51,122 nt of DNA, from the NCBI GenBank assembly GCA_015852425.1, contig JAAAIG010000046.1, positions 2,267 through 53,388 of the forward strand, written 5' to 3'. This DNA is from Gryganskiella cystojenkinii (lineage: Eukaryota; Mortierellomycota; Mortierellomycetes; Mortierellales; Mortierellaceae). The position numbers were made by a program, and so were the translations under genes. Positions within the stretch are counted from its first letter, which is position 1. The number at the start of each line of letters is the position of its first letter. The notes below the pieces were generated by a model. The model searched no databases, had not been told where the DNA came from, and saw only the letters and a program-made list of their open reading frames with translations. This document shows, one piece after another, positions 1 to 51,122 of the stretch.

Positions 1-726
1 ATGGCCGGCCTTCAGGTCTTTGAGGCTCCCTTTTTGACGTCGTCTAGCCTGTACAGCGACAAGGAAAACCGACCCTGGGTCTGCCTTGGGTTGCGCGAGC
101 TCACGATGGCGTTCATTTGTAACCAAAAGGGCGATTTTCAGTATGAGGAGTACTATTCCGATGACGGATACAACGGCGCGGAAGCCAGTGATTGCGACAG
201 TGAGGACGATCTCACGTTTGACCAGATAATGGTAAAAAGAGCTCGAGAGTCGCTATTGGACAGCGATTTCGATGACAGTGACGACGAATACCGGACTTTT
301 GATCAAATACTGGCAGCGAGGGCTAAGCCGTCGATTTTGATGAGAGAAAACAAGTTCAAGATCGAGAGAATGGCGGCTAAAAGGAACAGGGCCAAGACTC
401 GAAAGTCACCTCAGTCCATGTTTATGGAACGACTCGCTAAATTGAAGCAACTCAAGACCTTGGATATGACTGGTTCGTCTGTACGCGACGATGGCCCGCC
501 ATTTCTCTCCTTGTCGTCGTCTATGGGTCTTAACCAGTTGAAGACCCTCAAGCGCTTGAGCTTTCTCTCGGGCCCCGAGGAGGTCTCGAGAGGCTTTGAA
601 TGGAGTGTCACAGAAGCCAAGTGGGTGGTAAAGCATTGGAGCAATTTAGTCCAAGTGCTTTACATACCACTCAGTCCCGAAGCTCAAGATATTTTGAAGA
701 AAGCGCATATCTACTGCGATGATTAA
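1..726 (+). CDS. F-box/LRR protein, C-terminal part (5' end outside window)
   Basis: The open frame enters from the window edge and ends at TAA 724-726 (241 codons visible). The Met at position 1 is not the start: it aligns with an internal Met of the neighbour at 941-2977. The part seen begins in the last leucine-rich repeats and contains the family segment NRPWVCLGLRELT. An acidic, Asp/Glu-rich variable insert with two copies of a 'FDQI' motif follows, then LRR-like strands ('LKTLDM', 'LKTLKRLSF'), then the C-terminal module (EAKWVVKHW). The F-box is off-window. By family, F-box/LRR proteins are substrate receptors of SCF-type ubiquitin ligases; the substrate is unknown. It is a tandem duplicate of the next gene (215 bp between stop and next start), and the two are closest to each other among the seven paralogues here. 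Confidence 0.85.
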   Translation: MAGLQVFEAPFLTSSSLYSDKENRPWVCLGLRELTMAFICNQKGDFQYEEYYSDDGYNGAEASDCDSEDDLTFDQIMVKRARESLLDSDFDDSDDEYRTFDQILAARAKPSILMRENKFKIERMAAKRNRAKTRKSPQSMFMERLAKLKQLKTLDMTGSSVRDDGPPFLSLSSSMGLNQLKTLKRLSFLSGPEEVSRGFEWSVTEAKWVVKHWSNLVQVLYIPLSPEAQDILKKAHIYCDD

Positions 727-940
727 CTACTGTACGCCAAATAGTAAAAGGAATGGCTTTAATCTTTTTTTTTGGTTTTGTTTGGTGGCGTTTGTATTTT
801 TGGTTTGTTTTTGTTTCATATGCCATTGCGACGTTCAAGCGCATAACGTTTTGTTGTCCCACCATCTTTATTCCGTATCCTTTCTTTCTCGTACGCCCAC
901 ACTTCCACAGCACCCGGTTGACGCAACATTCACTCTCACC

Positions 941-2977
941 ATGGATTCTCCCAATCCTTTGCTCATCCCCGTGATTCATTCCCTAATCTGTGGCTACCTC
1001 GACAAACGCTCCATTCTCAACTGCATTCTCGTGTCTCAGGCCTTTCACAAGGCATTCCTTCCCAAGATTTGGTCAAATGTCAAACTGAACTTTGACATCA
1101 AGAACTCGAGCTATTACAAAAAGGGTCCCACAGACCACCCCGATGCCTTTCGCAAGAACGCCTCTCTTATCCAGAAACTCGAAATTCGTGTCTCAAAGTC
1201 CCTGGATTTCCCATCCGGTCAGCTGATCAACTGTTCCAACCTCTCGTCCCTGACCGTGTCCTCAAGCGTGATCAAAGAAGGCGACTGCAGCCCCTGGGAG
1301 GACTACAGCGATGATGATGGCGACAACAATGACAACAACAAAGATGCCGATGAGGAGGAAAACAAAGCCAAGGACGAATACGAGCAATCGTTGATCAGCT
1401 TCCTGAAACGACACAAAGACACCTTGCAAGAACTGGACCTGGATGCGCCTGTTACCAACAAATTGCTCACGGTACTAAACACATGTACCCGAGTCGTTCG
1501 GTTCTCCCACAACAGATTCGCGATCGAATGCACGCCGGCCCAGTTTGCGGATCGATTCCTTCCGTTCTTTGCTCAACTGGAAGGCACCGTCCGATTGCAT
1601 GGACTCTGGTTTGATACCAAGAAACTCACAAAAGCCACCAAGAGCCGAAAGAAGGGACCGATCAGGATCTCGCCCAAGGTTGCGGATGCGATCGAGGCCA
1701 TGAAGCCCAACAAAATGATTAGAGAGCTGGACTTGAAGACCGATTTCTTGAATAGTCAACATCTCTTTGTTCCCTTGGACCTGATCGGATTGTGTCCAGA
1801 ACTCGTTCGTTTGACCTGGTTGGTCGAGTCTGACCGGTACAAGGAGTACCGGGATACTGATACACCGATCAAAATGTTGTTCCTTGGAGGGTACCTGAAA
1901 CGTCTCCCTGACTTCAAGAAACTCGTGTCGGTTGAGGTTCCCAGCACGTCGTTTGAGCCCGAGGAATTCAAAGGGTTTTTGGAGGCACTCCCGGCCATGA
2001 CTAAACTAGATTTGTCTTGCAACAGTGGGTTTGATCGGACTTGTTGCAGAATCCTGACACAGCAGGTTCCCCGGTACAGGACGACACTCACAGACCTCGA
2101 CCTCCGTTATTGTCGTCAAGCGGATCCCAAAGTCGTTCACGAACTCATGTGCACCATGTCTGCATTAGAAGTCCTGGTGGTCGACTATATAACAGCTTCA
2201 ACTCTTTACAAGGACAAGCGAAACCGGCCCTGGGTCTGTCTGGGCATGCGCGAGTTGACGTTGGCGTTTATCTGTAACGACGAGCATGATCCCATGTACG
2301 AGAGTTTCTGCTTCTCTTCGGACGACGATGATGATAACTTTGACGATAAGGACGAGCGTGGTCTTGGTCTCGGTCGCGGTCGCGAACTGGGCGGAGGAAA
2401 AACCCGAGGCATGGACGGTCTCAGCTTTGATCAGTTTGGCGGTCTCGAAAATTTCATGCGGATGGTCATGTCGTCGGGTAAGGATCTCGAGGCTGAACCT
2501 AACCCGGACGATGATAGCTATGCTGCCAGGTTCACAAGAATGGCTAATGCGGAGAGAGCGGCTATGCACAAAATTACAAGACCTGGGCCATCGAGAACAG
2601 AAAAATCCACCCTCGGCAGCGACATTGGCAGCGATGACGAGTATGACGAGGTGGAGACACCCGAAGCCATGTTTATTTCCCGACTAGCTACGTTCACCAA
2701 GCTCGAGAGTCTGGATATGGGATTTTCCGAGGTCGATCGTGGCCCCCCTTTTCTCGAACTGTCTCTGGACCATGGTCTGGATCAAATGAAGAACCTCAAG
2801 AACTTGAGACAGGTTATTGGTCCTCATGACCCTTCAACAGACTTTTGCTGGTCCGAAGCCGAAGCCAAATGGGCGATTGAGCATTGGGAAAGTTTGGAGA
2901 AACTGGGGGGTATCGATGTCTCTGCCAAGGCGAAGAAACTCTTGACCGAAGAAGGGATTGTGGTTGATAGGTTTTAA
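941..2977 (+). CDS. F-box/LRR protein
   Basis: A single-exon gene of 678 aa. The ATG at 941 is chosen because the F-box begins directly after it (residues about 5-50; 'LICGYLDKRSILNCILVSQ', then 'KIWSNVKL'). The open frame runs further upstream, but that stretch is T-rich leader-like sequence. LRR-like repeats follow: 'LQELDLDAP' near residue 165 and 'MTKLDLSCN' and 'LTDLDLRYC' in the middle. Then come the family segment NRPWVCLGMRELTLAF, a long Asp/Gly/Arg-rich variable region, 'LESLDMGFS', and the C-terminal module (EAKWAIEHW...EEGIVV). The final Cys of the module is absent in this copy. Probable role: substrate adaptor of an SCF ubiquitin ligase, inferred from the family. A T-rich tract lies about 170 bp before the start. 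Stop TAA 2975-2977. Confidence 0.88.
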   Translation: MDSPNPLLIPVIHSLICGYLDKRSILNCILVSQAFHKAFLPKIWSNVKLNFDIKNSSYYKKGPTDHPDAFRKNASLIQKLEIRVSKSLDFPSGQLINCSNLSSLTVSSSVIKEGDCSPWEDYSDDDGDNNDNNKDADEEENKAKDEYEQSLISFLKRHKDTLQELDLDAPVTNKLLTVLNTCTRVVRFSHNRFAIECTPAQFADRFLPFFAQLEGTVRLHGLWFDTKKLTKATKSRKKGPIRISPKVADAIEAMKPNKMIRELDLKTDFLNSQHLFVPLDLIGLCPELVRLTWLVESDRYKEYRDTDTPIKMLFLGGYLKRLPDFKKLVSVEVPSTSFEPEEFKGFLEALPAMTKLDLSCNSGFDRTCCRILTQQVPRYRTTLTDLDLRYCRQADPKVVHELMCTMSALEVLVVDYITASTLYKDKRNRPWVCLGMRELTLAFICNDEHDPMYESFCFSSDDDDDNFDDKDERGLGLGRGRELGGGKTRGMDGLSFDQFGGLENFMRMVMSSGKDLEAEPNPDDDSYAARFTRMANAERAAMHKITRPGPSRTEKSTLGSDIGSDDEYDEVETPEAMFISRLATFTKLESLDMGFSEVDRGPPFLELSLDHGLDQMKNLKNLRQVIGPHDPSTDFCWSEAEAKWAIEHWESLEKLGGIDVSAKAKKLLTEEGIVVDRF

Positions 2978-3127
2978 TGAGCAAAATATTATATTAGTTT
3001 TAATAGTTGGTAAACGTAGTCAGTTCGATTTTCAATATAACACTGGGATTACTCCACGTTGATAAAAAAAAAAAAAAAAAAACGTCCAAGAATCACTCCA
3101 AAGGATATAACTTTCTTCAGCAATCGC

Positions 3128-3835
3128 CGAGATCACTTCCAGCCGTTACGAACGAGTTATGACAGCTATAGTTAAATAGAAACCGCGACCTGTTGGGCGT
3201 TGGTATTCCAAAAGACGTCTCGGGCGAATAAATCCCGACGTAGTTGATTAGAAAGGAGATTGAAAAGATAAAATCGCCGCGCTCCGTGTAATGGGGCGCT
3301 GACACGCGCTTGGCTCAAGTGGGATCTATGTGAGAGGCGTGATTGTACTGAGAATCGGCAAAAAGGCAACACACAAGGTCCGGAGGAAGGTGAACAGGGG
3401 TAAAAAGAGACTCGAAAAGTGAAACTCGAACAGGTTCAACCAGAACCGGCAACAACAGTGTGATCGGGAATAGAAGGGACAAGGTAAATAGATACGTCGC
3501 ATTGCAGCCTCTCAGGTCAAGCAGAGCACGCGATGGATTAATAGAGCGGAACGCAGAGAACGAGAATGCAAGTATGGCCATGGACGAAGACTGAAGCTTA
3601 CTATCGCGAAGTGACATCAAGAGATTCTCTCTCTCGACATTGAAAGCGAGACTCAAAGGCGAAAAATATATCTACCGGGAAAGAACTGAGAGAAGAGGTC
3701 GAAAAAGTGACTAATAAAAACTGACGAAAATAGAGCAAAAGACAAAAAATATCCCAGGTACTACATCACAGAGGAGAGTCAAGGATATATCAAAGGGCTC
3801 GATGGTAGGTAGATAGACTATTGTGCAAAAAGACC
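3128..3835 (+). repeat. Dispersed repeat, long copy (upstream of channel gene)
   Basis: The ends match a second copy at 10105-10350 in the same orientation. Shared blocks are around 3131-3245 (words such as CTTCCAGCCGTT, GAGCGTTGGT-like and AAAAGACGTCT) and 3768-3826 (CAAAGGGCTCGATGGTA, TAGACTATTGTG). The middle (about 3290-3765) is absent from the second copy. No open frame or reverse-transcriptase-like sequence was seen. The two copies bracket the channel gene. Confidence 0.7.
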
Positions 3836-3849
3836 TGGACTCTTGACGG

Positions 3850-3877
3850 TTCAATGGATCATGTTCAATGGATCATG
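3850..3877 (+). repeat. Tandem duplication of a 14-mer
   Basis: TTCAATGGATCATG occurs twice head to tail, followed by a partial third unit (TTCAAT), just upstream of the poly(T) run before the channel gene. Confidence 0.85.
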
Positions 3878-4134
3878 TTCAATAACGAAAAGATGCTCTC
3901 AATCCCAACCGTTGATTTTTTTTTTTTTTGCGGGCTGTGATCCAACGCCCTGAATCACAAACTCAAAGTTTACTTTGCCAAACCACATTGTGTTCGACCT
4001 CTTTCGTTGTTGTTCCCCCGACTTTCTTTTGTGCTCCTTTCATCCCTTCCTTCAGTCCAGCACCAACGGTTCCTACATACTCAGATCACTCATTTTATAA
4101 TCTATCTCATTTTTCCCTATTCCTTGAGGACTCC

Positions 4135-7100
4135 ATGACTAGGCCTGACTCAATCGTTGTCGAGATGGATGCTCCGTCACGGACACCTGACTATACTACA
4201 GATTCTCTAAGCACCGCAACCTGTGGTCAAGAGAGTCGTTACGGCCAGGAGACTGACCGTGACGACGATAATGTGGGGAATCTCGTCATCTCTCGTCCCA
4301 ACGACGCTCAGCGACTCGGGAGATTGTCTGACCGACTGAGTCTCGGAAACGATACCCAGGGCTCAAGAAGACAGAATGGCGGCTCTCAGCAAGGTAATGC
4401 TCCAGAGACTTCTGTTTGAAAAAGACTGCGTTGTGTCATCTCTCGCTGTTCTGATCGACTCTGATGGACAACATTAGTCTACCGATTGTACCTCATACCG
4501 GTCGTGCCGATGAACACAACGAGTTTTGTCGAAATCAGGAGCACCGCAGTGTAATTTTATTCAGAGATTACTTCAGTTCCCTTGCTACGGGTATTTTTGG
4601 GTTATATCGACTCACCAAGTCACCATGGAGATTCTTACTACTCCTTTTTTTAACCCTTTTACCAACAGGCATTCACCTCCTTTAGTTTTTGATCGCCACC
4701 AAACAGTAGATGTGAGTACACAGGCGCTCGTTATACCAGCGAGCGTGTCCCGTTTTGAAAAGGACACCCTTTTTTTGTAATTCAGTGTCTATTATTAATT
4801 TAACGAACGACTTGAATTTTTAGGGTGTTCTCAACCTCAAGAAACTGAAAAACGGCACGACATACGAGATACTGGTCGAAATCGCCACCGACAACTTCCA
4901 AATTTCTGAGATCGAGAGCATTGACTTGAGAATTGGTAATCAAACCGAGGTTAGTGACCAAGAGACGACCCGACCCTTGGCTTTTAGTTTCTTAAAAGAT
5001 TGCCTCCAACGTTTGTATTTATTTCTCTTATCTCCACACTTCCCGAACTCATCGCCTGAACGATTATGGGGTTTAATCGTTTCCACACAACCATAGTCAA
5101 TCTTAAATGATTCCCTGAAGGACATGAGTAAGACAAGATATCGCAAATTGTTCACAAGTTCCTCTTAGACACGTCTCTTATTTGCTGGACAATGGTCTAG
5201 TGTGCTTTTTTTTTTTTTTTTTTTGGCTTAGTTGGCAGCGAAGGTGGCATTCGGCGGTGGAAACTAGACTCTACATGGTATTGCGATGGACGCTACAAAG
5301 AGTTTAGTCTTTCGTTTGTTCTAAGACCCGCAGCGACAAAACACAAAATCGGGAATTTTATCTTTCACCATCTGGAGTTACATGAGGCAGGCACGAAGGT
5401 CTGGACCGAAGGTAACATTGGCTATTTTTTTTCAGTTTTTCTAATGTGTTTTGGGTCTCATCAGTCCACTTCACTAACTCTCTATCATTTTCGTCTTGGT
5501 CTCCCCTTCTTTTTATCTTACCTGGGACCGAAAGACTCACTTACTCATATCGAAAGAACGAAGTCGGCGAACCAATCAAATTGTATAGGTTCTCTGAAAG
5601 TGGTCACTATATCGTCACTTACGATGGATCAACTCTCGAACTCTGGGACTTGACGCAAAAGACACGAGATTCCCAAGGCGTCAGGGATTCTGCCGCCGGC
5701 CATCGCACTCTACCACAGCCTTGTGCTCGTTCGGATACAATTACACTTTGTGGAACCTCCGACCACGACATCTCAGTTTCATGGGATGGATCTCAGGTTG
5801 CACTGTATGATAGTGGTCAACCTTTGTCCGTGTATGTGACCGATCAATCCAGACCAGTGAACACCTCACTCCTAGTCCAACCCGCCAAGCTAGTCAAGGT
5901 CTTGACCAACACCAGTCAATTGAATGAAGTAGATCTTATGGGACCAGGAAAATTCCACAGCGGGAACAGAGAGCAGTATGATCCAAAGAAAGAAATGATC
6001 TTGGTCCTTTGCAATAGCAGTGTCAAGATTTTTAAGGTTCACGGACCATGGACACACCTTTGGACCATCCATGTGGACAATCTCGGATCAATCCAGGGAC
6101 GTCACTTCATCAGTCGAGACAATAACGACCGCAGCGTCTCTGTCTGGAATATAGACACTGGGCGGGTGGTTTGCACGATTAGGACAGACGGTACTTACCC
6201 GGGTATGAGCGATAACTCATTTCTCTCAAGCGATGCGACTTTGGTCTTTTACACTAAGAATGGCACCACATCCTCATACAGCACGGCCACTGGGGCACTT
6301 CGTTCAGCCAATAACAGGCATGGTAGCCTTGAGCCTATAGCAGGAAGTGATGTTCAACTGCATACCTGGCATGGAAGTATTGTATGTGGCGATGACTTGA
6401 CCGAGGTTCATCAGCAATGGGATCCACTCTTCCAGTCCGAAGTAATCCATGTGTACAAGGAAGGGACATATTTCACAGCGACAGTCAAAGAGACATCTTA
6501 CTCGAATGAGGCATTTTACACAGCGACAATGAGATTTCCTTCCATATCTCTTTACCAACATACTTGGAACCTGAATCCTTGTGACGAGGGTTGTCTCACA
6601 AGCCTCAGCCAATTTCGTGAGAGAAGTGATTCCTACATCGATCACGAGTCTGGTATGCTGTTCAATATTGAGAAGGCGAAGATTGGTAATAGAACAGCTG
6701 AGCTGTGCCTTTTTATCGCCGATAAATTCCAGAATCCCCGGTGCGTTGTCTTTTCCAAGGTGTCTCCTGTACTGGCCACATTTTCTCCAAAGGATAGAGC
6801 ATTAGTCGTGATTGACCCTACCTTCACCTGCGTCTTCAAGTTGCCTAGAGTCTATTCAGAAGACCCGCGACTGGTCTCAATCCAGGTCAAAGACGATCAA
6901 AGGGAACCAGCCCTTGATAAGAGATTACGCTCTCGGGTACGGGGCTGGGTACGGGACTGCGAGTTGATCAAGCAATGCCGCCATGGACGGGCTTATATCT
7001 CTCGTTCAGGATCCAGTCTGAAAAGCCTGTTCACTCTGGAGCATGACATACCGGTTATACCGCCTTGGAATACTGAGGATTATAACGTGGAATTTATCAA

Positions 7101-9951
7101 TCGGCACATCAATCGACCTGCTTATATGCCCATTACACAGGATAGTATGCACCTAGCGATTGAACCCTCATTTATCTCGGGTGATGTTTTGTTGACGGCC
7201 ATGGAGCATGTGTGTAAATCGACAGTTGTTCGCGATTCGTTACTTGAAAAACTACTCGTGATCCCTGGGGGTCGATGGATACCACAACCAAAGCCAGCAT
7301 TCAATCCTATGGAGTTTTTACTTGATAGGGCCAGGACTGACGCGAGCAACATGAGAGCCTTTAAACTATTCTCGGACTATTGCCTCAGTAGGGCTCGGCT
7401 GGAACAGAACACATACTTTCTGGCCGCCATTACCGCCTGTTTCATCACTCTTCTGGACCCAAAGCTACCGCACACATTATTAGCACAGTCGATTTTGCGT
7501 AGGATGGCCTTCATTCCTGCTTCATCTCGAACTCTCATCATGGAACGCCATGCTCTGATACATTCACCCGAGTTCCGGCTCAACTTCATGAAGCCCAATT
7601 CCCGACCGTTATTCAAATGTGAGGATCCGATCTTGCAGCTCGAATCGTTGGGAGCCAGGAAGACGGTTAAAGTCCCAGGCAACGAGACGTTTTTGCACGA
7701 AATATTCGTTGCCACCTTCAACATGCTCTGGGATGACGATGGCAACATAGCCGAACCCAATGTTACCTCGAAACCCGCAGGAGTGCCACCTTCATTGTTC
7801 TACTGGATCAAGATGTCGCCATTCGTCCTTCTCTCCAAGCTCAAACCTTGGAAGAAGCGGCATGTCAAGAGTCATGACTTTCCACTCGATGCTTTTGATA
7901 ACCCAGCTATTGCTGCCTTGATCGCTTACAAATGGTAAGACAAAACTCATTCTCCGCGATTCATGCTGTCAGAATATTTATTTTGACGTTCACAGGTACT
8001 TGACCTAAGATATTATCCTCATGTTGTTACTGTTTTCTCTTTTCTTTCATTCTGCAGGGGCACCCTGGGGTTCTATACATGGCTCATACGATTTGCTCTG
8101 CAGTGTGTTTACTACGCGCTTGTTATTGCCACAGTTTTCGTTCAGGTCTACCCACAAACCCACAATTCGCTCATGGCCCTGTATGCTGTCATTGCAGCCA
8201 TGTCGTCTGCATTCTTACTTCTCGAAGTATCCCAGATGCTGAATAATTGGATTCGATACTTGCGGTATGATAAAAAACGCGACGTTTTTGGAGAACTATA
8301 CGTATATGGAATGTCAGATACTAACAACGCACCGCTCTCCATTCAGCTCATGGCTCTACAACCTTGTCGATATCACTTCGTTCGTGCTTCCCTTGAGCGC
8401 TTGCATTAATCAGTTCGTTCTCGGAAATTCACCTAACAATAATAACACCCAGAACCCGCGCGGACCAAATTCTTGGATGTTCAGTTTCTCGATCCTCATC
8501 ATTGCCCTGCACTTAGTAAGTAAAGCCAAAAAAAAAAACTGCCTGCCATTTTTGTTAATTCTTTGCCTATTATTAACAATATAACAATACTGACTTGTTC
8601 CTTTTGTGACACCCATTTCTGTTCCTTTGGCAGCTGTTTGAATTGCGCGTGAACAGAGCTGTGTGCCACTTTGTGACAATCATTGTTCAAATCTTCAGCA
8701 AGATTCGCGTCTTCTTTATTATCTTTCTCGGTGGCATCCTCGCCTTCACAGTCGCGCTTCTGCATCTCCTCCGTGGATGTGTTCAAGAACCTTGTTATCC
8801 GTTAACCACAGACTCCCTAGATGCCCTAGATGCCACAAACATCACACAGTTCCCTGGGAATTTTTACCAGGCATTTTCAGCCACTTTTTTTTTCATGGTA
8901 CGATCTCCTCAACCTTGCTGACGCTGTAAACAAGTCGTGAGGGGGGTTCGATGCCGATCATGCTCTAAATCGACCACCACTCACTCTAATTCATTGTATT
9001 TTTCCGGGATATCTAGGGCGGCAAGTATGACCCAGTCAGTAGCGAATTTGCTCAACCTAATTTCGATCAACAAAACTGGGCATTCCACACGATGATGATA
9101 TGTTACCTCTTTTTCACCGTTATCCTCATGTTGAACGTACTCATTGGTAAGACTCGAACCAACATCGCCAGCACTGATGGATAACGCGAAGGACCAATTT
9201 TTTCTCCCGAGCCGATGACGCTAATAGCACCCACCTCTCTTTTTCTTGCGCTTATCAACGTAGCCCTCATCAACATCGCCTTCGCTGATGGTGATACAAC
9301 CTGGCAACTGGTCTGGCTCCAGAACCGACTCTCGTACATTGAGAGTGCCGAAAATATGTCGTACATTATCCCAGGTAAGCTGCCGGACTGGAGATCTTCC
9401 TTGTTATGCCATTGTTCAGTTCGTCTTTATGGCAATTGAAGTTAACCATTTTTTTTTTTTTTTTTTTTAATTTTCTAGGACTGAGAGAGAACTATGACAT
9501 CTTCCCTAGAGAGATCTACTATTGCCTGATGGAAGCCAAAATCCAAGAATACAAGACACGATGGAGTAAGGCGGACGGTCAACCAGAGGCCGATCGAAAG
9601 AAGGAAACCATACCCAAGAAGAAATCTGGCAAGGACACAAAGGAGGAGAAAGAAGAGGTTGAGATGACGGCAGGGCTGTTTGGGTTTGATGATGAAGGAG
9701 AATACGTACCACGTTTGAAACTGTCGAATGGGACAGCACATGTGATTAACAACAGTGGCGGTGACTATGCTCGCAAGGAGGCAAGAGAGGAGGTGATCTT
9801 GGAAGAGGTGGTTTACAAGGTGGAACACTTGTTGGCGGAGATGTCTGAGAAACTTGCCCGCATGGACACTATGGAGTCTCAGTTGGGGTTGATCCTCAAC
9901 ATGATGAAGCGCGACCAAGGAAAGTCCAACCCCCAAAGTGCGAACCGGTAA
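4135..9951 (+). CDS. Beta-propeller (WD40-like) / TRPV-like ion channel fusion protein, 13 exons
   Basis: Proposed exons: 4135-4393, 4478-4550, 4669-4711, 4824-4949, 5097-5127, 5232-5411, 5465-7934, 8058-8264, 8347-8515, 8634-8897, 9017-9146, 9264-9374, 9479-9951. All junctions are GT-AG and keep phase, giving about 1511 aa. The 53-nt intron 5412-5464 and the 31-nt exon 5 are the least certain. Exon 7 has WD40-like blades ('YDGSTLELWDL', 'RSVSVWNIDTG'). Residues about 1065-1330 hold six hydrophobic segments ('VYYALVIATVFVQVY', 'LYAVIAAMSSAFLLLEV', 'NLVDITSFVLPLSACI', 'WMFSFSILIIALHL', 'IRVFFIIFLGGILAF', 'YLFFTVILMLNVLIALIN'). A pore loop (FFFMGGKYDPVS) lies between the fifth and sixth, followed by a TRP-box-like TTWQLVWLQNRLSYIESAE. 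The tail is Lys/Glu-rich with a predicted coiled coil (VEHLLAEMSEKLARMDTMES). Likely a membrane cation channel with a cytosolic propeller; ion and gating signal are unknown. Start ATG 4135 follows a pyrimidine-rich leader; another in-frame ATG lies at 4165. Confidence 0.82.
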
Positions 9952-11290
9952 CATGAATGGGAGGAGTGCATTGAACATCCCAATGCCGGCTCAACAAGCT
10001 ATAGCAAGGGAAAAGGCAGAGCACAAGAAATCTATGTTTTGTGATCCGTTTTCGTGAGGCTACCCTGCTGTTGATTATATGCAAATAACAAATATTTACA
10101 AAGGGATCGCTTCCAGCCGTTCCAGACGAGTTACGACAGTCATAGTCGAATAGAGACCGCAACCTGATGAGCGTTGGTGTAATTAGAATAATCGAAAAGA
10201 CGTCTTTAGTGAATAAATCTCGGCATGGTATTTGAAGGAACGAGATCTCCTGGCCAAAAAAAAAAGAAAAGATAAAATGATATTGCGATCACCGAGGAGA
10301 GCCAAAGATATACCAAAGGGCTCGATGGTAAGGTAGACTATTGTGGTTATCTTGGTCCAGATGGTCGAGCCACAGAGAGGTTTTGGCTAAGAGGATAAGC
10401 AATGACGGGAAAACGGGACATAGGTGTGTGTGAGTGTATGGGAGAGGGAGTCAATGGACGGAGAGGGTAAATTAAAATATGATGGTGGAAAAATGCGAGA
10501 GCTCAACAAAGAAAGGCAAAGTTGAAGAGGACCGTGCAAATGAGAAAGGAGACCAAAACGAAAGGTTGCCGCTGTTTGAGGACTGGAAGACAAACACAGA
10601 GCCGCCCTTTGCCTTCAATTGGAGTTTTGTTTGCTTTACACTTTTTCCTCAGTTGGTCAAACCCCTGTCTTTTTTGTTACATGGATTTCCTTCGACGTTC
10701 CCTTCCCTGATGACTCTTCTCTTTCCTACCGTCATTAACCACAGCACTTTGCTATGAGCTCATCGGACATCGGGGAACCACAACTAAGAATAGGGGAATC
10801 CGAGGTCATTTTGCGCGTTCATCACGCGTCAAAAAGAACATCTCGCTTTCCTCTCTGCCTCCTGCATTAAAAAGAAAAAAGGACAACCGAGAGGGGAGAC
10901 TTGTTTGTTGTCCCTCTCTTTTTGTTTTTTTGTCCCCTTGTGCAACCGTGCCACCATAACAAACAGAGAAGTGGAGATTGAAAGGTTGTGCCATGCCAAC
11001 ATTCAAAAGGAATGCAAAACCATTGTTTGCTTATGAGCATGATTTGAAATGGAATAAAAACAAGAGGTCTTTTTTTTCCTTTCCTGCTGAATTCACCTTT
11101 TTCTCACTCGCTGCCCCTCCTTCACTCCCACCTACATTTTATTTTTATTTTTTCTGATCATTGCATCCAAATCACTCTCGACAATATCACATTGCTCCCA
11201 TCCGCTCGCATTGAACCCTAATCGACCGCAGCCCTCCCTTACCTGACGTACTCACTCGGGTACAAGCAAGACAAAAACAATAACCGATCG
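9952..11290 (+). other. Intergenic region without a gene
   Basis: It contains the short repeat copy (10105-10350). From 10351 to 11290 there are only short, low-complexity open frames, purine/pyrimidine-skewed tracts and an imperfect inverted pair around 10870-10940 (AAAGGACAAC versus GTTGTCC). This is probably distal promoter sequence of the NLR-like gene at 12007. Confidence 0.5.
10105..10350 (+). repeat. Dispersed repeat, short copy (downstream of channel gene)
   Basis: Diverged direct copy of the repeat at 3128-3835. It has the same order of blocks (GATCGCTTCCAGCCGTT, AAAAGACGTCT, GATAAAATGATAT, CAAAGGGCTCGATGGTA, TAGACTATTGTG) but lacks about 475 bp of the middle. It starts 154 bp after the stop of the channel gene. 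Confidence 0.7.
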
Positions 11291-12006
11291 TGCTGTGGTA
11301 GTACACACACAAGATTCTGTGGCCCAAGACTCGTCGAGGTTAGTCCGAGAGCGCGTTTGTTTTCTTTCTTATCTGTGGGGATAAAATCTATACAGCATGC
11401 TTAGTAATCTTTCTAAGCTGTTTTCTCTTTCGCACTCTTCGACTCCCCTTAGTTGGATCCCCCAGTTGATTTTCAGGAACAACGACCAGGATATTTATAT
11501 ATTTACAATATATAACTGATCATCACAGGTAAAAAGTCATCTCTTCGTCCCTAGAACTATACGACAGATAATAACCAAAGACGATGCTAACACTCTGCTG
11601 CCTGTTGTCCGTTATGCACCTCGACAGGCCAAAGTTCTCCCTCATACATCGATTGCTGCACTCTACAACCGACATTTTGCAGCAAGCATACAAAAATCAA
11701 AAAAAAAAAAAAAAAAAAACTCTATTGATTTCTCCCGCGGTAGTTTTTTTCCCTTTCTCGTACATACTCAAAGCACAAAAAAAAAGGTAAAAGAAATTTT
11801 CCGCAATACCCTGCCCTGCAGGCGCATGCGTGCAGCACACGAAAAAAAAAGGTTATCTCTGATGGTGACACATTTTTTACCTGCAAGGATTGACACCAGT
11901 TTTGCTTGTTTTCTTTCTGCTCGCAGTCACAGTGATAAACAATCGTTCGTCGCTCTATCTCACCGTCTAGATATCGTTTACGAACGCGACAGCCTAGGAT
12001 CTCAAA
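11291..12006 (+). promoter_or_regulatory. 5' leader of the NLR-like gene with a probable UTR intron
   Basis: Several words are shared in order with the region before the paralogue at 19501: a donor-like TCGAG/GTTAGT at 11339 (TCGAG/GTACGA at 18917 in the paralogue), and TGCACTCTACAACCGAC near 11657 (TGCACTCTCCAACCGAC near 19189). A later donor (GTAAAA at 11787) and a pyrimidine-rich acceptor (CTCGCAG ending 11926) fit a 140-nt intron just before the start; the paralogue has the equivalent at 19286-19429. The annotation is inferred from this conservation. Confidence 0.5.
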
Positions 12007-15000
12007 ATGACAAAGAGCTCAACGACTCCCAACTCCAGACCTGCCAAAAAATCCATCTTCTCTGCTTTTCCTCTTCTGAACAGGTCGGCCTCCAAAGCCA
12101 ATAGCCCTCCCTCCAGCAAGAATAAGCCTCCAAGCATCAGGGATGGTCTCGCCTCTTCCTTCGCAGGTCAAGGCTATCTGCCAAAGATCACAGGAGCCGG
12201 GGCAGCACCTGTGATACCTGCGATTTCGGAAACATATACCGTCATCGGATCTGTCACGGCGATGCTGGCCGCTTCGGCGACAAAACCAACAACTTCCATG
12301 GCGATATCATCGCCACCACCATCTTCTAGCAACGATCGACCAACAGTGTTGGAAAAATCGGCGTTGAGCCATAAAACCACCCAGCCAGATGTTGACAAAT
12401 ATACCCTGCTCTCAAACGTCTTTCCCAGGAACGTTTCCAGGTTCGAGAGGTGCATACTACCGCCCAAGGTTGATAGCCGGATCGACGAGATTCTTCAGCT
12501 TGTGCTCTCTGTCAGTCTTCTCAGTATGGACACAAGGCCATCCTCGCCGTCATCCCCGTCTGCATCTTTGTCTTCCTCTTCCTCGTCGCCCTCTTCATCG
12601 TCGGTGCTGTCGTCCTCCTCGACCTTGATCTCATCGCGCCAGCCTGTGCAAGTTGAATGGATTCAGTCTATCTCTAACCGTCCTCTTGAGAAAGAGAGGA
12701 TCCTACGATTGCCTGTCAAAATGATTGACAAGTTTCTCGCACGACCGAATAAGGACGCGGAGGCTATCCGAGAGATCGTTCTTATCGGACCCGTCCTCAG
12801 CAAGGAGCAGTATCGTCGGTTGCTCAACAGCTTCGTATCAGAGTTTGGTTCGATGACTCTGCTTGATGTTGACGTACTCCATGGTCTTATTCAGCTTGTT
12901 CAAGATGCTCCGCCAAAGTATCTCACAGCCGATGATATGATCCAGATTCTTCGGATCATCAGAAAGCGACTGGAAGACCCTGCTCAGCAGTCAGAGGAGA
13001 ACACGATCCCTCTCATGTCTGCGCTCTGCAAGGTCCTCGACATTATGGAGTTCAACAAAGTCAAGGATCTCGATCGTGTGGAGGAACATGAACCTCTGAT
13101 TGCGGTCATAGAGGCGTCAATGGCAAGCGAAGACCCACTTTTGAAGTACCTTGCATGCTATGCATTCGAGGCTCTGCTATGTGTCCCTGATGACGAGCCT
13201 GTACTTCACGGTGTTTTCCGGCACGCTATGGGAACAATCGATGGTATCGTCAAGATCTCAGGTGTGGCTCAGATGGATATCAGTGGGCTCGTAGAAGGTG
13301 TGCCGGCTGTGATCAAGGGCGGAATGGGCCTTTTTGGACACCTCAAGAAAGCACTTGGCTACAAGCCGAATGCACCGTGGTATGCGGCTGTTCGCCGAGC
13401 CCAAGTCTTGGTCCGAGCTGGTCTGTTCAAGGATCTAAACATCTTTGTCGTCAAGTCCCCTAGTCGTCGGGACCCCATGTTCCAGTGGGGTGTCTGTCAG
13501 TTACTCGGCGAGATTGCAGTCGATCGTTTGTGGGAAGAAACCCCTCGTGGTCAGTCCATTGATTTCCTCAAGGCTATGTTCAAGATCGAAGCGAGATCTA
13601 ATCAATACGAGGATACTAGACGGTGGGTTGTTACTATCCTCAACCACATTGTCGATCTCTCCGCAACTGAGCCCTCATCCGGGATCGACAGTGGGGCAAT
13701 CAAGGTCCAGGCACCCATCGTGGTAGAATATCTGGGTAAGGTCGCACGACCGCTCGCATATTCATACCCTTTGATCAACCGTCTACCTTTACCTCGGTCA
13801 TCCTCGCTCCTAAAGGAGATAAACGATATCCCTGAAATCGAGCTGCACTTGGGACGGCTACGAATGGAGCGATTGGAGACGTACAGTAAGCCGGCGGTGT
13901 ATATCCAACTGATGTCGAAACGTAATCTGCAAGCTACCAATGACAATGTTGAATCTCTGGACGACCGCGTGGACGGCTTTCTCAAAGGCAAGGCCGAGGT
14001 GTTGCTGGTACTGGGCGACTCTGGTGCTGGAAAGTCGATCTTCAATCAACGATTGGAAAATCAGCTCTGGAAGGCCTACACTGCTGGAGATGCCATTCCG
14101 ATCTTTGTCGATTTGAAGTCTGTTAGAAATCTGGATGAGGACATGGTCACACAGATGCTACTGCTCAACAACTTCACTGAGGATCAAATCCGTGAGCTAA
14201 AGAAATCCCATCGCTTCGTTCTTATCTGCGATGGTTATGACGAATGTCGCAAATGGATAAATCTTCACACAATCAACCATCTGAACAAACGGAACCAGTG
14301 GCAAGCCAAGATGGTGATTACATGTCGCAGACAGTACCTCGTCCCTGACTACCGCGGCTATTTTGAACCCGAAGGCGCGATGCTTCCCGGTGCTGCTCCA
14401 ACTGGCTCATCACGCCTCTATGAGGAAGCGGTCATCGTACCCTTCCAAGCCGGCCAGATCAGGGCCTATATCGATCAATACATCTTAGCCGCACATGAAA
14501 ATGAGCCGTCCCAGGATCCCCTCTCGGACTCGACCACATGGACAGCAGATCAGTACCTGACGCAACTCAACAAAATGGCCCATTTGATGGACCTTATTCG
14601 GAACCCTTTCTTGCTCAAGTTGGTCCTGGATACCTTGCCACGAATCGCTCTTGCCTCCATCGCTCGCAGTCACCAAATCACCCGCGCTGAACTCTATGAC
14701 GAGTTTGTAAGGATGCACTTTGAAAACGAACAGAGACGTCTCATCGGTCAAAACTCAAGAGGCAAGATGGACCGAGAGATCGCAAAGGAGCTCTTATCCA
14801 TGCAAGGAAATAATTTTATTCTCAACGGTGTCCTTTTCTCCAAGCGACTCTCGAACCGGATCTTTGAGGAACTGGAGGGAGTAAATTCTGTCGATTATTC
14901 GCATGATTCCGATGAAGACAGTTGGAAATTCGATTTCTTTGGTCCCGATACCCGTTCCAAGTTACTGAGGGAGTCGAGTCAACTAATTTGTCGCACAAGT

Positions 15001-17742
15001 GTTGAAGGAGGCTCCGCAGTTGGTTCAGCGGCCCGAGGCCGTAAGAACAATTTGACCCGCACCGTGAATACTTATGAGTTCCTCCATCGATCCTTTCTTG
15101 AATATTTCTTCTCCTGTCTGGTTTATGATGCGTTTGAGAGGGCTTCTTTCTATTCTCTGTCTCAGTGCCTGGCCCCAGCCAATAGTCGAGCGTCATCACC
15201 GTCACTAACACTGGCGAGTCATCCCTTTGGTCGAAAGGAGCTGTTGTCGGAACCGTCAATCCTGCGGTTTCTAGTCGACCGCATCCAGTTCGACCCTGAA
15301 TTCAAGGACCTACTCGTGGCTATTGTTCAAAAATCCAAGACTGACAGTCAAGCTGCACAAGCCGCCGCCAACGCTATCACAGTCCTTGTTCGAGCTGGTG
15401 TTCACTTTAACAACACTGATTTGCGAGGGATCCAGATCCCAGGAGCGGACCTGACAGGCTGTCACTTTGACTCTGTGCAAATGCAAGGAGCGAATTTGAC
15501 CAAAGTCAACTTTTCGCGGACCTGGTTACGGCAAGTCGATTTTGGCAACGCAAAGATGGATAACGTCTTTTTCGGGGAGAAACCACATTTTCAAGTCCCG
15601 GGAGTCCGATGTTGCGCATCTTCGCCAAAAGGAAAACTCCTTGCCCTGGGTGTCTGTGAAGCAGTCCAGGCTGAGGATAATGGCCAGACCGGCGGTAAAA
15701 TTCAAGTTTACAACACCGGTGATGGCAACCACAGCTACTCACTTTATTGTCCTGAAGACGGTATCTCCTGCCTGGATTTCTCGAGAACGGGCTTGTATTT
15801 GGCATCGGGGGGCTTTGGAGGAACCGTCAGTATGTGGGATGTGAAAGAAAAAAGGTGTGTGTTTTCTGTGCAGGAGCATTCTGATATCGTGAACTGTATC
15901 TCGTTTTCACCCGATGGATCTCAAATCATCTCGGCCAGCAATGATCGGTCTGTACGGGTCTGGAACGTGAGTCAGCAAAAATGCATCCTTGTCTTGAAGC
16001 ACACGCACGAGGTCCAGAGTGTTGCCTGGTCGCCGGACGTACAACACATCTTATCGTGCACCATCCAAGGAGAGTCGATCCGCATTAGTAACGCTTCCAC
16101 AGGCGAGACAGTAAAGGACTCGGTCGAGGGACTGGATCTCTTTCAGTGCATGGCCTACTCAATGGATGGCAAGTACATTCTTCTGGGAGTAGGAAAAGAC
16201 TTGCATCTATTGGATGCAGAGACCGGTAACCGAGTGCGAATCATGGAAGGCCACACCGAAAAGATCACCCGCACGACCTTTTCCGATGATGGCAAAAGGA
16301 TGGCCTCGATTAGTACGGACCACACGGTGCGCTTGTGGGATGTTCACACCGGGTCGCCTATCTGCATCTGGACGAGTGACTCTGATTTGATACAGGATGT
16401 GGTCTTCTTTGGTGACCAGCAGCTAGCAACGTTCAGTAACGAGGGCATTATAAGGCTCTGGGAGTCTAGTGCTGAGAACCATGACGATATGGCGTATTCG
16501 GACGGTGGTCTTGCCTCACAGACACACAGGGGAGCCGTCTACAAGGTCCTGTATTCAGCTGATGGTACGACTCTGACCACAGTCAGTGACGACAAGACCG
16601 TTCGACAGTGGGACACGAAGACGGGGCTCTCGGTCAAATCTTTCAATCTCCCTGATTATTTCGACAGGAATTTTGTGAATTTCGGAATCACATCCAAGGG
16701 TCTAGAAGTCGCCATCACTCAGCCAGATGACGTTCTGGAACTCTACAACCTCCAAAATACAGACTCTGAGCCTTCTGTCCAGAATGTGGGACTCAGTTCT
16801 TGTCCCTTAATTGCTTCGCCCTGTGGTCGTTGGATCGCAGACGGGGACTCTATTGGAAGAATTCGAGTATGGGGTCTCTCGTCATCAGGGCCGACGAAAG
16901 CACGATTCTTCGACGGCCACAGTAAGCGGATCAGGGGCCTTGCTTTTTCACTGGATGGTCAACAGCTCGTGTCCTCGAGCGAGGACAACGATATGCGAGT
17001 GTGGGATCGTGCGACGACAGATTGCGTCGATGTCTGGCACAAGCGAGCTGAGGCGGTGGCGTGGTCTCCCTGTGGCAAAATGATCGCCAGCACGGACGAC
17101 GACGATATTCAAATCCGGAACAAGCGTCAGAGTGACCATATTGTGGATTTGACTGGCCACGATAATCGTATCCGATCTATGGCCTGGTCTCGGTGCAGCC
17201 AATGGCTTGCCTCGAGTGATGACGATGAAGTCATTCGAGTGTGGAGGGTCGTGCCTTCGGAAGGACAAAAAAAACTCGCTGGATCCTGTAAGGCGGTTAT
17301 TCAAGATACCATTGGAACTGTGACAAGTCTCGCCTGGAGTCCAGTGCAGTCGACCTTGGAGTTTGCTACTGCAGGTCAAGATCACTCGGTCTGTCTTTGG
17401 CGATTGATGGTCGAGAACAAATCGCGTCAGGCTGGCAAAGAGACGGTTCGAATCTGCCTTGTCTGGGCCCACGTTCCTGAACGATTGGTCGTTTCCGGTG
17501 CGGTGATCACGTCGGCGGTCGGTTTGGAAAAGATGGATAGGACCATGTTGAGACAACGGCATGCGATCGATGAGTCTTCTTCGATAGTTTTCAAGGACAA
17601 AAGCTTGAAGCAAATTGAAAAGCGCGAGGGAAAACTCCAGGACAATGGAACCGAAGGACTGTTGAGGGATGGCGCCAAGGTCGATGTAGATGCGGAATCG
17701 TCGGACGAAGAGCCGAGTTGGGTAGACTTGTTGAACAATTAA
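12007..17742 (+). CDS. NLR-like protein: helical domain, NACHT-type P-loop NTPase, pentapeptide repeats, WD40 propellers
   Basis: A single-exon gene of 1911 aa. The start ATG is in the context CTCAAAATGACAAAG, which is matched in the paralogue. Order: a Ser/Pro/Lys-rich basic N-terminus (1-60); a low-complexity Ser run (about 180-205); an all-helical region around 235-640; a NACHT-type NTPase with Walker A GDSGAGKS (670-677) and Walker B FVLICDGYDE (737-746), then a sensor-like 'MVITCR'; a helical segment to about 1110; a short pentapeptide-like stretch ('IPGADLTGCHFDS', 'MQGANLTKVNFS', about 1139-1190); and about 14 WD40-type blades (for example VSMWDV, VRVWNV, VRLWDV, IRVWRV, VCLWRL), enough for two seven-blade propellers. 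The acidic tail ends SWVDLLNN. By family this is a STAND-class NTPase that would oligomerise when the propeller senses a ligand. An immune or heterokaryon-type role is inference. No N-terminal effector domain is recognisable. Confidence 0.88.
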   Translation: MTKSSTTPNSRPAKKSIFSAFPLLNRSASKANSPPSSKNKPPSIRDGLASSFAGQGYLPKITGAGAAPVIPAISETYTVIGSVTAMLAASATKPTTSMAISSPPPSSSNDRPTVLEKSALSHKTTQPDVDKYTLLSNVFPRNVSRFERCILPPKVDSRIDEILQLVLSVSLLSMDTRPSSPSSPSASLSSSSSSPSSSSVLSSSSTLISSRQPVQVEWIQSISNRPLEKERILRLPVKMIDKFLARPNKDAEAIREIVLIGPVLSKEQYRRLLNSFVSEFGSMTLLDVDVLHGLIQLVQDAPPKYLTADDMIQILRIIRKRLEDPAQQSEENTIPLMSALCKVLDIMEFNKVKDLDRVEEHEPLIAVIEASMASEDPLLKYLACYAFEALLCVPDDEPVLHGVFRHAMGTIDGIVKISGVAQMDISGLVEGVPAVIKGGMGLFGHLKKALGYKPNAPWYAAVRRAQVLVRAGLFKDLNIFVVKSPSRRDPMFQWGVCQLLGEIAVDRLWEETPRGQSIDFLKAMFKIEARSNQYEDTRRWVVTILNHIVDLSATEPSSGIDSGAIKVQAPIVVEYLGKVARPLAYSYPLINRLPLPRSSSLLKEINDIPEIELHLGRLRMERLETYSKPAVYIQLMSKRNLQATNDNVESLDDRVDGFLKGKAEVLLVLGDSGAGKSIFNQRLENQLWKAYTAGDAIPIFVDLKSVRNLDEDMVTQMLLLNNFTEDQIRELKKSHRFVLICDGYDECRKWINLHTINHLNKRNQWQAKMVITCRRQYLVPDYRGYFEPEGAMLPGAAPTGSSRLYEEAVIVPFQAGQIRAYIDQYILAAHENEPSQDPLSDSTTWTADQYLTQLNKMAHLMDLIRNPFLLKLVLDTLPRIALASIARSHQITRAELYDEFVRMHFENEQRRLIGQNSRGKMDREIAKELLSMQGNNFILNGVLFSKRLSNRIFEELEGVNSVDYSHDSDEDSWKFDFFGPDTRSKLLRESSQLICRTSVEGGSAVGSAARGRKNNLTRTVNTYEFLHRSFLEYFFSCLVYDAFERASFYSLSQCLAPANSRASSPSLTLASHPFGRKELLSEPSILRFLVDRIQFDPEFKDLLVAIVQKSKTDSQAAQAAANAITVLVRAGVHFNNTDLRGIQIPGADLTGCHFDSVQMQGANLTKVNFSRTWLRQVDFGNAKMDNVFFGEKPHFQVPGVRCCASSPKGKLLALGVCEAVQAEDNGQTGGKIQVYNTGDGNHSYSLYCPEDGISCLDFSRTGLYLASGGFGGTVSMWDVKEKRCVFSVQEHSDIVNCISFSPDGSQIISASNDRSVRVWNVSQQKCILVLKHTHEVQSVAWSPDVQHILSCTIQGESIRISNASTGETVKDSVEGLDLFQCMAYSMDGKYILLGVGKDLHLLDAETGNRVRIMEGHTEKITRTTFSDDGKRMASISTDHTVRLWDVHTGSPICIWTSDSDLIQDVVFFGDQQLATFSNEGIIRLWESSAENHDDMAYSDGGLASQTHRGAVYKVLYSADGTTLTTVSDDKTVRQWDTKTGLSVKSFNLPDYFDRNFVNFGITSKGLEVAITQPDDVLELYNLQNTDSEPSVQNVGLSSCPLIASPCGRWIADGDSIGRIRVWGLSSSGPTKARFFDGHSKRIRGLAFSLDGQQLVSSSEDNDMRVWDRATTDCVDVWHKRAEAVAWSPCGKMIASTDDDDIQIRNKRQSDHIVDLTGHDNRIRSMAWSRCSQWLASSDDDEVIRVWRVVPSEGQKKLAGSCKAVIQDTIGTVTSLAWSPVQSTLEFATAGQDHSVCLWRLMVENKSRQAGKETVRICLVWAHVPERLVVSGAVITSAVGLEKMDRTMLRQRHAIDESSSIVFKDKSLKQIEKREGKLQDNGTEGLLRDGAKVDVDAESSDEEPSWVDLLNN
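12860..13079 (+). repeat. 220-bp block identical to the paralogue (conversion tract)
   Basis: Identical base for base to 20294-20513 inside the tandem paralogue, at synonymous positions too. Sequence outside this core and its flanks (about 12736-13165) is clearly more diverged. Confidence 0.85.
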
Positions 17743-18599
17743 GTCTCCCGAGTTACTTTTGAGCAAGTATTAATACATAGTATATTATACCCTGTCGCAT
17801 TAACAAGTATATTTTTTGGCGTCTTGAAACACTCACCTGCCCCTTAGTGCGAGCGACTAGACAGAGAGCACCGCGGAGAAGAAAAAAATAGATATAGAGA
17901 GAGAATAGGATGCGGAAATGGATATTGTTTGCGGTCCTTATTATTTTCACTGTCAGTGCTATGGCCAGGTCTTGGTTAGGAGAAACATATTGCAGTATCT
18001 GACCGTTACAAGTAACATGCATCTCTCTTATTTTTGCTGCTTGTGTCAACCCCCTGTTTGCAAGTTTTTTCATGCTGCACTACAATCTTTTTGTTTTGTT
18101 TATAAACCATCTTGGAATAGCTCGCCCCTTTCTTGGAACACACTCTGTTTGAATATGACTTCATCGAACATTTGGACCAAAGGCATGAAAAATAAAAAAT
18201 GGCGCTCTTCGTCCGAGTCGACTGTGCGCGCGTCCAAAAAGAACGCGTCCAAGAAAAAGAGTCTCGCCCTACATCCTTCTTTTGACCTTTTTCTTTTTTT
18301 TTCTTTTTTTTCTGCAAGGAGTAGAGTAAAAAAAAAGGGCAAAAGATCATGATTGCATGCAGAATGCAAGGCAGCTCAGGAGGGAAGGCCCTATTGAGTT
18401 CTCGTTCTTGTTTACTTGTGTTTCTTTTCTTTTCCTTTGTACTACCATACCACTACAAACGAAAAAATACACCACCAGGAGTGGTTCTGGAATGATAAGT
18501 GTGTGTGTATGTGTGTAATCAACTCATCAACCCGATGGCAATGGCGACATGCAATGCATGCATGCATGCATTCAAAAAAGGAAGAGGGTAAAAAGAGGG
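17743..18599 (+). other. Intergenic region between the NLR-like paralogues
   Basis: 3' flank of the first NLR-like gene, then AT-rich sequence, homopurine runs near 18280-18340 and an ATGC-tetranucleotide run around 18553-18571. No supportable gene. Confidence 0.5.
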
Positions 18600-18607
18600 T
18601 ATAAAAA
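18600..18607 (+). promoter_or_regulatory. TATA-box-like element
   Basis: TATAAAAA follows an AG-rich stretch and precedes a pyrimidine-rich tract with many CTC/CAC words, as expected for a transcription start about 30-60 bp downstream. It would drive the second NLR-like copy through a leader of roughly 870 bp. Confidence 0.4.
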
Positions 18608-18879
18608 ACCAAGAAAAAAAAACATCTTTACTTGCTTTTGACTCACCTTTATCCTCCACACACTCTGTAATCGCTGACTTCTTTCACGCTGTCCTGTTTT
18701 CTTGGTCCTTTGCGTCCTTATCATCTCGACGCTCCCATTCAGCTCAGCCTGAGTGCCGTAAATCTTCTTCCTACCAAAAAGCTCTCATTTAGTTTCCTTT
18801 TCCATTTCCCCGGCGCAATCAAAAACAACCAAACAACCCAAAACAACCAAAAAAGAAAAAGAAAAAATCGACCGTGCTG

Positions 18880-19500
18880 CTGTTGTGCGCCAAAACAATT
18901 TGTAACACTCTTCGAGGTACGAACAAGTACGCGCCCCCGAAGAAGCGCAAAGAATAAGCAGTAACTAAAACAGCGCGTTGGGGCTAAAAACTTCGGCAAT
19001 CTTCTCCCTTCCACTTTCTTCTCTCGTGTAGTCGACCTCTGTTCATAAGAGAGTCCAAGACCCTCAAAACAATGACGTGCAAACAATAGTTATCATGCCC
19101 TTTTGAACGATCCTGACAGCTCTCATTTACACTCGTATTTCCTGTCACGACTCTAGTCAACTCCATCGCCCGCCTGCCTGCATTGCCTGCACTCTCCAAC
19201 CGACTTTCTTGAAACAAACAGCACCAGCAGGAATCCCAACCGCTTCCAGAGTCCGCCTACTTTTGTAACATTCGAAAGGGAAAAGGTAAATAAGAGTTCT
19301 TGACACTGCACTGCATGTATGCATGCATACTTAACAACACTTCCCGCAAAAATAAAAAGGGTTCGTCTCGAATTGTCCAAATAACACATATTTTGTACGC
19401 GCGGAATATTTTTTTTTCTTTCTTTCTAGCGTATGCAGATATCAACCATCCTTGGACGGCACCGCAACTTTGTTTCGAGAAGCAACTTACCAGGCGCCAA
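18880..19500 (+). promoter_or_regulatory. 5' leader of the second NLR-like copy with a probable UTR intron
   Basis: Homologous in word order to 11291-12006. Likely last intron 19286 (GTAAAT) to 19429 (TTTCTTTCTAG), 71 nt before the ATG at 19501. The copy also contains a TGCATGTATGCATGCATA stretch near 19313. Confidence 0.5.
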
Positions 19501-22500
19501 ATGACAAACAAGCCCATCAAGAAATCAAAGTTCCTCGCTTTTCCGCACTTGGCCAGTGCGGCCCTCAGAGGGAAAACCCCTGTTACTTCCGGCAAGAACA
19601 AACTCCGATCTATTCGGGATGGCATCGCCCTGTCCCTCACCGCACAAGGCCTACTGCCAAGGGAAAAGGGCATCAGAGTGGTACCCACCATACCAGCAAT
19701 ACCGCTAGCATCCACGATCGTCGCAGCGATGACCGTCATCGTGACGGCCCCAACTGTACTTAGACAAATAACACCTCTCCCAGCAGTGTTGGCACCGTCA
19801 GCCTTGGATCGCACTCCCCAGGAGTCAGTTATGCACAACAGCCTCCGCCCTAACATCTTTTCCAAGAACGTTTCAAGAATTGAACGAGAGATCATCCTGC
19901 CCAACGTTGGCAGTCGCATTGATGAGACTCCACAACTTGTCCACTGCATCGATCTACTCGCCAGGGCAACACGAACGTCCTCGTCGTCCACGTCTACCTC
20001 ATCTTCTTCGCCTGCATCATTCTCAACTTCATTATCGTCATCGACATCGCCATCTCCGACGAGTTCGCCTCTGACGCCACCGCAAGTTCAATGGATTCAA
20101 ACCATGTCTACCCGTACTGCCGAGCAGGGCATGATTTGCCGTTTACCTGTTCAAATGATTGATAAGTTTATCTCACGACCGAATAAGGACGCGGAAGTCA
20201 TCCAAGAGATCGTTCTTATCGGACCCGTCCTCAGCAAGGAGCACTATCGACGGTTGCTCAACAGCTTCGTCTCAGAGTTTGGTTCGATGACTTTGCTTGA
20301 TGTTGACGTACTCCATGGTCTTATTCAGCTTGTTCAAGATGCTCCGCCAAAGTATCTCACAGCCGATGATATGATCCAGATTCTTCGGATCATCAGAAAG
20401 CGACTGGAAGACCCTGCTCAGCAGTCAGAGGAGAACACGATCCCTCTCATGTCTGCGCTCTGCAAGGTCCTCGACATTATGGAGTTCAACAAAGTCAAGG
20501 ATCTCGATCGTGTTGAGGAGCATAGACCTCTGATTGCGGTCATAGAGGCGTCAAAGGCAAGCGAAGACCCACTTTTGAAGTACCTTGCATCCTATGCATT
20601 CGAGGCCTTGTTGTGTGTACCCGACGACGAGCCTATCCTTCATAGTCTTTTCCGCAATGCGAAAGACACCGTCAGAGGGCTCGTCAAGGTCTCCAATGTG
20701 GTTCAATTGGAATTCGATGGACTCACGGAGGGTTTGCCAGTATTGATTGAGGGAGGACGAGGTCTCTTTGGTCACCTCAAAAAAGCACTGGGTGTCGCTC
20801 CTCATGCTCCCTGGTATAAGGCTATTCGTCAAGCCGAGATTTTGACCCGAGAAGGCCGTTTCGCTGATCTGAACACGTTTGTCATCAAATCCAAGAGTTG
20901 TCCGCACCCAATGTTTCAGTGGGGTCTCTGCCAGTTGCTAGGCGAGATTGCAGTCGATCAATTGTGGGAAGAAGCCCCTCGTGGCCAGGCTATCGAATTC
21001 CTCAAGTTTGTGTTCAATTCTGAAATGGAGTCCAGTCGTCACCGAGATGTCCGGAGATGGATCGTGACTATCCTCGATCACGTAGGAAAGCTCTGCACCG
21101 ACGAGACCTCATCCCAAATCGATCGCGGAGCAATCAAGGTCCAGGTATCCTTCATCGCAGGAGATCTGGGTAAGGTTGCACCATCGCTCGCATATCCATA
21201 CCCTTTGATCAACCGTCTGCCTTTACCGCCGTCGTCTTTAATATTGAGGGATGTCCACAACACGCCGCCCAACCTTGAACTCTATCTGGATCAACTACGA
21301 CTGGAACGACAGGCGAGTTACAACAAGCCGCTGGTATATATCCAGCCGATGTCGAAATCAAATCTACAAGCCTCCAGTGACAAACTCGATCTATTGGACG
21401 ACTGCGTGAATGATTTTCTCAGAGGCAGAGCCCAGGTGATGCTGATCATGGGTGACTCTGGCGCTGGAAAATCAATCTTCAACGAACGATTGGAGAACCA
21501 GCTCTGGGAGACCTACTCGTTCGGAGACGCCATTCCGCTCTTCATAAACCTGAAAAATATCAGCAAGCCGGACGAGGATATGATCGCCCAGATGTTATAT
21601 CACTACAACTTTTCTGAGAATCAAATTCTTGAACTCAAAAAGTCGCATCGTTTCGTTCTCATCTGTGATGGCTATGACGAGTGCCGCAAGTGGACCAATC
21701 TCCATACCAATAATAAGCTCAACAAACCGAACCAGTGGCGGGCCAAGATGGTGATCACCTGCCGCAGTCAGTACCTAGTGCCTGATTACCGTTGTTACTT
21801 TGCACCTCAATGCATGGTGTCCGGCATGAGTCAATCTTTCCTCTCTGACTTCTATGAAGAGGCGGTCATTGTACCGTTCCAGCCGAAGCAGATCAGTGCC
21901 TATATCGAACAACATACTCTATCCACCGAAGGGAACCTGCAAGGTCATAAGCACCATCACAAATCCAGGAACACAGCCTCTTCGTCTGCGGATCAGTACA
22001 TGAAGCAACTCAGCAAAATGGGTCATACGATGGATCTTGTCAAAAACCCGTTTCTACTCAAGTTGGTCTTGGACACCTTGCCTCAAACAGTCCCTGCCAC
22101 TGCCGTGGCCTTTCACGACAACAATAATGACGGCAACAATGACATGACTCGGGCACAACTTTACGATGCGTTTGTGGCGATGCACTTTGAAAAAGAGCAG
22201 AATCGCCTACGCGACCAACAATCAAGGGGCAAAATGGACACTGAGAGTGCAAAGGTGTTCTTGGAAATGGAGATGGAGGGCGATGATTTTATATTTGGCG
22301 GAATTGATTATTCCAAGAGACTCTCGGACTGCATATTCAAGAACCTGGATGGTGTCAACTCAGTCGATTACGTGCATCAGTCTGATCGCAAGACATGGAA
22401 GGTCGATTTCTTTGGTCCCGAGACGCGTTCCAAGTTGCTTAGGGAATCGAGTCAAGTGATATGTCACACAAGTATCCAAGAAAGTTCCTATGCTGTTGTT

Positions 22501-25293
22501 GGCGGAGCCGGTCGTGCACGCGCCCAGAAGAGTTTGACTCGTACAGTAAGAGCCTATGAGTTCATGCATCGGTCCCTGCTCGAATATTTCTTTTCCTGTC
22601 TGGTCTATGATCCACGCGAGAAACCCTTCTTTAATGAGTTGTCGCATGGTCCTGGTTTGATTAACGGACAAGTCTCCCCATCATCGTTGTCACCACTGGC
22701 GCTGCATCCTTTCGGTCGAAGAGAGCTATTGACGGAACGGTCGGTTCTTCATTTCCTGGTTGACCGAGTGCAACTGGACGTCGATTTCGAGAACCAACTT
22801 ATGAGAATTGTTCAAAAGTCAAAGTCTGATGATCAAGTTGCTCAAGCTGCTGCTAACGCCATCACGGTCCTTGTCCGAGCTGGAGTTCGCTTCACCGGTG
22901 ATGATCTGCAAGGGATCCAGATCCCAGGGGCGGATCTGACGGGTGGTCACTTTGACTCTGCAAAGATGAACGGAGCAAATTTAACAAAAGTCAATTTCTC
23001 TCGGACTTGGCTTCGACAAGTGGACTTCACGGATGCAAAGATGGAGAACACCTTTTTCGGGGAAAGGCCATATTTTCAAGTACGCCACACCAGGTGCTGT
23101 GCTGCCTCGCCAAAGGGGAAACTCCTGGCCCTTGGTCTCTCGGGTAGAGTCCATGACGAGAACGACGATCTAATGGGTGGCAAGATTCATATTTACAACA
23201 CCAGCGACGGTACATGTCGATACGCGCTCTCTTGCCCTGCAGATGGCATTTCGGCGCTGGACTTCTCAAGGACGGATTCTTTCCTGGTATCAGGTGGTAT
23301 CTCTGGAACCGTCACTCTGTAGGACCTGAAGAAACGGTGTCGTGTTTTTTTTGTGCAAGAGCATTCTACTACGATCAACAGCGTGTCGTTCTCACCTAAT
23401 GGATCCCTGATCGCCTCGGCAAGCGACGATCGATCCGTCAGGATTTGGAGTGTCAAAGAGGGGAACTGTCTCCTTGTCTTGAAGCACGCGGTTGAGGTCC
23501 AAAGTGTCGCCTGGTCCCTCGATGGACGCCATATCCTTTCTTGCACGAACCATGGAGAAACGGTCCGAATCAGCAATGCAATCACTGGTGAAGCTGAGGG
23601 AGTTCTGGCCCAGGGTCTCAAGCACTTTTCATGCGTGGCTTTCTCCCTTGACGGCCAGTTCTTTCTTTTGGGAAATGACAAGAGTTTGTACCTACTGAGC
23701 GCTCTGAACGGCGAATTGATCCGGACGATGAGCGATCATACCGATACTATCACACACACAGCCTTTTCGCGGGACTGTAAAAGGATGGCCTCTGTCGGTA
23801 CGGATCGCACGTTGCGGTTGTATGATGTCCAAACAGGGTCTGTTATCTGTGTCTGGAGCAGTGGCATGGAGGTGATTCTCGGCCTTGTATTTCTAGGTGA
23901 TCGGCAAATCGCGACTTTTAGTGACGAGGGTACGGTGCGACTTTGGGAATCCGATACGGGAAAATCTGATGAGATGGCCTATCTAAGTGGTCAGCTGGTT
24001 TCGCAGGGGCACACAAAAGCGGTCCACCAGGTTATGTATGCACCCGACGGCCAGTCTGTCCTGACAGCCAGCGATGACAATACGGTTCGGCAGTGGAGTA
24101 CTCGTGATGGAAAGTCGATCGCTTCTCACAACCTCCCGGATCACCTGAACAGAAAAGATGCCAGCGTCGCAATTTCGTCAGATGGGCAAAAGCTCGCTGT
24201 CGTCCAACAGGATAAAAGTCTGCAGCTACACGACTTTCGAGACCTTTCTGTGTTGCCTTCCACCCAAGAACGGCTTTCGGTTAGTTCTTGTCCTCTGATC
24301 TGTTCACCCTGTGGGCGTTGGATTGCGGATGGCGATCGAAATGGAAGCATACGACTCTGGAATATCCATGAGTCAGGCTCGACGCAGTTACGGTCGACTG
24401 TTGGCCATAGCCAACAGGTTAAGAGTCTATCGTTTTCATTGGATGGTCAACAAATGGTGTCCTGTGGAGAAGATCACAAAGTTCGACTGTGGGATTGCGC
24501 TACGTTTGTTTGTGTCCATGTCTATGATTCGCGAGCGAATGGTCCGGCCTGGTCGCCCTGTGGGACAATGATCGCCTGGACGTTCGACTATGACATTCGG
24601 ATTTGGAGCGTAACTCAAGGATGTCGCAAGATGAACTTTGCTGGGCATGAACATCATGTTCGGTCTCTGGCCTGGTCCCGGTGCAGTCAGTGGATCGCGT
24701 CAAGTGATGATGACGGGACGATCCAAGTCTGGAAGGTCCATGCGGATTCGAAAAAGGATCAGAGAGCCGTGTTCGATGGCGCAAGCGGAAGCTCTAAGGC
24801 TGTTATTCAAGGCGCGGTTGGAACTGTGACGAGTCTAGCCTGGAGCCCTGTACATTCGACTTTGGAATTTGCTACTGGCAGTCTGGATAACTCGGTCTGT
24901 CTTTGGAAGTTGATGGTCGAGAACAAGTCGGGTCAGGTTGGCGAAGAAACGGTGCGAGTAGTTCTTGTCTGGGCCCATGTTCCTGAACGATTGGTCGTCT
25001 CCGGTGCGATGATCACGCTCGCGGTTGGATTGGGCAAGATGGAGCAGCGAATGATGAGACAACGGCATGCAGTTGATACGTCTGAGGATGGACACCTTGG
25101 GACGAAAAGTGGGAACAGAGTCGCAGAGGATTTTGACGAATGGTCCGAGGATGAGTTCGAAAATGGCGATGATGCTGAGGGAGAGTCAGAGGATGAAGCA
25201 CCTAGGCGCAAAAAGGTGTTCCCAGGTACGGAGTCCTCAGGCAGAGTGATAAGATTAAAAGACTCTGGAGTCAAGGTCGATCTAGAGCCTTAG
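19501..25293 (+). pseudogene. NLR-like paralogue with a single in-frame amber codon (NACHT + pentapeptide + WD40)
   Basis: It is collinear with the gene at 12007: same start context (CCAAATGACAAAC), Ser-rich N-terminus, helical region, Walker A GDSGAGKS, Walker B FVLICDGYDE, pentapeptide stretch and about 14 WD40 blades. The frame is open for 1273 codons and is stopped by TAG at 23320-23322. It then continues in the same frame, without any other stop or shift, for 656 more codons to TAG 25291-25293. The stop sits exactly where the paralogue has the blade tryptophan (TGG, codon 1277, 15835-15837), so one G-to-A change explains it. Translation to the first stop would give a NACHT-pentapeptide protein nearly without propeller. 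It could be a very young pseudogene, a polymorphic allele, a sequencing error, or a codon corrected in RNA. The tail after 25080 is acidic (EDFDEWSEDEFENGDDAEGE). Confidence 0.8.
20294..20513 (+). repeat. 220-bp block identical to 12860-13079
   Basis: Partner of the identical block in the first NLR-like gene. High similarity extends about 120 bp upstream and 90 bp downstream and then drops. Confidence 0.85.
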
Positions 25294-25689
25294 AAAGAGG
25301 TGCACGTTTTATATAAGTTTATGGAACAGGCTGAAATAAAGATCACCTCCCCGTTCCTCTCGAATCGGCAGCGCATGCCGCCAGTACGTGTATTCCTGTC
25401 AAGTAAAACTCGTGTGGCGAAGTTGGAGTTCTTTTTTTGGCGCCGTAGTGAAGGGCACAAAAGCCACGCATCACCTCTGCTCTGGTTTTGATCAGGTGTG
25501 TGAGACCACCATGGCGAAGTCAAGTTTTCCCCCCGCTTGGACACAAAAAAAAAAATCCATTCGACATTCATTCTTTCATTCATTTCACCATTCCTACTCA
25601 CTTCCACCGTTTCATTATTCAATCTAGACATTGTCAATTACAACTCATTTCTCTTGTCGTTGCTTCAGGAACAATATAAAAAGGAGTCA
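25294..25689 (+). other. 3' flank of the NLR-like copy; no gene
   Basis: An AATAAA-like word lies near 25334 and may serve polyadenylation of the preceding unit. The rest contains only short overlapping frames and a TTCATTCTTTCATTCATTTC stretch around 25570. Confidence 0.4.
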
Positions 25690-27354
25690 GTACCTGTACT
25701 TATCAAACTTATTGTTCGCTACTAAGGACGGGTTATGTACTGCGCCTCTCGAAGAGCTTGACGACGAGCTCAGCGTTCTTCAGACTCGCTTTCGAAATGG
25801 CGCAGACGAAACTCGAATTTACATTGTTGTTCAGTCGCCCTCACAAGGTACTGCAACAGGCTTCGGCGTCTTCGTCTCATGACTTGTCTGTTAAAAGCTA
25901 TTGTATTATCTATTCATGTTATGCTATTTATTTTGCGGCTCGGTTTGAAACGTGTGCTCACCTCATGACTTCATTGACGTATTTCATGATTTACACTTGG
26001 TCGAGCTATTCTTGACTGTTCTCTGCCAAATGTGTCCTTGAAGAGATACACTAAGGTTTCAGGAGCATCTCACCCGTCAGATGAATGGGAAGGGCCAGCC
26101 GACGTGGTGCACTGGCAAGATTTTTCCGAGGAGATCATGAACCACCGGCTACCTTTTGAGGACGAACAAATAGAGGGCAATTTCGCGTTCCGTCCCCACC
26201 TTCCTGTCTCCAACGAAACCTCTCTGAGGACGACGTTTGACCTCAACGTTTACCTTACTCTCCAAGGAGTTCCCACTGAGGCTAATCTTGGCACCTGCAA
26301 AGTCAATCGCTACAATTGGTAAACCCGACCGAATATGTTACACCGCACCAACGCCAACTCACAGAGGCGAGACGCTCCTTGTGATTAAATCAAAACACCA
26401 TGGGTCATGGGTGAGACCGGAATCTCGATCGAATGTATTCGCCGAAATCAATCTGCCTCTAAGCTCTAAGCCCTTCACTCAGTTGTTCCAATACCTCGCC
26501 AAAGTCAAGTATGGTGTCCTGACGACGTATCACCAGACCTGGTTCGTTAAGGTGGAAACTATACCAGAGGGCAGAATGATGTTCATCTCGCCAGTACTGG
26601 AGCACAAGACCACAAATCCATCGATTCTCCGATGTTATGCGGTCATTATTGATCTTGCTCTGAGGAGCAGCAGAGCAGTGAAGGGGGTGGCAACATCAGA
26701 GGTGGCGACAACAGTGGTGGAGGCAGCAGCAGCAGTGGAGGTAGCAGTAGTTCGACCGCAAAACGCCATTCGACGTCATCTCCACTTCCTGTCCAGTCCT
26801 CTAATCTGCAGAAACAAGAAGCCAGGTCCTCTGGTAAAACCTAGTCTACTAGGCTGAGCAAGTAGGTCGATTTTGGGGAGTTTGAACTTCTGCAGATTAT
26901 TGGGGATGTAGCCACAGGGCGAGTTCTTGAATCGAATTGGAGAGGCAGCCAGGTGGCAGTCAAATATGCGGATCTATCAAAAAGACCGACGACGGAACGA
27001 GATTTGTTGAATGAGGTGGACATTTACCAAAAGCTGCTTCCTCTCCAAGGTGTTCCACCTCCCTCGACTACTCGGCAGTGGATACTCCATCATTAACCTT
27101 GTGATCATACTGGAGCTGGTTGGCCCTGAAGCAAGACTCCAGGATCTGAGCGTTATTGAGCGATGGAAGGTTGTGAGGGGACTTCTAGCCGTTGTATTGC
27201 ACAACGATATACGTCAGGGAGAAATCTTGGAGCATCAAAGCCAGGATGGAAAACGAGATTTTCGTTTTGTTGATTTGCCTCGTCAGAGAAAACGACTGAC
27301 CATGGCAAGTTGGATGCAGAAGTGGACCAGCTCAAAAAGATTGGATCTCCAGTA
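25690..27354 (+). pseudogene. Decayed Crinkler-type gene: header remnant, REase-fold-like domain, protein kinase
   Basis: Pieces of one protein are spread over several frames. (1) 25693-25850: LDDELSVLQTRF ... TRIYIVVQSPSQ, like the end of a Crinkler header domain. A likely intron (GT near 25850, TTTCAG near 26060) links it to (2) SDEWEGPADVVHWQDF and on to about 26290. (3) After a frameshift: PDRICYTAPTPTHRGETLLV and YGVLTTYHQTWFVKVE, matching the pre-kinase domain of fungal Crinkler proteins. (4) In another frame, a Gly/Ser-rich linker with stops around 26840-26867, then a kinase N-lobe (GRVLESNWRGSQVAVKYADL, Lys of 'AVKY'). (5) After a shift near 27050: the C-lobe, with LHNDIRQGEILEHQ in place of HRDxxxxN and RFVDLP in the DFG region. 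At least two frameshifts and two stops show it is dead. Coordinates are approximate. The Crinkler assignment rests on recognised motifs, not a search. Confidence 0.65.
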
Positions 27355-27365
27355 ATACAGCACAA

Positions 27366-27467
27366 AGGACCATTTCGATATAAAGAAACATACCTAGGAC
27401 CATTTCGATATAAAGAAACGTAGCCTACGATTGCGATATAAAGAAACATGGCTTACGATTGCGATAT
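27366..27467 (+). repeat. Small minisatellite, four units of about 30 bp
   Basis: Four consecutive units share CGATATAAAGAAAC or its start CGATAT. Units 1-2 begin AGGACCATTT and units 3-4 begin ACGATTG, so two variants are each duplicated. It begins within about 12 bp of the kinase relic's terminal stop. Confidence 0.8.
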
Positions 27468-27829
27468 ATTACCACAGTACTGTCATAGCGTTTTTCATAG
27501 ATATTCGTCATTCGCATTCGATTCGCAAGTGCGATTCAAAGTTTCATTTGTGTTCGCTTTCCGCGAAAAAGAGGTAAAATTGGAGTTTCCGCTCTATCAC
27601 ACCACACCGATCCCCATGGTTCTCAATCGAGATCCATGCTCGATTCCGCTGGCTTGTGCGAGCAACTTTCCGCAAGCTAGATCTCCGTCCGTTCCTGATA
27701 TTGAAGGGTATGGCTGAAAGATCTGCCACTGTCGAAGAGACAGAGGCGAGGACATAGCGTCAGCCATCGCAACAAGTTTGACTGTCATTACAATCCTATA
27801 AACAGGGGTGACTGCTGACTGGACGGGAA

Positions 27830-28804
27830 GGCTGCATCCTTGGCCTGGTATTTTCTCCGAGTGATCAGCTGCTCGAGTCCAGTAGTGCCGACTTTACAGT
27901 CAGAATCTTTAATACCGTAACAGCCACATGTATTCAGGTCTGGAATATTTATGCCGGATCAATCGCCTTTTTGTCTTGCGGGAATATGATCGCCTGGACC
28001 TCACTATCCATCAGTCAAGAATACGCCATGTTCAAGGGAAATACGAAAAACGCCTCTCCGTTAATCAAACTCGGGTTGGCTCTGCTGTAGCATGGTCACG
28101 ATTGGGGTCAGGGCTGGCAACAGGCAATGATTGCACAGTGCAGTTATGGAGAGTTGAGCCGCTGGAGAATCAAGAGTTCAGCGCATCCCGTGAAGCAATT
28201 ATCCGAGATTTCACAAAAGAGGTTACTGCCATGGCATGGAGCCCAACCAACCCCTGTGACCTTGCAACTGTAGGAGAGGATTCTTCCTGTTGTATTTGGT
28301 GACTCACTGACTCGAAAGGATTGGGTGGTGAAGTCCGAGTTTGACTGATATGGGCTACATCTTCCTGATCGACTGGTGGTATCGAATGCATTGATCGCGC
28401 AGGCTCTTCACATGGGCGTTATGCAGCGGAGAATGTTGCAGCAACGGCAAGCCACTAATGGGTACTCGGTCGCAGCAGTAAGGCCAATCAGGGGTATAGT
28501 CATTAAATCCACCATGACCTCTCGAGAACAGTCTGGTGGTGCATAGCCACAGACCATTGCGGACCACGAGGAAAATTTCGTCAGTTCCGCTTCCGTCAAA
28601 CGAAGACGGCCCGATCATGAACGGCCACTGAACAAACCGAAAAGAGGATATGAGGACGTTAACAAGACCTTCGCGGCCACATACGGAAGGTTATTCTCTA
28701 GTTCACCAAAAACTCGCCATTTGGATCTACGAAAGTTTTTAAAAGGCGCGAAGTACGACGAGAGCACAGAAATTGACGACGATGATTGGGTCAAGCACTC
28801 TTAG
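27830..28804 (+). pseudogene. Relic of a third NLR/WD40 paralogue (C-terminal propeller and tail)
   Basis: Shifting frames give blades and the tail of the family seen at 12007 and 19501. Examples: LVFSPSDQLLESSSADFTV with VWNIYAG; then AVAWSRLGSGLATGNDCTV with VQLWRVEP; then VTAMAWSPTNPCDLATVGED (compare VTSLAWSPVQSTLEFATAGQ in the intact copy); then PDRLVVSNALIAQALHMGVM with QRRMLQQRQA (compare PERLVVSGAVIT...MLRQRHA). An acidic end DDDDWVKHS stops at 28802-28804. Several stops and shifts interrupt it. No NACHT part is recognisable upstream, so this is a 5'-truncated relic. Possible further blade debris extends to about 27650. Confidence 0.7.
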
Positions 28805-29260
28805 TAATATAGCGGGTCGAATCCCAAGAAGCAGGGTGTTGGACAACTTTCCTTGGCCCAAGAAACTCAGCCTGAGCCCCCTCTGTACCCAACAAAGCTC
28901 TTTAGGCCACCTAAGTACAGCCATTCCAACTAAACTTTCATGTCTAGCCTTATCTGTTTTCTCAGTCTCTTTCAATCCTCTTGCTCAGGTATACATTCAT
29001 TGAAATCAAGCGATGCCTGAAAACAACAACCGCTTTTGTGACCAGCATAAGCTTGCGCACCGCCACAAATATAACCTCCTGGGTCAGAAATCCTCTGTTC
29101 CCTTTCTTTTGTCTATCAGACTCTCTTTTATCCGTAATACATGGAGCCTTAAACCACGTTTGGCACACAACAATACTTTGAGTCAAGGATTCAAGTCAGC
29201 AGTAACGTCATGCGTAATTTAGAGTGACGTTCATAGCCATTTTTTTCATTCTCGTTTGTT
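28805..29260 (+). other. Intergenic region without a gene
   Basis: Lies between the plus-strand relic and the 3' end of the minus-strand F-box gene. Only short unsupported frames were seen. Confidence 0.4.
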
Positions 29261-31420
29261 TCAAGGATCGAGACAATTTCTACAATCGATCCCTCGATCG
29301 ACCAAGATCCTTCTCGCAGTTTCGTCCAAGGCAACCGAGGTCATGGTCTGCAATCGAGGCCAATGCTCCAGGACCCAGAGAGCCTCTTTTTCGGTCCAAA
29401 AGAAGGTCTGGTTTCTGAAATCGGGGCCGTGTAGGACTTTTAGCCGTTTCAGGGTCCTTAATTGATCGAGTCCGCCCTTCAAAGTCAACTGCAGGATTCG
29501 ATAGGCGCGAGGGACATAGCAGACGTTGAGATCTAAAATCTCAAGCTGTTCGAGGGTTGACAGACGGGAGAAAACTAGGGACTCGGTTGTAACCATAGAC
29601 GTGGTGGAGGTCCCGGGGGTATTCGAGACGTAATAAGCAGACGATGGGACAGCATCAGAGGTCATGTGAACACTGTCGTCAATGTCGTCACCATTATGAT
29701 TTTCGTATTCTTGACCCTTTTTCTCTTCGTTCTCATCCTCATTGCTTATATGGAACTCGTCCATGCCTGACTCGTCTTCTAAAAATACAATGTCGTCGTC
29801 TCCGTCCGAGACATACCCTTCAAAGATCTCGTCATTCGGGGGTTCACCTGAAGAGCGATCGAAAAACAGGGAGAGCTCTTTCAAGCCGAGACAGATCCAG
29901 GGTCTCAATGCCTCTCCTTGTTCGTGTCCATATCCTTGCTCATCCAACAAGACCAGATCGCAGCGGCACAAATTATCGGCTTTAAAGATCCGCAAGCCTG
30001 AGAAACTGCACAAGATCTCCTGAATGAGCTTGCCCGTGACTTCTCTACAACCCTCGAGGTTCAATTCTGTGAGTGTCGACTGGTATCGACCATGATCTTG
30101 ATTCATCAGGATTTGAAGACACTGATCATCGAAATTCGTCAGAGACAGCTCCAGCCCCGTTAGAGATGGAGAGGCGCCGATTAGGGTCTCAAAGTCCTCG
30201 GTCGCAAAGTTGATCCATCTCATGCACAGAAATGCCAATCGAGAAGAGAATACAGGATTTCGGACCGACAGCGAGTCGCCATCACCGCTGTCACCGTCGC
30301 TACTGCTGCCGTTGCTGGAACCCCTCAGACGAACTGCTTGAGCCAAGTACGCCATAGGCGCCAAGGTGGTTGAGTATGGATTGTCGCCCTGGCTACTTGT
30401 CCAGGAAAGTCGAGTCAATTTGGGACTGCTAAGGATCATTCTCAACGGGACCTCATAGAATTTGGGTCGAACGACAGACATATCGATACTCAGGTCTTGA
30501 ATCGCCGTTGTTATCGCGGAGATTGGTTCTGCAGACGTGAAGGATGCCTCAAGACCCTGGATGCTGGAATAGTTGATAATACTAGTGTCGGTGTGGTGAT
30601 CATACTGACTACTTTCCTTTAGAGTCAGTTGATTCAGATAAAGGACCTCGAGATTATTGGACCAAAGTTGTTCGTATTGTTGTGTCGTCCACTTGTCCAG
30701 ATCGATAAATGTTTCACTGTGCTCAAGTCGTCGTAACCGAGGACATCCCGCAATGACATCCAATAGTTCCTTGGAAAAGATCCGGCTAGAGAGTTTCAAG
30801 ACCTCGAGTGTGCGTTGGTGAAGTCTGATGATCTCAATGAGAGAGGACCTTTGGCGATCTCTTTGCTCCTCCATTTCCTTGCGACTGCTGTGCTCAAGAC
30901 CATAATTGGTCACGTCGGTCTCATAGAAGTCGTCGTTGTCGTCAAAGGCCCAGTGTATATTGATAATCAGAGTCGAGAGGTTGACACAGTGGATGAGGCG
31001 CCGTCCGTCGGGTTGTAGAAGTGTTAAATCAGAAGCAAATGAGTAGATCTCGAGTTCTTGAACCAGGTACGCGTGCTTGAGAAACGCAAAGGGGTCGTCC
31101 TGGTGTCTTTGTCCACCAAAGACTGGTTTCCAGTCAGAGTTCAGCTTGACCTTGGACCAGATTGAGGGTAAAAGTAAAGTATGCCATTGTTTGCAGACAT
31201 GGAGACATTGGAGGATGGAATAAGAGTCGAGGAATCGAGAAATGGAAAAAAAGACCTCGGGAAGGTCAAGGGCTTGGTGATGACGTTGGTTGTGAGCATG
31301 TCGTTCCTGAGAATAGGATTCCAGTTCTTGCTGCTGATGCTGTTGTAGCTGACGATGACGTTCCCAGAGTTGCCGACTAGCTGATTGTCGTGGTAATTTC
31401 TGTTGGGCCGTCCTTGCCAT
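29261..31420 (-). CDS. F-box/LRR protein
   Basis: A single-exon gene of 719 aa; ATG at 31418-31420, TGA at 29261-29263. A Gln/His-rich N-terminus (about 1-48) precedes the F-box (LDLPEVFFSISRFLDSYSIL, then 'IWSKVKL', about 50-95). LRR-type repeats follow ('LRRLEHSET', 'PSLTGLELSLTNFDDQCLQI', 'LTELNLEGCREV'), then the family segment LRPWICLGLKELSLFF, a very acidic insert (YVSDGDDDIVFLEDESGMDE), 'LEILDLNVC', and the C-terminal module (EKEALWVLEHWPRLQ...DRGIDCRNCLDP). Closest relative in the window is the gene at 34047-36260: both have the long N-terminal extension and matching F-box and C-terminal wording. Role inferred as SCF substrate adaptor. Transcription runs toward the NLR relic. Confidence 0.88.
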   Translation of the reverse strand: MARTAQQKLPRQSASRQLWERHRQLQQHQQQELESYSQERHAHNQRHHQALDLPEVFFSISRFLDSYSILQCLHVCKQWHTLLLPSIWSKVKLNSDWKPVFGGQRHQDDPFAFLKHAYLVQELEIYSFASDLTLLQPDGRRLIHCVNLSTLIINIHWAFDDNDDFYETDVTNYGLEHSSRKEMEEQRDRQRSSLIEIIRLHQRTLEVLKLSSRIFSKELLDVIAGCPRLRRLEHSETFIDLDKWTTQQYEQLWSNNLEVLYLNQLTLKESSQYDHHTDTSIINYSSIQGLEASFTSAEPISAITTAIQDLSIDMSVVRPKFYEVPLRMILSSPKLTRLSWTSSQGDNPYSTTLAPMAYLAQAVRLRGSSNGSSSDGDSGDGDSLSVRNPVFSSRLAFLCMRWINFATEDFETLIGASPSLTGLELSLTNFDDQCLQILMNQDHGRYQSTLTELNLEGCREVTGKLIQEILCSFSGLRIFKADNLCRCDLVLLDEQGYGHEQGEALRPWICLGLKELSLFFDRSSGEPPNDEIFEGYVSDGDDDIVFLEDESGMDEFHISNEDENEEKKGQEYENHNGDDIDDSVHMTSDAVPSSAYYVSNTPGTSTTSMVTTESLVFSRLSTLEQLEILDLNVCYVPRAYRILQLTLKGGLDQLRTLKRLKVLHGPDFRNQTFFWTEKEALWVLEHWPRLQTMTSVALDETARRILVDRGIDCRNCLDP

Positions 31421-31595
31421 CTAGAACGGATGCCCAAAGGGATGATGACACAAAACGGAGAAAGGAGTGGGAAATAATGCGTGTCTTTTTAAATTTTGGC
31501 CCTGTGCCGTTCCCTGGCACAAGGGACTACTCTCTTCCTTGTGAGCTGGCCCAACGCGTTCACGTTCTTTTTATTTTCTTTATTTTTTGCAATGA

Positions 31596-31712
31596 CCTCA
31601 TCCTCATCCTCATCGTCATCCTCTGCGACAACATCCTACTCTGTATTCATAACTGACAATGAACCAAAAGTTGATAGAGTAACTTATTTCTTGCCAGCTT
31701 CTTGTTTATTAT
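31596..31712 (+). repeat. Direct repeat, copy 1 (left flank of orphan-gene island)
   Basis: The core 31632-31707 is about 90% identical by eye to 33964-34040 (shared words CATCCTACTCTG, AACTGACAATGAACC, GAGTAACTTATTTCT, GCCAGCTTCTTGTTT). A TCATCC-type repeat precedes the core in both copies. Confidence 0.8.
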
Positions 31713-32456
31713 TTAAATTGCGGTGTCCACACACACGACCCCGTTCCAGTCCTTCGATCGATGGTACCACCCGCTCCAGGGAACAGTCATCTCAATCCAA
31801 TGTGGTCGCCTCTAGCGTGGAACGCCGACCCGACTGAGAGCACCACAAAACCACGCACTTGATGAACTTCCTCGACTTCGTGCTAGAGTCCAAGTCGTGG
31901 AACATCGAGGGATCCTCTCTGCTTCGTACCCTCGAATTTTCCCATGGTTGCCTCGAAATTTTGTTTGTGCAACCATATTCGCCCTTTACCCAAAAATATA
32001 ATAATGTTTTTGGTTAAATATCCTGAGGCGAAGCTAAATAATAAGTCATGTATTTCTTTTCTCTTCCTTGTTTTCTTCTTCCACCTTTGATCATCTCTCC
32101 TTTTCCCGTCTTTGCTTTCCCTGTCGAACTGACGTCCCTTTCTTGACCGCAATTCAGCACATGGAGCTTCGGCCTTTCAGGAACATAACAACACCAACAA
32201 GCACCTTGCTATCCACCGCGCGTCTCTTACTGCTTTTGTCTTCTTGCCTGATATCGCTCCGAGCAGCATCCCTGGTGAGACCTTTTCTCTCGTTCTCTTC
32301 TTTTTCCTCGTGAACCTCGACTATCGCATTTAGCAGGACCGGCATCTAATTATTTTTCTTACCTGACTCGTTATAACATAGCGAGAATCTCTCGATAGAC
32401 ACAAAGAGAGCTCGGCCTGAAATCACGCAAACAGAAAACACAACAAAACAGTGCGT
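31713..32456 (+). other. Non-coding flank of the orphan gene, with a signal-peptide-like mini-frame
   Basis: No clear gene. An ATG at 32161 opens a frame with a hydrophobic, signal-like run (LLSTARLLLLLSSCLISLRA). A GT donor follows at 32275 and a TTTAG acceptor near 32333, but the continuation stops after a few codons. The stretch before the orphan gene (32425-32456) is A/C-rich, as in fungal 5' leaders. Confidence 0.35.
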
Positions 32457-32473
32457 GTACGAGTTTTTAAAAA
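32457..32473 (+). repeat. Inverted repeat, left arm (17 bp)
   Basis: GTACGAGTTTTTAAAAA; its exact reverse complement is at 33864-33880. The centre AGTTTTTAAAAACT (32462-32475) is itself a palindrome. It ends 8 nt before the orphan gene's ATG. Confidence 0.9.
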
Positions 32474-32481
32474 CTTCCCGC

Positions 32482-33858
32482 ATGACTCTTCCGCTGGAGA
32501 TACTTGAGGAGATAGCCTCTTACACTAGTGGGTATGTCTGCTGTGTACTAGGCTTAGACCTGTCGACACCACGCGTTCGCGAATGTATGTTTCAGAGTGG
32601 TGGACCTGGAAGGGTCTTTTCCGAGATCCTGTCTCGTGGCGGTGATCCCAGAGCATTACTTACCATCAAGGAGTATGTACCCTCCTACATTGCCATTGCC
32701 AAGGCCGTGGTGACGATAGACCGCACGATGTTGGTCAGGATCATATGCATGTATGGTACTAACATCAGCGATGGAGGCCTCAAGTTGGCCTTAGAGATGG
32801 ACTTTGCGTACGCGGTGGACACCCTCGAACCTTCTCTTGACGAAACCATAAGACATCGGGATGCATACTACATCTCTAAGGGTAGATACGATGACGTGGA
32901 TAGGACCATCGATGATCCATACGGAATGGTTTATGGCGTTGGTGGAGATTCATCCAAGTTACTCCCCACCATCGATGAAGGAACCCAATGCAAGCTACTA
33001 GCGCTGTATGGTAACACGGAAGCAACCTTAGAGGCATTGGAAGGGTTGGAGTTAACGGATAGACATGAACGCATCTTGGACATCCTACGTACAACATCGA
33101 TGACCATGGCTATTGTTATATACACGAGACATAAAGGATACGACTACGAGTTCGCGGAAAGACTCTCCGACATAGGAACCCTTGAAGACCTGGCACTTGT
33201 CCAATGTACCTATGTCGGAAAGCTTGTCCAAGCATTCATGGAGGACAGCTACGAACACTCATGGAGAAGCCTAACTACCCTCATCTGTGCAAGTGGATTC
33301 CTCATGAGACATGGTATGGAGAAGAAGCTCTCCGAGTTGCTCCATCGGTGGAGTCATGACCTGACACTTGGTGATGTTATCCATCTGTCTCGGATAATGG
33401 ATGGACGGATACCCCTAGAGAGTTGGAAAACCATCCTTAGGCCTATCTTCCGTGAACAGAGAGGTCTGGTAGATAACCTCATCCTAAACGGATGCGAGAA
33501 GGTTGTAACTTACCTAGCCAGATGTGGTTACGATGTCACCACCACGGATGTTCTTACAGTGGAACATGTAAGGGAGATGGTAAAGGTTCATGGTTACGGG
33601 ATCCTCGACAAGGTGCAACAGATGTACCCCAAGACTGTGGAAGACTCTGTCTGGATCATGCACCAGAGTAGGTACCGAGTTAACGTTACCGAGAGTACTG
33701 GTGCCTCTACACTTGGTAACGACTACTGGATTCCATCGGCTATAGAGAAGAACCCATACGTATGCCCTCAGGCATGCGAAGGTTGTGGCTTCATCTGGAA
33801 CTGGGTAGATTACATGGACTTGTGTCTACACTCCACAACCTATGTCCAAAGGTCTTAA
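32482..33858 (+). CDS. Orphan helical-repeat protein with an F-box-like N-terminus
   Basis: An intronless frame of 458 aa. ATG 32482 is preferred because the open frame upstream runs through the inverted repeat. The N-terminus (LPLEILEEIASYTSG) resembles the opening of an F-box or of the short domain that heads repeat proteins in large DNA viruses. The body looks like degenerate helical repeats rich in Tyr, Asp and Ile ('VVTIDRTMLVRIICMYG', 'TMAIVIYTRHKGYDYEFAER', 'VVTYLARCGYDVTTTDVLT'). A Cys cluster (CPQACEGCGFIWNW) lies near the end. No family is recognised. Unlike its neighbours it uses ATA, CTA, TTA and AGA codons often (about ten ATA in 458 codons by hand count, versus a similar number in the 1911-codon NLR gene). 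It is on the opposite strand to the flanking F-box genes and fits between inverted repeats. Recent arrival by transfer (virus or element) is an inference. The intact frame suggests selection or recency. Confidence 0.7.
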   Translation: MTLPLEILEEIASYTSGYVCCVLGLDLSTPRVRECMFQSGGPGRVFSEILSRGGDPRALLTIKEYVPSYIAIAKAVVTIDRTMLVRIICMYGTNISDGGLKLALEMDFAYAVDTLEPSLDETIRHRDAYYISKGRYDDVDRTIDDPYGMVYGVGGDSSKLLPTIDEGTQCKLLALYGNTEATLEALEGLELTDRHERILDILRTTSMTMAIVIYTRHKGYDYEFAERLSDIGTLEDLALVQCTYVGKLVQAFMEDSYEHSWRSLTTLICASGFLMRHGMEKKLSELLHRWSHDLTLGDVIHLSRIMDGRIPLESWKTILRPIFREQRGLVDNLILNGCEKVVTYLARCGYDVTTTDVLTVEHVREMVKVHGYGILDKVQQMYPKTVEDSVWIMHQSRYRVNVTESTGASTLGNDYWIPSAIEKNPYVCPQACEGCGFIWNWVDYMDLCLHSTTYVQRS

Positions 33859-33863
33859 CCAGA

Positions 33864-33880
33864 TTTTTAAAAACTCGTAC
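33864..33880 (+). repeat. Inverted repeat, right arm (17 bp)
   Basis: TTTTTAAAAACTCGTAC, the exact reverse complement of 32457-32473. It begins 6 nt after the orphan gene's stop codon. Confidence 0.9.
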
Positions 33881-33938
33881 GATGTCATGAAGAGGGGTCG
33901 ATCTAAGATGTCTGCAATCGAAAGGGACTATTGCTTCT

Positions 33939-34048
33939 TCCTCATCCCCATCCTCGTCGACATACATCCTACTCTGCATTAATAACTGACAATGAACCGA
34001 AAGTCGACCGAGTAACTTATTTCTAGCCAGCTTCTTGTTTTTATTATT
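33939..34048 (+). repeat. Direct repeat, copy 2 (right flank of orphan-gene island)
   Basis: Partner of 31596-31712 in the same orientation. It forms the immediate 3' flank of the minus-strand F-box gene that ends at 34047. Confidence 0.8.
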
Positions 34049-36260
34049 ACTGCCTCAATATGTTCGGTTTCCTGATACCATACCATGTAAAATGCCCGCA
34101 ATCGACCCCTCCTTCTTTCAAGATTGTTTCTGCAGCTACATCCAGAGCAACTGAATCCAGGATCTGCAACCGAGGCCAATTCTCCAGGACCCAAAGCGCT
34201 TCTTTCTCTCCCCAATAAAAAATCTGGTTGTGCACATCCGGTCCATGAAGAACCCTGAGCCGCTTCAGATGTCGTAGCTGATCGAGACCATGTCTCAAAT
34301 CGAATTTGAGAATCCGACGCGCCTTTGGGATATATTCAACTCGCATGTCCAGAACTTCCAGGTGCCTCAAGGTCGCCAGACGGGAAAATATTAAGGACTC
34401 GGTCGAAATCTTGTGGAAAAAAGAGCTGCATGAAGCAGCAGAGGACACGGCAGTCGTAGTGATCGTGGTGCTTGTGGTGGTAAGCATGTTGGTCTTGTCT
34501 TCGGTCCCATCCTTGCTATCAACAATGTCTTTGATCGCCAGGACTTCATGCTCTCCTTCTTGAGCACCGCCATCATCATCGCTCTCCTCGTTACGTTCAA
34601 GGGGGCCCCATTGACTATATTCCCAATGCCTTGCATCCACAAAAAATGTACGATCAAAGAATATGGCCAGTTCTTTCAAATCGAGACAGGCCCAGAGCCG
34701 TGGATCCCTGTTATTTCCGATTTTTTCCTGCCCTTGTACATCCAGCAAGACAAGATCGCGACGGAACAAATTATCGGCTTGAAAGACTCTCAGGTTCGGA
34801 AACGAAACCAAGATCGTTTGAAGGACCTTGCCCTGGATGTGTCTACACCCTTTAAGGAAAAGTTCTGTGAGTGTGTTTTGATACCGGCCGTGATTGACGT
34901 TCATCAAGATTCGGCAACTGCGGAAATTGAAATTCGTCATGGAGAGATCCAAGCTGGTCAAAGCCGGCAAGGAACAGATCACAGTCTCAAAGTCCTCTAT
35001 CTGGAAGTGCGCCGCCCTCAGGGACAAAGATCTTATACGAGGACAAAACTTGATTGAGCTCAGCGACGACTGAGGCATGTTACTGTTGGTGTAGTTGGTG
35101 TTGCTACTGACGCTCCCGCCACTTTCCCCTAGTTGCTGTCGAGCTGCTCGAGCCAGAATGGCCATAGGAGAGGCAGTCGTTAACGTGATCCTCAACTTGG
35201 GAAAAACATCCCAGCCCAGTCGCGTCAAATCGGGGCTATTGAGAATCATCCTTATAAGACCTTTGTCGAGTTCCTCTTGGCAAACATAAGACTTTATCTC
35301 CATTTCTCGGATTCGGGTCTTTGTTGTCGCTAGGGTCGTCGTCGTTGTCGTGGTCGATCGTGACAGTAGTTTCCTGGTCAGATCGGCATCATTCTGTTGA
35401 TCCAAAGGGAATGTGTCGCTCTTTTCGTCCACGCCCTCATCGACGTGGCTTTCGTTTTCGCCCTCGCCGCTTTGTATAGGATTGTGAAATCTCTTGTCAT
35501 CAAAAACGGGGCCTTTCAAGCAAAGAGTTTCGATTAGACCACGGGACCAGAGTTCCTCGTACTGACGGGTGATCCATCGGTTCCCGTTACTAAAGTCCTC
35601 TTCTTGCTCCAAGTGCCGTAACCGAGGACATCCTTTAAGAACTTGGAAAAGCTCTTCGGAAAAGATTTGCGTGTTGTTCAGTTTTATCACTTCAAGAGTG
35701 CGCTGATGTCGCCGGATCAGGTCCACCAGGCAGGATTCTCGCTTCGCAATCTCGACAGGGTCCTGTTTTCGCTTGTAGTAGTGCCAGTGTGAATACAGGG
35801 ATAAGGTTTTAAGGCTGAGGCATTGGATAAGAGCACCGTCTGGAGGAAGGTCCAAGAACTCGCGACCAGAGATCTCGAGCTCTTGAATCAGGTGTGCGTG
35901 TTTCAGAAACGCGACAGTATCGTCAATGGGTCCAGACTTGTCGGGGTGTTTTCGGACATAGCCGAGGGCGACAGTACGCCAAACCATGGGAAGGAGGCAG
36001 TTGTACCATCGTTGACAGACCTGTAAGCACTGGACAACAGAGTAATGGTCGAGAAGGTCAATGACGAGCAAAAAGATCTCGGGAATGTCTAATGCAGAAT
36101 AAAGCCGCTCCAATGCATGAGGCTCCCAAGGAATGGGTTGGAGTTCTTTTTGTTGAAGCTGCTCTTGATGTTGGTCCCGCAGCCGTCCATCATTAAGTTG
36201 ATGTTGAAATGTCCACGGGATTGTTGTTGTCATGTGAATGAATTGATGGTTTGTGGGCAT
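34047..36260 (-). CDS. F-box/LRR protein
   Basis: A single-exon gene of 737 aa; ATG 36258-36260 (a second ATG nine codons later is possible), TAA 34047-34049. The N-terminus is Gln/His-rich. The F-box is at about residues 55-100 (LDIPEIFLLVIDLLDHYSVV, 'VWRTVALGY'). LRR-like units include 'LRHLEQEED', 'PALTSLDLSMTNFNFRSCRI' and 'LTELFLKGCRHI'. A Thr-rich run lies in the middle (around residue 300). The family segment is slightly altered (PRLWACLDLKELAIFF) and followed by an acidic insert and another Thr-rich stretch. C-terminal module: EKEALWVLENWPRLQ...EGGVDCGHF. Probable SCF substrate adaptor. Its start lies only 70 bp from the stop of the next gene upstream (36331), so the minus-strand genes are tightly packed. 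Closest paralogue: 29261-31420. Confidence 0.88.
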   Translation of the reverse strand: MPTNHQFIHMTTTIPWTFQHQLNDGRLRDQHQEQLQQKELQPIPWEPHALERLYSALDIPEIFLLVIDLLDHYSVVQCLQVCQRWYNCLLPMVWRTVALGYVRKHPDKSGPIDDTVAFLKHAHLIQELEISGREFLDLPPDGALIQCLSLKTLSLYSHWHYYKRKQDPVEIAKRESCLVDLIRRHQRTLEVIKLNNTQIFSEELFQVLKGCPRLRHLEQEEDFSNGNRWITRQYEELWSRGLIETLCLKGPVFDDKRFHNPIQSGEGENESHVDEGVDEKSDTFPLDQQNDADLTRKLLSRSTTTTTTTLATTKTRIREMEIKSYVCQEELDKGLIRMILNSPDLTRLGWDVFPKLRITLTTASPMAILARAARQQLGESGGSVSSNTNYTNSNMPQSSLSSIKFCPRIRSLSLRAAHFQIEDFETVICSLPALTSLDLSMTNFNFRSCRILMNVNHGRYQNTLTELFLKGCRHIQGKVLQTILVSFPNLRVFQADNLFRRDLVLLDVQGQEKIGNNRDPRLWACLDLKELAIFFDRTFFVDARHWEYSQWGPLERNEESDDDGGAQEGEHEVLAIKDIVDSKDGTEDKTNMLTTTSTTITTTAVSSAASCSSFFHKISTESLIFSRLATLRHLEVLDMRVEYIPKARRILKFDLRHGLDQLRHLKRLRVLHGPDVHNQIFYWGEKEALWVLENWPRLQILDSVALDVAAETILKEGGVDCGHFTWYGIRKPNILRQ

Positions 36261-36330
36261 AAAGAAGGAAGGGAAGATTGACGAAGTCAGTGGCGATGCA
36301 GACAGACCAAAAAAAAAAAAATCTTATTTT

Positions 36331-38142
36331 CTAACTGTCCAAGCATGTCACGCCACGTTCCTTCAACAGTTCTTGGGCCTCGGGCTCGATATTGAACCTC
36401 GTCACGGTCTCCAATCCCCGCCAATGCTTCAACACCCACTCGACTTCCTCAAGGCCCCACCGGGGCCGGTGCTTTATCGGAAGTGGTCCCGTGATCTTTC
36501 TCAATCGACTCAGCGACTTGAGTAGATCAAGACCGCCTTCTTCCCCAAGAGACAAATTCAGGGTCCCGTCAATGTATTCCGTGGTTCGACCATACTGATA
36601 CGATTCGAGCTTTGTCAAAGTTGCGAGACGTTCGAGAATAAAGGAATGGATCACCGATTGCGGCCAATTGACAATCGGGGTGACTGTCGACGTCTCGGCC
36701 GCGCCATCATCCTCGCCTTCAGACAACTCTTGATTCGCCGGAGCTGGAGGCATCTCCCTGATGAAATAGAGCGTGAGTCTCTTTAATCCACGGCAGACCC
36801 AGGGTCGTTCATCCGTCATGAGTTCCTCCGTAGGCTTTAACTCGTCGGTCTCAAAGACTTTCAGACTCGGGAATGAACAAAGAATGTTCTGCACCACCTC
36901 CGAAGACACATTACAACAGACCTTGAGGTTCAATTCAGTGAGCATATCCCTGTACCGAGGAAATTCCTCTGCCAAAATCCTGTAACAAGCGGTATCGAAA
37001 TTTGTATAATACAGGTCGAGTTTTGTCACTGTCGTCAACGCACCAAGAACAGCTCGTAAATCGTCCGACTCGTACTCGCCACCAGTCATCGAGAAGGACT
37101 CCAGTTTCGGGAAATTCATCACTCCTTCCCGAGCTGCCTTCGCCAGCAATTGCATTGGAAAATCGGTTTTGTTGGGGTACTGATGGAGATCCATCCACCA
37201 TCGCAACCGGACCAAATTCGGAGAATTCAGGACCAACGACGCTGGAATTTCAAGTGCGGCTTCACCTTGAGACTGCAACATCACATAGGAGATATCTTGT
37301 AGCTGGGTCTGTCGTCCTTCAAACACTTCCTTGAGTGCTGTCCGGAGCAATGAAAAGTCCATGGGTTCGGAGCCGAACCAGGCTCCACGGAGTTCCAGGG
37401 ACTTTAACTGAGCACTATACCATAAGGATTCGCATTGAGCAAACCAATCCATCGGCTTGGTACACGAAAAGTCGCGGTATCGCAGTAGGCGCAGCCGAGG
37501 ACATCCGGCGAGGGCTGTTAATAGCGTTTTGTGGTGGAAATAAAAAGAGTCGAGGGAAAGCTCTTCCAGTGTCGACTGATACTTTTGAATCAGTTGCACC
37601 AGGGACGAGACTTGTTTGTCGATCTTGGCGCTGTGGCTGGTGTTTCGAACTCGGACTGCTTCCAGTGATTCCTCCAGGTCACCAGACTTTTCATTCTCCT
37701 CAGAGTCCATAAGGACGACAAGGCTCGTCAGATTGGGGAAAGTGACCGTGTTGAGATCCTCAAACAAGACCATTTCGTCTTCATTCTCGTTCTCGCTAAA
37801 GTGGTCCAGCTCTGCCGCAAACGAGACTTCGAGAGTCTTGATCAGGGAGGCGTGCTTCCCAGCCAAGGAACGAAGAGGTTTTTGATTGGTGTCGTTCTTG
37901 GTGACAAAGTCGACGTGTCCAAGCCGGACAAAAGACCAGATCTCAGGGAGGAAGGCCTTGTACCAAAGACTGGAGATGCGGAGGCAATCCCGTTTGTGAG
38001 ACCGTTCGAGGTAATCGCCGACATTGAGGATGACTTCAATTGGAATCTTTTGAATGGAGTTGGATGGATGTACGGCTGGGATGCCAATGACGCTGTCCTG
38101 GTTGACGCGGTGACATTCCAGGTTGGTGTTAATGTTGTTCAT
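36331..38142 (-). CDS. F-box/LRR protein
   Basis: A single-exon gene of 603 aa; ATG 38140-38142, TAG 36331-36333. F-box at about 31-75 (IQKIPIEVILNVGDYLERSH, 'LPEIWSFVRLGHV'). LRR-like units include 'LEELSLDSFYF', 'LRLLRYRDF', 'TTVTKLDLYYTNFDTACYRI' and 'LTELNLKVCCNV'. The family segment ERPWVCRGLKRLTLYF is followed by a short acidic insert (LSEGEDDGAAET). C-terminal module: LEEVEWVLKHWRGLE...ERGVTCLDS. It lacks the long Gln/His-rich N-terminal extension of its two neighbours, so it belongs to a second subgroup. Probable SCF substrate adaptor. 199 bp separate its start from the stop of the next gene. Confidence 0.88.
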   Translation of the reverse strand: MNNINTNLECHRVNQDSVIGIPAVHPSNSIQKIPIEVILNVGDYLERSHKRDCLRISSLWYKAFLPEIWSFVRLGHVDFVTKNDTNQKPLRSLAGKHASLIKTLEVSFAAELDHFSENENEDEMVLFEDLNTVTFPNLTSLVVLMDSEENEKSGDLEESLEAVRVRNTSHSAKIDKQVSSLVQLIQKYQSTLEELSLDSFYFHHKTLLTALAGCPRLRLLRYRDFSCTKPMDWFAQCESLWYSAQLKSLELRGAWFGSEPMDFSLLRTALKEVFEGRQTQLQDISYVMLQSQGEAALEIPASLVLNSPNLVRLRWWMDLHQYPNKTDFPMQLLAKAAREGVMNFPKLESFSMTGGEYESDDLRAVLGALTTVTKLDLYYTNFDTACYRILAEEFPRYRDMLTELNLKVCCNVSSEVVQNILCSFPSLKVFETDELKPTEELMTDERPWVCRGLKRLTLYFIREMPPAPANQELSEGEDDGAAETSTVTPIVNWPQSVIHSFILERLATLTKLESYQYGRTTEYIDGTLNLSLGEEGGLDLLKSLSRLRKITGPLPIKHRPRWGLEEVEWVLKHWRGLETVTRFNIEPEAQELLKERGVTCLDS

Positions 38143-38341
38143 GTTGAAAACTGTAGCAAAAACGACAGAGAGGGAGACCGAGTCTTTCCTTTATGGATGG
38201 ATGGGAGAGTAGGTTGATGTCCTTTGCTGTGAGTAAAAAAAAAGAGAGAGAACGCACACAGCCCAAAATCATGCCCTCTTGCCACTAACATTTGCCACGT
38301 TTTTTTGTGGTGGCGAAAAAGTTGATATCCACTGCCTGCTT

Positions 38342-40200
38342 TTAATCAAACTGTCCTGGAAAGCAACCGGAACAATCAATCTCTTGTTCCTCCAGCATCT
38401 TTGTGGCCATGGACCCCAGACGGATCAGGGACAGTCTCTCTAGTAGAGGCCAATGGTCCAGAACCCATTGAGCTTCCACTCGGCCCCAGGAACTCATCAT
38501 GTTCCACTTGCTCGGTCCTGTGTATTCCTTCATCCGTCGCAGCGTCTTTAACCCCTCCAAGGGTTTCTCAAACTCGAGGTTCAACTTCATTGTCTCCTTG
38601 AAAGGCACTGATTCAAGTGTAGGCGGCTTGGACGGACCCAAATTTAAAGTCTCGAGGCACTCGAGTTTCGCCAGTTGTGAGACTAGGATGCACTCGGTCG
38701 TCGGGATTGACTGTTTCTTAAAATCGGTAGCTAGCGGATTCCTGCGCTTGAATTGGAGTGATAACTTTTTAAGTCCGAGACAGACCCACGGTTGTGGCTT
38801 TGGAAGAGACGGCAAAAGAGAGGAGGAGCAGGAAGAGGAGGAGGAAGACAATGCAGAAGAAGTCGAAGCAGATTGCTCCGGAAACACTCCCGCGACCTCC
38901 TCTAGATCTTGAGGATCTACAATATCGGCCTCAAAGACCCTCAGGCCTGGGATCGAGCACATGATCTTCATCGCAGACTGCCCACCGAAACAACAGTTAT
39001 GGATACAGAGCTCTGTGATTGTGGTCTGAAATCGGGGAATGAGCACCTTCTCTGTAATGACCTTCCAATTCGTTGGATCGGAATTTGTCCAAGAAAGATC
39101 CAGCTTTGTGACTTTCGGAAGGGCTTGTAGCACCGTGACAAGATCCTCCGTTTGGAACGGCGCCCAGGACAGCGCCAAGGAATCGAGTTCTTGAAGACAG
39201 TTCAGTAGTTGCCCATCTCTAATATCCTTGGCCAAGTAAGCCATTGGTCCGACCAAATGCATTTGCCTAGGTGCCAATCGGGACTGAGTTCTCCAGTTCA
39301 ATCGTCTCATGCTCGGACTGTTGCGGATGATCGATAACGGGATCTGAAAGAGGTATGGGTGAGTCCGGTCGCCGCTCCATCTGATATACATCTCATAGTC
39401 CAACTCGTGGATTTGACTCGATCTTTTGAGAAGACAAAGACGACTCTCGATCCGGGTCTTGAACTCGTGAGTGAATGGTACAAACGAAACAGCAGAATGA
39501 GACTCGTGCAGCGTCAGCCTCTCTATCCGATGCCACAGTCGTTCGTATTGGTCGATCCATTGACAGTTGGGCGGTGTCGAAAGTACAAAGGAGACGCCTT
39601 GATGACCGAGTCGTCGCAAGGTTTTGCATCCTGCGAGTACTTCAAGCAGTGATTCTGTCATCCCCTCGATCTCCATGGTCAGCTCTTGTAAGGTCCCCTG
39701 ATGTCGCTGATGAAGGATGTGGTAGTAAGTTAAACGCAATTGTATTACCTGGAGAGTAGCCCTCTAGTGATCAGCATTCCAGAAACACCTACTCGAATCA
39801 AGTCCGTTACCGCTGACTCTGCTCTTGAATTCGGGTTGAAATTCCAAGCCATGGTTTTGCGTGGCATCAATCCTAGGTTCAGTACGGTCAAAATCGGGCA
39901 AGTGATTTGATCTATCCATTCAAACTTGAGGTGAGCAGAGTCGCTATGGACTTGCATAGAAATAACAAGTCGATGGATCAGATTCCATCTTTCTTTGCAC
40001 ATGGGAGTGCCCAGGTTCGTTTTCTTTGTAAAGTCCATATGCAAGAATCGGACCTCGGACCAGCAACGAGAGTATAGAGTGTCGTTCCAAAGCCGGCAGA
40101 CAAGCCGGCATCTGCGGGTTGTCTTTATGCTGAGCAACTGAGTGATACTGAGAATAAGCTCGGGAAGAGCCAAGGGATCCAATGAACCGGGAATTGACAT
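38342..40200 (-). CDS. F-box/LRR protein, two exons
   Basis: ATG 40198-40200, TAA 38342-38344. Exon 1 carries the F-box (LALPELILSITQLLSIKTTR, 'RCWSEVRFLHM', about residues 8-50). The reading frame must change near 39750. The acceptor ...CTCTCCAG (intron end at 39751) resumes with GTAATACAATTG, coding VIQLRLTYYHILHQRHQGTL. Two in-phase donors fit: GTAGGT at 39792 (42-nt intron) or GTAACG at 39810 (60-nt intron, nearer normal length). A branch-point-like GCTGATCAC lies inside. The rest has LRRs ('LPKVTKLDLSWTNSD', 'ITELCIHNCCF'), the family segment PQPWVCLGLKKLSLQF preceded, unusually, by a Ser-rich low-complexity run, and the C-terminal module (RVEAQWVLDHWPLLE...EQEIDCSGC). Probable SCF substrate adaptor. 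About 600 aa. Confidence 0.82.
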
Positions 40201-41533
40201 GTTGACGGCAAAACTGAGAAACTAAGTCAACGAGTGAATGAAGGTTGTTATGGGTGGGTTTCCAAAGAAAGGAAAGAAAAGAGTCAAAGATGGCACAAAA
40301 AGGCGAGGCAAACAGATACACAAAAACAAAATTACAGAGCGACTGAGCCCTAACTCTCGAACCCCAAACTGGCGCAGTCTCGCCTTTTTAATTTGAACCT
40401 CTCCGCTACTCTTCCGACAACTGGGCCTGCACTAGATGCATCCATCGTAGGTCCCTCTTTTTAGCCTCCCTTTGCACTGAAGAGACAACCGCTTCTGCCT
40501 ACCAACAGAGAACACCTTCACAACCATTCACTTCAACTTTGTCAATGTGTACGAATTGTTCAGAAATGTTCACTTACAGTAATCAAAATAAGAATTGAGG
40601 AAATTGATTGTTCGAGTGTCAAAAACGAACGCGGGTTCGACACAAGGCCGTCCGGTTTTTCCAGATCTTGAGTTGTATCCAGGTGAGGTCGGACGCGGTT
40701 TAGAAACAGGAACAGTTTCCAGCTGCCGAAGGACGCGGTTTATGAACACCCCTTGCAGATAGGAGAAACAAAGTTTGGAATGTCCGGGAATCGAACCAGG
40801 GTTTATTCCGTGGTTTGCTGATCAATACCACTCAAAGGGCGTTGGCGACAGACAAGGATGGACAATGATCCACACCCATGAGGAGTTTTGCTTAAAAAAA
40901 TAAAATAAAAAAAGCCCCCTGGCGGTCGTTGAGACTTTTTTTTCGAGAGTGTCGCCAACATGCCCGAGTTACTCGACTTACTCATCAACAAATCCATGAG
41001 CCGCCTCTTTTATCAATGTTCTGCAATGGTTCCGGACCATCGTAAAGATTTCGTAGAAAGCACCATCGCGCACTCGGGATCTAAGCTGCCCAGGTACCAG
41101 CTCTGCTAACCGTCTTGTCGAACAAGGCCATACGACAAATTGTCAGGATTAAGAATCTCCTCCTGCGCGTATGCAAGACCGGAACACTGAACCATCAGTC
41201 TTGAGTTCCGAATCCTTTGTATCCAGCAATATCTTTTTCGACGTGTCGTCGTCCTCGTCTTTGTTGTTGTCTGAAAATCACTCTACTTGTTTAAACAAAT
41301 TGATTATGCATTCGAACTACAAGGAATCTATCGAGACAGTAAACGGAAATAAGAACGTCGTAATCTTGAACCAGTCTGTAGGCCTAGCACCCGTACCCGG
41401 AGACCGTCAGGGACTCGCTGATTGAGATCCTATGGATTTTTTTGATTTTGATTGATCCCCACGATTTTTTTCTTTTTATCTTTTATTTTTGTACTTGACA
41501 TTGCTTTCAAAAACAGTGTGCCATATCCAACCC
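40201..41533 (+). other. Intergenic region with a tRNA-like relic
   Basis: 5' flanks of the F-box gene ending upstream at 40200 and 3' flank of the next one. The word GGACGCGGTTTA occurs at about 40690 and 40730, and a tRNA-like segment lies at 40775-40845. Small frames at 40960 (49 codons) and 41171 (84 codons) have no recognisable similarity and are not called. Confidence 0.45.
40775..40845 (-). repeat. tRNA-like segment (possible tRNA-derived SINE head)
   Basis: On the minus strand a perfect B-box (GGTTCGATTCC, 40787-40797) is followed by CCGGACATTCCA. A-box-like TTTGAGTGGTAT lies 30 nt upstream, the spacing of a tRNA. The anticodon stem does not pair and the acceptor stem has no 5' partner, so this is not a functional tRNA. 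Together with the duplicated GGACGCGGTTTA words downstream of it, it may be a SINE remnant. Confidence 0.35.
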
Positions 41534-43101
41534 TCAGTAGCAACCGGAACAATCAATCCCTCGATCCTCCAAAAGTTGCCTTGCCTCAGGATCCAACTTG
41601 ACCGCCGACACGGTCTCGAGTCTGGGCCAGTGCTCAATCGCCCATCGGGCCTCCTCGGCCTTCCAGAGACAAATCTTTGACTTAGGATCGAGACTTCCAC
41701 CACGACTGATGATGGCCCCGCCGGGTCCTGAAAAGTCTCGTAAGCACTTCAAGGTCTTTAACTTATCCAGTCCTTTCTTGAGCGTCAATTGAAGCGGTCG
41801 TTCGTCGTATGAATCATTATAGGGATTCTGATAGGCAAAGTAAGGGTCGGGATGTCTAAGGTTCAAGACCTCCAGTTGATCCAAACTTGACAATTTTGTA
41901 AAAAAAAAAGACGGGGGCGTAAATCGTTCGTCCATATAATAATCATAGTCCTGGTCAAAGCTACCCGAGTTGACTATACACAACTCGAGCACTTTCAAAC
42001 CTTGGCAGGCCCAGAGATAAGAGCCATCTTGTTGTCGTAATGATGCTTGTTCGTTCTCGTCATCATTGATACATTCGACCTCATCCAGGTCGTTATTGTT
42101 CTTCTTGGTCGCGGTAGATACAGCTCTTGCTTCTGCTGCTTTCTCGATCAAGTGGTATTCATGATCCACTAGGTGCTCCTCAACGATCGCACCTGCAGAA
42201 AAACTTTCGAGTCCCCGACACGAATATAGGATCTTGGCAATCTCGTTCTCTTGGTTCATGATGCTCTCTGCAATGTTCAAGCGCTTTAACTCGTCTCGCT
42301 TCTTGGGGAAAGAGTTCCATAGGAGTTCAAGCGCGCTTTCATCAAAACAACCATGACTGAGATCCAAATCCGTCAAGGTCGCTCTGACAGTCTCAAATAA
42401 CAGCTGGAGATCCTTGTATTCAAAGTGGAATGCACCCTGGAGCGAGAGCGATTCGAGTCGAGGACACCAAGGGATATAAGGCAGAGGCTGCGGCGGCAAT
42501 GCGGGTGATGATGTCGATGATCCTATTTCCAAGAAACCGTTACGATGTTCACGGTTATGACGACGAATATCTCTTGCAAGTAGAGAGATGGAGGAAAGGA
42601 AGGAAGCTGGGTGATCCCAAGGTTCGTCCGGGATACTTGTATGCCAGGACAAGTGGACCAGTTTCTTGTGGCACATTTGAATCATGCATATGGGGATCTG
42701 GACTTGAGGGATCTGGATCAGTTCACTCAGGTTTTTTGTCCTTTCTTCATCCTCATCCTCCTTCTTCTTCTTCTCTGGATCACCAGCCGTGTCATCGTCC
42801 AGGTCATAATTATACTCCTCGTAGCGCCAATTCCGGTACTCAATGACGGAGACGAGAGCCAGGGACTGGACAAATGAAGCATGCTTCTCAAAAACGGTCA
42901 TGTTCGTGGGTCCACGGACGATCTTTCCGTTCTCGTCCATCTGATCAAGGACCACCTTTGCGAGATAAAAACCTGGTACCAAAGCCGGGAGACTCCAAGA
43001 CAACCTAGGACCGCATCGGGCTCGGTATATTGGCGTACTTGAAGGAGAACCTCGGGGATAGCCAACGGGTTCTTCACGGGTGAGTTCTCGGCCTCTGACA
43101 T
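41534..43101 (-). pseudogene. F-box/LRR protein broken by a frameshift after the F-box
   Basis: ATG 43099-43101 begins a normal F-box (NPLAIPEVLLQVRQYTEPDA, 'LWYQVFISQRWS'). The frame then runs to a stop at 42898, while the homologous continuation (KVVLDQMDENGKIV...) lies in another frame that stays open to TGA 41534-41536. No intron fits. The break (about 42963-42980) contains a single AAGGTGGTCC unit. One more tandem copy of those 10 bases would join the frames and restore the expected 'WSKVVLDQ', so loss of one unit is the likely cause. Downstream are acidic stretches, LRRs ('TLTDLDLSHGCF', 'LKRLNIAES'), a weak family segment (YLWACQGLKVLELC) and a perfect C-terminal module (AEEARWAIEHWPRLE...DRGIDCSGCY). 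A product lacking the F-box could start at an internal Met (MDENGKIV). An assembly error is possible. Confidence 0.75.
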
Positions 43102-43654
43102 TCCTGGACGAAAGTCGGCGTTGATGTTGCCGATGGGCAGGAATGTGGTAGGATTGAATTCAATGGAGAGACGGATCTAAATTTTTCTTTTTTGGAGAAA
43201 TCGCTACAAAAAATACGAGGGAATTGGAGCTCAGCTTAGAGGTGCCTTTTTCTTCATCAAATACGAGAAGAACCTCAGCTCTGGTGATTTTCCAGTCGTT
43301 TTCACCGGAAGCGATTTCTTGCGGTCAACCTTCAGGTCGATTTTGACATCTCTCTAATAATTATGTTGCCTCGTGCAGATGAAAGGAAGCGAATTTTTGT
43401 GGCTTTATTCTGGGCTTACGGATGAAGAACACGGGCAAACTGCCTGTCTATGGATGGAAATAATGGTACAGATTTGAGAGACATGTGTTGAAAGTAGGGA
43501 GGTTTGTCATAAAATAAAACAAAAAAAAATAAGTAAGACAGAGAGGAGAGAATAACAGTAGATACAGAAAAAGTGTCAAGAAGGACTTGACAGTAAAGGG
43601 AATGACAGGGTATTGGGGGAGGGATTGGAGAACGTTGGCAGAGCTAGTATCATT
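43102..43654 (+). other. Intergenic region without a gene
   Basis: Between two minus-strand genes: the promoter side of the broken F-box gene and the 3' flank of the Spt23-like gene. It is AT-rich near 43510-43560 and nothing else was recognised. Confidence 0.5.
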
Positions 43655-46600
43655 TTACTTGCGCAGCATCGTCAGAGGATTCCACTTCATCCGCGAGCTC
43701 GGACTGGTCGCCAAGTCAGAGCTGGAAGTCAAACTCTCGGACAGTCCCCGGACCTCACGCCAAAGTGGTCTCATCTCCACAGGCATCTTGGACGATGATG
43801 AGAAAGACGATGTCGACTGCGACGGCGACAACGAGAAGCTGGCAATAGAGCTGCTTGATGGCTCCAAATGGGTCACTGGCGGCGATGTAGCAGACTTCTC
43901 GGTCATGATACCACTCATCCGTTGCCACCACTCTTCACTCTCCAAAGTGGCCATCTCCTTGGCAAGAGTCCTGCGCTTCATCACACCACTCTCACCAAGC
44001 CAGCTCTCCAAGAGTCGGATCGCCTCGGCCTTGCGCTCCTCCTTCTTGACCAGGCTCAAGCTCTGAGACGAGGGCGATTGAATGGCGGAGGAGATCTCGC
44101 CCTTGCTTGCCTTGGCCCATCGGATAGCATCCTTGATGTTGGCTTCGTCATTGAGCAAGAGGTCATTCTCGACCATCCACTTGAGAGATTGAGTCCGGCC
44201 ATAGTACGCAGCATAACAAAGAGCCGTTCCATGGGGGTAAGCATCCTTGGAACTCTTCAATCTTGAATCAGCTCCTCGGCTGTATAACTCCTGGACCATG
44301 AGGGGGCAGTCCCGTCCTGCAAACAGACGCATCAAAGCGGTCTCCTTCCAATGATTCTTGGCATCGACCGCAGCACCGTTATCCAAAAGGAATCGCATCG
44401 CGGCCAAGACATCATGATCGTTCGCCTCCTGGTCCGCCTGAGAGATCACAATCCTCCAGTCATCTTGGGAGAGACCACCCTCCTCGCACAACGTGTGCAA
44501 CGCGGTTCTCTTGTAGAACGAATCCGCGCTGTTGACCTGAGCTCCTCGTTGGACCAAGAACTCGACCAGTTCCTGAGGCTGGCTTGATGCGCAGGCACTG
44601 CTCAAGACGGACCGACCATCAAACTTCCAGGGAGTGTTAATCAACGATGGCTCCTTGTCGAGGTGGTACTTGACCAAGGCCAGGTTTCCTTTCTTAGCGC
44701 ACTGCCAGATGTTCTCCTGACCGCCCTTGACGACATGAACGGCAGCCCGTCCGCCCATGATGGGGATTGATGGCCGTGACTGTGTTGACGAGGACGCAGA
44801 TGGTGCAAGTGTGGACATGGTCGGGGCTAGAGACATCATTCCTGTAGATTGGGTTGAGACTGTTGAGATTGAGAGCGGCCTCAAGTTCCGTTGAGGGACG
44901 GGGCGTGGTTGGGATGCTGAAAATGAAGGTGCAGAAGACGAAAAGGCGACAGTCGAGGACGAGACTTCGCTCAAATCCGTAGCCTCGAATGCGTTTGACA
45001 GGCGATCCTCCAAGGTTATATCTTCTTCTTCCAACTCATCGTCGTTTTCGTCTTCATTATCCTTCTCGGCTTGTCCAAGCTGGGAGAGATCACTGGCAAG
45101 GTCAACGCCGCAAAGGTTGCGCATGAGATCCAACATCTGCGAAGATGGAGAAAGGCTCAAGGATCCCAGTCTCCTGTAAGAGACCATCGCACCGGCTTGA
45201 AGTAAAATCTCGGCAATCTCGACCTTGTTGGCAAAGATGGCATAGTCGAGAGCTAAAGGGGGAAAAAGAGACCGAATAAAACAATAGTGAGAATTTTTGC
45301 CATAAAATGATTAAGATAATTGCGGACGGAACTGCTCGGCACTGCTAAAACGACTTACCTGTCAGTCCTGAATCATCCTCGACATCGAGCTCGATACCCT
45401 CCTCGATCAACATGTTGACAGCGGCCTGGTAACCGAGCATGACCGAGTTGTGGAGCATAGTCGAACCATTGCCCTGAGACTGACCAGAGATATCAGTAGT
45501 TGGGGGAAGACCAGCAATACGCTCCAGCAAGGAGAGGTAAGAGCCAGAGTCACCACCTTCACCATCAGACTGGATCAAATTTCTCAAGAGCTGTTCCATA
45601 TCACTCTGGGCCTGCTCATCCGTAAACTCGTACGTCTTATCCGTGGGGATGTACGACTCGTTGTGATAAATCCAGAGCTGAACAACTTCGGTGATGGGGT
45701 ATCTTGGAGTGGTACACTCGATGTAGAACGGATTGATGTCGACGACAGTGCCGTACTCTCGTCCAAACATGGGTGTCATGCCGCGTGTAAAGTTGGAGCC
45801 AATGATGATGACATGGTTCTCTCTACAGATGGGTCCTTTTCTGGGCTCCAAGCTCTTGATGGTCGGTGGAGCATCAGAGTCGACGAGTGGTGGTGTCATA
45901 GGTTCGTTCTCTCTGCGCTTCTTTACTGAGCCATTCTCGTAATGACCCGACGCAGACGTTGGGGAGCTGGGTGGGCTGGATGAGTTTGTCTTGGCAGGCG
46001 ATGGTGGGCCAGTGTTGCCGCGGTCGTGAAATCCTGGCGAGTGCGATTTCCTATTGTGTTTCATTGGTGAGCAGTCAAAAGACAGTAAGTAATCATATGA
46101 GGAGAAATAGACCAAGAGAATGGGTCGACGATAGGATCCATCAAAGTTGATGGGGACAAGGGCTAAGGCATAATGAGAAGAAAAAAAACCGGTAGCCGAG
46201 ACATGGGATTGGTCCACGGCTGACTGACGGTCCCTCCTTCCCTTCCTCTCGCCTCGCCTTGGTTGTGGTAAACAGATCAATAACATATTGGGATTTGAAG
46301 ACACTACTCCGTGTGGCACTTACGAGGCTTTCTCCATGTTCTTGTTGGCGATACGAGAGCTCTTGTCGCGACCGTGGCTGGCATAGATCTCAACCTCGTC
46401 ACTACGGCCTTCGTAAATAAGCAAGGGCTCGGCTCTGGAGTGACTCGTCAACTCGACCTGGAAACTGAACTTGGTTCCAGGACCACGGTGATGGGAGGTA
46501 CTAGCGCACCAGGCCGAGGCAATAAGCTTGACTTGACCATCTCGGAGAGTCACCATACCGTTCTCATCGATCATAGGCTTGCCATTCACACCAGGGTGGA

Positions 46601-48033
46601 ATCGAAGAATCTCAGGGGTCTTGTCCTTACAACGACCACAGGGAACAACAACTCGGTGCTCGGGCTCAAGAAACGTGGTCAGCTTTAAGGCGAGAACGTC
46701 GTCTTCTTGAGCACTGGTGGGAATGCTCATCGAGTCTGCGCCTCTCTTGCCGGAGGCATTCAACGAAATCTTTCCGGTGCTGTCGGCTCTACAGGGAAGA
46801 ACAATGTTCTCAGTAGGGATACGGAGAAAACGGTATCTCTCACGATCCTCGGCGTTCAAGTGGACGTTGAGGTAAAATTGCTGGCCCTTTCGGAACTCGC
46901 CATCATCGTCCTTCTTGGAGGAGGTGAAGACCTTAAGAGCTTTGGTGCCAGTGAATTCAGCAACGTCGTCCTATGGAGCGGTGGGAACATATGGAAATAA
47001 AAGGGGTAGTTGTTAGACAGAGGAGAGGTGGTTTTGAGTATGTCGTCCAATCGAGAGGTCACATATCATTGAAAGAGTGTTACTGCGGTGGCTGTTTTTA
47101 GCGAGATAAAGATGGTGATCGAAGAAAGAACTTACCCTTGTAGAATCATCATAGCTGTTATTGGTGTGAGCAGGTGTGTTGTAGGAGTCCTCTTGGCTGG
47201 TACCAGTTTCCTCCCACGAAGCTAGATTTGGTCAAGTGCAAAATAAAAAAGAAAATTAGTTTTCATGACTGACAGAAAATATGAGTGGGTTGTGTGTCGT
47301 CAGGAACATTGGAGTTGAAGGACAAAAAGGGGAGACATATTCAACAGTCAGTCGACCGAATATCGACCTCCCAAAACAGGGAGGATAACACCAGTAGGGC
47401 GAATTGGAGAAAGAGGATTGGGGGGGAAAGGGCCAACCGGCGAACAAAGGAGATAGGTCACTTGACCATAGGAGGAAAAAAAGAGTGTGTACGAAGAGGC
47501 TTACCCCAAGAGAGTTGTTGCTCTACGGGTGAAGCCTTTATGGGCATTTCCGGCGAGCAACTTGGCTGAAGGTACTGGCTCTGGATAGCCACTGGTGAGG
47601 TCGAAGCGTTATGTTGTCGGTTGTGCTGTTGTTGTTGTTGGTTGTGCTGGGCTGCAGAAAGGTTCATATCCAAACTAGGGACTGCTGCCTGACCACTGAA
47701 GATGTAAGCGTTCTGTTGCTGTTGCTGTTGCGGAGGAGGATGGTGTGGTGGCGAACTTTGAGCTTGCTGGTGACTGGTCTGCAGCAGTGCCTGCCGCTGT
47801 CGATGATACCCATGGCTTGTTTGTTGCTGCAAATCCTGCTGCTGCTGCCGTTGTTGCTGTTGTTGCTGACGCTGCGGTTGGGGTTGTTGCCGCTGTTGTT
47901 GTTCTTGAGGGTGGTGCGACCAATACGTCCGTTGCCCCCGAGTCGTCGTTGCTTTGCTATGGCCTGGTTGGCCAATGGCTGGCTTGGCTGGTAGTTCATG
48001 CGACACCGGCCGCTGCTCGTCTGTGCCACTCAT
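43655..48033 (-). CDS. Spt23/Mga2-like transcription regulator (Gln-rich, IPT/TIG, ankyrin), five exons
   Basis: Exons on the minus strand: 48033-47505, 47221-47136, 46970-46324, 46050-45359, 45252-43655. All are GT-AG and in phase, giving 1183 aa. Residues 1-176 are Gln/Ser/Pro-rich with poly-Gln runs, typical of activation domains. Exon 3 holds the conserved N-terminal domain of the family ('DDVAEFTGTKALKVF', 'VVVPCGRCKD', 'SHHRGPGTKFSFQVEL'). Exon 4 holds the IPT/TIG fold (IKSLEPRKGPICRENHVIII, about 483-565) and the first ankyrin repeat (MLHNSVMLGYQAAVNMLIEE). A second ankyrin group lies near 830-1010 (IWQCAKKGNLALVKYHLDKE). Yeast Spt23/Mga2 are ER-anchored by a C-terminal helix, released by ubiquitin-dependent processing, and activate OLE1 desaturase. 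Here the last 180 residues are Ser-rich and polar with no membrane helix, so that mode of control may not apply. Single-copy in this window. Confidence 0.85.
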
Positions 48034-48200
48034 GAGAGATGTGATATGGATGATGGGACTGGAGGGGGAAGTGAGAATGGATGGAATGAAACGTTGAGGA
48101 ATGTCGTGCGGAAAGAACCCTAAAAAAAGGGGTGCACGTGACTGCGACGAGAAAGCTTTTCTTAAGCGTTTTTATTACATATTGGAGTGTTTTTTTTGTG

Positions 48201-51102
48201 TTAAAAGTTGTCGAGCAAGCTCTTAGGATGGGGTACTGATACGAGCACGACTCTGCAGGCCGGCAACAGTCTTGCCATTGAATCAGCAAGTTCTCTCCTC
48301 ACCTCGTCATGTATATAAGTCTTGGTCAAGGCCAACTCTCTCAAGACCGCGTTCGTGGGCAAGGCACTCGTCGGGAACCGCCGGAATCTTTGGCAAATGT
48401 TACACCTATCGAAATGCAGAACCTTTAAACGACTGTAATCCAAACAACCCAGGAACCGTTCCCACTCTGGGGTCTTCATTCGTATCCTCGACAGCCGAAG
48501 TGTCTCCAAGAGCGGACATAGTTTGATGATCTGGACCAGGATCGTGATTGTCGCGTCCTTGAGGTAGCTGTAGGACGACTCCAACCGGAACTCCCGAGCG
48601 AGTGAAGGTTGATCCAGATCCAGGGTGTTGTGGAGCTGGGGCAAAAAGTCGTTGATACGTGCAGGAATCAACTCGATTTTGGTGAGATACGGGAACACTC
48701 TGGGCACAAACGTTTTGTGATGGTCGTATGGATACCTGACTCGGAGTGTGACCTCGCAGAGCGGGTTCACATTCATGCTCTGAAGAGTGTCTTGTCGGCT
48801 CGACGATGGTGCCGGATATGACGTTGAGTAAGAGGATTCTTCAGACAGAGGGGATAATAGCGGTTCTTCGACTGAGGTCTCCTGCTTTTGATCCAACAAA
48901 AAAGGCTCTTTTTCTGGTCTTGTTGTTGAAGGCTCGGCTGCCATCAAGGCATTCTTCTTTGATAACCCAGAGAGTTCTTTGGCGACTGCAGTCAGCGACG
49001 TGAAGCCAGCTTCCGTGATATCTTCAAATGCGCAGATGCGTTCGTTTCGAGAGATGATAAATTTTTTGAGTTTTGTTTCCTGCTCATGTAAAAGCCTGGC
49101 TGTCAAGGCGACATGCTCGTTCTTATAACTGTCATCAAATATGATGGCCTCCAGATCTCTCCAGTACCGACTCAGGACCATGGTCTCGGTAGCAGAACTT
49201 GGAGGTGCGACAGGATCGAGTAAACAGGAACCTGGTTCGGCTCGATCAAACGTTGCTCGGATAACTGGACAGGATACATTCAAGTACTGAAAGTAAGTAT
49301 GGCTAGTAATTATCTCCTTGACCAACTCGATCGTTTCACAAAAGCCAGCCTTGGCGCACGTCAAGGAAAGCGTCTTGAGGAGAGGGCTTTGTTTGATCAG
49401 GATGATTAATTTTTCGACATGGGCCTTGGGATCGAAAAGAGAGTCGAGATGGATCTCCTGAAGACTTGTTGGTTTGAGCTCTCGGAAAGGCGAAGACTTT
49501 GAGAAGAACCCCTCGACTTGAGCAAGATGAACGACCTCGAGCTGTCGATTTGTCAAAAGGACATGAACAATAGGATCCATTCGTTTGCTCCGATTAAAGA
49601 GTTCGATCGCTGGTCCTGTATGGTTTCCGAGATTGAGGATCAACTTGCGGAGGGTCATCTCAACCAGATTGTGGCCAAGGGCTTCTAGGTCCTCGTTGGA
49701 TGTATCACAATCGACCGTTAGGTCCAGCTCCTGAGCGTTCTTGATCTTTGCGATCGCTTGACTGTAATAGATCAGTGACGCAGACTTGCTAGCCTTGACG
49801 ACAAGATTCAGCTTCTTGTCCGCGTACTCGTACGAGCCCTTGTTCGCGCTCACCACCTGCGACAGATCCCTGGCCGCCTTGGTATCATAAACGACATCGT
49901 AATGAGAGGAACAGAGCCAGACCTCCTTTTGACTACCCTCTAGATATCCCCGAGAAAGGTATCCTATCAGGTCATCGTTTTTCTTCTCTGTCTCGGACAT
50001 GTTCTTGAGAAAAGATCGAACTTCACTAAAGTTTGTTTGACCTACGATCGAGTCGAGTTCAACTGTACGGACATGGTCCTCAAAGGTCCTCTTGTGGTCG
50101 TTGTTCATTTTCACGGTCTTGAGATACTGAATCATCTGGAGGATACTCTGCTCGATATTGTGCACCCTGGGAAAGTATTCGAATCCGTCACGGCCCTCTC
50201 TCGCAAGTCTAGGGTAATCGAGTTCTTCAAGTGAATGAACGACTTGTCCGTGAACTGGGAATCCATGCTGGAGCATTTGCATAAGGTTCAGAAGGTAAGG
50301 TCCAAACCGGTCAAAGAACTCCGTAGGTCGATCGAGTTCGTAACCCTGATGCCCGCACAGATGGACATGACCCGGAATGGTGTTGGGTTTGTTGCATCCC
50401 ATGACCTTCTGCTTCAGCTCTTTGCCTCCGTCGCACAAGAAATGTAACGTGAAATGGTTGTTGAAAGGGTCCTGCGCAGTCAACGGACGATCCTCCTCGG
50501 GCAAGACCAGAAAGAGTCGAGGACATCGCAGCCTGGTCGAGCTAGACATTGCTGTCGGTGGTGGGGGTGGAATCCATATCCTCTTTTCCTCGACGATCGT
50601 CTCCTGCGTGATGTTCTCGCCTGCGGGAGTTGGGTCGGTTAGTGAGGCCGGTGGGGCCGATGAGGCCGAATATTCTGGTGGGAGACAGATATCAATCAAG
50701 CCGTTTGCTTGGTGGAGAGGTGTTTGAGACACTTGAAGGACAGAACCTGGATAATGTTTGATTCGTTTTGGACGATACCTATTTCGTGTAAGACCCAAAA
50801 TAAATGTGTTCCCGTATCAGTCAGGTCGACAATGAAATGAAGTGATGGGGGGAGGGGGGTTGTGAGTGGATCAGAACGAGGGCAAGGCCTTGTCGTTATT
50901 ATTATTACCTCTGTCCGCTCTGGTCCCTCATATAAACCACCATTACATTATCCCTGTGGACATATTGCAGTCGCGGAAAGAAGGTGTTGATGTCCTCCCA
51001 AAAGATAAAGTTTTCGTTGGTGACGGAGTCCGTGGATAATTCAATGTTGATGATCCTAGATCCTGGTGCGGATTCCAATCTGAAGGCTTGATATTCAACC
51101 AT
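48201..51102 (-). CDS. LRR-type protein with Crinkler-header-like N-terminus, two exons
   Basis: Exon 1 51102-50909, intron 50908-50779 (GTAATA...AATAG), exon 2 50778-48201; 923 aa. The start ATG (51100-51102) directly follows an 18-20-nt poly(A) on the coding strand. Residues 1-65 (FIFWEDINTFFPRLQYV, MVVYMRDQSG) continuing into the YRPKRIKHYPGSVLQV segment across the junction resemble the ubiquitin-like header seen in fungal Crinkler-like and NLR-like proteins. A Pro-rich linker follows. Residues about 150-260 form a conserved domain (CPRLFLVLPEED, 'HFTLHFLCDGG', 'GHVHLCGHQGYELDRPTEFF') that I know only from Mortierella-type proteins. The C-terminal two thirds are LRR-like ('LKTLSLTC', 'LETLRLSRIR', 'LKVLHFDRCNI'). 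A role in recognition or signalling is inferred from architecture only. Its stop is 167 bp from the start of the Spt23-like gene, same strand. Confidence 0.8.
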
Positions 51103-51122
51103 TTTTTTTTTTTTTTTTTTGT
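51103..51122 (+). repeat. Poly(T) tract at the window end
   Basis: About 18 T before a terminal GT. On the minus strand it is a poly(A) leader immediately in front of the ATG of the last gene. Similar homopolymers occur at about 3064, 5206, 9450 and 11700. Confidence 0.9.

Follow-up and report, generated by a model that had tools for sequence, protein, structure and literature searches.

Related systems

Bacterial integron cassettes are promoterless single frames with a 3' palindromic element and are sited behind a resident promoter. MITEs and DNA transposons consist of short terminal inverted repeats around a small unit. The locus described here lies in the window, the whole analysed stretch of 51,122 nucleotides from Gryganskiella cystojenkinii. 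Like an integron cassette, the window unit appears to be a promoterless single frame with a 3' palindrome, which is found in five of seven genes of its family. Unlike integron cassettes, it forms no array and has no known integrase, and an element at both ends is seen in the window copy only. It also differs from MITEs and DNA transposons, as no other copies, target duplication, or transposase were found.

Poxviruses encode a multigene family of ANKR/F-box substrate adapters, described in PMC9414399 as having N-terminal ankyrins and a C-terminal F-box. The window family is likewise a multigene family of helical-repeat proteins, for which we infer an adaptor role, and it differs in having neither Pfam match among 14 members. 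Among the best BFVD structure matches of the window protein, many are F-box and ankyrin proteins of giant viruses (Pandoravirus, Pithovirus), but none of these matches is significant, and no sequence relative was found.

Mortierellomycota possess NACHT-type NOD-like receptors, reported as shared with Mycoavidus endosymbionts (PMC11291939). Genes of probable NOD-like-receptor type supply the leader in front of the window gene, and such genes also flank two paralogues (C454 and C548); ARM_5, WD40, and pentapeptide models matched, and the NACHT match is limited to window frame 19300-23322. Unlike NOD-like receptors, the lodged family has no NACHT, ARM, or WD40 match; these Pfam models and that for ankyrin matched none of the 14 family members scanned. 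Elsewhere in the window, ARM_5, NACHT, pentapeptide, and WD40 models match large receptor-type frames at positions 12007-25293.

The inverted repeat and the enclosed frame

The left arm of the 17-bp inverted repeat, GTACGAGTTTTTAAAAA, is located at 32457..32473 (+ strand), at the junction of a host-type 5' leader and the gene. The right arm, at 33864..33880 (- strand), is its exact reverse complement. Between them lies an intact single-exon frame of 458 aa (32482..33858, + strand) encoding a helical-repeat protein of a Mortierellaceae family. The preliminary description reported a perfect repeat around an intact frame of 458 codons, with 8 nt from left arm to frame and 5 nt from frame to right arm; all of this is confirmed. 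It was also right that the frame is oriented opposite to its neighbors, as both flanking genes are on the - strand: an F-box-like gene above the Pfam cut-off at 29261-31420 and an F-box-like gene below the cut-off at 34047-36260. A 12-bp direct repeat, TTTTTAAAAACT, can be read directly from the sequence at 32464..32475 and, 5 nt past the stop codon, at 33864..33875 (both + strand). A long stretch of N is found on the same contig, C508, directly after the window (within C508:53000-62999).

Beyond its two arms, the 17-mer has no further match in the window with up to three mismatches. In 100 shuffles of the window, the mean was 0.09 matches, and none reached two. The exact 17-mer occurs in the 35.0-Mb genome at the two arm sites only. 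The genome therefore contains no second inverted pair of the kind that the preliminary description proposed to look for, and the frequent random occurrence that it named as a ground for doubt is not seen. With up to two mismatches, the whole genome holds 12 matches for the 17-mer versus 16 for the reversed control. In IMG/VR, the 17-mer is found once each in eight contigs, which we estimate to be about chance level for a collection of that size. The bases outside the arms (GTGCGT and GATGTC) are not repeats of each other and thus give no target-site duplication.

A family of Mortierellaceae

The gene was first taken for an orphan, a status that its relatives in other Mortierellaceae and at six further loci in this genome overturn. 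A search among 5.8 billion proteins, in which 7991 candidates were scored, gave ten relatives in addition to the window protein itself, and a profile search added three more. Relatives are found in Linnemannia elongata (the closest, 91%), Mortierella claussenii (P0003, 74%), Dissophora ornata, and Gryganskiella; the named relatives come from these four genera, every one Mortierellaceae. The seven loci of the genome are on contigs C508 (the window), C95, C779, C548, C809, C454, and C770. The gene on C95 is broken into two frames, and C809 is the most divergent locus. For two family proteins of G. cystojenkinii, P0010 and P0011, the searched assembly contains no identical sequence, and it is therefore probably incomplete. 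The possibility that contig C508 is a contaminant was considered and is not supported; its FGGY_C gene is single-copy in the genome.

The 458-aa window protein has no match in Pfam or NCBIfam and nothing significant in PHROG. Pattern scans of IMG/VR and a search of phage records gave no viral relative. A bacterial donor was considered and set aside, as a scan of GTDB-based contigs with two peptide patterns gave no bacterial relative. No donor of the family DNA emerged from the searches made, and a limited literature search returned no publication describing the family. It is so far undescribed and named from Mortierellaceae only.

By blastn, DNA similarity between the window gene and five paralogues covers 216 to 471 bp, in the front half only, and none is detected with C809. 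The first 95 codons form a conserved module, and the remainder diverges among paralogues.

The structure model of the window protein is confident (pLDDT 87, pTM 0.83) and mostly helix, and it has no significant fold match. The model is possibly that of an alpha-solenoid with an ankyrin-like front and longer helical repeats behind. The protein would most likely act as a protein-binding adaptor. The F-box-like opening claimed in the preliminary description finds no support in the sequence: none of the 14 members of alignment A1 matches PF00646 or PF12937 at E<=10, in a scan where HMMER filters drop most weak matches. In fold comparisons with F-box and ankyrin proteins, any likeness of the window protein is within noise.

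Codon use and composition

The window gene has a host-likeness codon score of -0.009, compared with 0.009 to 0.077 in 13 neighboring frames. Codon use unlike that of the neighbors, as first noted, thus holds against 13/13 frames, with the caveat that one of 49 host chunks of the same length scores as low (-0.010). The share of GTA, ATA, and AGA among Val, Ile, and Arg codons is 0.30-0.44 in seven of eight family frames, representing six of the seven loci. In the host, this share is at most 0.22 in 23 genes and at most 0.23 in 75 chunks, and one host gene, c454_529 (0.22), is fairly near in codon use. C809, at 0.16, is host-like. The dinucleotide TpA stands at 0.91 of expectation in the family pool (without C809, with gene 2 of C779) versus 0.48 in host genes. 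At six of seven loci, the family looks compositionally foreign to this fungus.

Gene 2 of C779 is a 461-codon frame beside the family gene (C779:17428-18810, - strand). Its codon use is also foreign (GTA, ATA, and AGA share 0.33), with a bias like that of the family, and its first ATG is 65 nt past the C779 3' motif. A partial copy with 87% identity is located at C3:49177-49695 (- strand). No relative of gene 2 is known from the searches made, IMG/VR included, and its best PDB match, a fibre chain with E 0.014, is weak. A decayed second gene downstream of all family copies was read by eye and is rejected, as tblastn with gene 2 gave nothing significant; the gene is supported only on C779 and, as a fragment, on C3.

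Exchange between genera and mosaic structure

The window protein and L. elongata P0002 differ at 14 of 363 positions over residues 96-458 (96% identity) and at 27 of 95 over residues 1-95 (Fisher, 4.4e-11). The first block of P0002 is 98.9% identical to P0006 of the same species and so was probably replaced in L. elongata. As a control, the UDP-glucose 4-epimerase of C548 is 69-75% identical to five Linnemannia representatives among the best 120 of 7800 matches, in a database clustered at 90%. To other genera, again among the best 120 of 7800, it reaches at most 77% at coverage of at least 95%, and up to 81% at partial coverage. This calibration uses one control enzyme from another contig, in a species with a second epimerase (P0057), so that orthology is uncertain.

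Identity of 96% over 363 residues, against 69-75% for the control, makes a recent exchange of the gene between fungal genera likely. In this protein comparison, identity between genera is well above that of the single control, as expected of a horizontally exchanged gene. M. claussenii P0003, at 74%, is about as similar as the epimerase control (74%).

Within the genome, dS between C548 and C454 is 0.29 over codons 1-95 and 1.68 beyond. This break suggests gene conversion of the front module. In 7/7 comparisons, dN is well below dS, consistent with purifying selection on the family, with dS near saturation in six of the seven.

The right arm and the 3' palindrome

The TTTTTAAAAA part of the right arm (9 or 10 bases) is common to the 3' ends of four paralogues. 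When genes are aligned by stop codon, (T)TTTTAAAAA stands at or just past the stop in C95, C779, C770, and C454. C548 has a degenerate form, and the motif is absent from C809. In total, 5/7 family 3' ends have the motif at the stop, versus 0/91 other frames of at least 150 aa (Fisher, 3.1e-7). The value is 7.8e-7 when the broken C95 front frame is scored as a miss and 4.3e-6 without the window gene, in which the motif was discovered. The count covers 196 kb retrieved from the genome, including 8.5 kb of N, in which some frames overlap one another; one frame running through N was dropped, and the C95 front frame, which ends inside the gene, was kept apart. The shared motif is remarkable because the DNA similarity of the paralogues is limited to the front half.

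No motif is found just before the start in C95, C770, C548, C454, or C809, and the start of C779 is off the contig. A left copy is thus not seen in the three motif-bearing paralogues whose start is in the assembly. The preliminary description offered, as one option, a gene that carries its own palindromic promoter and terminator signals. Of that proposal, the palindrome at the 3' end is supported as a feature of most family genes.

The palindrome is not rare, with 676 genomic sites for TTTTTAAAAA. The whole-genome counts are asymmetric, as AAAAATTTTT occurs 51 times. Around other sites, 28 stretches (27 distinct TTTTTAAAAA sites, all picked for G on one side) were inspected for a genome-wide gene-border signal; by eye, no family gene was apparent. 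A 60-99-codon open frame ends nearby in 13 of the 28, and three of these 13 frames reach the edge of the stretch, where longer genes are possible. The 28 stretches leave room for a role of TTTTTAAAAA at other gene ends.

Family-like sequence may extend beyond the right arm by roughly 20 to 45 bp. Positions 33881..33926 (+ strand) are a candidate remnant of the native downstream sequence of the family, with weak similarity to C95 and C779 that is suggestive only. Against C95, the observed score was reached in 0/300 shuffles for an ungapped 20-mer, 19/300 for 12-mers, and 24/1000 with gaps; against C779, it was reached in 8/1000 with gaps and 36/300 for 20-mers. C809 is hardly similar (129/1000), and C770, C454, and C548 show no similarity (with C809, a range of 129 to 711 per 1000). 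One of four host controls reached 48/1000.

The left arm, the leader, and the junction

A truncated 5' leader is located at 31927..32448 (+ strand). It has patchy similarity (69-85%) to the upstream regions of ARM_5-type genes and of one Crinkler gene. Parts of it are related to sequences on C79, C270, C765, C475, C893, and C840, and a 48-bp piece also matches C439, the seventh contig with similarity. The frames behind the leader are ARM_5 on C270, C475, and C840 and Crinkler on C79; those on C893 and C765 are similar to these by eye. Patchy leader sequence of up to ~500 bp is thus common to ARM_5-type genes and a Crinkler gene, as if a single promoter served unrelated effector-like families.

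With strict scoring, similarity to the leader stops just before the left arm, at 32448 (C79) and 32439 (C270). With loose scoring, it ends at 32405-32474 across the six relatives and enters the arm for C79, C765, and C475. In five of the six relatives (not C840), the leader continues with TAGGTAAAG, which the window lacks. Similarity of the window gene to its paralogues starts at 32487-32497, which corresponds to codons 2 to 6; for C779, it starts from the contig edge. From these two limits, ~33 bp holding the left arm separate the truncated leader from the lodged gene. The left arm is thus located where the leader breaks off, or no more than a few bases from that point. This position and the shared 3' motif make the repeat unlike transposon ends.

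A 110-bp direct repeat is found on either side of the gene, with its left copy at 31604..31713 and its right copy at 33936..34045 (87% identity), the latter beside the gene at 34047-36260 and bounding the lodged segment on the right. These copies are probably the 3' flanks of tandem F-box-type genes.

Other lodgings in receptor-type genes

At C454, DNA of a pentapeptide/WD40 gene is present on both sides of the family unit, and ~245 bp of the host gene are missing. At C548, DNA of a receptor-type gene is found on the left side of the unit only. The C548 and C454 frames and P0010 start with ~67 residues that also match within 13 other long frames (975 to 1843 codons) and within two shorter frames. 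Two of these frames were fetched; both contain WD40 repeats, and one has a pentapeptide match among the matches listed. Their WD40/pentapeptide make-up is like that of window frame 19300-23322 (ARM_5-NACHT-pentapeptide), and they are called receptor-type by this likeness. In L. elongata P0005, a GTPase domain precedes the family sequence in one fused protein.

The left junction is common to C548 and C454, which therefore probably represent one event; together with the window, this makes at least two lodgings. Judged from these junction sequences, the family appears to have lodged in or behind immune-receptor-like genes at least twice.

Origin of the locus

The reading we favor, with modest confidence, is that the window gene is a copy of a foreign-derived Mortierellaceae family lodged behind a truncated leader, and that the repeat is two copies of a border element. 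The unit would be a single-exon gene without a promoter, closed in most copies by an AT palindrome of its own, TTTTTAAAAA, at the stop codon. In the window, it would have settled among tandem F-box genes, directly downstream of what remains of an ARM_5-type (receptor) promoter and 5' leader, and it would probably be transcribed from that leader. The right arm would be the native 3' element of the family and the left arm a second copy at the insertion junction, so that the 17-bp repeat would be two copies of one palindromic gene-border element and not transposon ends. The paralogues would share and exchange their first 95 residues and diversify the remainder. The more conjectural parts of this reading are transcription from the leader, the adaptor role, the mode of insertion, and the foreign origin, perhaps viral; the family itself, its composition and mosaic structure, the 3' motif, and the leader truncation are observed. 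Several points count against it. Nothing in the paralogues corresponds to the left arm, whose inverted match to the right arm includes 7 bp more than a simple second copy would explain. The leader similarity enters the arm under loose scoring, the exchange is calibrated by one control enzyme, similarity beyond the right arm is weak, and no donor was found. C809 has neither the 3' motif nor foreign codon use, C548 has the motif in degenerate form, and the number of TTTTTAAAAA sites in the genome is large.

A serious rival, which we regard as possible on present evidence, is a virus or plasmid origin. The family would then derive from a large DNA virus, or a cytoplasmic linear plasmid, that infects or inhabits Mortierellaceae and is so far undescribed; copies of this fragment would have been captured and partly domesticated, and TTTTTAAAAA would mark its gene borders as a promoter or a 3'-end signal. 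The foreign codon use, which the family has in common with the adjacent gene 2, is in line with this, as are the single-exon structure and tight packing on C779. Insertion of a large DNA virus has been reported in another basal fungus (PMC10640383), which is counted in its favor. The top BFVD matches, mostly giant-virus ankyrin or F-box proteins, point the same way, but they are not significant, with a best E of 0.021 and TM of at most 0.32 among the 50 matches listed. Against this origin, neither the window protein (IMG/VR, phage records) nor gene 2 (IMG/VR) has a viral relative. Searches for capsid and VLTF3 (PF16903, PF04947) gave no match in the genome, and the controls were equally silent. 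Of the capture first proposed, the foreign look of the composition and a probable recent exchange between fungal genera are supported; capture from a virus in particular is possible, with no viral relative found in IMG/VR or BFVD.

Rather doubtful is a native, fast-evolving Mortierellaceae family under weak codon selection, with the AT motif as an ordinary 3'-processing signal and the repeat as an accident of local rearrangement. Such a family would fit the restriction of all named relatives to four Mortierellaceae genera and the divergence of P0003, which is about that of the epimerase. The codon use of c454_529 is fairly close, and one host chunk in 49 scores equally low. However, the GTA/ATA/AGA share (six of seven loci) and TpA (in the pool only) are outside the sampled host range. 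A 96% match to another genus over 363 residues is unexpected for a fast-evolving family, and the motif stands at the stop in none of the 91 other frames.

A eukaryotic gene-cassette system, in which promoterless units ending in the TTTTTAAAAA palindrome move between loci and genera and insert behind or inside receptor-type genes, is unlikely. Recombination between the 3' palindrome of the unit and a palindromic target would leave a copy of the core on each side (GTACGAG-core-gene-core-CTCGTAC) and would account at once for the inverted repeat and for the 12-bp direct repeat. Against this, the 3' motif is found at the leader end in none of the six related leaders, and the palindromic target is thus absent from that place.

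It is very unlikely that the unit is a MITE-like cassette or a non-autonomous DNA transposon in which 17-bp terminal inverted repeats enclose one cargo gene. A perfect repeat tight around one frame is what such an element would look like, and the preliminary description accordingly considered a compact mobile cassette bounded by its repeats. That proposal is disfavored by the single genomic pair, the lack of a duplication just outside the arms, and the paralogues, which share the right motif and show no left copy where the start is assembled. In addition, Pfam and NCBIfam gave no transposase match, and similarity may extend beyond the right arm, although this is suggestive only. A chance match is hardly credible: TTTTTAAAAA is palindromic and has many genomic copies, but no shuffle of the window gave two matches, and the right motif is a feature of the family.

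Implications

If the favored reading holds, a gene neatly framed by an inverted repeat is not always part of a transposon. Mortierellaceae would harbor a gene family, foreign in composition and as yet undescribed, that is common to several genera and swaps its front module between copies. This family would have lodged at least twice in or behind receptor-type genes that are thought to serve fungal immunity. The locus would be a concrete case for studying promoter acquisition by foreign genes in early fungi, and the family may have been left behind by a DNA virus or plasmid of these fungi that is not yet known.
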